From assembly GCF_000332115.1 (NCBI RefSeq), contig NC_020156.1, forward strand, positions 186,001-250,000: 64,000 nucleotides of DNA, in the 5' to 3' direction. The stretch comes from Nonlabens dokdonensis DSW-6 (GTDB lineage: Bacteria; Bacteroidota; Bacteroidia; Flavobacteriales; Flavobacteriaceae). Position numbers and translations under genes: made by a program. Under the pieces are notes generated by a model that was given only the letters and a program-made list of their open reading frames with translations, did no database searches and was not told the origin of the DNA. Positions 1 to 64,000 of the stretch are shown piece by piece (within the stretch, counting starts at the first letter, position 1; each line of letters starts with the position of its first letter).

Positions 1-445
1 AAGCCTTCAATCAAATCTATATAAACAACTCTATCCTCTGGTAAGCTAGTAGATCTATCTTTAAATACCCCGCGTTGACTCAATACCAATGCCGCCTCTG
101 TATCCTCTAATATATAATCGATCCTATCTTGGGGATAATCTGGGTCTATTGGTACATAAGCACCGCCTGCCTTTAAGACCCCCAAAATTCCTATGATCAT
201 CTCCAAACTCCTATCCAAACATAAAGCTATCAAAGTATCGGGCTTTAAATCATTACCCGTTCTTTCCTTATAACTGCTTCGTATATGCCTGGCTAACTCA
301 TTACTACGCTCATTTAGCTCATTATAGGTTAACTCTTTATCCTCATAAACTAAAGCTATATTATCAGGCACATTTTCTACCTGAGATTCAAACATCTCAT
401 ATATCGTCTTATCCCTTGGGTAATCCACATCGGTAGAATTCCATT
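1..445 (-). repeat. Duplicated A-domain N-terminal segment, copy 1
   Basis: Bases 1-445 match 4533-4977 almost perfectly (I see one difference, giving SSYKERTG against SSYRERTG). The segment codes for the first part of an A domain. The match ends abruptly at the border with the C domain, and may continue left of the window. Confidence 0.85.
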
Positions 446-1787
446 GATGAATCACCTGATCGTACTCCGATGAATTCAATAAACTTATCTTACTATGTAA
501 CTGATCTGGTGTATTGATAACCTGATCAAGAATATCTTCTAGTCGGACTAAATGGCTATTGGCCTTCTCTTCTGTTAAATAATCACCATCATACTGTAAC
601 TCGATCGTAAGGACATCGCTATATTCATAAGCTTTAATACTCAATGGATAATCCACCTTCTCTATAGCATCACGAATACTAAGCTTTGAAACTTCACTTG
701 ATGTTCCCTTGGGCATAGGGTAGTTCTCAAAACCAAATAAACTATGAAATAATCGACCCTCTCCTTTTTGAAGTTTTGATAAGTCTGCAAAACTATTCGA
801 ATTCAATCCTGTGATCTGTTTTTGAATGTCGTGCAATTGTGATAGAATGCTATTGTCATTATCCCAATTTACAACCAAAGGTAATGTGTTGATAAACAAA
901 CCAACACTCTCTTCTATCCCTTCAATTGGTAAATCCCTACCCGATACAGTAGTCCCAACAATACTATGAGGTGAACTACTATACACTTGTAATAATTTAT
1001 GCCAGATAAACTGTACAATAACATTTATAGTAACCCCTTCTCGCTGACTAAAACTCTTTAACTCCTCATAAACTGACCCTTTAATCTCTATTGCATTAGA
1101 ACCCGGATTACCAACTATTCGATAACTTGTAAGGTCTATGGGATTACTCAATAAAGCATTTATATCATTGGCACCTTCTACTTCTGATAAGATCCCATCC
1201 CAGTAATTAGAAACAACAGACTTATGCGTATATATATACTCTTGAGTCTCTAAATAAGCAACATCTTCTTTAACGTCTATCGAATCCCCTACTATTAATG
1301 ACTCATAATAACTATCCAAACTTTTCAACAGGGCAGGGCCACTCCAACCATCTCCAATACTATGATGATCTGTTTTTAATATCGTATATAAAGTCTCTGA
1401 TTGCTTAATAATATGTAACCTAAAAAGACTTGGCTTGGTTAAATCAAAACCATGCCCCCTATCTAATAATTGGATAGACTTGATCTTTTCGTCTCTAGCT
1501 AACTGTGTCTTTAACTCACTAATGTCATGTAACTCATACTCCAAATCACCTCGATTATATACAACTTGGACTAGCTCCTCTTCCCAATTAAATGATGTCC
1601 TCAAAATAGGGTACTTCCTTATACAATACTCCCAAGCCTGTAGATACTTATCCACATCTAACTCATCATGGTAATCTAACAATAGCTGTACGCGATAGGC
1701 ATCGTCATCTGGCTGGCTTATTGCATGATAGATAAACCCTTGTTGCAAGCTACTGGCAGGATAAATACCTGATATACTGTTTTTCAT
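1..1787 (-). CDS. NRPS, C domain and start of A domain (3' end beyond window)
   Basis: The gene starts at ATG 1785-1787 and is still open at base 1, so only about 595 N-terminal residues are visible. Residues 1-440 are a condensation domain: an opening of the PASSLQQGFIYHA type and the catalytic HHSIGDGWS near residue 144 (HHxxxDG intact). The A domain begins around residue 460 and has the A1/A2-type segments (LTYNELNERSNELARHI, LKAGGAYVPIDP). The pocket is outside the window, so no substrate can be read. The gene lies 16 bp after the stop of the epimerase-containing gene at 1804. A C domain following an E domain should accept a D-configured donor (DCL type), an inference from order. Bases 1-445 duplicate 4533-4977. 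Confidence 0.9.
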   Translation of the reverse strand, partial: MKNSISGIYPASSLQQGFIYHAISQPDDDAYRVQLLLDYHDELDVDKYLQAWEYCIRKYPILRTSFNWEEELVQVVYNRGDLEYELHDISELKTQLARDEKIKSIQLLDRGHGFDLTKPSLFRLHIIKQSETLYTILKTDHHSIGDGWSGPALLKSLDSYYESLIVGDSIDVKEDVAYLETQEYIYTHKSVVSNYWDGILSEVEGANDINALLSNPIDLTSYRIVGNPGSNAIEIKGSVYEELKSFSQREGVTINVIVQFIWHKLLQVYSSSPHSIVGTTVSGRDLPIEGIEESVGLFINTLPLVVNWDNDNSILSQLHDIQKQITGLNSNSFADLSKLQKGEGRLFHSLFGFENYPMPKGTSSEVSKLSIRDAIEKVDYPLSIKAYEYSDVLTIELQYDGDYLTEEKANSHLVRLEDILDQVINTPDQLHSKISLLNSSEYDQVIHQWNSTDVDYPRDKTIYEMFESQVENVPDNIALVYEDKELTYNELNERSNELARHIRSSYKERTGNDLKPDTLIALCLDRSLEMIIGILGVLKAGGAYVPIDPDYPQDRIDYILEDTEAALVLSQRGVFKDRSTSLPEDRVVYIDLIEG

Positions 1788-1803
1788 TTTTTTATTTTTT
1801 TAT

Positions 1804-2616
1804 TTAAGATTGTAATCGATCTAATAAAGACTGACTAAGATCAACTGACTCAAAATCACTAGAAGTATAAAGACTTCCTGACTCAGCTAAACTTTCCTTA
1901 CAATGATCTATAATGCTTATCAAATGTCTTTTAAAGTTTTTTCCAAAGTCTTCCGTGGCTATAGTCCCTAATTTACTATCTATTCGAAAACCTAACCTCC
2001 CTTTTTGAACCCCTCCGTTGATGTTTAAGATATTATGGTCCGTATTCAGAGAATCCACTTGTGAACCACTATCCTCCGAAGTAATAACATCCCAGTCCCT
2101 TAACTCTTCCCCAACTTCAAATTGACCTAAGTAATTAAAACTGATTGGTGCCAAATCACTAAAAGCACATGTACTATTACCTGATACTGCAAACGAACCA
2201 AAGCCTATTCCCTTATTAGGAACACGATGTAAAGTATCCTTTATAAACTGAATACTGCCCCTCAAGCTGTCCTTGAGCTCTAATTTAACAGGAAATATAC
2301 TTGTAAACCAACCCAATGTATGACTATGGTCTATAGCAGGATCTATTGGCTCCCTTCCATGGCCCTCTAATGTTATCCCTTGGATATCTAATCCGTTGAC
2401 ATCTTTTAAAGCATATCCCAAAGCAGTTAACAATAAATCATTAATCTCTGTATAATAAGCTGTGGATATATCCTGCAATAAAATACGAGTAGTAGATTCT
2501 TCTAAATCAAAATAAAATGTACTTTGACTGGTGCCCAAAACCAACTGACTATAATCGGGAATACCCTTGAACCTAGATTCCCAATACAAACCCCTCTTCA
2601 GGGGTGTCTTTAGCAT
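1804..2616 (-). CDS. C-terminal half of NRPS epimerization domain, split from its gene by a frameshift
   Basis: This frame encodes the C-terminal part of an E domain: EGHGRE, HTLGWFTSIFPVKL and FNYLGQF are typical E-domain core motifs. It has no N-terminal half of its own; that lies at the end of the overlapping upstream frame. Joining KDTPEEG of the upstream frame to LYWESRFKG of this one restores a continuous domain, and it needs one G removed from a GGGG run (plus-strand CCCC 2591-2594). The apparent start is therefore probably not a real initiation site. Either the sequence has a 1-nt homopolymer error or the E domain is genuinely broken. Stop is 16 bp before the next NRPS gene. Confidence 0.8.
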   Translation of the reverse strand: MLKTPLKRGLYWESRFKGIPDYSQLVLGTSQSTFYFDLEESTTRILLQDISTAYYTEINDLLLTALGYALKDVNGLDIQGITLEGHGREPIDPAIDHSHTLGWFTSIFPVKLELKDSLRGSIQFIKDTLHRVPNKGIGFGSFAVSGNSTCAFSDLAPISFNYLGQFEVGEELRDWDVITSEDSGSQVDSLNTDHNILNINGGVQKGRLGFRIDSKLGTIATEDFGKNFKRHLISIIDHCKESLAESGSLYTSSDFESVDLSQSLLDRLQS

Positions 2617-5600
2617 AGTTCCTTATTCTAGAAACCCATTGACGATAACTGCTGCCTTTTTGACCTAAGGAATCCCCTAAATATAGACGCTTTAAATCAT
2701 CCGCTAGAATACGCCAACTAACACCATCAACAAGCATATGATGCAAAGCAAAATAAATACGAGCACTACCATCTTCATAACCATGTAAATAACCAACCCG
2801 AAATAAAGGACCAGATTCTAAATCAAAATCACTTTGCCATTTAGTAAGTTCTAAATGAATCGCTTCTGCACTTAATAAACTAACATCTAAAGTCTTTAAC
2901 TCTGGTATTAATACCTCTGATTCATAACGCTGATTTAACTCAAATGAATCGTCTTTAAAATCATAACAGACTCGAAGCATATCATGATGAGAAACCAAAA
3001 CATCTAATATTGATCCCAACTTAATCACATCTAGTTCTGGTGTACGAACTAAAAAACTTTGATTCCAATGATTTGGAGAGACTAATAAATTAGCATTAGT
3101 ACGCTCTAAAAACCATTGCTGAATCGGTAATAAAGAAAAATCCCCTTCCAATATCCCTTGCTCTTGCTCAACCATATCGTCTAGATCCTTCGATTCTATC
3201 CTTACAATTAGCCTTGATATGCTCCTACTCTCAAAAATATCACGAACATTACAACTCAATCCTATTTGTCGAATACGACTTGATACCTGAATACTTAATA
3301 TAGAATCTCCTCCTATCCTGAAAAAATCATCCGTAATTCCTACCCGATCTAATCCTAATACTTCCTCCCATATTCTACACAAAACCTTCTCTGTTTCTGT
3401 CGTTGGAGCTACATACAAATCATCTGAAACGGTAAATTCTGGAGCTGGTAATCCTTTCTTATCCAACTTTCCATTAATCGTCAATGGAAAACTATCCATC
3501 TTAACTAAACTACTAGGAATCATATAATCTGGTAAGGCCAAAGATAGTGACTCTAATATAGATTCCTCTGATAGAGCTACATCTGAGACGTCTAATACAT
3601 AATACCCTACTAAATACTTAATTGTTCCTGTTTCTGTTTCGCGCCCTTTGGCTATAACACAACTCTGAGTGATTCCTTCAATACTCCTTAAAGCATACTC
3701 TATCTCGCCCAACTCAATGCGATACCCTCGTATCTTGACCTGATCGTCATTCCTACCTATATACTCTAAATTACCATCTGATAACCACCTAACTAAATCC
3801 CCTGTCCTATATAACCGCGTATACCCCTTCTCCCTATCTTCATCAGTAGCAAATGGATTTTCTATAAAACGCTCTTCTGTTAAATTTGGATTGTTCAAAT
3901 AACCCCTAGACAAACCTGCACCCCCAATATATAACTCGCCTATAACTCCGATAGGAACTACTTGCTTGAATTTGTCTAATACGTATGCTCTTTTGTTATT
4001 GATTAACCTCCCTATGGTATTAATTTTAGAGTTTTTATTCATTTCATAATAAGAACTTCCAACAATAGCTTCAGTTGGACCATACTCATTTATCAAATCT
4101 ACATCTGAAGATATATTTAGAACTTTAGCATCTGCTAATTCACCAGAGATTATAAGTGTATCTAATACCTCCAAATTATTCATTGTAACTAATAAAGCAG
4201 GTGGAATATAAGCTATATGAATATTATAATCTTTATATATCTTACTAGATAATCTATTATTAGTATTCGTAATAATTAAAGTGTTTGAAAAGCATAATGC
4301 ACCAAACACACATGATATTGAGGTATCAAAAGCATAAGAATGTAATAGATAAAATCTTTTCTTATTTGGTCTTTTTAAAAACTTATATTGAGAGTGAAGA
4401 TAGTTAACAACTCCATCATTATCAACCATTACTCCTTTAGGTTTCCCTGTGGTTCCTGAGGTATAAATTACATAAGCTAAATCTGTTGGACGACTATACC
4501 TCGGTAAATTAGATGGTTGCTCTTTCTGGTAGAAGCCTTCAATCAAATCTATATAAACAACTCTATCCTCTGGTAAGCTAGTAGATCTATCTTTAAATAC
4601 CCCGCGTTGACTCAATACCAATGCCGCCTCTGTATCCTCTAATATATAATCGATCCTATCTTGGGGATAATCTGGGTCTATTGGTACATAAGCACCGCCT
4701 GCCTTTAAGACCCCCAAAATTCCTATGATCATCTCCAAACTCCTATCCAAACATAAAGCTATCAAAGTATCGGGCTTTAAATCATTACCCGTTCTTTCCC
4801 TATAACTGCTTCGTATATGCCTGGCTAACTCATTACTACGCTCATTTAGCTCATTATAGGTTAACTCTTTATCCTCATAAACTAAAGCTATATTATCAGG
4901 CACATTTTCTACCTGAGATTCAAACATCTCATATATCGTCTTATCCCTTGGGTAATCCACATCGGTAGAATTCCATTCAAACAACAATTTATTTTGCTCA
5001 CCCAGTGTCAAGTAATTAATGGTTCCAACTTCCTTTTCTGGAAAAGTCAAAACCTCGGATAACAAACTCTTATAATGAGATATAAATCCTTGAATTACAT
5101 CTCTATCATATACATCTGAATTATAATCAATATTTAATAATAAATAATCACCAATCTCCTTAAAGGTAATATCAATATCGACTTTAGACATAATGAAGCC
5201 TTTATCTGATATTTGATTAACTTTTTCTTCTTCTAATTTATGACCAGTATCTTCTTCAAAAATATTTTCAATAGTTAACATAACATCAAAAATTGCATTT
5301 CGACTAATGTCTCTGGTTAAATTTAAATCCCTTACCAATTTATCAAATGGGTAACTCTGATATGAATATGCTTCTAATGTTGATTCTTTTATTTTTTTAA
5401 AAAAATCAATAAAACTCTCTTTAGGATCTACTTGATTTCTTAATACTAATGTATTTACATAAAATCCTATTTGATTTTCTAAATCAATATTCTCTCTTCC
5501 CGAAATAGGGGTTCCAATTATAATATCTTCTTCATTGGTATAGCGGTATAATAAAATTTTACATACAGCAAGTACTCCCATAAACAAGCTAGCATTATTC

Positions 5601-6544
5601 TCGTTACAAAAGCCTCTTAGCTGCTTAGTTGTTTCAGATGAAATATAAGTCTCTAAACTATTTCCTTTATAAGACATTATGCTAGGCCTTATCTTTGTAC
5701 TTGGCAGATTAAGTATAGCTAATCCTCCTGATAATTTATCTAACCAGTATGCTTTATCAAATTGTAAAATTCCATTCGTTAATTGATTCGTTTGCCAAAC
5801 AGCATAATCTTTATACTGTATTCTAAGTTTTGACAAAACGGGTGTATTACCTTTCTGAAGAGTCTGATAAAAGTTCATAACATCTTTAGAAAACACTTTA
5901 ATTGATGATATATCTCCTATGATGTGATGAAAATTAAAATAAAAGATGAACTTATCTTCTGACAACTGAAGTAAACATGTCCTAATAAGTGGGCCTTTCT
6001 CTAAATCGAAAGGTAAATAAGAATCTTCTTTTATATATTTTTCTGCAAGCTCTTTATTATTATCATCCTTTCTATAATCCTTGTATTGCAATTTAAAATT
6101 GAAATCTTCTTTTGATAGTATTTTCTGGTTAACTTCACTATCATTATTCTGTATAAATACAGTTCGCAATATTTCATGTCGTTCAATTGTTAAATTTATT
6201 GCTTTTTCAAAATCATTTACATTATAATAACCTTCTAACAAAATGTTATTGGGAACATTATAAGCAATTGAACCATCTTCTAATTGGCTTAATACCCATA
6301 TTCTCTTTTGAGATGAAGATAAAGGATATACACTACTAGTTGAGCTTACATTTTGTATAAACTGATTTCTCGTTTTTTGAAACTCATTTTTTCTTAAATA
6401 ATTAATTAAGTTTTTCTTATTCTCTTTTATTTCCTTTATAAGATTATCTGACAAATTGGATTGCTCAAATTTTAACTTTAGATTTTCTCCATCTAAAGAA
6501 ATATGAATTTTCTCTTTTTGTAATTTTTCAAGTAATTCCTTCAT
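2573..6544 (-). CDS. NRPS module: docking-C-A-T and N-terminal half of E domain
   Basis: 1323 residues from ATG 6542-6544. Residues 1-50 resemble a TubC-type N-terminal docking domain. The C domain follows (residues 70-500) with HHIIGDIS near 205; the usual HHxxxDG glycine is isoleucine here. The A domain spans about 520-1040: YTSGTTGKPKGV near 695, INEYGPTE, YRTGDLVRW, and a GKLDKKGLP lysine motif. The T domain has FFRIGGDSI near 1075, the form usual in front of epimerases. The E domain starts at 1100 with HHMLVDGVSW near 1270 and then hits a stop after a 1-nt insertion; the rest continues in the frame at 1804-2616. I read the ten pocket residues as DTSYISEVGK, which I do not recognise. The module should deliver a D-amino acid if the E domain is intact. 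It receives its substrate from the upstream PKS. Confidence 0.92.
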   Translation of the reverse strand: MKELLEKLQKEKIHISLDGENLKLKFEQSNLSDNLIKEIKENKKNLINYLRKNEFQKTRNQFIQNVSSTSSVYPLSSSQKRIWVLSQLEDGSIAYNVPNNILLEGYYNVNDFEKAINLTIERHEILRTVFIQNNDSEVNQKILSKEDFNFKLQYKDYRKDDNNKELAEKYIKEDSYLPFDLEKGPLIRTCLLQLSEDKFIFYFNFHHIIGDISSIKVFSKDVMNFYQTLQKGNTPVLSKLRIQYKDYAVWQTNQLTNGILQFDKAYWLDKLSGGLAILNLPSTKIRPSIMSYKGNSLETYISSETTKQLRGFCNENNASLFMGVLAVCKILLYRYTNEEDIIIGTPISGRENIDLENQIGFYVNTLVLRNQVDPKESFIDFFKKIKESTLEAYSYQSYPFDKLVRDLNLTRDISRNAIFDVMLTIENIFEEDTGHKLEEEKVNQISDKGFIMSKVDIDITFKEIGDYLLLNIDYNSDVYDRDVIQGFISHYKSLLSEVLTFPEKEVGTINYLTLGEQNKLLFEWNSTDVDYPRDKTIYEMFESQVENVPDNIALVYEDKELTYNELNERSNELARHIRSSYRERTGNDLKPDTLIALCLDRSLEMIIGILGVLKAGGAYVPIDPDYPQDRIDYILEDTEAALVLSQRGVFKDRSTSLPEDRVVYIDLIEGFYQKEQPSNLPRYSRPTDLAYVIYTSGTTGKPKGVMVDNDGVVNYLHSQYKFLKRPNKKRFYLLHSYAFDTSISCVFGALCFSNTLIITNTNNRLSSKIYKDYNIHIAYIPPALLVTMNNLEVLDTLIISGELADAKVLNISSDVDLINEYGPTEAIVGSSYYEMNKNSKINTIGRLINNKRAYVLDKFKQVVPIGVIGELYIGGAGLSRGYLNNPNLTEERFIENPFATDEDREKGYTRLYRTGDLVRWLSDGNLEYIGRNDDQVKIRGYRIELGEIEYALRSIEGITQSCVIAKGRETETGTIKYLVGYYVLDVSDVALSEESILESLSLALPDYMIPSSLVKMDSFPLTINGKLDKKGLPAPEFTVSDDLYVAPTTETEKVLCRIWEEVLGLDRVGITDDFFRIGGDSILSIQVSSRIRQIGLSCNVRDIFESRSISRLIVRIESKDLDDMVEQEQGILEGDFSLLPIQQWFLERTNANLLVSPNHWNQSFLVRTPELDVIKLGSILDVLVSHHDMLRVCYDFKDDSFELNQRYESEVLIPELKTLDVSLLSAEAIHLELTKWQSDFDLESGPLFRVGYLHGYEDGSARIYFALHHMLVDGVSWRILADDLKRLYLGDSLGQKGSSYRQWVSRIRNYAKDTPEEGFVLGI
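2591..2594 (-). other. Probable 1-nt insertion (frameshift) in E domain
   Basis: Four consecutive C on the plus strand (GGGG on the coding strand). Removing one G joins EEG to LYWESRFKG and fuses the frames at 2573-6544 and 1804-2616 into one protein of about 1,580 residues with a full E domain. Confidence 0.7.
4533..4977 (-). repeat. Duplicated A-domain N-terminal segment, copy 2
   Basis: Partner of bases 1-445. It codes for the A1-A2 part of the A domain in the 2573-6544 gene; the C domains on its outer side are unrelated in detail. This family of repeat is different from the one at 15.8-28.9 kb. Confidence 0.85.
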
Positions 6545-6569
6545 GACAAACTCTGCTTAGTCTTACACT

Positions 6570-9500
6570 TTATATCGATAACTCATTCATTCCTGTACTT
6601 TCTTCAGATAACCATTTCTTTTGATCAATTAATTTAGCTATCTTAAACACTGTACTATTTGTAAACAATTCTTGAACTGAGAGGCTTACATCAAATTTTT
6701 TTTCTATGCTTTGAAGTGTTCTAATTCCTTTTAATGAATCTCCTCCGAGTTCAAAAAAATCATCATTAATTCCAATACTATCAATTCCAAAAAGACCTTC
6801 CCACATTTTAGCCAGTACTTTTTCTGTTTCGGTTATTGCTTCAGCATAACCTATTGAGAGTTTAGGTCGTTCAATTTTAAACTCATCATTATTATTTTCT
6901 TCTTTTATAGATTTGTTTATTTCTTCTATGGCACTATCAAAATCCCTTACAGATATAAGAATTTGATTAACATTCATAAATAAAGATTTTTCAAAGACAG
7001 AAACTAGTTCTTCTCCGTTTATATATCGATCATCGGTAGAAACTATACCATCAAAATTAATTGTCATCCAATTTTTTAAATCATTTGCCCTTGATAAAAT
7101 AAAAGTATCCATAAAATGATTAGCAGCAGAATAAGCTCCATATGTCAATCCGCCAAGTATAGTAGAGAGGCTCGATATAGCTCTAACAAACTTCATGTCT
7201 TGTTCTTTGAATATTTCATAGAGATTTAAAATACCTTTTCCTTTAGAATCAAATTGATTATTAAAAGACGCTTTATCGGTTTTATAAATAGTTTTATAAG
7301 ATGTAATATCTGTATTTCCAGCGGCATGAATTATTCCTGTGATATTCCCATGTTCATTCTGCCATTGATCTATTTCCTTTGATAATAAATCAAAATCAGA
7401 AACATCACATTTACTATAAGCTACACTTCCATAAGTTTCTAAAGTATGTAACCGTTTTAACGCTTCAGCAGAAACATTTGATAAACTTTTTCTTCCAGTT
7501 AATAATATAGTTGCATTATAAGTTTTCATTAAATATTCTGCCAAAATAAAACCGACATAACCCAAACCTCCTGTAATTAAAACATTTAATTCACTTAATA
7601 AATTTGTATCTAATTCATCAATATTTTCAATACTAATATTATTATAACTAGTACTCCAACGTTTGTTATTTCTATATGAAACTTTGGTATCACTTTCATT
7701 ATGTATTATTTCCTTATAAACAGAAGAAATCAAATTGTCATTCACAGATGTTTCATCAAAATCTATGAAGCTTGAAAAAACATTAGTGTTTTCTTGTGCT
7801 AAAACATTTAATAAACTATAAGATGCAGCAGTTTCTGTACTAAGATTATATGTATTTACGATATTAAGCTCATTACTAGAGAAATAAACAATTTTTTTCC
7901 TGGTCTCTGAATCTACAATATTCAGTGTTTTTACAATTATTAAAATATTTTTGACATTTGCTGAGGAATCAAAAATGTCTTTATCATAATGGTTCTTTTC
8001 ATTTATAAAAGTATTTGAAGCTATACTCCAATTATATAACAATACATCAATTTCGAATTTCGTAGTCCTTAAATGCTCTTCAAGTAAATCATAGTCTTCT
8101 GAAATATTAGTATTTATCTCAATTTGTGAACTATCATTAATCTTAAAATGATTGCCTTGAATGACTTCAATGACATTTTTCCCTTCTTTAATTAATTTCT
8201 CTTTTAATAAATGGGAAAAATCATCTGCATTTGAGAACATAATATAATTCTCTTTTTTCACTGTTAATGGTTTTGTTTCCTGTAAAAATGTTTGTTTCCA
8301 ACCTGGAAGATAAAACCACTCTGAAACTTCTCTTTTATGTTCTGTTATTAAATGTCCTTTACCATTTAATGCATTATAAGGATCTACTTTAAATGGAAAT
8401 GAATAGCTTTCAAAAGGATAGGTTGGTATTGATAATTTTCTTCTTTTTATGTTTCCGTAGTATATTTCCCAATTTATTTCAATACCATTATTCCAGAGTA
8501 TTCCAAAAGTACTTAAGAGATGCTCATAATCATTAACATTTTTTTTAATGTGTCTAACAGAGTTAACAATAACATGATTTTGTTTAAGGTTTTTTGCAGA
8601 TTGTCTACAAAGTGTTGCTAATGTATTTCCTGGTCCAATTTCTATAAAAACGAATTTATTGAGTTTAAGAAGGTTATTTATTCCTTTATGAAATTCTACA
8701 GTTTGAAGTAAATGTTTAATCCAATATTTAGGTGAAGTAACTTCATTAACTTCTATAAGGTTGCCTGTTACATTAGAAATAAAAGGAATAGAAGGTTTTG
8801 AGAAATTAACTAAGTTCAATTCATTAAGGTATTCATCAACAATTTCGTTCATCATTTCAGAATGAAAAGCATGTGATGTTTTTAAAATAATACTAGTAAT
8901 GTTTTTTTTATCTAATTTTTTCTTGTGGGATTCAATAATTTCTTTTGTTCCTGAGACTACAAATGAACTAGAAGAGTTAATTGCTGCTACAGAAGTTTGT
9001 TTCAATATGTCATGATCAAATGTATCATAAGATTGATGAATACTTAACATACTTCCATGGGGAACTTTACTCATTAGATCCGCTCTTCTTGATATTAAAC
9101 GAAGTCCCTCTTCAAAAGTAAATACATTACTTATACATGCAGCTGCATATTCCCCTAAACTATGGCCAATCATGTATTCTGGTTTTATTCCATAAGCCAT
9201 TAATTGTTTCGCTAAGGCATATTCAAATAAGAACAATAATGGTTGTGTATATTTAGTATTATTTATTTTATTCTTATCCTCTTCTGAATTTCCAAATAAG
9301 ATTTTTCTATAATCTTCTTTGGAATGCTCAAGTAAAAAATCAAACCCTTTATCCATTATATTTCTAAATGTAGGCTCTTCTTCATACAATTGTTTCCCCA
9401 TCGATAAATACTGACTTCCTTGACCAGAAAACATAAAAACAATTTGTTTATCGTTTTCTAACTTATCTTTAACTAGGTCTTCATTGAATAGCTTATCAAT

Positions 9501-11015
9501 AGCTTCATTACGATCTTTACAAACTATAAACCCTCTGTAATCCAAGTGTTTCCTACCTGTTTGAAGCGTGTAAATAAAATCTGCAAAATTTACAGTATCG
9601 CTTTTCTTTAAAAAATCTAATAAATTATTTCTATAACGTTCTAAAGCTTCATCACTTTTAGCTGAAAAATATAATAATGAATGTGATTTCATATTTAAGT
9701 TACTACTCTCTAGAACTGGTGCTTCTTCTAAAACCATATGTACATTGGTTCCTCCAACTCCAAATGAATTTATACCTGCCCTAAGAGGTGTGTCTAATTC
9801 ATTTTGCCATTTCTTGGATTTGTTATTTACATAAAAAGGACCTTCGGAAAAATTTATTAATGGATTAGGTTTTTTAAAGTGTATATTAGCTGGCAATTCT
9901 TTTTTATGAAGTGCCATTGTTGTTTTTATTAATCCAGCAATACCAGCGGCTTCATCTAAATGTCCCATATTCGTTTTCACAGAGCCTATTGCACAATTTT
10001 TGTTTAAATTATTATTAAATGCTTTATTCAGTGCTTCTACTTCGATAGGATCCCCTATTGCAGTTCCTGTACCATGTGCTTCAATGTATGTAACAGAATC
10101 TGCCGTTATGTTTGCTATTCGATGCGCCATTTTTATACATTCTACTTGTCCTTCAACGCTGGGCATTGTATAACCTGCTTTCCTATTACCATCATTATTT
10201 ATTGCACTTCCTTTAATAACAGCATAGATATTATCTCCATCTTCAATAGCTTCATTTAACCTTTTCATAACAACAACACCAACACCTTCTCCTCCAATAA
10301 TCCCAGAAGAATCAATATCAAAAGCTCTACAACTACCATCTTTAGACATAATAGTTCCATCATGATGAATATATCCTCTACTTTTTGTAGAAAATAATTT
10401 AACTCCTCCTGCTATTGCCATAGAACATTCATTCATCAATAAACTTCTACATGCCATATGCGAAGCTGTTAATGAGGTTGAACAAGCTGTGTCAGAAAAA
10501 TAGCAAGGACCTCTTAAGTTTAAATTATAAGCGACCAAAGAACTCATATAATTAGGGTTAGACAATTTACTTTGATAAAAAGCATCTACATTTTTATGTG
10601 GGTTCATTGCAGAATATACACTCCAGTTTATATCATTATTTGCACCTGCATATACCCCAATCTTTTTATTATAATTATTAATGTTACACCCTGCATCCTC
10701 TATGGCCGACCATACATGCTGATGAAACAGTCTTGTTTGGGGATTCATAATCTTAGCTTCATCAGGTGTATATCCAAAAAAAGCAAAGTCAAAATCTCCT
10801 GTATCATCAATAAAAGCATCTACTTTTATATAGTTTTCCATTTTTATCATTCTACCACTAACACCTAGTTCAGTTAATTCATTATCGGAATAAAAATGGC
10901 TTAGTTCTTTTTCTTCCATTAAGTTATTCCAAAACTCATGAATATTAGTGGACTTAGGGAATTTACCCGAAATTCCAATGATAGCTATATCCCTTTTACT
11001 TACATTTCTTTTCAT
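6570..11015 (-). CDS. Type I polyketide synthase, KS-AT-KR-ACP
   Basis: One complete PKS module of 1481 residues from ATG 11013-11015; a TTG at 11046 would add 11 residues and overlap the upstream gene, so I prefer the ATG. KS: active-site Cys in DTACSTS near residue 176, EAHGTGT near 311, KTNMGHLDEAAG near 350. AT: FSGQGSQYLSMG near 530, catalytic Ser in GHSLGEYAA near 620, and SHAFHSEM near 716; the HAFH motif indicates malonyl-CoA. KR: LITGGLGYVG nucleotide-binding loop near 1148 and a Ser/Tyr/Asn set in SSLSTILGG and YGAYSAAN near 1290. ACP: FFELGGDSLKG near 1425. There is no DH or ER, so the predicted step adds two carbons and leaves a beta-hydroxyl. It sits between two NRPS genes, 10 bp after the upstream stop, so it extends a peptidyl chain. 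Confidence 0.95.
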   Translation of the reverse strand: MKRNVSKRDIAIIGISGKFPKSTNIHEFWNNLMEEKELSHFYSDNELTELGVSGRMIKMENYIKVDAFIDDTGDFDFAFFGYTPDEAKIMNPQTRLFHQHVWSAIEDAGCNINNYNKKIGVYAGANNDINWSVYSAMNPHKNVDAFYQSKLSNPNYMSSLVAYNLNLRGPCYFSDTACSTSLTASHMACRSLLMNECSMAIAGGVKLFSTKSRGYIHHDGTIMSKDGSCRAFDIDSSGIIGGEGVGVVVMKRLNEAIEDGDNIYAVIKGSAINNDGNRKAGYTMPSVEGQVECIKMAHRIANITADSVTYIEAHGTGTAIGDPIEVEALNKAFNNNLNKNCAIGSVKTNMGHLDEAAGIAGLIKTTMALHKKELPANIHFKKPNPLINFSEGPFYVNNKSKKWQNELDTPLRAGINSFGVGGTNVHMVLEEAPVLESSNLNMKSHSLLYFSAKSDEALERYRNNLLDFLKKSDTVNFADFIYTLQTGRKHLDYRGFIVCKDRNEAIDKLFNEDLVKDKLENDKQIVFMFSGQGSQYLSMGKQLYEEEPTFRNIMDKGFDFLLEHSKEDYRKILFGNSEEDKNKINNTKYTQPLLFLFEYALAKQLMAYGIKPEYMIGHSLGEYAAACISNVFTFEEGLRLISRRADLMSKVPHGSMLSIHQSYDTFDHDILKQTSVAAINSSSSFVVSGTKEIIESHKKKLDKKNITSIILKTSHAFHSEMMNEIVDEYLNELNLVNFSKPSIPFISNVTGNLIEVNEVTSPKYWIKHLLQTVEFHKGINNLLKLNKFVFIEIGPGNTLATLCRQSAKNLKQNHVIVNSVRHIKKNVNDYEHLLSTFGILWNNGIEINWEIYYGNIKRRKLSIPTYPFESYSFPFKVDPYNALNGKGHLITEHKREVSEWFYLPGWKQTFLQETKPLTVKKENYIMFSNADDFSHLLKEKLIKEGKNVIEVIQGNHFKINDSSQIEINTNISEDYDLLEEHLRTTKFEIDVLLYNWSIASNTFINEKNHYDKDIFDSSANVKNILIIVKTLNIVDSETRKKIVYFSSNELNIVNTYNLSTETAASYSLLNVLAQENTNVFSSFIDFDETSVNDNLISSVYKEIIHNESDTKVSYRNNKRWSTSYNNISIENIDELDTNLLSELNVLITGGLGYVGFILAEYLMKTYNATILLTGRKSLSNVSAEALKRLHTLETYGSVAYSKCDVSDFDLLSKEIDQWQNEHGNITGIIHAAGNTDITSYKTIYKTDKASFNNQFDSKGKGILNLYEIFKEQDMKFVRAISSLSTILGGLTYGAYSAANHFMDTFILSRANDLKNWMTINFDGIVSTDDRYINGEELVSVFEKSLFMNVNQILISVRDFDSAIEEINKSIKEENNNDEFKIERPKLSIGYAEAITETEKVLAKMWEGLFGIDSIGINDDFFELGGDSLKGIRTLQSIEKKFDVSLSVQELFTNSTVFKIAKLIDQKKWLSEESTGMNELSI

Positions 11016-11025
11016 TTTCAAAAAA

Positions 11026-14000
11026 TTATAATTCTTGCATAAAATCAATCATATCATCCAAAGATTCACCTTCATCCAACTCTTCAACATATACTTTGTT
11101 TAAATCCGTTTCTTTTTTTAAATATTTTGCCATTTGTCTTATTGTAGGATATTGGAAAAATGATAAGATTTGCAAATCTGTTTTTAATTTAGAATTAATG
11201 ATTGGCAAGATTTGAAACACTTTTATTGAATTCCCCCCTATCTCAAAGAAGTTATCGTTAATATCTATTTGACTTACTTTCAAAAAATTACCCCATATTT
11301 CTGTTAATTGCCCTTCCATTTCATCTCTTGGCGCTGCAAACTCTTTTTTCCTTATTTCTTTATTGCTTAAAGCTTGTAGTTTTTTTAAATCTATTTTACC
11401 ATTAGGCGTTTTAGGAAATTCATTGATTATAACTAAACTATTAGGTATCATGTAATTTGGCAAACGTAATATTAAAAACTCCTTGATTACATCTTCACCA
11501 ATATCATAAAGTAATTTTATATATGCGGTTAATATTAATTCTTTGTTGCGTTCGCAACTTAATACAACACATCCGCTCACAGCTTCATGATTGAATATAA
11601 CATTCTCTATTTCCTTTAGTTCTATTCTATAGCCTTTAATTTTCACCTGATTATCAATTCTACCTTGATGCTCTAACTCTCCATCTGGTAACCAACAAGC
11701 TAAATCGCCTGTTTTATAGATTTTTTCGTTGTTTTTAAAAGGACTATCTATAAATTTTAATTTTGTTAAATCATCTCTATTTAGATATCCTAAAGAAACA
11801 CCATCTCCAGCTATACATAACTCCCCAGAAACACCAACAGGACACAAATTATTATATACATCTAGTATGTAAATTTTTGTATTTACAATAGGTTTACCTA
11901 TGGTAATTTTATCATTTATTTTAATTTCTTTAACTGAAGACCAAATGGTAGTTTCTGTGGGTCCGTACATGTTATAAATTTTATTACCAGATTCAGAAAT
12001 TAATGCTTCCGCAAGTGATTTTTTTAATGGCTCACCTCCTACTAGAAGTGTATTTATTTTTTGAATTGCCCTTCTTCCATTTTCTTCTAGTAAAAACTCC
12101 TCATAAAATGAAGGGGTAGATTGTATGTGTGTAACATCAAATTGGTTAATTAAATAGGAAGTTTCCTCATATTGAGTTAATTTCTCCATTCTTTGAACAA
12201 TAAAATCATACTGAAATCTAGACCTTTTAATTATTTCTTTCAGCTTTGTTAAATGTTCTAAATTCTCCAATACAATTTCTTCTTCAACTCCAAAATCAAT
12301 TAAGCAAGCTATTTCATCAATATCTACCTCAAAAACTTTATTAATTATGTTAAGGCACGACTCTGGAGTCCCAAAAAGGCTACTCGTTTTATAATATCTT
12401 AGAAATCCGATATCCAATAACGTATCTAAGTCGTTATTTAGATTTAATCCAAGTTCTTCAGCAATTGGTTTTAAAAGATTTAATGAATTTTTTAAATAAT
12501 TTTTAAATGGTTCATTAACAATATTTTTTACTTTTTTTACATCATCACTTACGAAAGTATGCATCATTAATGCTACTTTTCCTTTCTCTTGATTAAAACC
12601 ATTTTCTTCAAGTGTTTTTCTGTATATTTTTATTTTCTCACCTAATTCTTCGATACTTTGCCCTAACAAATGAGTTAAAATGTTAGCTCCTATACTTCCC
12701 GCATATTTAAATGTCTCAATATTTCCTGCAGCTGTTATCCATATAGGCAGATTCTCTTGTATAGGTTTAGGATGAATTGTGAACTCAAAATCTTTTCCTA
12801 TTCCATTTTTTCTTGTTAATGATTCACCTACCCACAAACTTTTAAGTGTGGTAATTTTATTTCTCATTAATTCATGTCTATTCTCGTAATCATCAGGTGC
12901 TAAAACAAAATCATTAGGATGCCATCCTGAAGCTATTGATAACTCTACTCTTCCTTCTGATAAATTATCAATCATAGACCATTCTTCTGCAACTCTAACA
13001 GGATCATGAAGAGGAAGAACAACACTCCCTGATCGAAGTTTAATATTCTTTGTTATTGTAGAAACAGCTGCGGCAGCTACAGATGGATTTGGAAATTGAT
13101 CTCCAAAAGTATGAAAATGTCTTTCGGGTACCCAAATGGCTTTAAATGCATTTTTATCTGCAAACTTTGCTCCCTCTAATAATAATTTATACTTATTAGG
13201 TCCTGTATTCATCCCTGTTGGAAAGTAGAATAAGCTAAAATCTACCAAAGGCTTTGTTTTTACAGTTATAGGGCGTTCTAGATGTATAATTACCTTTTCT
13301 CCCCTAGTTAGTGTCCATAATAATTCTAAAATAGAAATATCAAAACTTATACTAGTCATCGCTAACCAAACTCCTTGTTCATTTTTATTTGCAAAATTCT
13401 GATTCATTCCAATCATAAAATTCATCAAATTTTGATGGGAGACTTTTACTCCTTTTGGTTTTCCTGTTGATCCTGAAGTATAAATAACATAAGCTAGTGA
13501 GAGACTCTCTATTTTGGGTAGCAGTACATTTTCTAATTGATTGAATCTTGATTCTTCTACTACAACTGTATGTATGTTTTTAGGTATTATTTCTTTAGTT
13601 TCCTTATCTACTAAAACAATCTTAGTAGCGCTATCTTCTATGATATAATCAATCCTATTTAAAGGATAAAATGGATCTATTGGCAAATATGAAGCTCCTG
13701 ATTTTAATACTCCCAAAATAGCCACTACCATTTCAAGAGAACGCCCCATGCAAATACAAACAGTAGTATTTGGTAGTACACCCTGTTCTATAAGATAGTA
13801 TGCTAATGCCTTAGATTTTTTATTAAGTTCGTCATAAGTCATTTCATTTCCTTCACAGATTAAAGCAACTTTTTCGGAACTTTTAGAAGATTGATTTTGA
13901 AATATAGAAATAATATTTTCATTATTATTATAATGAAAGTCTGTTGTATTAAAAATGTTAATTACTGTATCTATTTGTATATCGTCCAAAAATGATATTT

Positions 14001-15495
14001 TCTTGATTTCGAGTTCTGGATTACAAATACTTTGTAATATAAAATTTTCAAAATTATCAGCTAGACTCTTTATAAAACGTTTTTCAAAAAGATCTGTGTT
14101 ATAAGCTACAGAAAGACTTAGTCGATTTTTCTCTTCAAAAAAAGAAAAAGTCAAATCATATTTAGTACTTGTATTTTCAAAATTATGCAGAGTACATTTT
14201 AATCCATCAAATCCTGATTCTAAATTAAATTTTTCATTTTGCTGTTGATGCGTTACGAGTATATCAAATAAAGGTGAGCGACTTAAATTTCTTTCTAAAT
14301 TTAACTCATTTATGATATCTGCAAATGAAAAATTTGCATTCGCATATGCTTCATTTAATGTTCTTTTTTGTTTGTTAAAAAGCATGAAAAAAGAATCATC
14401 CTGACTAAATCTCATACGTATTGGTAACGTATTAATATATAAACCTATCTGATTTCTAAGTTCAGTAGAATTTCTTCCGGAGATTGGAATTCCTAATATA
14501 ATATCTGTTTGAGATGTATACCTATACAGCAGCCCATTAATAGCCGCCATCAATGAAACAAAAATAGTTCCTCCATTATCAATGGAAAACTTTCTTATTT
14601 TATCTAAACTTTTTTTACTTAAAACATGAGTATGGTTTGCCCCATTATAGGTTTTAATAGAAGGCCTTAATTTATAGGTTGGTAAATTTATGATAGGGAT
14701 TTCATCTGAATATTTTTCTAGCCAATATTCTTTTTCGTTTTTTATATTTATTTCATCGTTAATCCATTCAGAATAATCTTTAAATTGTATTCTCAACTCC
14801 GGTAAATCAATCTGACTATTTGAATTAAGACTGTTATAAATTCTACTTAAATCGAAAAGCATTGTTTCCAAAGAACTACCATCTGATATTATATGGTGCA
14901 TATTAATACACAAATAATGTTCTTCGTTGGTCATATTTATTACAAATATTTTAAATAAATTACTTTCTTCTAATAGAAACGGTTCATTTATAAACTCAAT
15001 TATTACTTCATTTATTCTTTCTTTTTGTTTGATATCATGAGTTTTTATTTCATAATCTAATTCATCTAAAACCCTTTGTTTCACAATACTGTTCTTATCT
15101 ACAGCAAAATGAGTTCTTAAAATTTCATGTCTTTTAACTAGTTCATTAACAGACTTTCTCAAAATCATTAAATCTAAGAAACCCTTCATTTTTAAAATCA
15201 AGGGTAAATTATATGCTCGATTTATATTCTCAAATTGACAAAGAATCCAAAACTGCATTTGTAAAGACGTTATAAAATAAAATTCCTTCTTTTTTGTTAG
15301 CGGAATGGAATTCTTGTCTTTACTAAAAGAAAAAGATTTCAAATATTCTATTATATCTTGCTTATTTTCCTTAATCAATTCTATTAAAGAATCTTCAATT
15401 TCTTCTTTGTAATAAGTAAGCTCAATATTGTCATCCGATAACGTAATTCCAATTCCTTTAATCCTTAAATCCTTTATTAATTGGGCTACTTTCAT
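11026..15495 (-). CDS. NRPS module with luciferase-like monooxygenase embedded in a glycine-type A domain
   Basis: 1489 residues, order docking-C-A(N)-monooxygenase-A(C)-T. Residues 1-50 are a TubC-like docking domain; the C domain carries HHIISDGSS near 200. The A domain starts normally: YTSGSTGKPKGV near 675 and FDISILELL near 720. From about residue 750 to 1080 it is interrupted by a flavin-dependent luciferase-like monooxygenase (starts VDFSLFYFP; has WVPERHFHTFGDQFPNPS, SGSVVLPLHDP, ASGWHPNDFVLAPDDY). The A domain then resumes (IQSTPSFYEEF, YNMYGPTETTIW, YKTGDLACWLPDG) and ends with T domain FFEIGGNSI near 1417. I read the pocket as DILQLGMIWK, one change from the classical glycine code DILQLGLIWK. 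Known relatives with an oxygenase inside a glycine A domain (MtaG, MelG) hydroxylate the alpha carbon. Here the module is mid-line, so alpha-hydroxyglycine or a product derived from it is my inference. Starts 2 bp after the upstream stop. Confidence 0.93.
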   Translation of the reverse strand: MKVAQLIKDLRIKGIGITLSDDNIELTYYKEEIEDSLIELIKENKQDIIEYLKSFSFSKDKNSIPLTKKKEFYFITSLQMQFWILCQFENINRAYNLPLILKMKGFLDLMILRKSVNELVKRHEILRTHFAVDKNSIVKQRVLDELDYEIKTHDIKQKERINEVIIEFINEPFLLEESNLFKIFVINMTNEEHYLCINMHHIISDGSSLETMLFDLSRIYNSLNSNSQIDLPELRIQFKDYSEWINDEINIKNEKEYWLEKYSDEIPIINLPTYKLRPSIKTYNGANHTHVLSKKSLDKIRKFSIDNGGTIFVSLMAAINGLLYRYTSQTDIILGIPISGRNSTELRNQIGLYINTLPIRMRFSQDDSFFMLFNKQKRTLNEAYANANFSFADIINELNLERNLSRSPLFDILVTHQQQNEKFNLESGFDGLKCTLHNFENTSTKYDLTFSFFEEKNRLSLSVAYNTDLFEKRFIKSLADNFENFILQSICNPELEIKKISFLDDIQIDTVINIFNTTDFHYNNNENIISIFQNQSSKSSEKVALICEGNEMTYDELNKKSKALAYYLIEQGVLPNTTVCICMGRSLEMVVAILGVLKSGASYLPIDPFYPLNRIDYIIEDSATKIVLVDKETKEIIPKNIHTVVVEESRFNQLENVLLPKIESLSLAYVIYTSGSTGKPKGVKVSHQNLMNFMIGMNQNFANKNEQGVWLAMTSISFDISILELLWTLTRGEKVIIHLERPITVKTKPLVDFSLFYFPTGMNTGPNKYKLLLEGAKFADKNAFKAIWVPERHFHTFGDQFPNPSVAAAAVSTITKNIKLRSGSVVLPLHDPVRVAEEWSMIDNLSEGRVELSIASGWHPNDFVLAPDDYENRHELMRNKITTLKSLWVGESLTRKNGIGKDFEFTIHPKPIQENLPIWITAAGNIETFKYAGSIGANILTHLLGQSIEELGEKIKIYRKTLEENGFNQEKGKVALMMHTFVSDDVKKVKNIVNEPFKNYLKNSLNLLKPIAEELGLNLNNDLDTLLDIGFLRYYKTSSLFGTPESCLNIINKVFEVDIDEIACLIDFGVEEEIVLENLEHLTKLKEIIKRSRFQYDFIVQRMEKLTQYEETSYLINQFDVTHIQSTPSFYEEFLLEENGRRAIQKINTLLVGGEPLKKSLAEALISESGNKIYNMYGPTETTIWSSVKEIKINDKITIGKPIVNTKIYILDVYNNLCPVGVSGELCIAGDGVSLGYLNRDDLTKLKFIDSPFKNNEKIYKTGDLACWLPDGELEHQGRIDNQVKIKGYRIELKEIENVIFNHEAVSGCVVLSCERNKELILTAYIKLLYDIGEDVIKEFLILRLPNYMIPNSLVIINEFPKTPNGKIDLKKLQALSNKEIRKKEFAAPRDEMEGQLTEIWGNFLKVSQIDINDNFFEIGGNSIKVFQILPIINSKLKTDLQILSFFQYPTIRQMAKYLKKETDLNKVYVEELDEGESLDDMIDFMQEL

Positions 15496-15497
15496 AA

Positions 15498-18400
15498 TTA
15501 AATAATAATTTTCTTCTTATCTGTTTGTTCTGAATTATCAACCCATAAAAAATTTTCAATATGGAGACCTAAACCTTTAATTGTTGAAGACCTGAAAAAC
15601 TCTTCCCAGCTGATTCTAATACCATATTCAACTTTTATTTCATTTAACAACGTATTAGCATTCAAACTATGACCACCCAACTCAAAGAAATTATCAGTAA
15701 CCCCAACTTTATCTAATCCTAATAACTCTTCCCAAATCTGTACAAGCTTCCTTTCTATTTCATTACTCGGAGCTACATATGCCCTATCACCAAGTCCTTC
15801 AACAGAGAGTTGTGATAAGGCTCTTCTATCAACCTTCCCGTTTGAAGTCAATGGCAATGCTTCCAACTCCATAAAATACTGGGGAATCATATAAGTTGGT
15901 AGATGAGAACGAAGTGATTCTTTTAATGTCGCTTGATCAATATTGTTCTCTGTCACAAGATAAGCAACCAAGTGCTTGTCTTGCCCCTTTTCTTGCGCAA
16001 CAATAACACTCGATACAACTCCGCTTTGCTTATTCAAAACATATTCTATCTCTCCCAGTTCTATTCGATATCCCCTAATCTTTACTTGATGGTCTTTCCT
16101 GCCTATAAACTCAATGTTCCCGTCAGGTAACCATCTCGCTAAATCACCCGTTTTGTACAAACGTTCACCTTCTATAAATGGATGGTCAATAAATTTCTCT
16201 GCGGTCAATTTTGGTTGGTTCAAATAGCCTCGTGATAAGCCAGCACCTGACACACATAGCTCTCCAATGACCCCTTTGGGCTGTAATGCATAATCTTCTG
16301 AAAGAATAAACACTTGAGTATTGTCTATTGGTACTCCAATTGAGATTGACCTACCAAAGGAGGCTTCACGTAACTTAAAATAGGTACTATAAGTAGTATC
16401 TTCAGATGGACCGTATAAATTATATACATCCATAGTGGATAGAGGTAATGCTTCTGCGAACTTTGAAGGAATAATTTCACCTGCCATGTTCAAAACTTTC
16501 ATAAAATTGAAATTTGTTCCTTGATCTAATAAAAATTGTACAACCGATGGTACGGTATTGATTAATACATTATTGTCTTCTTCAAGATATTGCGGAATTT
16601 GTGTTCCATTCTCTATTATTCGAACTTTCTTACCGGAACATAGAGGGTAAAACACTTCATATACCGAGAGATCAAAACTGAAAGAAGTTGTAAAATAGAC
16701 AATATCAACATCAGTCCTGTCGTATATGCTTTTAGACCATTGGATAAAGAATGCAGCACTCTTATGTTCAATCAACACCCCTTTAGGCTTACCTGTAGAA
16801 CCTGAGGTGTAGATTACATAAGCCAATTGATTGGAATCCAGTGTTACCTTTGGTGCTTTGGTAATTTTCTCTACGGACTGGAAAACCTCTAAATATGATG
16901 CATCAATAATGAATACACAAGCGCTATCTTCTTTTATAAAATCCTTTCGCTGCTCTGGATAAGTCGGGTCGATTGGAACATACGCTCCACCTGTCTTCAA
17001 AATGGCCAATAAACTCACTACCAACCATTCGCTTCTCTCCAACTCTACACCAATCAGTGCATCTTTCTCAATATCAATGCGAGATAATAAGTCGTTCGCC
17101 ATTGCATTGGACAAATCTTCTAACTCCTGATAGCTTAATTCTTTGCCTTCATAGATAATAGCCGTAGCTTCTGGTCTCTTTAAGACTTGTCCCCTAAATA
17201 AATCTATAATTGTTTTGTCTTCTGGATAATCTACATTGGTATCATTAAATGACTCTAACAATTCTATCTCCTCTGCTCTGGATAAAAGGGTTAAAGACTC
17301 TATACTCTCTTCCTGATCTTGTAAAGCCGAAGTTATGAATCGCTCTAAGTGACCGTATAATTGATCGATCAGTGAAACATCATAGATATCACTGTTATAT
17401 TCTAACTGTAAGTGGATGCCTTCAGTATCTTCTGTAAAAGAAAAGGTCATATCAAACTTACTTACTTCTCTTTCATTCTCATTGTAAGGAGTGATGTTCA
17501 ACCCTTCTAAAGTGATTGCCGTTTCTTGTTGGTTTTGTAACACTACCATCACATCAAATAGTGCTGATCTTGAAGTGTCTCTTTTTAGTTTGAGCTTCTC
17601 AACCAGTGAATCAAATGGATAGTCTTGATTCGTATATGCATCTAGTAAAGTCTCTTTTTGGATTTGTATTAATTCTTTGAAACTATTAACACCCTCAAAT
17701 TCAGTTCTGATGGCCAGTGTGTTTAGATACAATCCTACCTGGTTTTCTAACGCCTCATGGGAACGACCTGCAATCGGGGTTCCGATGATAATATCACTTT
17801 GATTCGTATATCTATATAAAAGTCCATTGACTCCTGCCAGTAGGGTCATATACAAAGTAACTCCTTGTCCTTTGCTGAACTGGTTGAGTTTATCACTCAA
17901 TTCTTTACCAAAACTATAGTGCTTGGTACTTCCATTGTAGGTCTTTACTAGAGGCCGTTTGCTGTAACTTGGCAGTTCCAATATCGGAATCTCTCCCTTG
18001 AACTTATCTAACCAATAATCTTCTTGCTTTTGAATAACATCTTGTTGCTCCTCACTTTGAATCCATATTACATAATCTTGGTATTGGATACTTAGTTTAG
18101 GAAGACTTACTTCTTCTCGATTGATTATATGCTTGTAGACCTGCATCAGTTCTTTAGTCAGTACTTCCATTGACCAGCCATCACCGATAATATGGTGAAT
18201 GGAGAATAATAAGTAGTATTCATCTGCTGATACTTGCAATAAATTTGCACTTAGCAGTGGTGCTTTACTTAGATTAAACTCTTCTTGGTAGAAGGATTCT
18301 ATTTTACTATCTACTTGCTCTTGCTGAATCTGTTCGTTTTCTAGTGTAAAGTTCAACTCTTCAGCTAGAAGTATCTTTTGATAGACTTCACCGTCCTTCT

Positions 18401-21400
18401 CCACAAAATACATTCGTAGACTATCGTGTCGCTCTATTAAAAAGCGGAAAGATGATGCCAAAGCATTAGCATCTAAACTTCCTTCCATCTTTAAAACTCC
18501 TGGAATGTTATAGGCTTGTCCGCCCCCTTCAAACTGGCTTAAAACCCAAAGTCTACGTTGTGAAGACGTTAATGAATAAAACTCTTGAATAGGAGCTCTC
18601 AGGATGGATTGGTAATTGGTATCGGTAATTTCTTTGCTAAGTCCTTTGATTGTTGGTAAAACAAAAACTTGTTTTACCGTTAGATTGCTTTGTAGTTCTT
18701 TGTTGATCTTGTTTATCAGTTGAGTTACTTTCAAACTATGACCTCCTAACTCAAAGAAATTATCAGTAACACCAACTTGTGCTACTCCCAAAACTTCTTG
18801 CCAGATTGAAGCCATTACTTTTTCTGTTTCTGTTTCTGGTGCGACATATACGCTTTCGCCCAAACCTTCTATCGAAACTTTTGGGAGTGCTTTTCTATCA
18901 ATCTTACCATTAGAAGTTAGTGGCAATGCTTCCAATTTCATAAAATACTGGGGAATCATATAAGTTGGTAGATGAGAACGAAGTGATTCTTTTAATGTCG
19001 CTTGATCAATATTACTCTCTGTCACAAGGTAAGCAACCAAGTGCTTGTCTTGCCCCTTTTCTTGCGCAACAACAACACTCGATACAACTCCGCTTTGCTT
19101 ATTCAAAACATATTCTATCTCTCCCAGTTCTATTCGATATCCCCTAATCTTTACTTGATGGTCTTTCCTGCCTATAAACTCAATATTCCCGTCAGGTAAC
19201 CATCTCGCTAAATCACCCGTTTTGTACAAACGTTCACCTTCTATAAATGGATGGTCAATAAATTTCTCTGCGGTCAATTTTGGTTGGTTCAAATAGCCTC
19301 GTGATAAGCCAGCACCTGACACACATAGCTCTCCAATGACCCCTTTGGGCTGTAATGCATAATTCTGTGATAATATATATGCTTTTGAATTTTCTATTGG
19401 TTTCCCTATAGGAATTATTCTAGAATCCTCTTCTTTAGTAATTCTATATGTAGTTGAGAAAGTAGTGTTTTCAGTCGGACCATATCCATTTATTATAGTC
19501 TTAGTATTGATGTCTATAATATTATTTATAAATTTTTGTGATACAACATCTCCGCCTACGGCCAAATTAGCTATACTATTAAATATACTGGAATCTTCAT
19601 TTATCAAATAATTAAACAAAGATGATATTACCCACATCGAGTTTACCTTATTCTTTAGTATTTCTTTTTTTAAAATTTTTGGAGACAAGATTTTCTCTTT
19701 TGAAATAATAACAAGACTACCTCCATTCATTAAACTTCCGTAATATTCTAGAGTACTCGCATCAAAAGAAACTGATCCTGTTGACAATATTCGACTTCTG
19801 CTATCAAGTGAAAAATATATTCCAGGTTTAATTAATCGAACCACATTCTTATGTTCAATCAACACCCCTTTAGGCTTACCTGTAGAACCTGAGGTGTAGA
19901 TTACATAAGCCAATTGATTGGAATCCAGTGTTACCTTTGGTGCTTTGGTAATTTTCTCTACGGACTGGAAAACCTCTAAATATGATGCATCAATAATGAA
20001 TACACAAGCGCTATCTTCTTTTATAAAATCCTTTCGCTGCTCTGGATAAGTCGGGTCGATTGGAACATACGCTCCACCTGTCTTCAAAATGGCCAATAAA
20101 CTCACTACCAACCATTCGCTTCTCTCCAACTCTACACCAATCAGTGCATCTTTCTCAATATCAATGCGAGATAATAAGTCGTTCGCCATTGCATTGGACA
20201 AATCTTCTAACTCCTGATAGCTTAATTCTTTGCCTTCATAGATAATAGCCGTAGCTTCTGGTCTCTTTAAGACTTGTCCCCTAAATAAATCTATAATTGT
20301 TTTGTCTTCTGGATAATCTACATTGGTATCATTAAATGACTCTAACAATTCTATCTCCTCTGCTCTGGATAAAAGGGTTAAAGACTCTATACTCTCTTCC
20401 TGATCTTGTAAAGCCGAAGTTATGAATCGCTCTAAGTGACCGTATAATTGATCGATCAGTGAAACATCATAGATATCACTGTTATATTCTAACTGTAAGT
20501 GGATGCCTTCAGTATCTTCTGTAAAAGAAAAGGTCATATCAAACTTACTTACTTCTCTTTCATTCTCATTGTAAGGAGTGATGTTCAACCCTTCTAAAGT
20601 GATTGCCGTTTCTTGTTGGTTTTGTAACACTACCATCACATCAAATAGTGCTGATCTTGAAGTGTCTCTTTTTAGTTTGAGCTTCTCAACCAGTGAATCA
20701 AATGGATAGTCTTGATTCGTATATGCATCTAGTAAAGTCTCTTTTTGGATTTGTATTAATTCTTTGAAACTATTAACACCCTCAAATTCAGTTCTGATGG
20801 CCAGTGTGTTTAGATACAATCCTACCTGGTTTTCTAACGCCTCATGGGAACGACCTGCAATCGGGGTTCCGATGATAATATCACTTTGATTCGTATATCT
20901 ATATAAAAGTCCATTGACTCCTGCCAGTAGGGTCATATACAAAGTAACTCCTTGTCCTTTGCTGAACTGGTTGAGTTTATCACTCAATTCTTTACCAAAA
21001 CTATAGTGCTTGGTACTTCCATTGTAGGTCTTTACTAGAGGCCGTTTGCTGTAACTTGGCAGTTCCAATATCGGAATCTCTCCCTTGAACTTATCTAACC
21101 AATAATCTTCTTGCTTTTGAATAACATCTTGTTGCTCCTCACTTTGAATCCATATTACATAATCTTGGTATTGGATACTTAGTTTAGGAAGACTTACTTC
21201 TTCTCGATTGATTATATGCTTGTAGACCTGCATCAGTTCTTTAGTCAGTACTTCCATTGACCAGCCATCACCGATAATATGGTGAATGGAGAATAATAAG
21301 TAGTATTCATCTGCTGATACTTGCAATAAATTTGCACTTAGCAGTGGTGCTTTACTTAGATTAAACTCTTCTTGGTAGAAGGATTCTATTTTACTATCTA

Positions 21401-21860
21401 CTTGCTCTTGCTGAATCTGTTCGTTTTCTAGTGTAAAGTTCAACTCTTCAGCTAGAAGTATCTTTTGATAGACTTCACCGTCCTTCTCCACAAAATACAT
21501 TCGTAGACTATCGTGTCGCTCTATTAAAAAGCGGAAAGATGATGCCAAAGCATTAGCATCTAAACTTCCTTCCATCTTTAAAACTCCTGGAATGTTATAG
21601 GCTTGTCCGCCCCCTTCAAACTGGCTTAAAACCCAAAGTCTACGTTGTGAAGACGTTAATGAATAAAACTCTTGAATAGGAGCTCTCAGGATGGATTGGT
21701 AATTGGTATGTATAAGTAACCTCAAAAGTTGTTGTTTTTCTGCTTTGATACGATTAATCAATTCAGGTGTTAAAGCTCCTTTTGGAGCAGCAACTTTAAG
21801 TTCACCATTTTCTTCTCGAAGTTGGACTCCGAGTTCACTAAGTTGAGTTATTAATTCCAA
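15498..21860 (-). CDS. Two-module NRPS (C-A-T-C-A-T)
   Basis: 2120 residues. A TubC-like docking domain (1-50) is followed by C (IHHIIGDGWS near 193), A, T (FFELGGHSLKV near 1037), C (same motif near 1226), A, T (FFELGGHSLNA near 2060). Pockets read as DALWAGGTFK (close to the valine code DAFWIGGTFK) and DLYNNALTYK (one change from DLFNNALTYK, which I recall as an alanine code). The start appears to be TTG at 21858-21860: the in-frame codons above it are ATA, ATA, TAA, and the docking domain begins at once. The two C domains and flanking A-domain parts are letter-identical in protein to each other and to modules of the upstream gene. Only the middle of each A domain differs. Confidence 0.93.
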   Translation of the reverse strand: MELITQLSELGVQLREENGELKVAAPKGALTPELINRIKAEKQQLLRLLIHTNYQSILRAPIQEFYSLTSSQRRLWVLSQFEGGGQAYNIPGVLKMEGSLDANALASSFRFLIERHDSLRMYFVEKDGEVYQKILLAEELNFTLENEQIQQEQVDSKIESFYQEEFNLSKAPLLSANLLQVSADEYYLLFSIHHIIGDGWSMEVLTKELMQVYKHIINREEVSLPKLSIQYQDYVIWIQSEEQQDVIQKQEDYWLDKFKGEIPILELPSYSKRPLVKTYNGSTKHYSFGKELSDKLNQFSKGQGVTLYMTLLAGVNGLLYRYTNQSDIIIGTPIAGRSHEALENQVGLYLNTLAIRTEFEGVNSFKELIQIQKETLLDAYTNQDYPFDSLVEKLKLKRDTSRSALFDVMVVLQNQQETAITLEGLNITPYNENEREVSKFDMTFSFTEDTEGIHLQLEYNSDIYDVSLIDQLYGHLERFITSALQDQEESIESLTLLSRAEEIELLESFNDTNVDYPEDKTIIDLFRGQVLKRPEATAIIYEGKELSYQELEDLSNAMANDLLSRIDIEKDALIGVELERSEWLVVSLLAILKTGGAYVPIDPTYPEQRKDFIKEDSACVFIIDASYLEVFQSVEKITKAPKVTLDSNQLAYVIYTSGSTGKPKGVLIEHKNVVRLIKPGIYFSLDSRSRILSTGSVSFDASTLEYYGSLMNGGSLVIISKEKILSPKILKKEILKNKVNSMWVISSLFNYLINEDSSIFNSIANLAVGGDVVSQKFINNIIDINTKTIINGYGPTENTTFSTTYRITKEEDSRIIPIGKPIENSKAYILSQNYALQPKGVIGELCVSGAGLSRGYLNQPKLTAEKFIDHPFIEGERLYKTGDLARWLPDGNIEFIGRKDHQVKIRGYRIELGEIEYVLNKQSGVVSSVVVAQEKGQDKHLVAYLVTESNIDQATLKESLRSHLPTYMIPQYFMKLEALPLTSNGKIDRKALPKVSIEGLGESVYVAPETETEKVMASIWQEVLGVAQVGVTDNFFELGGHSLKVTQLINKINKELQSNLTVKQVFVLPTIKGLSKEITDTNYQSILRAPIQEFYSLTSSQRRLWVLSQFEGGGQAYNIPGVLKMEGSLDANALASSFRFLIERHDSLRMYFVEKDGEVYQKILLAEELNFTLENEQIQQEQVDSKIESFYQEEFNLSKAPLLSANLLQVSADEYYLLFSIHHIIGDGWSMEVLTKELMQVYKHIINREEVSLPKLSIQYQDYVIWIQSEEQQDVIQKQEDYWLDKFKGEIPILELPSYSKRPLVKTYNGSTKHYSFGKELSDKLNQFSKGQGVTLYMTLLAGVNGLLYRYTNQSDIIIGTPIAGRSHEALENQVGLYLNTLAIRTEFEGVNSFKELIQIQKETLLDAYTNQDYPFDSLVEKLKLKRDTSRSALFDVMVVLQNQQETAITLEGLNITPYNENEREVSKFDMTFSFTEDTEGIHLQLEYNSDIYDVSLIDQLYGHLERFITSALQDQEESIESLTLLSRAEEIELLESFNDTNVDYPEDKTIIDLFRGQVLKRPEATAIIYEGKELSYQELEDLSNAMANDLLSRIDIEKDALIGVELERSEWLVVSLLAILKTGGAYVPIDPTYPEQRKDFIKEDSACVFIIDASYLEVFQSVEKITKAPKVTLDSNQLAYVIYTSGSTGKPKGVLIEHKSAAFFIQWSKSIYDRTDVDIVYFTTSFSFDLSVYEVFYPLCSGKKVRIIENGTQIPQYLEEDNNVLINTVPSVVQFLLDQGTNFNFMKVLNMAGEIIPSKFAEALPLSTMDVYNLYGPSEDTTYSTYFKLREASFGRSISIGVPIDNTQVFILSEDYALQPKGVIGELCVSGAGLSRGYLNQPKLTAEKFIDHPFIEGERLYKTGDLARWLPDGNIEFIGRKDHQVKIRGYRIELGEIEYVLNKQSGVVSSVIVAQEKGQDKHLVAYLVTENNIDQATLKESLRSHLPTYMIPQYFMELEALPLTSNGKVDRRALSQLSVEGLGDRAYVAPSNEIERKLVQIWEELLGLDKVGVTDNFFELGGHSLNANTLLNEIKVEYGIRISWEEFFRSSTIKGLGLHIENFLWVDNSEQTDKKKIII
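15838..16295 (-). repeat. A-domain C-terminal repeat, partial copy
   Basis: Codes for the end of an A domain (from LQPKGVIGELCVSGAG to about TSNGKVDRRAL) and matches the corresponding part of the long NRPS repeats with a few substitutions. The T domain after it differs from the other copies. Confidence 0.7.
16761..19375 (-). repeat. Long NRPS repeat (A-end, T, linker, C, A-start), copy 1
   Basis: About 2.6 kb running from the A3 region of one module (low coordinate) back to the region before A6 of the previous module (high coordinate). Near-identical to 26270-28855 and to most of 23392-25784. Outside these limits the A-domain middles are unrelated. Confidence 0.9.
19848..21710 (-). repeat. 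Long NRPS repeat, copy 2 (C and A-start only)
   Basis: Carries the C domain and N-terminal A part identical to copy 1. The identity stops at the docking domain, because this is the first module of its protein. Confidence 0.9.
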
Positions 21861-21876
21861 TATTATTTAAAAAGTT

Positions 21877-24800
21877 TTAGATGGTAATTTCTTCATAATC
21901 TCCTTCCATATTCACATTTGAGGAGAGCATTTTGATGACTTCAGATATGCTTTGTATTGTTGGCTTGTTAAAGAACATTTTCACTTGAAGTTCAATATCA
22001 AACTCTTGTTTGATTCGATTTTTTATGGCAATTATTTTTAAACTATGTCCACCGAGTTCAAAGAAATTATCTGTAACTCCTACTTTTTCTATTCCCAAAA
22101 TTTCTTGCCAGATAGCTGCTAATTTAAACTCTGTTTCATTATTCGGAGCCACATACTCTCTTTCTCCCAATCCTTCTATCGAAATTTGTGGTAGTGCTTT
22201 TCTATCGATCTTACCATTAGAAGTTAGTGGTAAGAATTCCAATTCCATAAAATACTGTGGAATCATGTATTCTGGAAGATGTGATCTAAGGGAAGCTTTA
22301 AGTTCACTTTGGTCTATTCTATCTTCTGCCACAACATAGGCAACCAAATAAGCATCTTCATTGTGATAAGAAATGATCACCACTGCTCGAGAAATGGTCA
22401 CTACATTTGTCAATGCGTGTTCTATCTCTCCCAATTCAATTCGATAGCCTCTTAGTTTTACCTGAGTATCTTTTCTTCCAATATACTCGATATCTCCATT
22501 AGGCAACCAACGAGCTAAATCACCAGATCTGTACAATCGTTCACCTTCTATAAATGGATGAGCAATGAATTTCTCTGAAGTGAGTTCGGCCTGGTTCAAA
22601 TAACCACGTGATAAGCCAGCTCCTGAAACGCACAATTCTCCAATAATTCCCGTAGGTTGTAACTTTAATGAGTTGTTGAGTATGTAGGTATTTAGTGTAG
22701 GGATTGCTTTTCCAATATTGCTTGCTTTATTTGCGATCTCTAGAGTTCCTATTTCTTTGTAGGTTACATGAACTGTGGTCTCCGTAATTCCGTACATATT
22801 GATCAGTTTACAATGCGGATATTCAAGATTCCAATCGGATAACATTTGTGGTGATAGTGCTTCACCACCAAAAATGACATAGCGCAAAGAATTTGCTTGA
22901 TTTTCTCCTAATAAGAACTCATTGAGTGCATAAAAACTTGATGGTGTCTGATTTAATACAGTGACTTCATGTGTGCGAATACAATTGGCAAATGCATCAA
23001 GATCTTTGGTTTGCTCCGAACCAATGATTACTAATCTTCCACCGAAGAGTAAGGCTCCGTACATCTCCCAAACAGAGAAGTCAAAGTTATATGCATGAAA
23101 CATGGTCCAAACATCAGTTTTATTAAAATCGAAAAGTGCTTTCTCGCTGAAAAATAAACGAACCACATTTTTATGCTCAATTATTACTCCCTTCGGTTGT
23201 CCAGTTGATCCTGAAGTAAAAATCGCGTAAGCCAATTGATTTGCATCTATTGTTACTTCTGGTGCTTTATTGACCTGTGTTACAGATTGGAATGTCTCCA
23301 AGTAATATTCATCAATGGTATAAATACAGGTCGCATCTTGTTTGATAAACTCCTTGCGTTGATCAGGATTAGATGGATCAATAGGAACATAAGCTCCACC
23401 TGTCTTCAAAATGGCCAATAAACTCACTACCAACCATTCGCTTCTCTCCAACTCTACACCAATCAGTGCATCTTTCTCAATATCAATGCGAGATAATAAG
23501 TCGTTCGCCATTGCATTGGACAAATCTTCTAACTCCTGATAGCTTAATTCTTTGCCTTCATAGATAATAGCCGTAGCTTCTGGTCTCTTTAAGACTTGTC
23601 CCCTAAATAAATCTATAATTGTTTTGTCTTCTGGATAATCTACATTGGTATCATTAAATGACTCTAACAATTCTATCTCCTCTGCTCTGGATAAAAGGGT
23701 TAAAGACTCTATACTCTCTTCCTGATCTTGTAAAGCCGAAGTTATGAATCGCTCTAAGTGACCGTATAATTGATCGATCAGTGAAACATCATAGATATCA
23801 CTGTTATATTCTAACTGTAAGTGGATGCCTTCAGTATCTTCTGTAAAAGAAAAGGTCATATCAAACTTACTTACTTCTCTTTCATTCTCATTGTAAGGAG
23901 TGATGTTCAACCCTTCTAAAGTGATTGCCGTTTCTTGTTGGTTTTGTAACACTACCATCACATCAAATAGTGCTGATCTTGAAGTGTCTCTTTTTAGTTT
24001 GAGCTTCTCAACCAGTGAATCAAATGGATAGTCTTGATTCGTATATGCATCTAGTAAAGTCTCTTTTTGGATTTGTATTAATTCTTTGAAACTATTAACA
24101 CCCTCAAATTCAGTTCTGATGGCCAGTGTGTTTAGATACAATCCTACCTGGTTTTCTAACGCCTCATGGGAACGACCTGCAATCGGGGTTCCGATGATAA
24201 TATCACTTTGATTCGTATATCTATATAAAAGTCCATTGACTCCTGCCAGTAGGGTCATATACAAAGTAACTCCTTGTCCTTTGCTGAACTGGTTGAGTTT
24301 ATCACTCAATTCTTTACCAAAACTATAGTGCTTGGTACTTCCATTGTAGGTCTTTACTAGAGGCCGTTTGCTGTAACTTGGCAGTTCCAATATCGGAATC
24401 TCTCCCTTGAACTTATCTAACCAATAATCTTCTTGCTTTTGAATAACATCTTGTTGCTCCTCACTTTGAATCCATATTACATAATCTTGGTATTGGATAC
24501 TTAGTTTAGGAAGACTTACTTCTTCTCGATTGATTATATGCTTGTAGACCTGCATCAGTTCTTTAGTCAGTACTTCCATTGACCAGCCATCACCGATAAT
24601 ATGGTGAATGGAGAATAATAAGTAGTATTCATCTGCTGATACTTGCAATAAATTTGCACTTAGCAGTGGTGCTTTACTTAGATTAAACTCTTCTTGGTAG
24701 AAGGATTCTATTTTACTATCTACTTGCTCTTGCTGAATCTGTTCGTTTTCTAGTGTAAAGTTCAACTCTTCAGCTAGAAGTATCTTTTGATAGACTTCAC

Positions 24801-27800
24801 CGTCCTTCTCCACAAAATACATTCGTAGACTATCGTGTCGCTCTATTAAAAAGCGGAAAGATGATGCCAAAGCATTAGCATCTAAACTTCCTTCCATCTT
24901 TAAAACTCCTGGAATGTTATAGGCTTGTCCGCCCCCTTCAAACTGGCTTAAAACCCAAAGTCTACGTTGTGAAGACGTTAATGAATAAAACTCTTGAATA
25001 GGAGCTCTCAGGATGGATTGGTAATTGGTATCGGTAATTTCTTTGCTAAGTCCTTTGATTGTTGGTAAAACAAAAACTTGTTTTACCGTTAGATTGCTTT
25101 GTAGTTCTTTGTTGATCTTGTTTATCAGTTGAGTTACTTTCAAACTATGACCTCCTAACTCAAAGAAATTATCAGTAACACCAACTTGTGCTACTCCCAA
25201 AACTTCTTGCCAGATTGAAGCCATTACTTTTTCTGTTTCTGTTTCTGGTGCGACATATACGCTTTCGCCCAAACCTTCTATCGAAACTTTTGGGAGTGCT
25301 TTTCTATCAATCTTACCATTAGAAGTTAGTGGCAATGCTTCCAATTTCATAAAATACTGGGGAATCATATAAGTTGGTAGATGAGAACGAAGTGATTCTT
25401 TTAATGTCGCTTGATCAATATTACTCTCTGTCACAAGGTAAGCAACCAAGTGCTTGTCTTGCCCCTTTTCTTGCGCAACAACAACACTCGATACAACTCC
25501 GCTTTGCTTATTCAAAACATATTCTATCTCTCCCAGTTCTATTCGATATCCCCTAATCTTTACTTGATGGTCTTTCCTGCCTATAAACTCAATATTCCCG
25601 TCAGGTAACCATCTCGCTAAATCACCCGTTTTGTACAAACGTTCACCTTCTATAAATGGATGGTCAATAAATTTCTCTGCGGTCAATTTTGGTTGGTTCA
25701 AATAGCCTCGTGATAAGCCAGCACCTGACACACATAGCTCTCCAATGACCCCTTTGGGCTGTAATGCATAATTCTGTGATAATATGCATACCTGTTCATT
25801 ATTTAGAGGTTTACCTATTGTGACTTTACTACCTTTTAATTCATGATTGAAAGTACTCCATATCGTTGTTTCAGTAGGTCCATAAACATTAATAAATTCG
25901 ATATGATCATTATTCATTAAAAATATATCCTTAAGATTTTGAGATAAAATTTCTCCGCCAACTAAAACTACTTTCAAACTTTTCGGGAATATTTTATTTA
26001 CTAATATGAGTTGTTCCAACCTAGAAGGAGTTAGTTGTAAGAAATCAATTTTATCTAACTCTAATTTATCCATAAAACTTACAGGATCCAGAAGTTGGGT
26101 TTCTTCAAATAAGACGATTTTTTTACCTAAACTTAAAACCCCTAATAATTCTATAACCGATATATCGAAAGTAAAACTAGTTGTGGCAGCTATACTGAAA
26201 ACATTCTTCATTTCAAAATTCTTATAAAAATTTGATATAAAGCTAGCTAAACTTTTATTCCTTATCATTACCCCTTTAGGCTTACCTGTAGAACCTGAGG
26301 TGTAGATTACATAAGCCAATTGATTGGAATCCAGTGTTACCTTTGGTGCTTTGGTAATTTTCTCTACGGACTGGAAAACCTCTAAATATGATGCATCAAT
26401 AATGAATACACAAGCGCTATCTTCTTTTATAAAATCCTTTCGCTGCTCTGGATAAGTCGGGTCGATTGGAACATACGCTCCACCTGTCTTCAAAATGGCC
26501 AATAAACTCACTACCAACCATTCGCTTCTCTCCAACTCTACACCAATCAGTGCATCTTTCTCAATATCAATGCGAGATAATAAGTCGTTCGCCATTGCAT
26601 TGGACAAATCTTCTAACTCCTGATAGCTTAATTCTTTGCCTTCATAGATAATAGCCGTAGCTTCTGGTCTCTTTAAGACTTGTCCCCTAAATAAATCTAT
26701 AATTGTTTTGTCTTCTGGATAATCTACATTGGTATCATTAAATGACTCTAACAATTCTATCTCCTCTGCTCTGGATAAAAGGGTTAAAGACTCTATACTC
26801 TCTTCCTGATCTTGTAAAGCCGAAGTTATGAATCGCTCTAAGTGACCGTATAATTGATCGATCAGTGAAACATCATAGATATCACTGTTATATTCTAACT
26901 GTAAGTGGATGCCTTCAGTATCTTCTGTAAAAGAAAAGGTCATATCAAACTTACTTACTTCTCTTTCATTCTCATTGTAAGGAGTGATGTTCAACCCTTC
27001 TAAAGTGATTGCCGTTTCTTGTTGGTTTTGTAACACTACCATCACATCAAATAGTGCTGATCTTGAAGTGTCTCTTTTTAGTTTGAGCTTCTCAACCAGT
27101 GAATCAAATGGATAGTCTTGATTCGTATATGCATCTAGTAAAGTCTCTTTTTGGATTTGTATTAATTCTTTGAAACTATTAACACCCTCAAATTCAGTTC
27201 TGATGGCCAGTGTGTTTAGATACAATCCTACCTGGTTTTCTAACGCCTCATGGGAACGACCTGCAATCGGGGTTCCGATGATAATATCACTTTGATTCGT
27301 ATATCTATATAAAAGTCCATTGACTCCTGCCAGTAGGGTCATATACAAAGTAACTCCTTGTCCTTTGCTGAACTGGTTGAGTTTATCACTCAATTCTTTA
27401 CCAAAACTATAGTGCTTGGTACTTCCATTGTAGGTCTTTACTAGAGGCCGTTTGCTGTAACTTGGCAGTTCCAATATCGGAATCTCTCCCTTGAACTTAT
27501 CTAACCAATAATCTTCTTGCTTTTGAATAACATCTTGTTGCTCCTCACTTTGAATCCATATTACATAATCTTGGTATTGGATACTTAGTTTAGGAAGACT
27601 TACTTCTTCTCGATTGATTATATGCTTGTAGACCTGCATCAGTTCTTTAGTCAGTACTTCCATTGACCAGCCATCACCGATAATATGGTGAATGGAGAAT
27701 AATAAGTAGTATTCATCTGCTGATACTTGCAATAAATTTGCACTTAGCAGTGGTGCTTTACTTAGATTAAACTCTTCTTGGTAGAAGGATTCTATTTTAC

Positions 27801-28026
27801 TATCTACTTGCTCTTGCTGAATCTGTTCGTTTTCTAGTGTAAAGTTCAACTCTTCAGCTAGAAGTATCTTTTGATAGACTTCACCGTCCTTCTCCACAAA
27901 ATACATTCGTAGACTATCGTGTCGCTCTATTAAAAAGCGGAAAGATGATGCCAAAGCATTAGCATCTAAACTTCCTTCCATCTTTAAAACTCCTGGAATG
28001 TTATAGGCTTGTCCCGCCCCCTTCAA
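21877..28026 (-). CDS. NRPS modules 3 and 4 (C-A-T-C-A-T), downstream part of a frameshifted gene
   Basis: 2049 residues in this frame; the first codons are a TTG inside a condensation domain already started in the upstream frame, so this is a continuation and not a separate gene. C domain (IHHIIGDGWS near 115), A domain with YTSGSTGKPKGV near 583, T near 955, C near 1148, A with FTSGSTGQPKGV near 1612, T with FFELGGHSLKI near 1992. The first pocket reads DIIQLGVIWK, glycine-like (two changes from DILQLGLIWK). The second reads DFWNIGMVHK, identical to the canonical threonine code. The C domains match those of the next gene letter for letter. Stop 17 bp before the TTG start of the next NRPS. 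Confidence 0.9.
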   Translation of the reverse strand: MKGAGQAYNIPGVLKMEGSLDANALASSFRFLIERHDSLRMYFVEKDGEVYQKILLAEELNFTLENEQIQQEQVDSKIESFYQEEFNLSKAPLLSANLLQVSADEYYLLFSIHHIIGDGWSMEVLTKELMQVYKHIINREEVSLPKLSIQYQDYVIWIQSEEQQDVIQKQEDYWLDKFKGEIPILELPSYSKRPLVKTYNGSTKHYSFGKELSDKLNQFSKGQGVTLYMTLLAGVNGLLYRYTNQSDIIIGTPIAGRSHEALENQVGLYLNTLAIRTEFEGVNSFKELIQIQKETLLDAYTNQDYPFDSLVEKLKLKRDTSRSALFDVMVVLQNQQETAITLEGLNITPYNENEREVSKFDMTFSFTEDTEGIHLQLEYNSDIYDVSLIDQLYGHLERFITSALQDQEESIESLTLLSRAEEIELLESFNDTNVDYPEDKTIIDLFRGQVLKRPEATAIIYEGKELSYQELEDLSNAMANDLLSRIDIEKDALIGVELERSEWLVVSLLAILKTGGAYVPIDPTYPEQRKDFIKEDSACVFIIDASYLEVFQSVEKITKAPKVTLDSNQLAYVIYTSGSTGKPKGVMIRNKSLASFISNFYKNFEMKNVFSIAATTSFTFDISVIELLGVLSLGKKIVLFEETQLLDPVSFMDKLELDKIDFLQLTPSRLEQLILVNKIFPKSLKVVLVGGEILSQNLKDIFLMNNDHIEFINVYGPTETTIWSTFNHELKGSKVTIGKPLNNEQVCILSQNYALQPKGVIGELCVSGAGLSRGYLNQPKLTAEKFIDHPFIEGERLYKTGDLARWLPDGNIEFIGRKDHQVKIRGYRIELGEIEYVLNKQSGVVSSVVVAQEKGQDKHLVAYLVTESNIDQATLKESLRSHLPTYMIPQYFMKLEALPLTSNGKIDRKALPKVSIEGLGESVYVAPETETEKVMASIWQEVLGVAQVGVTDNFFELGGHSLKVTQLINKINKELQSNLTVKQVFVLPTIKGLSKEITDTNYQSILRAPIQEFYSLTSSQRRLWVLSQFEGGGQAYNIPGVLKMEGSLDANALASSFRFLIERHDSLRMYFVEKDGEVYQKILLAEELNFTLENEQIQQEQVDSKIESFYQEEFNLSKAPLLSANLLQVSADEYYLLFSIHHIIGDGWSMEVLTKELMQVYKHIINREEVSLPKLSIQYQDYVIWIQSEEQQDVIQKQEDYWLDKFKGEIPILELPSYSKRPLVKTYNGSTKHYSFGKELSDKLNQFSKGQGVTLYMTLLAGVNGLLYRYTNQSDIIIGTPIAGRSHEALENQVGLYLNTLAIRTEFEGVNSFKELIQIQKETLLDAYTNQDYPFDSLVEKLKLKRDTSRSALFDVMVVLQNQQETAITLEGLNITPYNENEREVSKFDMTFSFTEDTEGIHLQLEYNSDIYDVSLIDQLYGHLERFITSALQDQEESIESLTLLSRAEEIELLESFNDTNVDYPEDKTIIDLFRGQVLKRPEATAIIYEGKELSYQELEDLSNAMANDLLSRIDIEKDALIGVELERSEWLVVSLLAILKTGGAYVPIDPSNPDQRKEFIKQDATCIYTIDEYYLETFQSVTQVNKAPEVTIDANQLAYAIFTSGSTGQPKGVIIEHKNVVRLFFSEKALFDFNKTDVWTMFHAYNFDFSVWEMYGALLFGGRLVIIGSEQTKDLDAFANCIRTHEVTVLNQTPSSFYALNEFLLGENQANSLRYVIFGGEALSPQMLSDWNLEYPHCKLINMYGITETTVHVTYKEIGTLEIANKASNIGKAIPTLNTYILNNSLKLQPTGIIGELCVSGAGLSRGYLNQAELTSEKFIAHPFIEGERLYRSGDLARWLPNGDIEYIGRKDTQVKLRGYRIELGEIEHALTNVVTISRAVVIISYHNEDAYLVAYVVAEDRIDQSELKASLRSHLPEYMIPQYFMELEFLPLTSNGKIDRKALPQISIEGLGEREYVAPNNETEFKLAAIWQEILGIEKVGVTDNFFELGGHSLKIIAIKNRIKQEFDIELQVKMFFNKPTIQSISEVIKMLSSNVNMEGDYEEITI
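23392..25784 (-). repeat. Long NRPS repeat, copy 3
   Basis: Same unit as copy 1. The low-coordinate end is shorter: the stretch 23185-23391 up to the A3 motif is diverged (PSNPDQRKEF against PTYPEQRKDF), so the exchanged block here is larger than in the other modules. Confidence 0.9.
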
Positions 28027-28855
28027 ACTGGCTTAAAACCCAAAGTCTACGTTGTGAAGACGTTAATGAATAAAACTCTTGAATAGGAGCTCTCAGGATG
28101 GATTGGTAATTGGTATCGGTAATTTCTTTGCTAAGTCCTTTGATTGTTGGTAAAACAAAAACTTGTTTTACCGTTAGATTGCTTTGTAGTTCTTTGTTGA
28201 TCTTGTTTATCAGTTGAGTTACTTTCAAACTATGACCTCCTAACTCAAAGAAATTATCAGTAACACCAACTTGTGCTACTCCCAAAACTTCTTGCCAGAT
28301 TGAAGCCATTACTTTTTCTGTTTCTGTTTCTGGTGCGACATATACGCTTTCGCCCAAACCTTCTATCGAAACTTTTGGGAGTGCTTTTCTATCAATCTTA
28401 CCATTAGAAGTTAGTGGCAATGCTTCCAATTTCATAAAATACTGGGGAATCATATAAGTTGGTAGATGAGAACGAAGTGATTCTTTTAATGTCGCTTGAT
28501 CAATATTACTCTCTGTCACAAGGTAAGCAACCAAGTGCTTGTCTTGCCCCTTTTCTTGCGCAACAACAACACTCGATACAACTCCGCTTTGCTTATTCAA
28601 AACATATTCTATCTCTCCCAGTTCTATTCGATATCCCCTAATCTTTACTTGATGGTCTTTCCTGCCTATAAACTCAATATTCCCGTCAGGTAACCATCTC
28701 GCTAAATCACCCGTTTTGTACAAACGTTCACCTTCTATAAATGGATGGTCAATAAATTTCTCTGCGGTCAATTTTGGTTGGTTCAAATAGCCTCGTGATA
28801 AGCCAGCACCTGACACACATAGCTCTCCAATGACCCCTTTGGGCTGTAATGCATT
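26270..28855 (-). repeat. Long NRPS repeat, copy 4 (contains the frameshift)
   Basis: Same unit as copy 1. It differs by the extra C near 28014 that breaks the reading frame. Confidence 0.9.
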
Positions 28856-31800
28856 GCTAAAAGAATCTAAAATATAAGCTTGATAATTATTCAGTGGTGT
28901 TCCAATTGGAATGTAAGGAGTTTTGATAGCTTTAAGACTATCAATTTTAAGATTCGTTGCACAAATAGTACTTTCTGTTGGACCATAAGCATTGATGATT
29001 TCTACATTATTTTTATGATACCATTCAATTACTAATGGTTGAATTCCTTCAACCCCAATTAATATCTTTTTTAAATAAATATTATCATAAGTAGCCAATT
29101 GATTGGATACTTCTTTCAGGTGCATTGGATGAATATAACAATGTGAGATTTTGTTCTGGTATAGAAAACCCGTATATTCCTTCGGATTATAAACAATTTC
29201 TTCATTTGGAATAAACAATGTGCTTCCAGAAGTTATAGAACCCATAATCTCAAATACAGAGACATCAAAAATAGTATTACATGTAAGTGAGGTATTTGAT
29301 TTTTCAAGTTGATAATCGTCTAAGAAGTTCACTAAACTCTTATGCTCAATCATTACACCTTTTGATTGACCTGTAGAACCCGAAGTATAAATGATATAAG
29401 CAAGTTGATTAGATGTAATTTCATTTTCTAATACTTCCGAATTTTTATTAGATGATTGAAAATTTTCTAAGAAATTTTCGTCAATAACAATTTCGCAATT
29501 GCTATCCTCTTTGATATATTCAATTCGTTTATTTGGAAATAACGGATCAATAGATAGATAAGCACATCCAGCCTTGAGTACAGCAAGCATACTAATCACA
29601 ATCCATTCACTTCGGTTTAATAAAATTCCGATTATGTTTTCTTTTTCTACTGTTCCTTGCGATATAATAAAATTTGCTATTTCATTGGAGCGTTCATCTA
29701 ATTCTCTATAAGTAATTTTTCGATTTTCATACACTACGGCTATGGTATCAGCAGTCTTTTCAACCTGAATCTTGAATAAGTCAACAACGGTTTTATTTCG
29801 TATTGGTTCTGCTGTGTTATTAAAATCTATTAAAAGCTCTTTTTCTTGCTCCTGATTCATACACGGAATCTGCTTATAAGAAACTTTTGGAGTGGTAACC
29901 ATCGCTTCTAAAATCTCAAAATAAGAATCAAGCATTTGCCACATGGTATCTTCTGCATATATATCACTATTGTATTCCCATTCCACAATAATAGTTCTGT
30001 CTGTTTCCTCCATACCTTCCAGCAATGCTTGCTCGTAAGGCGTAACTACTACTACATTGATATCAAACTTGGCTGATAAATTATGTGAATCTAAAATTTC
30101 AAGATCAATATCTGGTAAGAACAAATTTCTTGAAGGTGTGTTCATGAAACTAAAGATGTACTGGAACAATGGCATTAACCCTAAACTCCTATTTGGAGAA
30201 ACATGCTCTACTACTTTTCCAAATGGTGTATCTTCATAGGTATAGGCTTCAAAGCATGTTTCTTTTACTTTTTCAAGAGCATCCGCAAAAGTATCTGAAT
30301 CTTTAAGTTTTGTTCTTAAGGTAATGGTATTGATTACCATTCCTAATATATTCTCAATGGATGCCAATCGTCTGTTAGCTACAGCAGTTCCAACGCAGAT
30401 ATCTGTTTCATTACTAAATCGACTTAAGGTCAGTTTAAAGGCTGTCATCATGGTAATAAACAAAGTAGAACAACTGGTTTTACTGTAATCACGTATTTTG
30501 TCAGATAACTCAGCATCTATCGTTTTAATTAATAATTTTCCATTTCCTGTGATTAGTTTCGGTCTTTTTGCTTTTTGAGGCAATGGCAATACAGGAATAT
30601 GACCTTCTAACTTTTGCTTCCAAAAGCTCATGTGTTGTGTCAACCTTTGATCATCAAAAAAGGCTTTCTGCCAATAAGAGAAATCTTTAAACTGTAATTC
30701 TGGGACTGTCACTTGATAGTTTTCATCTTCCATTAATTCAGTATAAATATCAATATACTCTCTCAACAAAATTCCTTGTGTCCAACCATCATGGATTAAG
30801 TGATGCTGACACAGCACTAATACTTGATCTTCTTCGGATCTTTTTAGAATGGTAATTCGCAACAATGGCCCTTTTTCTAAATCAAAAAACGTGTTTCCTT
30901 CTTCAAAAATGAATTCCTTTAATGCTTTATCCTGTTCTTCTAGAGATAAATGCACTAAAGAGATGAGAGGAACTTGGAATTCAAATGGGTCTAAAATTTT
31001 CTGATAAGGAATACCATCAATTACAGGAAAAACAGTTCTTAAAACTTCATGCTTTTCTGTCAAAAGTGTAAATGCTCTTCGGATTCGCTGAATATTCAAC
31101 TTTCCTGTCATTTTAATGGCTCTTGGAACGTAGTATGACTTGTTCTCTTGGTTAAGCTGATCCAAGAACCACAATCGCTCTTGCGGATAGGATAATGGAT
31201 ATAACTCTTGTTCGGGAGCCTTTCCTAATTGGAATATGTTGGAAACCTCTTTTGATTCTATTATTTTAACAGTTTCATGTATTGTTGGAGATTCATAAAA
31301 TTCTTTAAGTGAAATATCTTGCTTTCTGGTCTCCCTTATAATCCCAATAAATTGGTTCGCAAGTAAAGAATGACCGCCTAACTCAAAAAAGTTTGTATAA
31401 ATACCGACTTTGCCAATATTTAAAAGCACTTTCCAAATATCTGCTATTTCATTTTCTATTGTTGTTGAAGGAAGAATAATTTTCTTCTTTATAGAAGAAT
31501 TCTTAGGTAAGGGTAAACGTTTAATATCAACTTTTCCACTTGTGTTCAGTGGTAATTTATCAAGAGTCACTATATGATTTGGAATCATATATGAAGGTAG
31601 TATCTTCTTGATTTTGTTTATCAAATAACTATTGTCTAGCTCATTATTACCAGCTAAATAAGCTATAAGTGAGGGTAAACCTTGTAACTCTTTTATTGCA
31701 ACATGACAATTCTTAATTGAGGTATCAATAGATTTTATTATTTGTTCAATTTCACTGACTTCGATTCGATATCCTCTAAAGTTTAGTTGCGTATCTTTTC

Positions 31801-34273
31801 TTCCATAAAAAAGGAGCTCGCCTTGTTGATTCCATTGGCCTATATCTCCAGTTTTATATACACGTTCACCATCAATTTCAATAAATAATGACATTGTTAA
31901 TACTTCATTATTTATATAACCGTCTGTCAATCCTTTTCCGCCTAAAACGATTTCTCCAAGCGTTCCTTTTGGCAACAGTTGATCATCTTTTACAACAAAT
32001 ACTTTTCTATTAGAGATGGGCTTACCAATAGGAATTATACCATCTTCTTTTGTAACTTTATGATAAGTCGCACAAACGGTACTTTCGGTTGGTCCATATG
32101 TATTGTATATATCAACCGTGTCTAGTAAGTTATGTACTTGCTCTTTTTTAAGCACATCACCACCGCTTATAAGGGTTTTCAGTGAAAGCGTATAGTTTTT
32201 TTGATTATCATTTAAATAATTGACTACAAATGGATTCGTACTCAGAAGCGTTACTTTATAAATACTACATTCTTGTAATAATTTATGGAAATCTTTAGGG
32301 TTTTCTGAAATAACTAATGTTCCTCCGATACTCAGTATAGGGAAAATTTCTTCTATAGAGGTATCAAATACAAAAGAGGATTGTTGAATCACACAATCAG
32401 ATGCATCTAAGGTAAAATACTCTGAAAAAGTAGTTGTATAATCGATTAACGATTCGTGCTTAATAGATACACCTTTAGGTTTTCCAGTAGAACCAGAAGT
32501 GTAAATTATATATGCCTCATCTTCAGGAAAAATTATAACCTCTTCAGATATTTCTAGTATTTTGTTTTCAAGAATAGTTTGAATCAAAACAGAATCGCAA
32601 GAATATTGAGCCTCAGGACTGTCTGTAAGCAACAATTTAATGTCACTATCTTCAATAATAAATTTCTTTCTCTCATTAGGAAAAGTTTTATCTATTGGAA
32701 CATAAGTAGCCCCTGATTGCAATATTCCTAGGATTACAGGAATAAGATTTATAGATCGATTTGATAAGACACCTACGCGATTTCCCTTTTTTATTCCTTG
32801 TTCTTGAAGATAATTAGAAATGGTCGTTATCTTTTTGTCAATCTCGTTATAGCTTAATTTTTCATCTTGATAAACCAAGGCTTTATTTGATGAAAATTGT
32901 TCAATATTTTCTTTCCATAATTCTGGAAAACTTCTATTGTTAAGAAGCCTAATTTTACCTGTTGAAATACTTTTTACTTCTTCTATTTGCTCAGAAGTAG
33001 TAATAGAAACAGTTTTTAATTTCTCACCCAATAAAATATTAACATTTTTTAAAATATACTTCAAAGACTTTATAAACTCATCTGCAATATATTCTGGTAC
33101 ATGGTTACCATTAATATCAAAACGGAATTTTAACCCTTCATTATTATAGTCCATAACATGAACAGACATAGGGTCTTCTTCACTGTAATTTGATAGAGCT
33201 ATAATTTCAGCCTCGAAATCAGAAAAGGTTTTCTGATAATCAAAACTCTCATAAGAAATCCTAACATCGTATAGCCTATTTCCTTTATAAGATAAAGCTT
33301 TAAGAATTTCTGCTTGCTGAAACTTTTGATGCCTAAGCATACTAAAAGATTCACTCTTTATTCGTTTAACAAACTCTTTAAAAGAAATATCTTCATCTAG
33401 TTTTATCTGTAATGGAAGTAAATTAATAAAAGGTCCAAACACTTCTCTGTCTGCCCTGCTAAGTCTATTAAGAATAGGAGTGCCTAGATTTATCTCTTCT
33501 GTGTAATAAAATCTTGAAAGAACAATCGAAAAGCTCGCTAACAAAATATGAAATACACTTACCCCTTCTTGTTTAGAGAGTAATTGTATCTTCTGAAAAT
33601 ACTCCTTAGATAAATATAGTTCTTTGTCATAGAACTTTTTATCTTGATATTGCTTGCTATATATCAGTTCTGGAAAAGCAGTGTATTTACTCTCCCAATA
33701 TTTTTTATCTTTTAAAAAGTCTTTTGATTTATAATATTCTTCTTCTTCTTTAATATGTTGCTTAAACTCCTTAAGGTCATTATTATCTTGAAGAATAAAT
33801 TCTCTTGTTAACGATTTATAATTATTACTAACCCCATTAAATAATAATTGAAAAGAATAACCATCAGCTATTAAGTGATGTAATTTAGTGTACCAAATAA
33901 ACGTATTAGGGCTCGTTTTTATAAGCCATATATTAAATAGCCTTTCATCTATATCAAGATTAAAAGGCTTTTTAAAATCTTTTTGAATTAAATCTATAGC
34001 TTCCTCTATGCTGTCTTTTTCAAAATAAAGGACTCCTTCTTTTAAAGATTTTTCATTTAATAGAATATTAGGATTCCCCTTATCTTCACGAAAAATACTC
34101 TTTAAAATAGTATGCTTTTTTGAAAAGATAGATGTCGCTTTCTTAAATACGTAAAAATCTACATTCCCTTTTATAACAGCATACCCACCTATATTATATT
34201 TAGGGGATTCTGTAGTTAATTTTTGATCAAGCCAAATGTATTTCTGAAGAGAAGAAATTTTATTCTTGCTCAT
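28001..34273 (-). CDS. NRPS starter part: modules 1 and 2 (C-A-T-C-A-T), upstream part of a frameshifted gene
   Basis: 2090 residues from ATG 34271-34273, overlapping the NusG-like gene by 4 bp (ATGA), so translation is probably coupled. There is no docking domain; the protein opens directly with a C domain (LHHLIADGYS near 145). An initial C domain in the first gene of an assembly line often loads an acyl group, so the product may be a lipopeptide (inference). A1 has YTSGSTGKPKGV near 591; pocket DTESIGTVCK is close to DAESIGSVCK, which I recall for a lysine module. T1 FFELGGHSLLA near 966. C2 has QHHLIHDGWT near 1157. A2 has YTSGSTGQSKGV near 1632; pocket DVFYLGAICK is unassigned. T2 near 2009. 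The frame ends in a third C domain (FEGGGTSL then stop), where a 1-nt insertion shifts it away from the continuation at 21877-28026. Confidence 0.92.
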   Translation of the reverse strand: MSKNKISSLQKYIWLDQKLTTESPKYNIGGYAVIKGNVDFYVFKKATSIFSKKHTILKSIFREDKGNPNILLNEKSLKEGVLYFEKDSIEEAIDLIQKDFKKPFNLDIDERLFNIWLIKTSPNTFIWYTKLHHLIADGYSFQLLFNGVSNNYKSLTREFILQDNNDLKEFKQHIKEEEEYYKSKDFLKDKKYWESKYTAFPELIYSKQYQDKKFYDKELYLSKEYFQKIQLLSKQEGVSVFHILLASFSIVLSRFYYTEEINLGTPILNRLSRADREVFGPFINLLPLQIKLDEDISFKEFVKRIKSESFSMLRHQKFQQAEILKALSYKGNRLYDVRISYESFDYQKTFSDFEAEIIALSNYSEEDPMSVHVMDYNNEGLKFRFDINGNHVPEYIADEFIKSLKYILKNVNILLGEKLKTVSITTSEQIEEVKSISTGKIRLLNNRSFPELWKENIEQFSSNKALVYQDEKLSYNEIDKKITTISNYLQEQGIKKGNRVGVLSNRSINLIPVILGILQSGATYVPIDKTFPNERKKFIIEDSDIKLLLTDSPEAQYSCDSVLIQTILENKILEISEEVIIFPEDEAYIIYTSGSTGKPKGVSIKHESLIDYTTTFSEYFTLDASDCVIQQSSFVFDTSIEEIFPILSIGGTLVISENPKDFHKLLQECSIYKVTLLSTNPFVVNYLNDNQKNYTLSLKTLISGGDVLKKEQVHNLLDTVDIYNTYGPTESTVCATYHKVTKEDGIIPIGKPISNRKVFVVKDDQLLPKGTLGEIVLGGKGLTDGYINNEVLTMSLFIEIDGERVYKTGDIGQWNQQGELLFYGRKDTQLNFRGYRIEVSEIEQIIKSIDTSIKNCHVAIKELQGLPSLIAYLAGNNELDNSYLINKIKKILPSYMIPNHIVTLDKLPLNTSGKVDIKRLPLPKNSSIKKKIILPSTTIENEIADIWKVLLNIGKVGIYTNFFELGGHSLLANQFIGIIRETRKQDISLKEFYESPTIHETVKIIESKEVSNIFQLGKAPEQELYPLSYPQERLWFLDQLNQENKSYYVPRAIKMTGKLNIQRIRRAFTLLTEKHEVLRTVFPVIDGIPYQKILDPFEFQVPLISLVHLSLEEQDKALKEFIFEEGNTFFDLEKGPLLRITILKRSEEDQVLVLCQHHLIHDGWTQGILLREYIDIYTELMEDENYQVTVPELQFKDFSYWQKAFFDDQRLTQHMSFWKQKLEGHIPVLPLPQKAKRPKLITGNGKLLIKTIDAELSDKIRDYSKTSCSTLFITMMTAFKLTLSRFSNETDICVGTAVANRRLASIENILGMVINTITLRTKLKDSDTFADALEKVKETCFEAYTYEDTPFGKVVEHVSPNRSLGLMPLFQYIFSFMNTPSRNLFLPDIDLEILDSHNLSAKFDINVVVVTPYEQALLEGMEETDRTIIVEWEYNSDIYAEDTMWQMLDSYFEILEAMVTTPKVSYKQIPCMNQEQEKELLIDFNNTAEPIRNKTVVDLFKIQVEKTADTIAVVYENRKITYRELDERSNEIANFIISQGTVEKENIIGILLNRSEWIVISMLAVLKAGCAYLSIDPLFPNKRIEYIKEDSNCEIVIDENFLENFQSSNKNSEVLENEITSNQLAYIIYTSGSTGQSKGVMIEHKSLVNFLDDYQLEKSNTSLTCNTIFDVSVFEIMGSITSGSTLFIPNEEIVYNPKEYTGFLYQNKISHCYIHPMHLKEVSNQLATYDNIYLKKILIGVEGIQPLVIEWYHKNNVEIINAYGPTESTICATNLKIDSLKAIKTPYIPIGTPLNNYQAYILDSFSNALQPKGVIGELCVSGAGLSRGYLNQPKLTAEKFIDHPFIEGERLYKTGDLARWLPDGNIEFIGRKDHQVKIRGYRIELGEIEYVLNKQSGVVSSVVVAQEKGQDKHLVAYLVTESNIDQATLKESLRSHLPTYMIPQYFMKLEALPLTSNGKIDRKALPKVSIEGLGESVYVAPETETEKVMASIWQEVLGVAQVGVTDNFFELGGHSLKVTQLINKINKELQSNLTVKQVFVLPTIKGLSKEITDTNYQSILRAPIQEFYSLTSSQRRLWVLSQFEGGGTSL
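28013..28015 (-). other. Probable 1-nt insertion (frameshift) in third C domain
   Basis: The plus strand reads gtcccgccccc here, while the otherwise identical repeat copies near 18519, 21604 and 24928 read gtccgccccc. The extra C turns FEGGGQAYN into FEGGGTSL-stop. Removing it fuses the frames at 28001-34273 and 21877-28026 into one NRPS of about 4,130 residues. Confidence 0.8.
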
Positions 34274-34788
34274 ATAATAGATACTTTTGATAAAACATAA
34301 GAAGGTATCGTTGCCATTATACTCTGCTGCAATGAGTCAATTCTAACAATAATTTTATTGTGGTTGTCTGCTTTAATAATTTCACAATCCAATCCGTTTA
34401 GAGGATCATAAGTATTTTTTTTAATTTCACCGATTTTAGGAAGCACCACATTAGTCTCTATATCTGAAATGTTCTTATCTCCAGTAAGTAACTCTATTTG
34501 GTTGGTTTCTTTTTCAGTTACCTTAGCATATTCTTTTCTAAATCGGATATATGCACAAGCCCCATTAACAGATAGTGCTTTATGGAATTCTAAAGAAGAA
34601 TTAATATTTACAAAAACATAAGATGAAAATAGAGGTTTAAGAATTGTTTTCTTTCTATCACTCCACTGTTTTACTGTTGTAATTTGTGGTAAAAAGGATT
34701 CTAAAGAAATATCTTTTAACGACTCATATACTTTTTTCTCCCAACGAGATTTTACATACAGAGCATACCAACCAATGGCAAAATTCAT
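34270..34788 (-). CDS. Specialised NusG-like transcription antiterminator (UpxY/LoaP type)
   Basis: 172 residues. The N terminus WYALYVKSRWEKKVYESL is the start of a NusG N-terminal (NGN) domain, with LKPLFSSYVFVNI further on. The C-terminal third (GEIKKNTYDPLNGLDCEII onwards) is a KOW-like domain. Paralogues of NusG placed at the head of very long operons (UpxY for capsules, LoaP for polyketides, RfaH) keep RNA polymerase from terminating early. This gene is the first of the NRPS/PKS operon and overlaps the first NRPS start by 4 bp, so I infer it is dedicated to this more than 34-kb transcript. It could in principle act on other operons too. Confidence 0.88.
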   Translation of the reverse strand: MNFAIGWYALYVKSRWEKKVYESLKDISLESFLPQITTVKQWSDRKKTILKPLFSSYVFVNINSSLEFHKALSVNGACAYIRFRKEYAKVTEKETNQIELLTGDKNISDIETNVVLPKIGEIKKNTYDPLNGLDCEIIKADNHNKIIVRIDSLQQSIMATIPSYVLSKVSII

Positions 34789-35440
34789 AGCAATACAGAT
34801 TTAAGTTTAGAGCGAAGCTCCGCTAAGCTCACTCACATGAAGTTATTTTAATAAGTCAATTTTTAGAGGAGTACAATATATAATCACAAACAAATTCCTC
34901 AATAATCTAATAGCCTATTAATTTTCTTTAAAAATGATGCTTTTTTTCTTATTTACAAAATTTTAACAAAAAAAGCGTCTAATAATCAGAATCTTTTAAT
35001 GACTTCTAAAACACTTTATCCTTTTAAATTACTCTAATTTATAGTTTTCATATATTTATGAACAGCAGTATCCGATTAAAATTTTTATTTTTTTTAATCA
35101 AAATTCTTGTTTTAACACCACTAGAATTAGGAAGTTTTAATTCTTTCAAATACTTTTTATTATCAATATTTTATTTCTACCTAAACATTTGAGAGTTCTT
35201 CTAGTCATTACATATTTTATAGTAGCCACCCATCCCTTCTACCTTATAAACTTCCTATTCTATAAAAACCCAAAAGACATCTTTTGAATTCAAAATTCAT
35301 TGTATTTTTTTTATAATTGTGATGAAGTAAAAACAAAAAATAGAAGAGGTTAAAAGATTATTTAGTTGTTGTGAAACCGAAATAATTATTATTTGCTAAT
35401 AATCCTAGTAAAGATAGATTGCATTTACCCGTTGTGCATT
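34789..35440 (-). promoter_or_regulatory. Non-coding leader/promoter region of the NRPS operon
   Basis: About 650 bp, very AT-rich, with no ORF I can support. Two structures are visible. A small hairpin lies at 34810-34824 (GAGC-GAA-GCTC overlapping AGCG-N6-CGCT), some 22-36 nt upstream of the NusG-like start codon. A wider inverted repeat pairs GCTTTTTTT 34939-34947 with AAAAAAAGC 34978-34986. Either could be part of an antitermination leader. I could not find a convincing -33/-7 pair reading leftward. Confidence 0.35.
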
Positions 35441-35905
35441 TTAAATGATGCTAATTTTAAAATTATTAATATTTCTATCGAAAATAAATTTGTTGATATA
35501 CTGAACTGTTGTTAACGCAGTTATTTTAAACTGTGTGGCTATTTCTAAAGCGACCTTCTTATAGGAATCGAATAACACATATTCGTCTTTCTCTGCTTTT
35601 TCTTTGCCACGATAGGAAATCGTAACGTAACTGAATTTGCTTTTGTCAATGTTTTCTAAGGACGGCTCAAAGGATGGATAAAGATTTACCGTTTTCCAAT
35701 CGTCGCCACGAGAAAATGTATCTCTTAAGGAAGTAGCAAAACTTTTGTAGGCTGGATGTGCATCTGCATACCAGATGTTTCTCTTCTTTAAAACCTCGCG
35801 AAAGCCTATTTCTACTAGGAAGGTCGAAAACTTTTTGGGTAAATTTTCACTGAATAGCAATTCTATTCCTCCTTTTTCTTCGTTCTCTGTAATCGTTAAT
35901 TGCAT
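35441..35905 (-). CDS. Hypothetical protein, accessory region
   Basis: 154 residues from ATG 35903-35905, no signal peptide or membrane segment. The sequence (MQLTITENEEKGGIELLFSE at the start, then SFATSLRDTFSRGDDWKTV) matches no family I can name. It is solitary, between the NRPS leader and the glycosyltransferase-like gene, on the same strand. The composition looks like real coding sequence. Its position beside recombinase-associated genes suggests a mobile-element accessory protein, which is inference only. Confidence 0.6.
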   Translation of the reverse strand: MQLTITENEEKGGIELLFSENLPKKFSTFLVEIGFREVLKKRNIWYADAHPAYKSFATSLRDTFSRGDDWKTVNLYPSFEPSLENIDKSKFSYVTISYRGKEKAEKDEYVLFDSYKKVALEIATQFKITALTTVQYINKFIFDRNINNFKISII

Positions 35906-36130
35906 CTGTATCCTGAATAGGAAAACTCATCGCTATAGGAAGCTCGTTTTCTCTTTGATTTAGGATAAATATAGATTTGTGAAGAATGGATTTGATTGTG
36001 AGGGAATGTACTTTGGTACGCTGGGAATATTTTAAAAAAGACTTAAAATGACTGAACGTAGTAATGATAAGGAATTTGAATTTATAGGTGGGATAAATTG
36101 AATGATTGTGGAAGGTACTCTAAAGTAAAT

Positions 36131-36159
36131 TCCCTGAACTTTCATTTTAAGTTCAGGGA
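36131..36159 (-). terminator. Hairpin downstream of glycosyltransferase-like gene
   Basis: TCCCTGAACTT pairs perfectly with AAGTTCAGGGA (11 bp, 7-nt loop), about 10 bp past the stop at 36170. There is no long U run on either side, so termination is likely but not certain. Confidence 0.55.
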
Positions 36160-36169
36160 TATTGATTGA

Positions 36170-37186
36170 CTAAATATATAAGGAAGTTATTTTATCAATA
36201 GCTGTCGTTGTAAAGGTGTTATTATTCCAGATGTTCTTAATGAGATTAGAAGAAAAGTTATTCTCTTTGTCATAATTTACAAATGTTTCAAGAGCTTCCA
36301 ACCAATCTAGAACTTCACTTGCTAAAAATCCGCTTTCTCCATCAGTAATCCATTTCTTAACAGGATGCTGCATAGAAGCAATCACAGGAATCCCAAATAC
36401 CGAAAGTTCCATAAAAAGCTGATGGTTTTGATGCCTATTAAAAAGACCTTCTATAGCAGGTAGCAAAACTACATCGAGTTTTAAACTGTTCAACTTTTCA
36501 AAATATTCTAAGAATGAAACGGTAGGATGGATTTCTACTTTATATTCTTCAAAAAGTTTTTCTATTTCCCATACAGAATGGGGCTTGCCGAAGTAAATAA
36601 ACTCAATTCTATCCCCAAAAGTTTTTCTCATTTCAAAAACTACTTCCTTAAGAGATAGCAAATCTTCTTCACTTGTTTTTATCAATCCTATGCGTAGTTT
36701 CTCAGTTGTGTTTTTAGATAGCGGTGGCATTTCTTCATAACCGAATCTGGACACCAAACTAGGTTGATATTGCACTAGTGTATTTGCATTTGGTAAGCGG
36801 TCATCTATAAAACGTTGTAGGAATTTTTGAAACGTTTCGTTTGCTACAGTCACTAAATCGACAAGTCCTAAGTTGTGTTCTAGTTGCTTTAGCCTTTCTT
36901 GTGTCAGCTTTCGCGAAAGCGGAATACTATCAGGCATCGCAAAATAATTTCTATCTATATCCATAACCAATTGTACCGATGGATTGAGTGTTTTAATGGC
37001 CTGAAACAGATAATTCACATCACTAAATAGTGACGGAAAAATGATATAATCTGCCCAAGTAATCAATCGCTCGTCCAGCTGATGTAACATTTCAGTCAGA
37101 TTGCTGGAGAAGTTGTTGTTTTCAATACTCGTGAGTATGGCTTTGTGAGTTGTTGTTCTACTTATTTCTAAAGCAGGCGTAATCAT
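36170..37186 (-). CDS. Glycosyltransferase-like protein (GT4-type fold), N terminus cut by an in-frame stop
   Basis: 338 residues from ATG 37184-37186. The C-terminal half has a GT-B look: IGLIKTSEEDLLSLKEVV, IEFIYFGKPHSVWEIEKLF, then LDVVLLPAIEGLFNRHQNHQ and FGIPVIASMQHP with GESGFL, where nucleotide-sugar binding residues lie in such enzymes. The protein starts at MITPALEI without the first beta strand of the N-terminal Rossmann domain. That strand is encoded in the same frame just upstream (37193-37321, ending LLYVSPKMNATG), separated by one TAA. Either the gene is inactivated, or the stop is a recent or sequencing change. A GCTTTCGCGAAAGC palindrome lies inside the CDS at 36907. Substrate unknown. 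Confidence 0.7.
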   Translation of the reverse strand: MITPALEISRTTTHKAILTSIENNNFSSNLTEMLHQLDERLITWADYIIFPSLFSDVNYLFQAIKTLNPSVQLVMDIDRNYFAMPDSIPLSRKLTQERLKQLEHNLGLVDLVTVANETFQKFLQRFIDDRLPNANTLVQYQPSLVSRFGYEEMPPLSKNTTEKLRIGLIKTSEEDLLSLKEVVFEMRKTFGDRIEFIYFGKPHSVWEIEKLFEEYKVEIHPTVSFLEYFEKLNSLKLDVVLLPAIEGLFNRHQNHQLFMELSVFGIPVIASMQHPVKKWITDGESGFLASEVLDWLEALETFVNYDKENNFSSNLIKNIWNNNTFTTTAIDKITSLYI

Positions 37187-37192
37187 CCTGTA

Positions 37193-37321
37193 TTAGCCCG
37201 TCGCATTCATCTTAGGACTCACGTAGAGCAAATGAATTTTATCATCTGGCTCAATGTTGTACTTATTCTCAAAACTATTTTTAGGATGCAGTTTTGCTCG
37301 TAGTTCTTTGATGGTTCTCAT
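37193..37321 (-). pseudogene. N-terminal fragment of the glycosyltransferase-like gene (42 codons, then TAA)
   Basis: ATG at 37319-37321 overlaps the TGA of the preceding gene (ATGA), a typical coupled start. The fragment reads to NATG and then TAA (37193-37195), followed in the same frame by TAC AGG ATG and the rest of the glycosyltransferase-like protein. A single change of TAA to TAC or TAT would restore an open frame of about 384 residues (NATG-Y-YRMITPALEI). Confidence 0.6.
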
Positions 37322-37596
37322 TGTAAATCGTTTGGAAGTTCTTTTTCTATTCCCTCGTAAAATTTAGCAATGCGTTGTCCTGTTGCTTTATCATAAATTT
37401 CAATCGTACCTGCTAATGGTCCATATTGTTTTATCTTTTTTCGGAAGCGTTCTAGTCCAGTTTCCTTACTTCGTGTTCTGGATAATTTATGTCTCCAGTC
37501 TATCGAATACATTGTCCTGACGTTACCATCTTTAAACCAGACAATCATTTTTGTAAATGAGTCCTGGCCGAGTTTCCATCCTTTTTTTTGTGTCAT
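37318..37596 (-). CDS. Hypothetical basic protein, mobile region
   Basis: 92 residues, rich in Lys and Arg (SIDWRHKLSRTRSKETGLER). Its start overlaps the stop of the upstream gene by 1 bp (TAATG), and its stop overlaps the start of the glycosyltransferase-like fragment (ATGA), so the run is a translationally coupled operon. I do not recognise the family. Confidence 0.65.
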   Translation of the reverse strand: MTQKKGWKLGQDSFTKMIVWFKDGNVRTMYSIDWRHKLSRTRSKETGLERFRKKIKQYGPLAGTIEIYDKATGQRIAKFYEGIEKELPNDLQ

Positions 37597-38081
37597 TATT
37601 TGAAGAATTTAATTAGTGATTTAAGTGATATTTGTTTGATGAATTCTTCATCTTGAAAAGCTCTAACCTGTACTTGGTTGTCCTTTACGTGAATCCAAAT
37701 GCGTACATTTTCTTCATCAATACGGTTTGCAGCAGCAAATTCTTTGAGGTATTGCTTGATACTAAAAGCCACCTTGTTTTGATAATCGCCTAATTGGGCT
37801 ATTTGCTCTTCCAAGAAGAAATAGGTAAGTTCGCCAGTAGGTATTGTCGTAATGGGTTTGCTCTGGTCGTAGAGGAATGATTTTATGGCGTGGTCTTTCT
37901 GAAAAACCCTGATATAGAGCCGTTCTGTAGGGGTTTCAAGACGTTTTGAAATGTAATCTGTACGATGTGTGATGTTCTTTGTGACCATCTTTTCATAACC
38001 GAAAATATCTACGGATAAATCGGTCAGCGCTCCTTTGAGTTTTCTACTCAACGAGCTGTCTTTTTTCTTAAATGGATTCAT
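37596..38081 (-). CDS. Hypothetical protein, mobile region
   Basis: 161 residues from ATG 38079-38081. It begins MNPFKKKDSSLSRKLKGALTD, charged and soluble, with no signal peptide. It starts 2 bp after the stop of the winged-helix gene and overlaps the next gene by 1 bp, so it is cotranscribed with both. Function unknown; the tight linkage suggests a shared role with the winged-helix protein. Confidence 0.65.
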   Translation of the reverse strand: MNPFKKKDSSLSRKLKGALTDLSVDIFGYEKMVTKNITHRTDYISKRLETPTERLYIRVFQKDHAIKSFLYDQSKPITTIPTGELTYFFLEEQIAQLGDYQNKVAFSIKQYLKEFAAANRIDEENVRIWIHVKDNQVQVRAFQDEEFIKQISLKSLIKFFK

Positions 38082-38083
38082 TT

Positions 38084-39316
38084 TTAAGTATTGAATTGTA
38101 AAAATTTATGTGTGCTGTGGTTTAAAACTGATGCGTGAAACTCACGAACTAAGTGCGGTTGTCCAAGCTTTCCAAGCCGTGTTTCACAAGCTTTAAAAAG
38201 GGCTAATCGTGGTTGTTGTTTTGCAGTTTCTTTTTTCTCATTATTAAGGAATCGACGAATCTGAGAGTGTAAAATGAGCTTCATTTGTACATTCAATTCT
38301 CGTTTCTTTTGCTGATAGTACCAGGCTCGTGTACCTGTAAAACCAGAAGGGTTGTCTGGATTAAAGTATTTGTCTGGTAGCTGGACATAGCGGCTTTTAG
38401 GGTCTTTTGCTATGTATTTCTGGACGATACCCAGACGTTCAACATAGACCTGATGCACGTCTGCCAGTTTTTTATCAGGCACTGGGTCGTACCATTTAAA
38501 AAGCAGCTCTTTTGCTTTTTTCTCCTGACTTTTAGTGAGATAGTGCTCTTTGTAAATCGTATTTCGCGCAAGCTTCCATAGCGCATTGACATAAAAGGAA
38601 AGGGAAACGGAACGAGCCACATCAGACTCCAAAATTTCGGCGCCAGTTTGCTCTGTGACTCGAGTGTTCCGTGCTGTTTCCCCTGCATTTTTATATTTTT
38701 TTGGGGCTATTTCCCCTGTGTATCTTGTAAAACTGTTTCCAGTAGCGTTGCGTGACTTTGAAGATAAAGTGAGTGGTAATGAGCTCGTATCTGTCTTCCA
38801 CTTATCAACCGCTATTATTATATTATTTATGTAACCATTGTTACTAGTATCTCTATGAGGACAAATTGTCGTTTTATTTTTAGCAATTACCTGATTATCA
38901 ATAACAACCTTATTTGACTTATTTCTGTCCGGATTTAGGTTTTCAACAGGTTTAGCTTTGGTTATACACAGTATCTCGGTCAAAATGTGAATATCATAAC
39001 TCGCTCTAGAACCACGCCACTTTTTATGAGTAATTATTCCTGCCCGTTGCAATCTCTTAATATGTCTTTGTATCGTTCGACCGCTAGTGTTACTTATCGT
39101 TGCTAGATGTTTATTATTGGTCCGTAATGGTGGTAACGGCATCAGTGGATTGTACTTGATTTTTAAAAGTTCTAGACCATAGATTCGTATTAAATCTTTG
39201 GCGGTAGAAATAGTGGATTGCTTCAGCTTTTCGGCTACGCTTGTGCACTGCGAATTATAATTTTTAATGTATGTATCTAAAGCCTTGAGCGATTCAGAGT
39301 AAGGAATAATGAACAT
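38084..39316 (-). CDS. Winged-helix DNA-binding protein, possible replication/element-control protein
   Basis: 410 residues from ATG 39314-39316. Residues 85-125 form a helix-turn-helix with wing (ATISNTSGRTIQRHIKRL, then AGIITHKKWRGSRASYDI). The central part is Ser/Thr/Asn-rich and probably disordered. The C-terminal half is basic and helical. First gene of the leftward operon and divergent from the 39620 regulator; the shared intergenic region contains direct and inverted repeats that could be its binding sites. By location it could be an initiator or control protein of the recombinase-bearing element. I cannot assign it more exactly. Confidence 0.65.
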   Translation of the reverse strand: MFIIPYSESLKALDTYIKNYNSQCTSVAEKLKQSTISTAKDLIRIYGLELLKIKYNPLMPLPPLRTNNKHLATISNTSGRTIQRHIKRLQRAGIITHKKWRGSRASYDIHILTEILCITKAKPVENLNPDRNKSNKVVIDNQVIAKNKTTICPHRDTSNNGYINNIIIAVDKWKTDTSSLPLTLSSKSRNATGNSFTRYTGEIAPKKYKNAGETARNTRVTEQTGAEILESDVARSVSLSFYVNALWKLARNTIYKEHYLTKSQEKKAKELLFKWYDPVPDKKLADVHQVYVERLGIVQKYIAKDPKSRYVQLPDKYFNPDNPSGFTGTRAWYYQQKKRELNVQMKLILHSQIRRFLNNEKKETAKQQPRLALFKACETRLGKLGQPHLVREFHASVLNHSTHKFLQFNT

Positions 39317-39490
39317 TCAATCCTATGATGTTAAAACCTCAGTTATTTTCTGTCAGCCTTAGGGTATGAGAAGTTTGCTTTAATTGCAATTTTCAAACGT
39401 CAATAAGATGGTAAAACTACATTTTAAAATCGGCAATGACAACCATAATCACCTATTAAACAAATTGTTAAACATCAGTCAATAAAATAT

Positions 39491-39526
39491 AAATCTAATG
39501 TAAACATATAGTAAATCTACTGTAAA
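39491..39526. repeat. Iteron-like direct repeats
   Basis: AAATCTAATGTAAA at 39491-39504 and AAATCTACTGTAAA at 39513-39526 are two 14-bp direct copies with one mismatch, 22 bp apart (about two helical turns). They lie between divergent genes for a winged-helix protein and a MerR-like protein. Confidence 0.5.
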
Positions 39527-39568
39527 AAATAAGTAGATACTTTTACAATTGATCAATAATATGATTAT

Positions 39569-39590
39569 TATGTATTATAATAAATACATA
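39569..39590 (+). promoter_or_regulatory. Inverted repeat operator upstream of MerR-like gene
   Basis: TATGTATT-ATAATA-AATACATA is a perfect 8-bp inverted repeat with a 6-bp spacer. It ends 4 bp before TATATTTG (39595-39602), which matches the Bacteroidota -7 consensus TAnnTTTG, and about 30 bp before the start codon. A protein bound here would cover the promoter, so autoregulation by the 39620 product is plausible. Confidence 0.5.
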
Positions 39591-39619
39591 GTTGTATATT
39601 TGAGCAACTATAATAGCCA

Positions 39620-40318
39620 ATGAAAAACAATCCTTCTGAAATAAATATTAAAGAACTGCTTCAAGAAGAAGCTTATACGGGCAAGTTCATTGTCGGTTTG
39701 CGACGCGCTTTATTATCACAATGGCAGCGTGATGGTTTTATAAGAGACCGCCGTGATAACCACGAGACTTGGGCGCGATTCAGTTTGTTGGAGATTTTGT
39801 GGTTGGAAATCATTCAGGAATTGAGAGCATTTGGTTTAAAAAGTGAAGCAATACAAACGGTTGGCGAGTACGCTTTCGCGAAAGCGGAACAAAAATTATT
39901 AAATGCTACCACAGCAATTTTATCAGAAGATACCAGCTATGTACTTAAGGTGCAGAAAAATGGTGTTTCTGATATTAAGAAACCAGTAGATTCTAATCAG
40001 ATTTTTCAAGAACAAAAACCAGAAAATCATATTATCATCTACTTAAACGATATGGTCAACCGTAGCATTAGATGGTTGTTCAATCAGCCAAATACTGAAT
40101 GGTCGCAAGGCTTGACGAGAGATGAAGTACAAGCGGTTTTGATATTAATGAATCAAAAATATGATTCCTTTAAATGCAAAGGGAAATCAGATATAGAAAT
40201 TAATGAAAACGCAGCTCAGGTTGCAGAATTAATACAGCATCGAGACTATAGACGTCTTGAAATTATACTTGATGATAAAAGTATTTTTAGCGTGGCACGT
40301 AAAACGAAAGCTAGTTAA
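39620..40318 (+). CDS. MerR-like helix-turn-helix regulator
   Basis: 232 residues from ATG 39620. The N-terminal region (FIVGLRRALLSQWQRDGFIR, then ARFSLLEILWLEIIQELRAFGL) has the layout of a MerR-type winged helix: a helix, an Arg-rich wing, then a helix choosing the dimer arm. The C-terminal half is a different, ligand- or partner-type domain that I do not recognise. The CGCTTTCGCGAAAGCG palindrome is inside the CDS at 39871-39886 and encodes AFAKA. The gene is followed by the 59-aa protein and the serine recombinase, so it may control them. Confidence 0.65.
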   Translation: MKNNPSEINIKELLQEEAYTGKFIVGLRRALLSQWQRDGFIRDRRDNHETWARFSLLEILWLEIIQELRAFGLKSEAIQTVGEYAFAKAEQKLLNATTAILSEDTSYVLKVQKNGVSDIKKPVDSNQIFQEQKPENHIIIYLNDMVNRSIRWLFNQPNTEWSQGLTRDEVQAVLILMNQKYDSFKCKGKSDIEINENAAQVAELIQHRDYRRLEIILDDKSIFSVARKTKAS

Positions 40319-40383
40319 ACGCTGGCGATTTTACAGTTAACATAAAGGACTCTATAAAAGAGCCGAATGTTTATCGCTTAACA

Positions 40384-40563
40384 ATGTCATTTAAAGATAG
40401 TGAGAGTAAACAATTACAATTAGAAAAAACAAAGATGACCGCCGCTCGTCTCAAAACGTTTAAAGGATTTGAGCATTATAACGACTCGCAGGCAACATCT
40501 ACTTTAAGAATTATGGAAGAGTTTGCACACCTATTATGCAACCACATCCAAAATAGAAATTAA
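40384..40563 (+). CDS. Small hypothetical protein preceding the recombinase
   Basis: 59 residues, ATG 40384-40386 to TAA 40561-40563, starting MSFKDSESKQLQLEK and ending LLCNHIQNRN. It is hydrophilic and helical. The stop lies 1 bp before the recombinase ATG at 40565, so the two are probably one transcript with coupled translation. Possibly a recombinase accessory (directionality) factor, by position and size only. Confidence 0.55.
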   Translation: MSFKDSESKQLQLEKTKMTAARLKTFKGFEHYNDSQATSTLRIMEEFAHLLCNHIQNRN

Positions 40564-40564
40564 A

Positions 40565-42211
40565 ATGAAAGACTTAGCCATATTTGAAAAATTTGCCAAA
40601 ACAGGTAAGGGACAAAAATTACGAACTGATGGAAAAGCAGTTATTTACACACGCGTTTCTACAAAGGAACAAGCAGAAAATAATGCAAGTCTTGAAACTC
40701 AACTGAAATATTGTAAACAGCTAGCTGATAAGAAAGGTCTTGAAGTTATTGAGTATTTTGGTGGAACCTATGAGTCGGCTAAAAGTGATGAGCGCAAGGA
40801 ATTTCAAAAGATGCTTAACTATGTCAAGCGAAGAAGCAACGTAGGATATATTATAGTTTACTCTTATGATAGGTTTTCAAGAACTGGAGCAAATGGCGCT
40901 TACATAAGTGACCAACTTAAAAAGCAAGGAATAGTCACCATATCGGCTACTCAAGAGGTAGACACCTCTACAAGTGCAGGTTCCTTCCAGCAAAACCTTT
41001 ATTATATGTTTTCTCAGTTTGATAACGAATTAAGAAGAGATAAGTCTGTTTCTGGAATGCAAGAGAAACTTCGCAAAGGACATTGGACAGGCGCATATCC
41101 GTTTGGCTACACAAATGCCAATCCAGGAAAAGGTAAAATACCCAATTTTGTTATTACAGAAGAAGGAAGGCTTCTGAAACAAGCATTCTTATGGAAAGCA
41201 AATAGAAATATGTCTCACGTGGATATTGCTAAAAAACTACAGAAAAAAGGTCTTAACATCAACGATAAGCGATTGAGTGATTTGTTTAGAAATCCGTTTT
41301 ATTGTGGCCTCATAGTAAATAGTCTTATTCCTGGAGAAATTATCGAAGGATTGCATCCGCCTTTAATCAGTAGAGAAGTATTTCTCAAGATTCATAATCT
41401 ACTCAATGCTGGAGCAGAAACAAGAAAATATTCCTTTGATGATGAAAACCTACCTTTAAAAACCTTCCTTAAATCAACAGTTTGCGGAACACCTTATACA
41501 GGTTTTGTAGTAAAGAAAAAGGGATTGTACTATTACAAGAACAGACGTAAAGGAAGCAACGAGAATAGAAGTGCAAAAAAGCTACACCAAGAGTTTTTAG
41601 AGCTGTTAAAAACTTATACTTTAAAAGATGAAAAATTCATCGCTCCATTAAGAGAAATGCTTCACTATACATTTGTAAGTATGAACAAAGAAGCCATAGA
41701 AGATTCTGAAAGACTTACAAAAGAAGTAAACGCTATCGAATTAAAGCTGGATCGTATAGAAGAGCGATATGTTTTTGAAGAGATCAATAAGTCGCAATAC
41801 GATAAATTTAGAACCAAGCTACTCACTGAAGTCAACGAAAAGAAGAAGAATTTAACTCAAAATACTTTTGATAGTTCAAACCTCAAAAAAGCGATTGACC
41901 GAGGTTTAAAATATGCGCTCAATCTACCATTATTGTGGAGTTCTGGAGATATTGAAACCAAAAGAAAACTTCAATATATGGTCTTTCCAGACGGTTTAGG
42001 GTATGACTTCAAAAACAAGAGAGTTCAAACTTTTAGAGTGAACTCTATTTTTGCTCAAATCGCCTGTTTATCAGATAAGTTAGGAGCAAATAAAAAAGGG
42101 AACTTTCAAAATAAAATTGAAAATTCCCTTTCAGTGACCTCGGCAGGATTCAAACCTGCAACCTCCACAGCCGTAATGTGGTGCACTATTCAGTTATGCT
42201 ACGAGGCCTAA
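40565..42211 (+). CDS. Large serine recombinase (site-specific integrase)
   Basis: 548 residues from ATG 40565; a TTG at 40523 would overlap the 59-aa gene and is less likely. The resolvase domain (residues 15-160) has YTRVSTKEQ with the catalytic Ser, then YDRFSR and ATQEVDTSTSAG. The recombinase domain follows (GAYPFGYTNANP, RNPFYCGLIVN, then HPPLISREVF). The zinc-ribbon region keeps only one Cys (STVCGTPYTGF), so metal binding looks lost. A coiled-coil segment (residues 370-440) ends the conserved part. The last 35-45 residues are encoded antisense to a terminator and a tRNA-Arg, an unusual arrangement expected if the tRNA gene is the integration site. Probably mobilises the accessory region to its left. 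Confidence 0.9.
   Translation: MKDLAIFEKFAKTGKGQKLRTDGKAVIYTRVSTKEQAENNASLETQLKYCKQLADKKGLEVIEYFGGTYESAKSDERKEFQKMLNYVKRRSNVGYIIVYSYDRFSRTGANGAYISDQLKKQGIVTISATQEVDTSTSAGSFQQNLYYMFSQFDNELRRDKSVSGMQEKLRKGHWTGAYPFGYTNANPGKGKIPNFVITEEGRLLKQAFLWKANRNMSHVDIAKKLQKKGLNINDKRLSDLFRNPFYCGLIVNSLIPGEIIEGLHPPLISREVFLKIHNLLNAGAETRKYSFDDENLPLKTFLKSTVCGTPYTGFVVKKKGLYYYKNRRKGSNENRSAKKLHQEFLELLKTYTLKDEKFIAPLREMLHYTFVSMNKEAIEDSERLTKEVNAIELKLDRIEERYVFEEINKSQYDKFRTKLLTEVNEKKKNLTQNTFDSSNLKKAIDRGLKYALNLPLLWSSGDIETKRKLQYMVFPDGLGYDFKNKRVQTFRVNSIFAQIACLSDKLGANKKGNFQNKIENSLSVTSAGFKPATSTAVMWCTIQLCYEA
42092..42132 (-). terminator. Rho-independent terminator of tRNA-Arg (inside recombinase 3' end)
   Basis: On the minus strand a stem AAGGGAA.TTTCAA/TTGAAA.TTCCCTT is followed by six T, directly after the tRNA 3' end. 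It lies wholly within the recombinase reading frame on the other strand. Confidence 0.75.
42135..42208 (-). tRNA. tRNA-Arg (anticodon ACG)
   Basis: 74 nt fold as a full cloverleaf: acceptor GGCCTCG/CGAGGTC with one G-U pair, D stem GCAT/GTGC, anticodon stem CCACA/TGTGG with loop TTACGGC (anticodon ACG, read as ICG), 5-nt variable loop, T stem GCAGG/CCTGC with loop TTTGAAT, discriminator A. CCA is not encoded. The D loop has A at position 19 where G is usual, and the T loop has T at 56 where C is usual, so the pair G19-C56 is replaced by A19-U56. Promoter and terminator are both present, so the gene looks expressed. Confidence 0.85.
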
Positions 42212-42240
42212 AAAACATAAGCATGTTGCTTAAGCGGCTG

Positions 42241-42270
42241 CAAATATAATTCTTTTTAAAAAAATGCCAA
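42241..42270 (-). promoter_or_regulatory. Promoter of tRNA-Arg
   Basis: On the minus strand TTG (42270-42268), a 19-bp spacer, then TATATTTG (42248-42241), which fits the Bacteroidota pattern TTG-N17-23-TAnnTTTG. The tRNA 5' end is 32 bp downstream. Confidence 0.65.
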
Positions 42271-42384
42271 CTATATTTCTAAATAAAGTTACCTAATATT
42301 TATAGGTGTACCTAATTCAAGTAATATTATTATTAAACTCTCATATTACCGTCTTAAAAAGCACAGCCTTATTTATATTTGACT

Positions 42385-42906
42385 ATGAATGATCCTTTTT
42401 TAGAAAAACATATCCATGACATTCCAGATTTTCCAAAACCTGGAATCGTTTTCAAAGATATCTCTCCGCTCCTAGCTTCTACTGAGGCGCGAATTAAAAT
42501 GACCGAAAGCTTAGTTCAAAAATTTAAAAAAGACAATATCAACGTGGTCGTAGGCATAGAATCTCGCGGTTTTTTATTTGGTATGCTTATGGCAAATGCT
42601 CTTAATGCCAAGTTTGTCATGGTTCGTAAACCTGGTAAATTACCTGGAGAGTTGATAGATCAAGAATATGAGTTAGAATATGGAACAGACACAATTGAAA
42701 TTCAACAAAATGCCATCCAGTCTAATGACAACGTACTTATTCACGATGATGTACTTGCTACTGGTGGTACTGCAGCGGCTGCTCATTCCCTAATCTCAAA
42801 ACTAGGAGCTGAAATTGCTGGATACAGTTTTATGATCGAACTGGACTTTCTCAAAGGCAGAGAAAAATTACCTGCTTCAAAAACACACTCTGTATTGCAT
42901 TTCTAG
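42385..42906 (+). CDS. apt: Adenine phosphoribosyltransferase
   Basis: 173 residues from ATG 42385; a TTG 6 bp upstream is also in frame but less likely. It converts adenine and PRPP to AMP in purine salvage, in the cytosol. FPKPGIVFKDISPLL near residue 15 and the PRPP-binding loop VLIHDDVLATGGTAAA near 120 are the family signatures, and IESRGFLFG is also typical. Length is normal. A hairpin terminator follows within 30 bp, shared with the convergent gene. Confidence 0.96.
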   Translation: MNDPFLEKHIHDIPDFPKPGIVFKDISPLLASTEARIKMTESLVQKFKKDNINVVVGIESRGFLFGMLMANALNAKFVMVRKPGKLPGELIDQEYELEYGTDTIEIQQNAIQSNDNVLIHDDVLATGGTAAAAHSLISKLGAEIAGYSFMIELDFLKGREKLPASKTHSVLHF

Positions 42907-42932
42907 GAACTTTAGAATTTACTTTGATTTAT

Positions 42933-42956
42933 ATTCCGCTTTCGCAAAAGCGGAAT
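42933..42956. terminator. Bidirectional terminator built from a palindrome-like repeat
   Basis: ATTCCGCTTT-CGCA-AAAGCGGAAT is a 10-bp stem with a 4-nt loop between convergent genes (apt and 42962-43342). It is a variant of the CGCTTTCGCGAAAGCG element found elsewhere in the window. Confidence 0.7.
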
Positions 42957-42961
42957 AATAA

Positions 42962-43342
42962 TTACTCAAATTTTTCTAACAGGTGAACTGCCCAGTTAAT
43001 AGCATCTTCTACAGTTGAAACTACCATAAAATCCTTAGAGTAAAATTTACTTTCAAAGATGGCGGTTTTTTTACCAATTTCGGTATTGGTAACAATGACC
43101 ATTCCTTTTAAATTAGAAATCTTTGAAGTTTCTATATAGGTCATAGGACTAACGTTGTATTCAAAAACTCGATTGGATATGTAAACAAAGTTTTTTCCTG
43201 CAAAATGCCTTTGTGCTATTTTATTTAGTTCGTCATTATTTTCAGGCTCGAGTATCGTGCCATTTTTTACTTGAGCAATCATGTATTTAGGGAATACAAA
43301 TAGCTCCACATACGACAAGTCGTAATAGGTAATGGATAACAT
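42962..43342 (-). CDS. Hypothetical protein, possibly SpoIIAA/STAS-like
   Basis: 126 residues from ATG 43340-43342. Alternating beta and alpha pattern (YVELFVFPKYMIAQVKNGTI, then LKGMVIVTNTEIGKKTAIFE, and STVEDAINWAVHLLEKF at the end) resembles the SpoIIAA-like/STAS-type single-domain proteins common in Flavobacteriaceae. There are no catalytic residues I can point to. Soluble, no signal peptide. Monocistronic, convergent with apt. Confidence 0.65.
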   Translation of the reverse strand: MLSITYYDLSYVELFVFPKYMIAQVKNGTILEPENNDELNKIAQRHFAGKNFVYISNRVFEYNVSPMTYIETSKISNLKGMVIVTNTEIGKKTAIFESKFYSKDFMVVSTVEDAINWAVHLLEKFE

Positions 43343-43437
43343 ATAGGGGTTTCATAATTCGCTGCAAAATTAATTTAATAATTCTGAATAATGAATTATG
43401 TGAAGCGAATTAGTAGGATTGTTGATAAGTATATTTA

Positions 43438-44994
43438 CTAACTTTTATTCTTTTCAATCACTCGATCCATGCAATTAATACCGTCTATTGCTGCACTTAT
43501 TATTCCGCCAGCATAACCTGCACCTTCGGCACATGGATATAAACCATTGATTTCTATATGCTCAAGAGTCACTGCGTCTCTAGGTATTTGAACCGGTGAG
43601 CTAGTTCTACTTTCTGGAGCGTGTAGCACAGCCTCGTTTGTATAGTAACCTTTCATTTTTTTACCAAAAGTTTTTAAAGCAACTCGCAACCTGCTAGAAA
43701 GCATTTCTGGTAAGACTTGATTCAAATCTACACTTACTAGACCGGGAAAATAGGACGTTTTAGGTAAATCCTCAGAAACTTTTCCTTTTACAAAATCGAT
43801 CATACGTTGCGCAGGAACTTGTTGCGTTTTTCCTGCAGCAATCCAGCAGTCTTGTTCTACCTTTTTTTGAAAATTTAAAGATACGAATGGATCTCGTGGA
43901 TCATAGTTAGGTAAATCTTCTGGAGAAACACTTACTACAATACCACTATTTGCATACGGATTATTACGCTTGCTAGGACTCCAGCCGTTAGTTACTACCT
44001 CATCTGTATTTGTAGCACATGGGGCGATTATTCCTCCAGGACACATACAAAATGAATAAACACCCATGCCGTCCACCTGTTCTACAAGACTATAACTTGC
44101 TGGCGGCAAATAAGGGTTTTGATCATCGCCGTGATACTGAATTTGATTAATTAAATCTTGCTGGTGCTCAATACGAACTCCTATAGCAAAAGGTTTTGCT
44201 TGAACTTTTATACCTCTTTTATGAAGCAAATAAAATATATCTCGTGCGCTATGTCCAGTTGCTAGAATAACATTATCGTACTCTTTCCAGTCTTGACCTT
44301 CTATTTGAATTGCTTTAATTCTATGATCTTCATGACGTATATCGATCAGCTTTGAGGAAAAGTGAACTTCGCCTCCAGCCTTTTCAATGGCCTCTCGCAT
44401 AGAAGTAATGATTTGCGGTAATTTGTTTGTTCCGATATGTGGATGAGCGTCTACTAGAATATCTGGCGTGGCACCAAAATCTACAAACCATTCCATCGCT
44501 TTAAGCACGTTACCACGTTTTTTAGATCGTGTGTATAATTTACCATCACTATAAGTACCAGCACCACCTTCTCCAAAACAATAGTTAGATTCTGGGTTAA
44601 CTATTTGCTCTTTATTTAAAGCAGCTAGGTCTCTTCTTCTGGAACGTACATCTTTACCTCGTTCATAAACGATGGGCTTCATTCCTCCTTCTATGGCTCT
44701 CAATGCAGCATATAATCCTGCTGGACCAGCTCCTATAATGGCTACTTCTTTTCCATTAGAAACATCTTGAATTTTAAAAATTTCTCGCTTAGGAATTTCT
44801 TCTCCTTTGAGCCATAATTCTATTTGAAGATTGTATTTTACCTTTTTCTGACGTGCGTCTATAGACCGTTTTCTGATGTTCCACTCCTGGACATCATCCA
44901 TACGAAAGTCTACCTTATCAAATACTTTTTGAAGTATATGATCTTCATCTTCTAGATGATGTGGTAAAATAGAGATTTGTACTAGCTGGCTCAT
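43438..44994 (-). CDS. FAD-dependent dehydrogenase (COG2509 type)
   Basis: 518 residues from ATG 44992-44994. An N-terminal domain of about 85 residues precedes the dinucleotide-binding GAGPAGLYAALRA at about 88-100. Other flavoprotein features are YCFGEGGAGTYSDGKLYTR, VILATGHSARD and, near the C terminus, GLYPCAEGAGYAGGI, which binds FAD. Proteins of this family are widespread, but the substrate is not known. Single gene; the next gene to the right is on the same strand but separated by a short repeat tract. Confidence 0.85.
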   Translation of the reverse strand: MSQLVQISILPHHLEDEDHILQKVFDKVDFRMDDVQEWNIRKRSIDARQKKVKYNLQIELWLKGEEIPKREIFKIQDVSNGKEVAIIGAGPAGLYAALRAIEGGMKPIVYERGKDVRSRRRDLAALNKEQIVNPESNYCFGEGGAGTYSDGKLYTRSKKRGNVLKAMEWFVDFGATPDILVDAHPHIGTNKLPQIITSMREAIEKAGGEVHFSSKLIDIRHEDHRIKAIQIEGQDWKEYDNVILATGHSARDIFYLLHKRGIKVQAKPFAIGVRIEHQQDLINQIQYHGDDQNPYLPPASYSLVEQVDGMGVYSFCMCPGGIIAPCATNTDEVVTNGWSPSKRNNPYANSGIVVSVSPEDLPNYDPRDPFVSLNFQKKVEQDCWIAAGKTQQVPAQRMIDFVKGKVSEDLPKTSYFPGLVSVDLNQVLPEMLSSRLRVALKTFGKKMKGYYTNEAVLHAPESRTSSPVQIPRDAVTLEHIEINGLYPCAEGAGYAGGIISAAIDGINCMDRVIEKNKS

Positions 44995-45050
44995 GCAGCA
45001 AAGGTAATTGTAAAATTAAGAATCATGAGGTGTCAAGTCGTCCTTTCAAC

Positions 45051-45094
45051 GCATCAGCAAATCAGCACATCAGCACATCAGCACATCAGCACAT
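45051..45094. repeat. 8-bp tandem repeat (ATCAGCAC)
   Basis: Four consecutive copies of ATCAGCAC flanked by degenerate ones (GCATCAGCAAATCAGCAC...) in the gap between two genes, starting just after the nitronate monooxygenase stop. Confidence 0.8.
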
Positions 45095-45097
45095 TAA

Positions 45098-46066
45098 TCA
45101 ACTATATTTCTTTAAATTCTCGATTTGTTTTTCAATAGCCGTTTTGAACTCGGCTTTCATTCTGTTGATTAACGCTGTAGCTGGCATACTATCTTTAATA
45201 GTAGCGCTTCCTTGTCCTGCACTCCAGATGGTTTTCCATGCTTTTGCTTCGGTATCCATTTCTTTTCCAAAATCGATTTTTACCTTAGCCTTCATTTGTT
45301 CTTCTGTGATTCCTGCTGCTTCTAGGCTAGCGCCTAAAAAGTTAGCACTTACTCCAGAAATAGCTGCCGTATAAACGATATCACTACAACCGGCTTCTAT
45401 AATCATGTCTCGATATTCGTCGGTCGCCTTGGATTCGTCTGTATTGATAAAACGTGTCCCCATATAAGCAAGGTCGGCTCCCATTTGCAATGCACTAGCA
45501 ACATCCTGACCAGAGCTCATTGCTCCAGAAAGTAGAATAGTACCATCAAAAAATTCTTTTACCTCTCGTACAAATGGCATAGGGTTATGTGTTCCAGCAT
45601 GCCCACCTGCACCAGCACAAACTAGGATCAAACCATCTACTCCAGCTTCTTGAGCTTTTTGAGCATGACGTTTTTTAATAACATCGTGAAAAACAACACC
45701 TCCATAACTATGTACTGCGTTTACTACATCGCTTACTGCTCCTAAAGAAGTTATAATTAACGGTACTTTATGTTTGATACACAACATCAAATCTGCCTTT
45801 AAACGCGGATTGCTACCGTGAACAATCAAATTCACACCGTATGGCGCTGCTTTCTTACCTGTTTCTTCTTCCCATTGTGCAAGTTCAGTTTTAATTTGCA
45901 CTAACCACTCTTCAAATCCTTCACTAGAACGCTGATTAAGTGCTGGAAACGTACCTACAATACCATTTTTACAGCAAGAAATAACAAGCTCTGGTCCTGA
46001 AATTAAAAACATAGGTGCTACCACTACTGGTAAGGAAAGTTGGTCTGTAAGTTGTTGAGTCGTCAT
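45098..46066 (-). CDS. Nitronate monooxygenase family protein
   Basis: 322 residues from ATG 46064-46066 (a TTG at 46082 would add 6 residues). FMN-dependent TIM barrel of the 2-nitropropane dioxygenase family, oxidising alkyl nitronates. VVVAPMFLISGPELVISCCKNG at the start, PYGVNLIVHGSNPR, the catalytic-region VCAGAGGHAGTHNP near 160-175, LSGAMSSGQDVASAL, and GADLAYMGTRFINTDES are all family features. Cytosolic. Some members act in lipid metabolism instead, so the physiological substrate is open. Confidence 0.9.
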   Translation of the reverse strand: MTTQQLTDQLSLPVVVAPMFLISGPELVISCCKNGIVGTFPALNQRSSEGFEEWLVQIKTELAQWEEETGKKAAPYGVNLIVHGSNPRLKADLMLCIKHKVPLIITSLGAVSDVVNAVHSYGGVVFHDVIKKRHAQKAQEAGVDGLILVCAGAGGHAGTHNPMPFVREVKEFFDGTILLSGAMSSGQDVASALQMGADLAYMGTRFINTDESKATDEYRDMIIEAGCSDIVYTAAISGVSANFLGASLEAAGITEEQMKAKVKIDFGKEMDTEAKAWKTIWSAGQGSATIKDSMPATALINRMKAEFKTAIEKQIENLKKYS

Positions 46067-46183
46067 AGAAATTGTTTTGCTCAAAGTTACTAAAGTGTTT
46101 TATTATGTATGCATAGTGTTTTGAAAAGATTTAAAATAAATGTTAAGTGTACAACCTAGGTGAATTACAAGTTTATTTTTGTA

Positions 46184-48592
46184 ATGAATTTAGTGTCAAA
46201 CCGTTTCTACCTTACAACTAATACAGGACTATTGAAAAATTTAATTTTAAGTGTTTTTGCTGTTCTCGCTTTCGCGAAAGCGTACTCACAAAAATCTACC
46301 TTATCAGGAACCATCATCGAGGCAGGAACTGGAGAAACCATGCTCAACGTAAATGTGATCATAGTGGAACTGAAAACAGGTACAATAAGTAATGAATATG
46401 GTTATTATTCCATCACGCTTCCTGACGGAGATTATACGGTGCAATACTCTAGTATAGGTTATGCAACGGTGGAGAAAAAAATATCTCTTACAGAAAATAT
46501 CAAATTAGACATCTCTTTAAAAGAAGAAGGTGAAGAGCTAGAAGCTATTGTTATCAATGCCGATGTAGAGAAGTTGAGCACTAAATCTCCACAAATGAGT
46601 GTCAACGCACTTTCTATAGAAACGATTAAAAAAGTACCTGTAGTTCTAGGTGAAACTGATCTAATAAAAGCGTTAACCTTGCTTCCTGGAGTGAGTAATG
46701 CAGGAGAAGGATCGGCTGGATTTAATGTACGTGGTGGCGCAGCAGATCAAAATCTGGTGCTTCTTGATGAAGCTACACTTTATGGGAGCGATCACTTGTT
46801 TGGGTTCTTTTCTGTATTTAATCCAGATGCGATCAAAGATTTAAAACTTTATAAAGGTGGAATTCCTGCAAGATACGGTGGTCGTGTTTCTAGTGTTCTA
46901 GATATCTATCAACGTGATGGAAATAAAAAACAATTCAGTGGTACAGGAGGAATAGGAATTGTGGCGAGTCGACTTCTCTTTGAAGGTCCTATCATTAAAG
47001 ATAAAGCGTCTTTTCTAGTAGGTGGACGTAGTAGTTATGCGCATTTATTTCTGCCATTATTTGACATTGAAAACGAAGCTTATTTCTACGATTTAAACGC
47101 AAAATTAAGCTTTAATCTAGATGATAATAATAGGCTGTATTTATCTAGTTACTTTGGTAGAGATGTTTTTAATGTGAATAATCTTTTTGCTAACACCTTC
47201 GGAAACAGTTTTGTAAACGTAAGGTGGAATCATTTATTTAATGAAAAATGGTTTTCTAATGCTTCTCTTATTTTTAGCGATTATAATTATGGACTGGAAT
47301 TGAACTTTGTGGAATTTACCTTTGACAGTGGAATCACAAACTTAAACGCCAAATATGATTTGACTCATTTTGTAAATGATAAGGTAAAAATGAAATATGG
47401 TCTCAACTCTATTTACTATGAGTTTGATCCAGGAAGAATTCAACCTACCAGTCCTACCAGCGGTATAAATGACCGACAATTAATCAAAAAATATGCGTGG
47501 GAAAATGGCATCTATGCCGATGGAGAATTTGCCGTCACCGACGACATCAATATCAATGCAGGATTAAGAATAAGTACTTTTAGTAGATTAGGGCAAGAAA
47601 GCTTGAATATTTACGAGAACAACCAGCCACTTCTTTATAATCAAGACTTAGGCGTTTATGAAAGTGCCGAAGAAATTGACACCTTATCAAGCAGCCGTAG
47701 TGAGACGCTTAAATCATTTGTAAATCTAGAGCCTCGTTTTTCCATTGCTTATTCTCTAGACGATGATACAAGTATCAAAGCAAGCTACCAGCGTATTAAT
47801 CAATACATACACTTGATTTCTAATACTAACGCTCCTACTCCATTTGATCTTTACGCACCCAGCGGCACATTTATAGATCCACAAGTAGGAGATCAAGTTG
47901 CAGCAGGTTTTTTTAAAAATATAGGAGACTACAGTATTGAAACAGAAGCTTTCTATAAAACGGTTCAAAACAGATTGGATTACATAGATGGAGCAGATTT
48001 AATAGCAAACGATGCCGTAGAACAAATTCTGCTAGAAGGTGAAGCGCGAGCCTACGGACTAGAATTATTATTAAGAAAAAATAGAGGAAGATTACAAGGC
48101 TGGATTGCATACACACTTTCTAGAAGTGAACAACGTACGCCAGGAAGAACTGCTCTAGAACCTGGAATTAATAATGGAGAATGGTACAATGCTGCTTGGG
48201 ACAAAACGCACGATCTAACCATTACTACTAATTATGAGTTGAATAAAAAGTGGGATCTAGGAGCTAATTTTACCTTGCAAACAGGACAACCTATTACCTA
48301 TCCTAACGGTCAGTATGAATTTGACGGCTTATTTATTCCAACTTTTGAGGCCCGTAACAGCAGTAGATTGCCTATGGTGCATCGACTAGATTTTTCTGCT
48401 ACGTACACACCTAAGCCAGATAAGAAAAAAGGATGGCAATCCAGTTGGGTATTTAGTTTGTACAACGCTTATAACCGCAGAAACGCCGTAAGCATCACCT
48501 TTGGAGAAAATGAAGATACAGGAAGAAACGAAGCAACGAGACTAGCTATTTTTGGAATAGTACCAGCAGTTACTTATAATTTTAATTTTTAA
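46184..48592 (+). CDS. TonB-dependent outer-membrane receptor with carboxypeptidase-like N-terminal domain
   Basis: 802 residues from ATG 46184 (GTG at 46160 is an alternative). The signal peptide LLKNLILSVFAVLAFAKAYSQ is followed by a CarboxypepD-reg-like domain (STLSGTIIEAGTGETMLNVN, residues 40-125), a plug domain (ETDLIKALTLLPGVSNAG, FNVRGGAADQNLVLLDEA) and a beta barrel ending in a terminal aromatic motif (YNFNF). Takes up an unknown ligand across the outer membrane using TonB. The next gene, 4 bp downstream, is a DUF4249-type lipoprotein, the common partner. Unusually, the AFAKA part of the signal peptide is encoded by the CGCTTTCGCGAAAGCG palindrome. Confidence 0.93.
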   Translation: MNLVSNRFYLTTNTGLLKNLILSVFAVLAFAKAYSQKSTLSGTIIEAGTGETMLNVNVIIVELKTGTISNEYGYYSITLPDGDYTVQYSSIGYATVEKKISLTENIKLDISLKEEGEELEAIVINADVEKLSTKSPQMSVNALSIETIKKVPVVLGETDLIKALTLLPGVSNAGEGSAGFNVRGGAADQNLVLLDEATLYGSDHLFGFFSVFNPDAIKDLKLYKGGIPARYGGRVSSVLDIYQRDGNKKQFSGTGGIGIVASRLLFEGPIIKDKASFLVGGRSSYAHLFLPLFDIENEAYFYDLNAKLSFNLDDNNRLYLSSYFGRDVFNVNNLFANTFGNSFVNVRWNHLFNEKWFSNASLIFSDYNYGLELNFVEFTFDSGITNLNAKYDLTHFVNDKVKMKYGLNSIYYEFDPGRIQPTSPTSGINDRQLIKKYAWENGIYADGEFAVTDDININAGLRISTFSRLGQESLNIYENNQPLLYNQDLGVYESAEEIDTLSSSRSETLKSFVNLEPRFSIAYSLDDDTSIKASYQRINQYIHLISNTNAPTPFDLYAPSGTFIDPQVGDQVAAGFFKNIGDYSIETEAFYKTVQNRLDYIDGADLIANDAVEQILLEGEARAYGLELLLRKNRGRLQGWIAYTLSRSEQRTPGRTALEPGINNGEWYNAAWDKTHDLTITTNYELNKKWDLGANFTLQTGQPITYPNGQYEFDGLFIPTFEARNSSRLPMVHRLDFSATYTPKPDKKKGWQSSWVFSLYNAYNRRNAVSITFGENEDTGRNEATRLAIFGIVPAVTYNFNF

Positions 48593-48595
48593 GAG

Positions 48596-49411
48596 ATGAA
48601 AAGAATTTTTATATACCTAATAGCTCTAATAGCAGTTTCTTCATGTTCTGATGTGATAGAGTTAAATCTTAATAATTCAGATTCCCGATTAGTAATCGAC
48701 GCAGTAATGCAACGCAATGAATCTGGGACTACTTACACAAGAATTCAATTGACAAGATCTGCTGGGTTTTATGATGAAGATTTAGTTTTTGTCAATGATG
48801 CTACCATTACTATAACTGATAGTGAAGGAACTGTTACTCCTATTCCTTTTAGAGCCGATGGAGTTTATGATACCAGCTTTCCTTTTATTAGAATCAATAA
48901 TCCTACTGACGTAAGTTATACGCTCAGCATTAATGATAATGGTGATATTTATACTGCAACTGAAGTATTGCAACAAACTGTTCCCTTAACAGAGGTAGAA
49001 CAAGAAACGATCTCTGGTTTTGGTGATGATATTACTGAAATCACAGCATTTTTCAATGATCCGCCAGAGGAAGGTAATTTTTACTTGTTTGAGTATCTAG
49101 ATGGAGAAAATGACGAAGTAGACATAGGTGATGATGAGTTCACTAATGGTAATCGTTCTCAAACCACTTTCTTCTTAGAAGAGTTAGAAGCTGGAACACC
49201 TACTACCATAACTATAGAAGGAATAGACCAGCGTTGTTATAATTTTTATGAGACTCTACTACAGCAATCTGATGGCGGCGGCGGTGGCCCATTTGCTACA
49301 CAACCTGCTGTTGTACGAGGTAATATCGTAAATATTACAAATACAGATCGTTTCCCTTTTGGTTACTTTAGAATTTCTGAAGTTTTTGAAATAGAATACA
49401 CAGTACAGTAG
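48596..49411 (+). CDS. DUF4249-type outer-membrane lipoprotein
   Basis: 271 residues. Lipoprotein signal MKRIFIYLIALIAVSSCSD with lipobox Cys at 17, then acidic NSDSRLVIDAVMQ and beta-rich sequence with a YTRIQLTRSAGFYD stretch as in DUF4249 proteins. It probably sits at the outer membrane with the TonB receptor encoded 4 bp upstream. A Gly run (SDGGGGGPF) marks a flexible loop. The stop TAG is the first base pairs of a 7-bp tandem repeat array. Confidence 0.85.
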   Translation: MKRIFIYLIALIAVSSCSDVIELNLNNSDSRLVIDAVMQRNESGTTYTRIQLTRSAGFYDEDLVFVNDATITITDSEGTVTPIPFRADGVYDTSFPFIRINNPTDVSYTLSINDNGDIYTATEVLQQTVPLTEVEQETISGFGDDITEITAFFNDPPEEGNFYLFEYLDGENDEVDIGDDEFTNGNRSQTTFFLEELEAGTPTTITIEGIDQRCYNFYETLLQQSDGGGGGPFATQPAVVRGNIVNITNTDRFPFGYFRISEVFEIEYTVQ

Positions 49412-49547
49412 CTAATGGCTAATGGCTAATGGCTAATGGCTAATGGCTAATGGCTAATGGCTAATGGCTAATGGCTAATGGCTAATGGCTAATGGCTAAT
49501 GGCTAATGGCTAATGGCTAATGGCTAATGGCTAATGGCTAATGGCTA
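49411..49547. repeat. 7-bp tandem repeat array (GCTAATG)n
   Basis: About 19.5 uninterrupted perfect copies of GCTAATG, beginning with the last base of the lipoprotein stop codon. Every reading frame soon meets TAA, so it is not coding. A terminator lies directly after it. Confidence 0.97.
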
Positions 49548-49562
49548 AAATAATTTTTGAGC

Positions 49563-49603
49563 AAAAAAAACAGCATTTTCTAAAGAAAAATGCTGTTTTT
49601 TTT
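49563..49603. terminator. Bidirectional rho-independent terminator
   Basis: AAAAAAAACAGCATTTT / GAAAAATGCTGTTTTTTTT forms a long stem with A and T runs at both ends, between the convergent lipoprotein and thioredoxin-like genes. Confidence 0.9.
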
Positions 49604-49620
49604 AGTCTATTTTTTCAAGC

Positions 49621-50130
49621 CTAGAGTTTAAAAATACTTTCGTTCTCTTTCATAAATTTCCAGTGGTATCTAGGATCTTCTCCACTAAAACGTTCTACTC
49701 GATTACGTTCTTTACCTTTAAAATCAAAAGCGATAACTGTAGGAAACTTGACATCCAGCTTATCGGCTATTTTTTTGTTTTCTTTCTTTTCCTTTTCTGG
49801 GATAATATCATCTCTATAAGGATTGTCTAAATAAACAAGATGATACTTATTTGCTGCTTTTTCAAAAGCTGGCGTATTAAAAAAATGTTTTTCTAGTTTT
49901 TTACAAGGTGTGCACCAGTCGCTACCAGAGAAATAAACGAGAATAGGTTTCTTAGATTTTTTTGCTTTTGCTTTTGCCTTTTCAAGGCTCGTCATCCAGT
50001 CTAGTTTTACCTCTTTAACGCTTTCGGTTTTCTTCACTTCTTTTTTTGCCTCAAGACCATCCATACTCATATTTTGAGCGCTAGCACTAAAAGAAATAAG
50101 TAAAACAGTTATAAAGACAAATAGTTTCAT
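49621..50130 (-). CDS. Secreted thioredoxin-like protein
   Basis: 169 residues with a signal peptide (MKLFVFITVLLISFSASAQ, cleavage after ASA-Q). The thioredoxin fold follows, with active site SDWCTPCKKLE near residue 80 (CxxC intact) and a cis-Pro in VKFPTVIAFD. Residues 20-65 are Lys/Glu-rich and probably disordered. Expected to act in the periplasm in thiol-disulfide exchange, or as a thioredoxin_7-type protein. Confidence 0.9.
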   Translation of the reverse strand: MKLFVFITVLLISFSASAQNMSMDGLEAKKEVKKTESVKEVKLDWMTSLEKAKAKAKKSKKPILVYFSGSDWCTPCKKLEKHFFNTPAFEKAANKYHLVYLDNPYRDDIIPEKEKKENKKIADKLDVKFPTVIAFDFKGKERNRVERFSGEDPRYHWKFMKENESIFKL

Positions 50131-50196
50131 GATTCTTAACTTATGAATTCAAATGTATAATATTACTAAAACCTAGACAATTATCTTGCCATACTT

Positions 50197-50823
50197 CTAT
50201 ATATAAGAAACCATTTCTTGTTGAGGTCTACGTACTTTTTTAAGCTCAGACATCATGTCGTCTGCAGCACGATAGCCTACTGGTAAGAGTAATGTGCTTT
50301 TTAATCCTACTTTAGAAAGGCCTAATAACTCGTCTACTTTTTCTGGCACAAAACCTTCCATAGGACAAGAATCAATTTGCTCTTGTGCGCACACTGTAAG
50401 CAAATTACCCAAAATCAAGTAAGCTTGATTTCTTGCCCAAGTCTCTACTTCTTCCACCTCTTTTTTAGAAAAGGTGTCTGTCAAGAAATCTTCAAAAGGT
50501 TTCAATACCTCATCTGGTGTGTTGCGCTGTTTTTTTACTATAGAAAAATAGTCTTTTATATAGTTTTTATCTACAGCGGTCGTACACAATACTAAAACAG
50601 CACTGGCATCCTTAACCTGCAACTGTCCAAAAGAGTGCGCCACCATTTTATCCTTAACATCTTGGTCTTGAACAACTACAAGTCTACATGGTTGTAAACC
50701 GTAAGAAGTCGCTGTTAAATTAAATGCTTGAGCGAGTAATTCTAATTGGCTCACTTCTATTTTCTTGGCTGGATCAAACTTCTTTGTGGCATACCTCCAT
50801 TTTAAACTTTCTATACTATTCAT
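50197..50823 (-). CDS. NAD(P)H-dependent nitroreductase family protein
   Basis: 208 residues. FMN-binding nitroreductase fold of the NfsB kind: RYATKKFDP near residue 10, then TATSYGLQPCRLVVVQD, later WARNQAYLILGNLL and DSCPMEGFVPEKVDELLGL. The usual length and order suggest an oxygen-insensitive NAD(P)H oxidoreductase of nitro compounds or quinones. Single gene; divergent from the thioesterase gene, with a palindrome in the gap. Confidence 0.92.
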   Translation of the reverse strand: MNSIESLKWRYATKKFDPAKKIEVSQLELLAQAFNLTATSYGLQPCRLVVVQDQDVKDKMVAHSFGQLQVKDASAVLVLCTTAVDKNYIKDYFSIVKKQRNTPDEVLKPFEDFLTDTFSKKEVEEVETWARNQAYLILGNLLTVCAQEQIDSCPMEGFVPEKVDELLGLSKVGLKSTLLLPVGYRAADDMMSELKKVRRPQQEMVSYI

Positions 50824-50868
50824 AAGTGTCTTACGTTATATTTGTAACTTTGATTATGAAACTATTTT

Positions 50869-50884
50869 CGCTTTCGCGAAAGCG
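50869..50884. repeat. CGCTTTCGCGAAAGCG palindrome, intergenic copy
   Basis: Perfect 16-bp palindrome between the divergent nitroreductase and thioesterase genes. Other copies in the window: 36907-36920 (14 bp), 39871-39886, 46267-46282, 57557-57572, 62420-62434 (15 bp), and the variant at 42936-42953. None was found in 1-34788. Confidence 0.9.
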
Positions 50885-50955
50885 AGATCATAACCATCAA
50901 AACAAAGGTAACTAACCTCTCAAACCCTATAATAGCTTTGCTATAATTAATATCA

Positions 50956-51342
50956 ATGCAGGATATCAATAAACGAATCACGGATTCTGAAACACGTATT
51001 TTCAAAGCCGTTTTCCCAAATACTACTAATCATTATGATACTCTTTTTGGTGGGACCGCATTGCATCTCATGGACGAAGTAGCTTTTATTTGTGCCACTA
51101 GATTTTCAAGAAAAAAAGTTGTTACCATAAGTACCGATCAAATTGATTTTAAAAAACCGATCCCACAAGGAAGTATTATTGAACTCGTAGGAAAAATTGT
51201 TAACGTAGGAAATACGAGTTGTGTGGTAGGAATAAGTATTTATATGGAAGATATGTATAGTTACACGAGAGAAAAAGTCGTTGAGGGCACATTTACATTT
51301 GTTGCTGTTGATGATAATAAAAAACCAACTCCCATTATCTAA
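50956..51342 (+). CDS. Acyl-CoA thioesterase, hotdog fold
   Basis: 128 residues from ATG 50956. NHYDTLFGGTALHLMDEVAF has the GG-x-LH-MDE pattern of the BFIT/YciA type, where the Asp acts in thioester hydrolysis; QIDFKKPIPQGSIIELVGK is the second core strand pair. Cleaves acyl-CoA in the cytosol; chain length cannot be told. Overlaps the next gene by 1 bp (TAATG). Confidence 0.92.
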   Translation: MQDINKRITDSETRIFKAVFPNTTNHYDTLFGGTALHLMDEVAFICATRFSRKKVVTISTDQIDFKKPIPQGSIIELVGKIVNVGNTSCVVGISIYMEDMYSYTREKVVEGTFTFVAVDDNKKPTPII

Positions 51343-52001
51343 TGCGTAAATTTTTAAACATTCTTGTTTTTGGAGTGCTCATCGTTGTGGTAGGTGTTTT
51401 GATATTGCAAATACACGTTAATAGAACAGCGCGCAATCAAATTTTTACCAATGTAGAAGAACTGGAACCAGCTTACACAGGTATCGTTTTAGGCGCGAGT
51501 GTACGTCCAGACAAAAGCTTATCTCCTATTTTACAAGATCGTGTAGACGCAGCTTTTCTTGCCTATCAAAACAAAAAAATAAAGAAATTTTTATTGAGTG
51601 GTGATCATGGAGAAAAGAATTATGACGAAGTCAACGCAATGAAAAATTACCTAAACAAAAAAGGAGTTCCTGACGAAGACATCTTTTTAGACCATGCAGG
51701 TTTTGATACGTATGATACCATGTTTAGGGCAAGAGATGTTTTTCAAGTTAAAAGCAGTATTGTATTTACTCAAGAATTTCATTTGCCTAGAGCTATTTAT
51801 TTAGGTAAAAATATGGGACTTGATATTCAAGGCTACGTAGCAGATCAACGAGAATATCCTGGTAGCAGTCATTTTGCTAGAAGAGAATGGCTAGCAAATA
51901 TCAAGGCCTGGATGGAACTCAACATAGAAAAATCTCCTACTTATTCTGGACCAGTGATACCTATAACAGGCGACAGCAAGGTGTCTCACGATAAAAATTA
52001 A
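51342..52001 (+). CDS. SanA/YdcF-like (DUF218) membrane protein
   Basis: 219 residues. One N-terminal transmembrane helix (ILVFGVLIVVVGVLILQI), then an extracytoplasmic DUF218 domain: TGIVLGASVRPDKSLSPILQ, FLLSGDHGEKNYDEVNAM, FLDHAGFDTYDTMFRARDVF, then FTQEFHLPRAIYLGKNMG. This is the SanA pattern; related proteins affect envelope barrier functions. Cotranscribed with the thioesterase by the 1-bp overlap, but I see no functional link. Confidence 0.88.
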   Translation: MRKFLNILVFGVLIVVVGVLILQIHVNRTARNQIFTNVEELEPAYTGIVLGASVRPDKSLSPILQDRVDAAFLAYQNKKIKKFLLSGDHGEKNYDEVNAMKNYLNKKGVPDEDIFLDHAGFDTYDTMFRARDVFQVKSSIVFTQEFHLPRAIYLGKNMGLDIQGYVADQREYPGSSHFARREWLANIKAWMELNIEKSPTYSGPVIPITGDSKVSHDKN

Positions 52002-52183
52002 TAAAAAATACTTATATTCTTTTAGGTATTAAGAAATTCAAAATTTTGTCGTACCATTCCTTGAAAAGTGAACCAAAGTACATAAAACACTTAAAAAAGT
52101 ACTAATTCTTTGCTCTTTGGCGGTTAAAATGTGTTAATCACCCTTAGAAAGCTCTTTTTATTTTTAACTTGAAAATAAAAATT

Positions 52184-52333
52184 ATGAGCACAACCAAACC
52201 AAACCCTGAAAAAACAAGTAAAAAAGAGCAGGCTATCAATTTAGAAGCTACACATGGGAAAGATATTAATCACCAAGTAAAAGATAAAAAAGAGCACCAC
52301 CAGCCTAGAGATGCTACACAAGATCAATCATAA
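52184..52333 (+). CDS. Small hydrophilic protein
   Basis: 49 residues, ATG 52184-52186 to TAA 52331-52333, rich in Lys, His, Gln and Asp, with no hydrophobic segment (begins MSTTKPNPEKTSKKEQAIN). It has its own perfect terminator directly downstream, which supports a real gene. Function unknown; the composition is like small stress-associated disordered proteins. Confidence 0.55.
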   Translation: MSTTKPNPEKTSKKEQAINLEATHGKDINHQVKDKKEHHQPRDATQDQS

Positions 52334-52360
52334 AACTGGCTAACAATTTTACGATACTAA

Positions 52361-52389
52361 AATCTACAATTGAATTGTAGATTTTTTTT
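52361..52389 (+). terminator. Rho-independent terminator
   Basis: AATCTACAATT-G-AATTGTAGATT is a perfect stem followed by a run of T, 28 bp after the 49-aa gene stop. Confidence 0.85.
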
Positions 52390-52420
52390 ACAATAGACTT
52401 TAATTTTAAAAGAATAACTG

Positions 52421-52428
52421 TATATTTG
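52421..52428 (+). promoter_or_regulatory. -7 element of tRNA-Ser promoter
   Basis: TATATTTG matches TAnnTTTG and lies 38 bp before the tRNA 5' end. No clean TTG is seen at the -33 position (TTT at 52399). Confidence 0.5.
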
Positions 52429-52466
52429 CAACCGCTTAAACAAAAAGTGTTTTGTTTAATTTTTAA

Positions 52467-52551
52467 GGAGAAGTGGCAGAGTGGTCGAATGCACTGGTCT
52501 TGAAAACCAGCGAGGGTCACACCTCCAGGGGTTCGAATCCCTTCTTCTCCG
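52467..52551 (+). tRNA. tRNA-Ser (anticodon TGA)
   Basis: 85 nt with acceptor GGAGAAG/CTTCTCC and discriminator G. Anticodon stem CTGGT/ACCAG with loop CTTGAAA (anticodon TGA), the long variable arm typical of serine tRNA, T loop TTCGAAT. A terminator follows. Confidence 0.95.
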
Positions 52552-52557
52552 CTTTAC

Positions 52558-52595
52558 AAATCCCGATTTCTACAAGAGATCGGGATTTTTGTTTT
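52558..52595 (+). terminator. Rho-independent terminator of tRNA-Ser
   Basis: AAATCCCGAT pairs with ATCGGGATTT and is followed by a T-rich tail. The remaining gap to 52909 is AT-rich; the only element I see is the inverted repeat TCAAA-ATA-TTTGA at 52734-52746. Confidence 0.85.
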
Positions 52596-52908
52596 ATCGA
52601 ATTCTATTCCGTTAGTTTTTATATTACCTTAAAATCAGTAAGCTGTTACTTAAATCTGACGTTTTAAGTCTATTTTACTTAAAAATAGGATTTTACGAAT
52701 ACGATTTCGTTTCTTAAAAGTCAAAAATACTGCTCAAAATATTTGACGTTTTAATGATAAATTGATGGTAAAACCTACTTTAAATTACTAGATTCTAAAT
52801 GAAAATGGATAATAGATATAGAATCCTTAATTATTATAAAAATATTTGATTTTTAGACGGTTAGCTTCCTAAATTTAATATTTTTAAAGCAGAATTAAAA
52901 ACAAGATT

Positions 52909-53208
52909 ATGGCTATTAAAAAACAATTTTTAAAAAGCAAACCAGTTTGTAAAGTGACCTTCACGTTACCTATGGAAGAGGCAAAAAATGCTGCCGTTAT
53001 AGGAAGTTTTAACGAATGGGATCAAAAAGCAACTCCATTAAAAAAATTAAAAAATGGTACGTTTAAAACAACTGTTGATTTAGAAACTTCAAATTCTTAT
53101 GAATTTAGATATGTTGTAGATGGTACCACATATTTAAATGAAGAACAAGCCGACTCCTATGCATGGAACGATTATGCTGGAGCTGAGAATAGTGTTTTAT
53201 CCCTATAG
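52909..53208 (+). CDS. Stand-alone CBM48 / isoamylase N-terminal-like domain protein
   Basis: 99 residues. VIGSFNEWDQKATPLKKLKNG and SYEFRYVVDGTTYLNEEQAD are the glycogen-binding CBM48/AMPK-beta signature, covering nearly the whole protein; no catalytic domain is attached. It probably binds alpha-glucan (glycogen or starch-like) in the cytosol. A good terminator follows. Neighbours (tRNA, universal stress protein) give no pathway. Confidence 0.85.
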   Translation: MAIKKQFLKSKPVCKVTFTLPMEEAKNAAVIGSFNEWDQKATPLKKLKNGTFKTTVDLETSNSYEFRYVVDGTTYLNEEQADSYAWNDYAGAENSVLSL

Positions 53209-53283
53209 TTTTTCTATTCTTTTATACTAATTCGATTACCAATAGATTTACGTTCAAAATGTAAATTGACCTATTCAAAATTC

Positions 53284-53320
53284 AAAGCCACTTCTTTTAA
53301 TATAGACTTGGCTTTTTTTT
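53284..53320 (+). terminator. Rho-independent terminator
   Basis: AAAGCCA pairs with TGGCTTT, followed by eight T, about 75 bp after the CBM48 gene. Confidence 0.7.
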
Positions 53321-53356
53321 ATGATTCAATTTTAAAGAGAAGGATACTTATTGAAG

Positions 53357-53368
53357 TGATAAAAATCA
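53357..53368 (+). promoter_or_regulatory. Fnr-like operator upstream of universal stress protein
   Basis: TGATAAAAATCA (TGAT-N4-ATCA), centre 53362.5. TACTTTTG, a TAnnTTTG match at 53392-53399, is 33 bp further on by centre, the same distance as at the two other sites (56524 and 59513). This would place the site near -41 of the start of transcription, a class II activator position. Confidence 0.6.
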
Positions 53369-53427
53369 TCTTTTAGTAGCTGCTATCTCCTTACTTTTGG
53401 CTATATTATAAATTAAAAACCATACAG

Positions 53428-54246
53428 ATGAAAAATATTATTGTACCAGTAGACTTCTCAAATCACTCAGAATATGCTCTCGAGACCGCTGCTATAATTG
53501 CTAAAAAACATGATGCTACGTTGCACGTGCTTCATATGTTAGAGTTGTCAGAATCTCTAATATCTCACTCTAGCAATGACAATACAAACGAAATGATGTT
53601 TTTACTAGCTCTAAGCAGAAAGAAATTTGAACCTTTTCTAGAAAAGGAATATTTAAAAGGAGTAAAAGTAGAAGCAGTCATTAAGCACCATAAAGTATAT
53701 AAAGAAGTAGATGTTCTAGCCAAAAAAATAAATGCTGACCTCATCGTAATGGGATCTCACGGATTAATGGCTCATCAGGGTATTTTTGCTGGGTCAAATG
53801 CAGAAAAAATGGTAAGAAACAGTACTACTCCAGTATTAACGATTAAGTCTGCTCCTAAGAACTTTAACCTAGAAAAAGTCATTATGGCTACAGACTTATC
53901 TGTTGAAAGCGTTCCTGCTTATCAAAAAGCCTTAGGACTATTTGAAACATTAGGAAGCTCAGTAAACCTCGTGTTTGTCAATAGACCACATGCTAGTTTC
54001 ATAAGCTCTCAAGAATTTAAAGAATTGACTCAAAAATTTGAAAAAGCAGGTGGAACAAATCAAGTTTCCTTTATCGCTGGTTATACTATTGAAGATGGAT
54101 TAATGCAATTTGCAGAAGAGTTACAAGCAGATGGAATTGCTATCAGTACGCATGGTAGAAAAGGACTTTCTCATTTCTTTAAAGGAAGTATATCAGAAGA
54201 TCTAGCAAACCACTCTCCTCTTCCTGTAATGAGTTTTAAAATATAA
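53428..54246 (+). CDS. Universal stress protein, two UspA domains
   Basis: 272 residues. First domain from KNIIVPVDFSNHSEYALETA with the nucleotide-loop pattern VMGSHGLMAHQGIFAGSNAEKMVRN near 108-133. Second domain from KVIMATDLSVESVPAY, ending in ISTHGRKGLSHFFKGSISEDLANHS, with GxxG-type loops suitable for ATP. Such tandem Usp proteins respond to starvation or oxygen limitation. An Fnr-like palindrome upstream supports low-oxygen control. A 9-bp stem terminator follows. Confidence 0.93.
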   Translation: MKNIIVPVDFSNHSEYALETAAIIAKKHDATLHVLHMLELSESLISHSSNDNTNEMMFLLALSRKKFEPFLEKEYLKGVKVEAVIKHHKVYKEVDVLAKKINADLIVMGSHGLMAHQGIFAGSNAEKMVRNSTTPVLTIKSAPKNFNLEKVIMATDLSVESVPAYQKALGLFETLGSSVNLVFVNRPHASFISSQEFKELTQKFEKAGGTNQVSFIAGYTIEDGLMQFAEELQADGIAISTHGRKGLSHFFKGSISEDLANHSPLPVMSFKI

Positions 54247-54266
54247 TAGGATTTTGAGATATTAGT

Positions 54267-54305
54267 AAGAAGTAGCTAAAAGATATCTTGAACTACTTCT
54301 TTTTC
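54267..54305 (+). terminator. Rho-independent terminator
   Basis: AAGAAGTAG and CTACTTCTT form a perfect 9-bp stem followed by T residues, 20 bp after the universal stress protein stop. Confidence 0.8.
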
Positions 54306-54414
54306 TAAATCAAACTAAGTTAGAATGTTATCAAGTTTATCCTTTTGAATCTTGGATTTTAATAATTAAATGTAATAAAATCTAATACTATCTATTAATT
54401 AAACAAAGACTCGA

Positions 54415-55572
54415 TTAAGTCGAGACTATATCACTAGGCAGCTTTAAAGTGAGTGTAGTTCCTTCTTCTTCACTGGTTAAAAAAGATAGAGAGCCACCAT
54501 GTATTTCGGCAATCATTTTTGAGATATAAGTTCCAAGTCCTGTACCTGTATCTTTTCCCGAGGTAGCATATTTTTCAAAAAAGTTGTTTCTCACACTTTT
54601 AGGAATTACCCCTTTATTGCTGATTTTTACAGTAAAGATTTGATCATAATCTATTGAGATACCTATCGTTTCTTTATCGGGAGATGCTTCCAAAGCATTG
54701 CGCAACAAGTTTTGAAATAAATGCTGCAGATAAAATTCATCACCTTTAATCATAAATTCATCTGTGCCAGGCTCACAAACTTTACCATCATGTATGAGAC
54801 TAAAATCTGCCTCCTTTTCCATTATAAGATCCTTTAACTCTGAAGTTTCATTTGCAATAAGAGCTATTAAATCAAAAGTAGAAACATCTGGTTGATATTC
54901 ACCACGCTCCATTTTTGCAAAATCATTTGCAGAGGTGAGCAGCTTTATGGTATCATTACCTATGTTCTTCAACATCGTTACCCACTTAGCTTGTTGCTTA
55001 TCAAGTTCTGTTTTAGATAGAATAGTTGCTATGGAAACCATAGACGCAACTCTATTGCGCATGTCATGATCTACCATTTCGTTTGCAATATCTTGAGTCT
55101 TTATCTTATTCTCTAGAATATCGATCGTGGTTTTAAGACGATCAATAGTTAATTCTAATTCTTTCGCTTTGACCACTAGGGTCATTTTTTTCTTTACATT
55201 AGTTTCTTCATCATAAAGAAAAGCTGCATTTGAAATGATTTCAAATTGTTGATTTTGTTTATTTTGAACAGTCCAGCGTCCTTGAAGCTCATATTCTTTT
55301 TCAAGAAATTCTTCATGAAGTTTTACAAGCATATCTCTATACTCATCTGGTACGACTGTCGTAAAAGGTTTTCCTATAAGTTCATCTTTAGAATATCCGT
55401 AGATATCGCAATAGGTAAGGTTGACATCAGTAAAGTATCCATCTGAATCTGTAATACATATACCTATAGGCATTTGTTGAAAAACCTCATAGGATAATTT
55501 ATTATCTTCCTCAAAGCTACTTTTAATTTGTGCAAGCTTCTTTTCTGTTGATTTTTGAAAGGATGAATTCAT
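54415..55572 (-). CDS. PAS-domain sensor histidine kinase
   Basis: 385 residues, no membrane helix, so cytosolic. PAS domain at 25-140 (MPIGICITDSDGYFTDVNLTY, YGYSKDELIGK). A coiled-coil linker follows. The dimerisation box MVDHDMRNRVASM holds the phospho-His, an HD-M-RNR variant of the usual HELRTP. ATPase boxes are NLLRNALEAS (N box) and GKDTGTGLGTYISKMI (G box). No response regulator is adjacent; the Crp/Fnr gene is its neighbour on the same strand, so a link to redox sensing is possible but not shown. Confidence 0.9.
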   Translation of the reverse strand: MNSSFQKSTEKKLAQIKSSFEEDNKLSYEVFQQMPIGICITDSDGYFTDVNLTYCDIYGYSKDELIGKPFTTVVPDEYRDMLVKLHEEFLEKEYELQGRWTVQNKQNQQFEIISNAAFLYDEETNVKKKMTLVVKAKELELTIDRLKTTIDILENKIKTQDIANEMVDHDMRNRVASMVSIATILSKTELDKQQAKWVTMLKNIGNDTIKLLTSANDFAKMERGEYQPDVSTFDLIALIANETSELKDLIMEKEADFSLIHDGKVCEPGTDEFMIKGDEFYLQHLFQNLLRNALEASPDKETIGISIDYDQIFTVKISNKGVIPKSVRNNFFEKYATSGKDTGTGLGTYISKMIAEIHGGSLSFLTSEEEGTTLTLKLPSDIVST

Positions 55573-55644
55573 AGGGATTACTGGTACTCAAAATAGGTTT
55601 AAAAATGATTACAAAGATATGAAAAATGCTCTTAATCAGAACAT

Positions 55645-56349
55645 TCACTCAAATCCTTCAATAAGATTGTAAAGTGATTTATGATCTACTAGTTTTATAC
55701 GTTTACCGTCAGTAGCTATCCATCCTGCTTTTTTAAATTTCGTAAGCTGTCTTATACAAGCTTCCTTAGCGGTGCCGACTACATTTGCAATATCTTCTCT
55801 AGTTAATATCATTTTGATATAACCTTCGTCATCCGTGCCAAAAGTATCTTCCAGATATTTCAAGGTCTCTGCAATGCGCTGTCTTACATTCTTTTGAGCC
55901 ATGTTTACGATCACATCATCTGCAAACTTTAACTCGTTTGCCATTTGTTGAAGAATAGCATTTGTGAATTTAATATTGTTGCTTATGTTGTCTTTCAAGT
56001 GGTTTTTAGGAATAAAACAAACCGTCATATCACTCAAGGCAACAGCGCTTAAATTGGTAGATTCTTCTGTTATCACAGATCGCTGTCCTAATAGCTCTCC
56101 TCGTTTAACAAGTTTTACTATTTGATCTTTACCATTGTCGCTCATTTTTGACAACTTAGAAACGCCGTCTCGCACACAAAAAACACCATTTAACTTATCA
56201 CCTTCTTTAAAGATCTCATCACCTTTTTTAACTGTTTTAGTTTCCTTACTATCAGAAATGTTTTTAAGTTCTTCTTTAGTAAGAGCTTTAAGTGTATTTA
56301 ATCTACGTACAATGCAGTTCTCGCATCTTTGCTCAGTGTGTTGACTCAT
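55645..56349 (-). CDS. Crp/Fnr family transcriptional regulator
   Basis: 234 residues. Effector domain with KKGDEIFKEGDKLNGVFCV and GELLGQRSVI; C-terminal winged HTH with LTREDIANVVGTAKEACIRQLTKFKKAGWI, where TAKEACIRQL is the recognition helix. The N-terminal RCENCIV holds two Cys, but not the four-Cys set of E. coli Fnr. It lies divergent to the cbb3 oxidase locus, and Fnr-like palindromes precede its neighbours, so it is the best candidate regulator of that regulon (inference). The TGACAAATGTCA site, 175 bp upstream of its start, may also affect its own transcription. Confidence 0.93.
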   Translation of the reverse strand: MSQHTEQRCENCIVRRLNTLKALTKEELKNISDSKETKTVKKGDEIFKEGDKLNGVFCVRDGVSKLSKMSDNGKDQIVKLVKRGELLGQRSVITEESTNLSAVALSDMTVCFIPKNHLKDNISNNIKFTNAILQQMANELKFADDVIVNMAQKNVRQRIAETLKYLEDTFGTDDEGYIKMILTREDIANVVGTAKEACIRQLTKFKKAGWIATDGKRIKLVDHKSLYNLIEGFE

Positions 56350-56523
56350 CTAGTTGCTCAAAAGGTTAATGTAAATCTCCAATAATTTAATTCAAAACAG
56401 AAGTTTTATTTCATCTCTTTGAATTAATGTTTTTCATGTCATCTAAGTCTATTCAATAAGCTTATCCTTAAGATCTCAATCCGACACCTGTTAAATTATA
56501 AAAACAAAAATAACAATTCTAGG

Positions 56524-56535
56524 TGACAAATGTCA
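56524..56535 (+). promoter_or_regulatory. Fnr-like operator upstream of copper ATPase
   Basis: TGACAAATGTCA (TGAC-N4-GTCA), centre 56529.5. CATATTTG at 56560-56567, one base from TAnnTTTG, has its centre 34 bp downstream. Divergent crp/fnr-type gene on the other side. Confidence 0.6.
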
Positions 56536-56615
56536 TCGTTTTCAACCTGTGATTCGGTTCATATTTGCCACAGGTAATTATAAAAGTGCTTGCACTTAAG
56601 CAAATTGAATAAATT

Positions 56616-59066
56616 ATGGAAAGTTGTTTCCATTGTGGAGATGAATGTCGCAAAACCCTTATCAAGCATCAGGAAAAATCTTTTTGCTGTAATGGTTGTA
56701 AAACGGTCTATGACATTTTAAACGATAATGACTTATCGTATTATTATGATCTGGAACACACTCCAGGAACTACTCCTGTTGAGCAAGAGGGAAAATTTGA
56801 CTTTCTAGAAAGCAATGAGATCATATCGCAATTGCTGGAATTTAATGAACAAGGCATTCAGGTTATCTCTCTTCTCATTCCTTCTATTCATTGTAGCTCT
56901 TGTATTTGGGTATTAGAAAATTTACAAAAATTACAACCTGGTGTAAAAACTTCACAAGTAAATTTTCCAGAGAAAACAGTAAGAATCACCTATTCTAGCG
57001 CAGACTTGAACCTTCAAGATCTCGTACTTCTTTTATCTAAATTAGGTTACGAGCCGTACATATCGCTTGAAGATACTAATAAGCAAAAAACCGATAAGGA
57101 TCGTAGTCTTATTTATAAATTAGGTGTTGCTGGTTTTGCTTTTGGTAATATCATGTTTTTATCTTTTCCAGAGTATTTTGAAGTGAACGAATTCTGGTTA
57201 GAAAAGTACAAACATGTCTTCAGGTGGTTGATGTTCATATTTAGCTTACCAGTTGTTTTTTATTCTGGTCGTGATTACTTTATCTCGGCATTCAAAGGGT
57301 TGCGCAGTAAAATTCTCAATATAGATGTACCTATCGCCATAGGGATTACGGTTCTATTCACACGCTCTTTTGTAGATGTTTTGATGGATTGGGGTTCTGG
57401 TTTTTTTGATAGCCTTGCAGGACTGGTCTTCTTTTTACTTTTAGGACGTTTCTTCCAGCAAAAAACCTACGCCTATCTTTCTTTTGAGCGCGATTATAAG
57501 TCCTACTTCCCTATCGCTGTTACAAGAATATTTAAAAATATAGATGGTGATGATCTCGCTTTCGCGAAAGCGGAATCAGGAAAATCTTCTTTCTCTACCA
57601 AAAAATCTGAACAACAAATTCAAGTCAACGATCTGCAGCAAGGCGACCGTATCTTGATAAGAAACAATGAGTTATTACCTGTAGATGGTGTGTTGATTAA
57701 TGGAAACGCATTGATCGATTACAGCTTTGCGACTGGAGAAGCAGAGCCTGTGGCCAAGACATCTGGAGACCACCTATTTGCAGGAGGAAGACAGCTCGCA
57801 GGATCAATAGAAGTAGAAGTTTTGAAAAGCATGGAGCAAAGTTATCTCACGCAACTCTGGTCTAATGAGGTCTTTTCAAAAAAAGGAAAAAACGTATTCC
57901 AATCGCTTACTGATCAAATAAGTCGCCGTTTTACCATTACTTTATTACTAATAGCGATTGTTGCAACGGCGGTTTGGCTTTTTATAGATACTAGTATTGC
58001 ACTTAATGTATTTACTTCTGTTTTGATAGTAGCCTGCCCATGTGCAATAGCGCTTGCAGCACCTTTTACATTAGGAAATTTGTTGCGCATTTTTGGACGT
58101 CACAAATTGTATATGAAAGACACGTCTTCCATAGAGCAAATGGCACATATTGATCTAGTGGTTTTTGATAAAACAGGGACACTTACCACAAATTCTAAAA
58201 ACACTATTACTTATGAAGGTGTCGAGCTGGATGAAGATGAAAAATCTTTACTGTCGAGTACGCTACGCTCTTCTAACCATCCATTGAGTCGTTCTCTTTA
58301 TGAAATGCTGGATCAACACGATATCAAAACCCTTGATGATTTTCAAGAAGAAGTAGGTAAAGGTGTTACAGGAACTATTAATGACCAGCACATTAAGATA
58401 GGCTCTTTTGAGTTTTTAGGATCGCCAGAACAAGGAGCCAGTGTTAACACGCATCAAAACACAGCTGTGCATATTTGTTATAATAATACTTATAAAGGCT
58501 GTTTCATTTTTTATAATGAATATCGTGATGGTGTTCAAGAGGTGTTTAACCAGTTAAAGAAGTCTGTTCAAATTGTTATTCTTTCTGGTGATAATGATGG
58601 GGAACGAGAGCATCTAGCAAGCATTTTACCTGCTAACACTACGTTGCTTTTTAATCAAAAACCAGAAGACAAGCTCAATTACATCAAGAATCAACAGCGA
58701 GCTGGCAAAACCGTTTTAATGGTAGGTGATGGACTTAATGATGCCGGAGCCTTAGCGCAAAGTAACGTTGGAATTACTATTTCTGAGAATATCAATGTAT
58801 TTTCTCCTGCTTGCGACGGTATTCTTGACGCTTCAAGATTTAGCGATATCAACACTTTTCTATCTATTTCAAAAAATGGTTTAAAAACTATTAAATACGC
58901 TTTTATTTTCTCTCTTTTCTACAATATGATCGGATTAGGATTTGCTCTCACTGGCAAACTTGCTCCTGTGGTAGCGGCTATTTTAATGCCTTTAAGTTCA
59001 ATAAGCATTGTGATCTTCACAACTGTAATCACTTATTTGTTAGGGAGAAAACTGAAATCTAATTAA
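56616..59066 (+). CDS. ccoI: Copper-transporting P-type ATPase of cbb3 oxidase assembly (CcoI/FixI type)
   Basis: 816 residues. The N terminus is Cys-rich (SCFHCGDECRKTL, FCCNGCKTVYDIL) and is followed by an HMA-like metal-binding domain with CSSC (IHCSSCIWVLENL). Eight membrane helices; the ion-path motif VACPCAIALAAP (CPC), the phosphorylation site VFDKTGTLTT and the hinge VGDGLNDAGAL are intact. Supplies copper for the CuB centre of cbb3 oxidase, and the oxidase genes follow. A CGCTTTCGCGAAAGCG palindrome in the CDS (57557-57572) encodes AFAKA in the cytoplasmic loop. An Fnr-like site precedes the gene. Confidence 0.95.
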   Translation: MESCFHCGDECRKTLIKHQEKSFCCNGCKTVYDILNDNDLSYYYDLEHTPGTTPVEQEGKFDFLESNEIISQLLEFNEQGIQVISLLIPSIHCSSCIWVLENLQKLQPGVKTSQVNFPEKTVRITYSSADLNLQDLVLLLSKLGYEPYISLEDTNKQKTDKDRSLIYKLGVAGFAFGNIMFLSFPEYFEVNEFWLEKYKHVFRWLMFIFSLPVVFYSGRDYFISAFKGLRSKILNIDVPIAIGITVLFTRSFVDVLMDWGSGFFDSLAGLVFFLLLGRFFQQKTYAYLSFERDYKSYFPIAVTRIFKNIDGDDLAFAKAESGKSSFSTKKSEQQIQVNDLQQGDRILIRNNELLPVDGVLINGNALIDYSFATGEAEPVAKTSGDHLFAGGRQLAGSIEVEVLKSMEQSYLTQLWSNEVFSKKGKNVFQSLTDQISRRFTITLLLIAIVATAVWLFIDTSIALNVFTSVLIVACPCAIALAAPFTLGNLLRIFGRHKLYMKDTSSIEQMAHIDLVVFDKTGTLTTNSKNTITYEGVELDEDEKSLLSSTLRSSNHPLSRSLYEMLDQHDIKTLDDFQEEVGKGVTGTINDQHIKIGSFEFLGSPEQGASVNTHQNTAVHICYNNTYKGCFIFYNEYRDGVQEVFNQLKKSVQIVILSGDNDGEREHLASILPANTTLLFNQKPEDKLNYIKNQQRAGKTVLMVGDGLNDAGALAQSNVGITISENINVFSPACDGILDASRFSDINTFLSISKNGLKTIKYAFIFSLFYNMIGLGFALTGKLAPVVAAILMPLSSISIVIFTTVITYLLGRKLKSN

Positions 59067-59074
59067 AAATTATC

Positions 59075-59467
59075 ATGATATTAAGCACTCAAAACTTCTC
59101 GCAAACTAGAAAGGATCTCAATTTTAATTTTTGGTTGAGCAATTTCAAAGAAAATGAAGTTATCTCTTTATTTCAGGACGCCATTTGTAATCATTCCATC
59201 AACACAGCTTTAAATGGATGGATTCAAAAAGCTCAAACACAAGTTAGTTCTCTAGAACAACTTTTATATAATAGCAATCATTTGTGTCCTACTCTTTATG
59301 AGTCTGTTTATAATAAAATCTCAACATACGACTCGTCTATTTCAGAATTAAACAGAAGTCTTCTATCCAATGAAGTAAACCTTCCCATACACGGAATATC
59401 TCTTTTAAAACAACTTCTTGAGTTACAACAAAGGATTCAAAATGTCTTCATGTATTTACATGTTTAA
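59075..59467 (+). CDS. Hypothetical protein between ccoI and ccoS
   Basis: 130 residues from ATG 59075, 8 bp after the ccoI stop and so probably cotranscribed with it. Helical and soluble, with Leu/Ser/Asn-rich sequence (ISLFQDAICNHSINTALNGW, ISLLKQLLELQQRIQN). No motif, signal peptide or metal-ligand cluster that I recognise. The coding frame is long for the gap, so I take it as real. A role in oxidase biogenesis is only suggested by place. Confidence 0.6.
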   Translation: MILSTQNFSQTRKDLNFNFWLSNFKENEVISLFQDAICNHSINTALNGWIQKAQTQVSSLEQLLYNSNHLCPTLYESVYNKISTYDSSISELNRSLLSNEVNLPIHGISLLKQLLELQQRIQNVFMYLHV

Positions 59468-59512
59468 AGAACATGGAAATCTCAAATAAATAATTGAAAA
59501 AAAATATAAAGC

Positions 59513-59524
59513 TGACAAAAGTCA
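59513..59524 (+). promoter_or_regulatory. Fnr-like operator upstream of ccoS-ccoNOQP
   Basis: TGACAAAAGTCA (TGAC-N4-GTCA), centre 59518.5; it is followed by TCTTTT as at the 53357 site. TAATTTTA at 59548-59555, one base from TAnnTTTG, has its centre 33 bp downstream, leaving 18 bp to the ccoS ATG. Confidence 0.65.
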
Positions 59525-59573
59525 TCTTTTCCCTTAGTCCTAGATTCTAATTTTACCAAATAATTCAAACGGT

Positions 59574-59753
59574 ATGAATATTATTTATATGCTTCTCGCA
59601 ATTAGTGTTGTCGTGGCGCTGCTATTTCTCGCAGCGTTTATTTTCTCTGTAAAGCTGGGACAATATGATGATACTTATACTCCATCAGTTAGAATGCTAT
59701 TTGATGATGAATTGATAAAAGAAAACCCTAAAGAAAAAAAAACAACCGATTAA
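59574..59753 (+). CDS. ccoS: cbb3-type oxidase assembly protein CcoS
   Basis: 59 residues, ATG 59574-59576 to TAA 59751-59753. One transmembrane helix (IIYMLLAISVVVALLFLAAFIF) then SVKLGQYDDTYTPSVRMLFDDE, which is the CcoS pattern of a short acidic tail after a helix with GQYDD. CcoS is needed for cofactor insertion into CcoN in other bacteria. It is first in its operon behind an Fnr-like site. Confidence 0.9.
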   Translation: MNIIYMLLAISVVVALLFLAAFIFSVKLGQYDDTYTPSVRMLFDDELIKENPKEKKTTD

Positions 59754-59777
59754 TTTAAATCAACAACCTAAATAATT

Positions 59778-61985
59778 ATGGAAGTACAAAAGTTTTATTA
59801 CGATAATAAAATCGTAAGCAAATTTATCATCGCAACTTTGTTTTGGGGTGTTATAGGTATGAGCGTTGGGCTCTTACTTGCTTATATGTATCTGTTTCCT
59901 AATTTAACCGATGGGGTCTCCTGGTTAAGCTATGGTCGTTTAAGACCATTACATACAAATGCAGTGATATTTGCCTTTGTAGGAAACGCAATATTTGCTG
60001 GAGTTTACTACTCTACGCAGCGTCTTTTAAAAGCACGTATGTGGAAAGACTGGTTGAGCAATCTCAATTTTTGGGGATGGCAAGCAATTATTGTAGGTGC
60101 TGCAATTACATTGCCATTAGGTTACACAACTTCCAAAGAATATGCAGAGCTAGAGTGGCCGTTTGATATCGCTATTGCCTTGATATGGGTAGCCTTTGGA
60201 GCAAATCTAATTGGTACAATACTTAAAAGAAGACAGCGTCACCTGTATGTGGCTATCTGGTTTTATCTAGCAACATTTGTTACCGTAGCTGTTCTACATA
60301 TAGTAAACAGTATGGAGTTACCAGTAAGCGCATTAAAAAGTTATTCTGCTTATGCTGGTGTACAAGATGCCTTAGTACAATGGTGGTACGGTCATAATGC
60401 TGTTGCCTTTTTCTTAACTACTCCGTTTTTAGGATTGATGTATTACTTTGTTCCTAAAGCGGCAAATAGACCAGTATATTCTTATAGGCTTTCTATTGTT
60501 CACTTCTGGTCGTTGATTTTTATTTATATCTGGGCTGGACCTCACCACTTATTATACTCAGCTTTACCAGACTGGGCTCAAAATTTAGGTGTTGCTTTTT
60601 CTGTGATGTTAATTGCACCATCGTGGGGTGGAATGATCAATGGATTATTAACCTTAAGAGGTGCTTGGGATAAAGTACGTACAGATCCTGTTTTAAAATT
60701 TATGGTAGTTGCTATAACAGGTTACGGTATGGCAACATTTGAAGGACCTATGCTTTCTCTTAAAAATGTAAACGCCATAGCGCACTTTAGCGACTGGATT
60801 ATTGCACACGTTCACGTAGGAGCTCTTGCGTGGAATGGTTTCCTAACTTTCGGTATGGTGTACTGGTTAGTTCCTAGATTGTTTAAAACAACTCTTTGGT
60901 CCACTAAGTTAGCAAACGTTCACTTCTGGATAGGTACATTAGGTGTAATTCTCTATGCATTACCTATGTATGTTGCTGGATTTGTACAAGCTTCTATGTG
61001 GAAACAATTTAATCCAGATGGTACGCTTACTTACGGTAACTTCTTAGAAACTGTTACTCAAATCATGCCTATGTACTGGATGAGAGCAATAGGTGGAAGT
61101 TTATTTATAGTAGGAGCTTTAATAGGTGTTTATAACATGATTATGACAGCTCGTGCTGGTAGTAAAGTTACTGATGAACTTGCTGAAGCTGCTGCTTTAT
61201 CAAATGTGACTAGTAAACGTACTGTAAAAGAAGGTTATCACACCTGGTTAGAAAGACGACCAGTAAAATTAACTATCTATGCAACAGTAGCAATTCTTAT
61301 AGGTGGAATGGTACAGATAATTCCGTCTCTTATGGTAGATGATTATGTACCTGTCATTTCTAGTGTTAAACCTTATACACCGTTAGAACTGGAAGGAAGA
61401 GATATCTATATAAGGGAAGGTTGTGTAGGATGTCACTCTCAAATGATACGTCCTTTTAGAAGTGAGGTAGAACGATACGGAGAATATTCTAAAGCTGGAG
61501 AATATGTTTATGATCATCCATTCTTATGGGGTAGTAAGCGTACTGGCCCAGATTTAATGCGCGTAGGTGGAAAATATAGTGACAACTGGCACATCAACCA
61601 CTTCTATGATCCACAAAGTACTTCATCTGGTTCTATAATGCCTTCTTATAAATGGCTCATTAAAAATGAGCTTGATAAATCTGATACTGAAGATAAAATG
61701 GCCGCTATGATGACCTTAGGTGTTCCATATACTCAAGAAGAAATCGATCGAGCGCAAGAATGGATGACAGAGCAAGGAACTCAAATAGAAAAAAGTCTCT
61801 ACAACGATCCTGACTTTGCAAAAACTTATGAGGCAGATAAGCAGTATGCTCAAGAGAACAACTTACCATTTGTAGAAATGCGCAATAGAGAAGTAGTAGC
61901 AATCATATCCTATCTACAACGATTAGGTACCGATATCAAAGTCACCACTGCTGATGGAACTGTAATGAACTTAAACGAAGAATAA
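59778..61985 (+). CDS. ccoNO: cbb3 cytochrome oxidase, fused subunits CcoN and CcoO
   Basis: 735 residues. Residues 1-460 are CcoN: many membrane helices with heme/CuB ligand His, e.g. LRPLHTNAVIFAF, WWYGHNAVAFF, WAGPHHLLYSALPDW and IAHVHVGALAWNG. Residues 500-735 are CcoO with a membrane anchor (LTIYATVAILIGGMVQII) and c-type heme motif CVGCHSQM; the axial Met is probably in GSIMPSYKWL. The fusion of the two subunits is known in Bacteroidota. Terminal oxidase reducing O2 with high affinity at the inner membrane. ccoQ follows 1 bp on. Confidence 0.96.
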   Translation: MEVQKFYYDNKIVSKFIIATLFWGVIGMSVGLLLAYMYLFPNLTDGVSWLSYGRLRPLHTNAVIFAFVGNAIFAGVYYSTQRLLKARMWKDWLSNLNFWGWQAIIVGAAITLPLGYTTSKEYAELEWPFDIAIALIWVAFGANLIGTILKRRQRHLYVAIWFYLATFVTVAVLHIVNSMELPVSALKSYSAYAGVQDALVQWWYGHNAVAFFLTTPFLGLMYYFVPKAANRPVYSYRLSIVHFWSLIFIYIWAGPHHLLYSALPDWAQNLGVAFSVMLIAPSWGGMINGLLTLRGAWDKVRTDPVLKFMVVAITGYGMATFEGPMLSLKNVNAIAHFSDWIIAHVHVGALAWNGFLTFGMVYWLVPRLFKTTLWSTKLANVHFWIGTLGVILYALPMYVAGFVQASMWKQFNPDGTLTYGNFLETVTQIMPMYWMRAIGGSLFIVGALIGVYNMIMTARAGSKVTDELAEAAALSNVTSKRTVKEGYHTWLERRPVKLTIYATVAILIGGMVQIIPSLMVDDYVPVISSVKPYTPLELEGRDIYIREGCVGCHSQMIRPFRSEVERYGEYSKAGEYVYDHPFLWGSKRTGPDLMRVGGKYSDNWHINHFYDPQSTSSGSIMPSYKWLIKNELDKSDTEDKMAAMMTLGVPYTQEEIDRAQEWMTEQGTQIEKSLYNDPDFAKTYEADKQYAQENNLPFVEMRNREVVAIISYLQRLGTDIKVTTADGTVMNLNEE

Positions 61986-61986
61986 G

Positions 61987-62178
61987 ATGTTAAAATTTGT
62001 AAAAGGAAACTTAGAAAACATTGATGGCGTAGAGATCTACCCTATCATATCATTACTCATATTTTTCATCTTTTTCACTGCTCTTTTCTGGTGGGTTTTC
62101 ACTGCCAAAAAGAAACATATAGAAGAGGTAAGTAACATCCCTTTGACTGATGATGCTTCAACTATTAAAGACCTATAA
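61987..62178 (+). CDS. ccoQ: cbb3 oxidase small subunit CcoQ
   Basis: 63 residues. A single transmembrane helix (IYPIISLLIFFIFFTALFWW) followed by a short basic then acidic tail (TAKKKHIEEVSNIPLTDD), the pattern of CcoQ/FixQ. It is between ccoNO and ccoP with 1-2 bp gaps. Confidence 0.88.
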   Translation: MLKFVKGNLENIDGVEIYPIISLLIFFIFFTALFWWVFTAKKKHIEEVSNIPLTDDASTIKDL

Positions 62179-62180
62179 AC

Positions 62181-63161
62181 ATGAACAATACAGGATTATT
62201 TATAAGAACGATAGCTTTTGCTGTCCTTGGATATTTTTTCTTCAACTGGATAGGCTCCACTGAAGATGCTACGGCATTTGAAAACTTGCCTTGGCTTTGG
62301 GTTGTATACGGTGTCATTATATTATTCTACATAGCAGGTGAAGCGAGTCTGGGAGCTCTAAGTAGGGTTCTTTATGCAAGCCTCAAGCCAGATGCACAGA
62401 AAAAGTATGATGAGAATATCGCTTTCGCGAAAGCAAACCAATTCAAATGGATCAAAAATATCTACAAAAAATCTTTAGGAAGCAAAGCTGTAGAAGAAGA
62501 GCATGAAATTATACTAGATCACAATTATGACGGAATCAAAGAACTAGACAACAATTTACCGCCATGGTGGGTTTACATGTTCTATGCAACCATCCTTTTT
62601 GCTGTAGTTTATCTAGTAAGATTTGAAATTTTCAATAATTATGATCAAGATGAAGAATATGAAACTGCAGTTGCAGCAGCTCAAATAGAGATTGATGAAT
62701 GGAAAAAAACAGCTAAAAACTTAGTAGATGTAAACACAGTAGTATTGCTAACTGATGCAGCAGATATTAATGCTGGAAAAGTAATTTTTCAATCTAATTG
62801 TGTTGCCTGCCATAAAGCAGACGGTGGCGGTGGAATAGGTCCTAATCTTACCGATAGAAACTGGATTCTAGGTGGCGGCATTAAAAATGTATTCAACACC
62901 ATTTCTGAAGGTGGAAGATCTGGAAAAGGAATGGTTGCATGGAAGCAAGACCTGAAACCTCTAGAAATGGCACAAGTAGCAAGTTATGTTTTGACATTTG
63001 AAGGAACTACTCCTGCAGAGCCAAAAGCTGCTGAAGGTGAAATATGGACCGATCCAGATGCACCTCAAATAGAAGAGCAAATCAATGAAATTATTACAGA
63101 CTCTCTAGATCATCCAGAGGTAGAAATAGAAGAGCTTAAAGTAGTAACTGATAATAATTAA
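62181..63161 (+). CDS. ccoP: cbb3 oxidase subunit CcoP, single heme-c motif
   Basis: 326 residues. Two N-terminal helices (IRTIAFAVLGYFFFNWI; LWVVYGVIILFYIAGEA), a long cytoplasmic loop, the CcoP signature NLPPWWVYMFYATILFAVVYLV near 130-150, then one cytochrome c domain (FQSNCVACHKADGGGGIGPNL). Only one CxxCH is present, while proteobacterial CcoP proteins have two. The C-terminal tail is acidic. The palindrome CGCTTTCGCGAAAGC at 62420 encodes AFAKA in the loop. Confidence 0.93.
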   Translation: MNNTGLFIRTIAFAVLGYFFFNWIGSTEDATAFENLPWLWVVYGVIILFYIAGEASLGALSRVLYASLKPDAQKKYDENIAFAKANQFKWIKNIYKKSLGSKAVEEEHEIILDHNYDGIKELDNNLPPWWVYMFYATILFAVVYLVRFEIFNNYDQDEEYETAVAAAQIEIDEWKKTAKNLVDVNTVVLLTDAADINAGKVIFQSNCVACHKADGGGGIGPNLTDRNWILGGGIKNVFNTISEGGRSGKGMVAWKQDLKPLEMAQVASYVLTFEGTTPAEPKAAEGEIWTDPDAPQIEEQINEIITDSLDHPEVEIEELKVVTDNN

Positions 63162-63168
63162 TGTAATC

Positions 63169-63468
63169 ATGACACTCAGCGAGATAGAACAAGCATCAAT
63201 ACACTCAGAATTACCTATAGTGAAAAACATTTTTAACACTGATGGATCTTCACTCATTGCAATAGGTATGAAAAGTGGTGCTGTTCTCGATGAACATAAA
63301 GCTCCTTGTAAAGCAAAACTTATGGTCATTAAAGGAGAGATTGATTTTAACACAGCAACAGAAAGTAGACGACTAGCCGTTTATGATAGTTACGACATAC
63401 CGCTTGATGTAACTCATTCTGTTGAGGCATATGAAGATGCCTTATTTCTTCTCATGCTGGAATCTTAA
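63169..63468 (+). CDS. Cupin-domain protein in the cco operon
   Basis: 99 residues, 7 bp after ccoP. Short single-domain cupin-like beta barrel: LIAIGMKSGAVLDEHKAPCKAKLMVIKGEIDF is the first cupin motif region, DIPLDVTHSVEAYEDALFLLML the second. The His/Glu set (DEHKAP, THSVEA) could bind a metal. Function in oxidase assembly or sensing is unknown. It lies between ccoP and ccoG. Confidence 0.75.
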   Translation: MTLSEIEQASIHSELPIVKNIFNTDGSSLIAIGMKSGAVLDEHKAPCKAKLMVIKGEIDFNTATESRRLAVYDSYDIPLDVTHSVEAYEDALFLLMLES

Positions 63469-63481
63469 ATAGATATATCAA

Positions 63482-64000
63482 ATGGCAGACCAAGGTCAAG
63501 ACAATTTTAGAGACACAATAGGAACGCTGGACAAAGAAGGACAGCGCGCTTGGGTATATCCTAAAAAACCAGATGGTAAATGGTATGAATACCGCAAGTA
63601 TGTAAGTTATATTTTACTTGCGTTTCTATTTGCTGCGCCGTTTATTAAAATTAACGGTAATCAGTTTTTAATGTTCAATGTATTAGAACGTAGGTTCAAT
63701 ATTTTTGGATTTCCATTCTGGCCGCAAGACTTCCATTTGTTTGTCATCATGATGATCACGGGAGTGGTTTTTGTCATCTTATTTACTGTGGCCTTTGGAA
63801 GACTATTTTGTGGATGGGTATGCCCTCAAACCATATTTATGGAAATGGTTTTTAGACGTATTGAGTACTGGATCGATGGCGATCGCGGTAAACAAATACG
63901 CCTTGCAAAAATGCCATGGAATGCAGAAAAGATTAAAAAAAGAGTTCTTAAGTGGTTTGTTTTCTTTGTGATCTCATTTTTAATAGCCAATGTTTTTCTT
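63482..64000 (+). CDS. ccoG: Cytochrome c oxidase accessory protein CcoG (3' end beyond window)
   Basis: Starts at ATG 63482-63484 and is open to the window end (173 residues seen). RDTIGTLDKEGQRAWVYPKK at the N terminus and FGRLFCGWVCPQTIFMEMVFRRIEYWIDGD, with CxxxC, are typical of CcoG/FixG, a membrane iron-sulfur protein that reduces copper for cbb3 assembly. Two helices (YVSYILLAFLFAAPFI; FVIMMITGVVFVILFTV) are visible and the ferredoxin part lies outside the window. Confidence 0.93.
   Translation, partial: MADQGQDNFRDTIGTLDKEGQRAWVYPKKPDGKWYEYRKYVSYILLAFLFAAPFIKINGNQFLMFNVLERRFNIFGFPFWPQDFHLFVIMMITGVVFVILFTVAFGRLFCGWVCPQTIFMEMVFRRIEYWIDGDRGKQIRLAKMPWNAEKIKKRVLKWFVFFVISFLIANVFL

Follow-up and report, generated by a model that had tools for sequence, protein, structure and literature searches.

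Eleven NRPS modules of a single operon in Nonlabens dokdonensis DSW-6 (M3-M6 and seven modules of a second family) share scaffolds that diverge by zero to ~2% within their common tracts, and carry 10 distinct A-domain cores. The explanation we favor, with a probability of about 0.6, is that whole A domains or parts of them were exchanged and that gene conversion then repainted their flanks up to the core, where the sequences cannot be aligned. The homogenization of the scaffolds by gene conversion is in itself well supported: the pattern is observed, and from it we infer the act of conversion.

The window, i.e. the whole 64,000-nt stretch of DNA that was analyzed, comprises bases 186001-250000 of a single-contig 3.91-Mb genome, labelled G000 in our comparisons. 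Its NRPS genes lie on the minus strand in one ~71-kb run (genome 149.4-220.3 kb) that reaches beyond the window start, and every one of the 25 Condensation matches in the genome falls at 150-220 kb according to Pfam, which also places repeated C, A and T domains in open frames, the organization of a multimodular type I NRPS. We numbered the modules from the start of transcription, so that ORF1 contains M1 and M2, ORF2 contains M3 and M4, and ORF3 contains M5 and M6:

34270..34788, minus strand: NusG-like gene heading the operon (Pfam PF02357, E 5e-16)
28001..34273, minus strand: ORF1, with M1, M2 and the beginning of M3 (two each of the Pfam domains Condensation, AMP-binding and PP-binding)
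21877..28026, minus strand: ORF2, with M3 and M4
15498..21860, minus strand: ORF3, with a TubC docking domain, M5 and M6
28001-28032, 2573-2622 and 1787-1804: breaks in the NRPS reading frames (intact sister copies exist for the first two, which lie in repeats)

The NusG-like protein at the head of this 71-kb operon presumably resembles the specialized antiterminators of long operons. ORF1 and ORF2 seem to be two parts of a single protein, interrupted by a frame break at ~28.00-28.03 kb, because the Kordia ortholog P0133 reads through that place. The operon has five such ORF breaks, three within the window (~1.80, 2.57-2.62 and 28.00-28.03 kb) and two outside it, and four of the five are located inside repeats; the exception, at ~1.80 kb, may be an ordinary gene boundary. 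Consensus errors in the repeats, which at an identity of at least 97% over at least 150 nt cover 47% of the operon, are the likely cause of the breaks, true lesions being the alternative. The A domain of the module at 11026-15495 contains a luciferase-like monooxygenase domain (PF00296, E 7e-40), inserted, by our reading, between the A4 and A5 regions, and a module of genome G239 (C4:17237) has start letters similar to those of this module.

The sequence-only reading of this DNA had claimed that four C domains with the adjoining N-terminal parts of their A domains are letter-identical in protein from AYNIPGV to about TGGAYVPIDP, and three of them as far as TGKPKGV. Both statements are borne out, as a single 517-aa string is common to all four copies (M3-M6), and M3, M5 and M6 are the same over 580 aa. 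At the DNA level, M3, M5 and M6 differ at 0 of 1551 nt, and M4 has five differences over the same stretch, all within its final 20 nt; compared with M5, it shows none across ~1590 nt and then 67 within the 208 nt preceding the end of motif A3. DNA identity is all-or-none. Since synonymous sites are identical as well, neither chance nor protein-level selection explains it. Among the tracts recovered by self-comparison, 16760-18622 equals 19847-21709 at 100% over 1863 nt, 16777-19360 matches 26270-28854 at 99.96% over 2585 nt with one gap (the longest tract), and 16926-19376 matches 23335-25785 at 99.4% over 2451 nt. The scaffold copies (domain numbers being those of the modules) are:

26270..28854, minus strand: end of the M2 A domain, T2, linker, C3 and N-part of the M3 A domain (99.96% to 16777-19360)
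23393..25785, minus strand: end of the M3 A domain, T3, linker, C4 and start of the M4 A domain (diverging from 23392 to 23185, with 67 differences in 208 nt against M5)
19847..21709, minus strand: linker, C5 and N-part of the M5 A domain (100% to 16760-18622)
16760..19376, minus strand: end of the M5 A domain, T5, linker, C6 and N-part of the M6 A domain (from the self-comparison tracts)

The further claim that A-domain ends, T domains and linkers are nearly identical is fully true for three of the five modules, M2, M3 and M5 (0 of 780 nt differ). It fails for M4, in which 260 of 762 positions differ, and applies to M6 in part, with 166 of 765 positions differing (both compared position by position, no gaps): the first 440 nt of the M6 A end are 98.4% identical to the scaffold, and sharing runs to about A6+413 (positions are in nt relative to the end of motif A3 or the start of motif A6). 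High DNA identity does stop at the limits of the A cores, as had been noted; the cores are not unrelated, though, but homologous, with 27-39% amino acid identity. The breakpoints had been placed after A3 and before A6, and we find the joins at just these places: the upstream limit of identity lies at -1 to +16 nt from the end of A3 for pairs among M3, M5 and M6 (-208 nt for M4), and the downstream limit at -27 to -43 nt from the start of A6 for pairs among M2, M3 and M5, i.e. 9-14 residues before A6.

The cores enclosed by these joins (end of A3 to start of A6) are:

28829..29353, minus strand: M2 core, resident, code DVF..AIC (93% to the DT35 MAG, 85% to Kordia)
25744..26268, minus strand: M3 core, Gly-like (50% to its best outside relative among 199 genomes)
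22642..23184, minus strand: M4 core, Thr-like (61% to its best outside relative among 199 genomes)
19335..19862, minus strand: M5 core, Val-like (best relative among the matches listed ~54%)
16266..16775, minus strand: M6 core, Ala-like (73% to module 3 of P0133 from Kordia sp. SMS9)

We read the pocket codes from the sequence by eye, using a pocket-code table, and obtained the same assignments as the sequence-only reading: Val for M5, Ala for M6, Gly for M3 and Thr for M4. Donors were sought in 199 genomes of the family, N. dokdonensis included, for each of the M3, M4, M5 and M6 cores and in 397 genomes for M2; a set of 5.8 billion proteins was searched with the M5, M6 and M2 cores, with candidates limited by length, and we examined the best 120 of 5351 matches for M5, the best 120 of 2987 for M6 and all 70 for M2. 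No donor above 61% was found for the M3, M4 and M5 cores in the 199 genomes and, for M5, also among the best 120 of 5351 proteins; A-core exchange would lead one to expect an identifiable donor, and the best relatives of these three reach 50, 61 and ~54%, the first two from the 199 genomes only. In the genome itself (E<=1e-20 for M3-M6 and 1e-30 for M2, scoring 8-18 of the 22-25 candidates from a first look), no core-like sequence outside the NRPS operon was seen among the matches listed for the five cores. Two of the 22 other genomes of the genus matched the scaffold, over only ~32 nt, in a DNA search of a kind that misses diverged relatives.

We built trees from 48 modules, each having 580 aa or more upstream. 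In the C-domain tree, M3-M6 form one group with a support of 100/100, adjoined by Kordia and DT35 modules; M3 stands slightly apart, its segment beginning at the ORF break. Five modules of G042, a genome of another genus, are near-identical in this tree, as are, at the protein level, two Tenacibaculum modules. In the core tree, on the other hand, M3, M4, M5 and M6 stand apart, each nearest to cores of other genera (M3 with G042_3389906, M4 with G216_298579 and M6 with Kordia), and their union into one clade is rejected with a log-likelihood lower by 228 and a p-AU of ~1e-60. Since the C tree groups M3-M6 and the core tree splits them, core and scaffold have different histories. The modules of one cluster group against their orthologs, synonymous sites included, as is characteristic of concerted evolution, and the conflict between core and scaffold trees is the one that A-core exchange leads one to expect.

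A second scaffold family in the same operon shows the same arrangement. It consists of seven modules, with A3 ends at genome positions 190429, 185897, 181351, 176806, 173263, 168676 and 165490, that share tracts of the A N-part and A end at 97-100% and have six distinct cores, 33-50% identical. Within the window, this family is represented by:

4430..4977, minus strand: A N-part, A3-548 to A3 (>99% at full length to three modules beyond the window; with another three the match extends just to A3-116)
3941..4429, minus strand: core of the window module (36-42% to the other six)
2941..3985, minus strand: A end and T scaffold (>99% to three modules, those with A3 ends at genome positions 173263, 181351 and 185897)

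Three of the seven modules (176806, 173263 and 165490) have an N-part that switches sub-type at A3-116, and in several the A scaffold is common and the C domain is not, identity beginning near A3-548. The cores of the modules at 181351 and 185897, which lie before the window start, are 94% alike and differ mainly in their first 74 nt, i.e. they form a mosaic core.

The pattern recurs elsewhere. G042 harbors large NRPS loci with shared scaffolds and different cores, and Tenacibaculum sp. 190524A02b has, at the protein level, two near-identical C domains with differing cores. It is not universal, as NRPS modules of G216 and G239 contain no tract of at least 97% over at least 150 nt. In the module comparisons, 6 of 54 modules were dropped for having less than 400 aa upstream, and 13 further A3 matches lacking an A6 match were left unused. 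Tract ends cluster in G000 at A3-555..-548, A3-116, A3-2..+25 and A6-49..-26, and in G042 at A3-570..-548 and -513, A3+2..+17, and A6+26..+30 or -48, with further ends elsewhere too, e.g. at A6+220 and A6+319. The A3 join is therefore almost the same in both genera, and the A6 joins differ by up to ~80 nt. Three zones contain 51 of 131 and 61 of 114 tract ends, for which a binomial p is descriptive only, since the zones were chosen post hoc and the ends are non-independent. The same frame break occurs near a G run in three near-identical C domains of G042 (C1:3366530-3366590, 3377325-3377385 and 3395093-3395153), perhaps as a systematic sequencing error.

Orthologs of the first protein bear on the question of which piece moved. 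They are P0133 of Kordia sp. SMS9, L031/P0240 of DT35 (a draft MAG, 81% complete, in 610 contigs), P0152 of Tenacibaculum sp. 190524A02b, P0166, P0168 and P0238. For M2, identity between N. dokdonensis and DT35 is 92/91/93% in the C domain, A N-part and core, and drops to 86/68/81% past A6, where DT35 and Kordia agree at 95/80/88% and N. dokdonensis and Kordia at 85/77/81%; at the DNA level, identity with DT35 goes from 91% before this border to 74% after it, and is 82.5% in the following C domain. Because DT35 and Kordia agree past A6, the N. dokdonensis flank is the odd one. Judged by these identities, the core would have stayed in place and the flank been overwritten by the family scaffold; this is the sole junction polarized by relatives, and its direction is given by identity values rather than a tree test. 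At the end of protein 1, in its last module, Kordia module 3 and M4 have matching tails (T 78%), and the core is of Ala type in Kordia and of Thr type in M4. Identity of the A-sub there is 52% for M4 and 39-43% for M3, M5 and M6, and the replaced piece may therefore exceed the core.

At position 2, the A2-type A domain is present in N. dokdonensis, Kordia, DT35, P0166 and P0238, and a Leu-type domain in Tenacibaculum and P0168, with the C domain kept and identity declining from near the C-A junction onward. In P0238, the A domain of module 3 is a copy of that of module 2, with 100% identity between about -125 and +350 aa relative to the A3 end, the C domains being at 33%. G042 has two module pairs with a whole A domain in common (3438518/3410673 and 3446007/3418566), sharing A3-558 to A6+319 and A3-548 to A6+484, and C domains mostly at 50-70% DNA identity. 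In DT35, two A2-type modules share the A N-part and core (85 and 92%) but not the A end (58%). Duplicated specificities thus appear mostly as whole A domains, in DT35 as A N-part plus core, and in none of these sequences as a core only. The sequence-only reading had proposed that new specificities came in by exchange of the A core, with gene conversion keeping the rest uniform. Its second half agrees with the 100/100 support in the C tree and the rejection of a common core clade; its first, core-only import, gains no support from the M2 junction, where the flank appears to have been replaced, or from the extent of the copies.

Accounting for these observations, conversion between modules would keep the scaffolds uniform within a genome, and the cores would differ as members of old lineages common to other Flavobacteriaceae. 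New specificities probably entered through exchange of whole or partial A domains, after which conversion would repaint whatever still aligns on either side (C domain, N-part and end of the A domain, and T) and halt where cores cease to align, at the end of motif A3 and 9-14 residues before A6. What is visible is a hybrid A domain, its scaffold local and its pocket subdomain descended from elsewhere. M3 and M5, fully repainted, M6, in which repainting reaches ~A6+413, and M4, in which it stops at A3-208, may represent stages of this process, import presumably having preceded repainting at M3, M5 and M6. The hybrid domains are presumably active. The cores may be sedentary and the scaffolds mobile, and we suggest tentatively, at somewhat less than even odds, that in this operon, and possibly in many other cases, the A-core transfers of the literature are what scaffold conversion left behind after import of whole or partial A domains.

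The same end picture for M3 and M5 could possibly arise from direct A-core exchange, in which recently duplicated modules have only their pocket subdomain replaced by double crossovers near A3 and A6, a process that counts against our view also in having published cases. We think it rather unlikely here; on either path, hybrid A domains with known joins result. The core limits do cluster near A3 and A6 in both G000 and G042, but tract ends at these motifs could follow homology alone, and their place is therefore silent on which piece moved. The M3 and M5 cores are AT-rich (GC 0.28-0.29, compared with 0.37-0.40 in the scaffold), as imported pieces might be, but the resident M2 core, with a GC of 0.301, is nearly as AT-rich, and base composition is therefore no mark of import. 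Moreover, the resident M2 core with its derived flank, the resolved copies, which are whole A domains or A N-part plus core, and the lack of near donors for the M3, M4 and M5 cores within the searched sets argue against direct core exchange. On the other side, the DT35 modules, with A N-part and core in common but not the A end, show that what is shared can be less than a whole A domain. Many cores on constant scaffolds would also be produced by a dedicated device that shuffles cores from silent donors, comparable to antigen variation, but this is highly improbable, as the matches listed for five cores in the genome all lie within the NRPS operon.

Could the repeats have been collapsed or copied by an assembler or polisher? 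Unpolished repeats are typical of long-read assemblies, the ORF breaks inside repeats and the break common to three G042 copies point in this direction, and polishing that mixed copies could overstate their identity. However, every copy has a different core and hence a separate place, and Tenacibaculum sp. 190524A02b also has its near-identical C domains under different cores. P0239 (1917 aa, on a 1.63-Mb contig), identical to M1-M2 in sequence, ends inside a repeat and seems to come from another assembly that was interrupted by a genuine repeat. An artefact is accordingly very improbable, if marginally less so than the shuffling device. Strong purifying selection on the C domains and A flanks in the absence of gene conversion, for which one could cite the catalytic motifs in the flanks, is hardly credible: synonymous sites are identical within the genome, the same C domains are only ~82% identical to those of Kordia and 81% to those of DT35, and the G216 and G239 modules lack such tracts. 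Copies inside the genome have no synonymous difference at all while genomes clearly differ from one another, and this contrast refutes selection alone.

The hormaomycin subdomain pattern and subdomain swaps were reportedly described by Cruesemann in 2013 and Kries in 2015. In GrsA numbering, M5 and M6 separate at the upstream join right after LIEHK, at ~K205 by motif count, and the downstream join lies ~10 residues beyond the equivalent of I352, by motif count rather than structural alignment. The boundaries of subdomain swaps are quoted in PMC7486941 (Calcott 2020) as K205-A322 and T221-I352 of GrsA. The same paper reports recombination hotspots in pyoverdine NRPSs between C and A, between A2 and A4 and from near A5 on, comparable to the zones of the present operon close to A3-548, at A3 and ahead of A6, and states that partial-A swaps in PvdD yielded no visible product; unlike those swaps, the present hybrids sit in a natural operon and are known from sequence alone.

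In Baunach et al. 2021 (PMC8097286), the A core, as here, differs in descent from its flanks, with breaks near conserved motifs and the A-sub and C-A linker mostly kept. Its cases come from cyanobacteria, firmicutes and actinobacteria through comparison of related clusters, the term 'Bacteroid' being absent from the text, whereas here 11 modules of one operon carry 10 distinct cores on shared scaffolds. Medema et al. 2014 (PMC4256081) likewise describe domains within a cluster as more alike than orthologous ones and name gene conversion as the cause of concerted assembly-line evolution; there it is described per domain, while here the A domain splits into a homogenized shell and an exempt core. 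In the wollamide/desotamide case of Booth 2022 (PMC9205934), a segment from A2 to A5/A6 was, as here, exchanged within a genome, in a single event with a named donor, in contrast to the many modules here with donors not found in the searched sets. According to these papers (PMC8097286, PMC7486941, PMC9205934 and PMC4256081), A-core recombination, hotspots flanking the pocket and concerted evolution are already published. Among the open-access papers listed (15 of 39 and 2 of 2), none deals, by title and abstract, with a flavobacterial NRPS core/scaffold pattern; PMC9248904 names Kordia as cluster-rich, and the word 'recombination' is absent from its text. The operon is thus an unusually clean new example of an already known evolutionary record.

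Where NRPS A domains tolerate cutting and rejoining is an open engineering question. This operon, together with the loci in another genus, provides numerous naturally occurring hybrid A domains whose joins, known to the base, recur in three zones: the end of A3, a short stretch about A6 and, on the C-A side, the vicinity of A3-548. Since the near-identical scaffolds serve as their own control, the permitted joins are directly testable. The operon also raises the question of whether cores or scaffolds are the moving part.

GC-biased conversion, an unproven lead, would predict a GC-richer multi-copy scaffold. GC at fourfold sites in G000 is 0.26 in scaffold with at least two extra copies, 0.173 with one and 0.206 with none, and in G042 0.237-0.245 in multi-copy scaffold versus 0.207 with none; in a block test counting each repeat once the difference is not significant, circular-shift controls reaching it in 834 and 669 of 5000 cases. 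Fourfold GC is higher in the flank than in the core in 12 of 13 homogenized modules of G000 and 8 of 10 of G042, the flank copies being non-independent, and in 0/2 (G000), 2/2 (G042), 6/9 (G216) and 3/5 (G239) of the non-homogenized ones. Over 13 non-independent modules (window 15498-34273 and genome 149-192 kb), it amounts to 0.33 in the scaffold and 0.17 in the core. Elsewhere in the window, at 49411-49548, a 7-base unit is repeated in 19.7 perfect copies, starting at the stop end of the ORF at 48596-49411.
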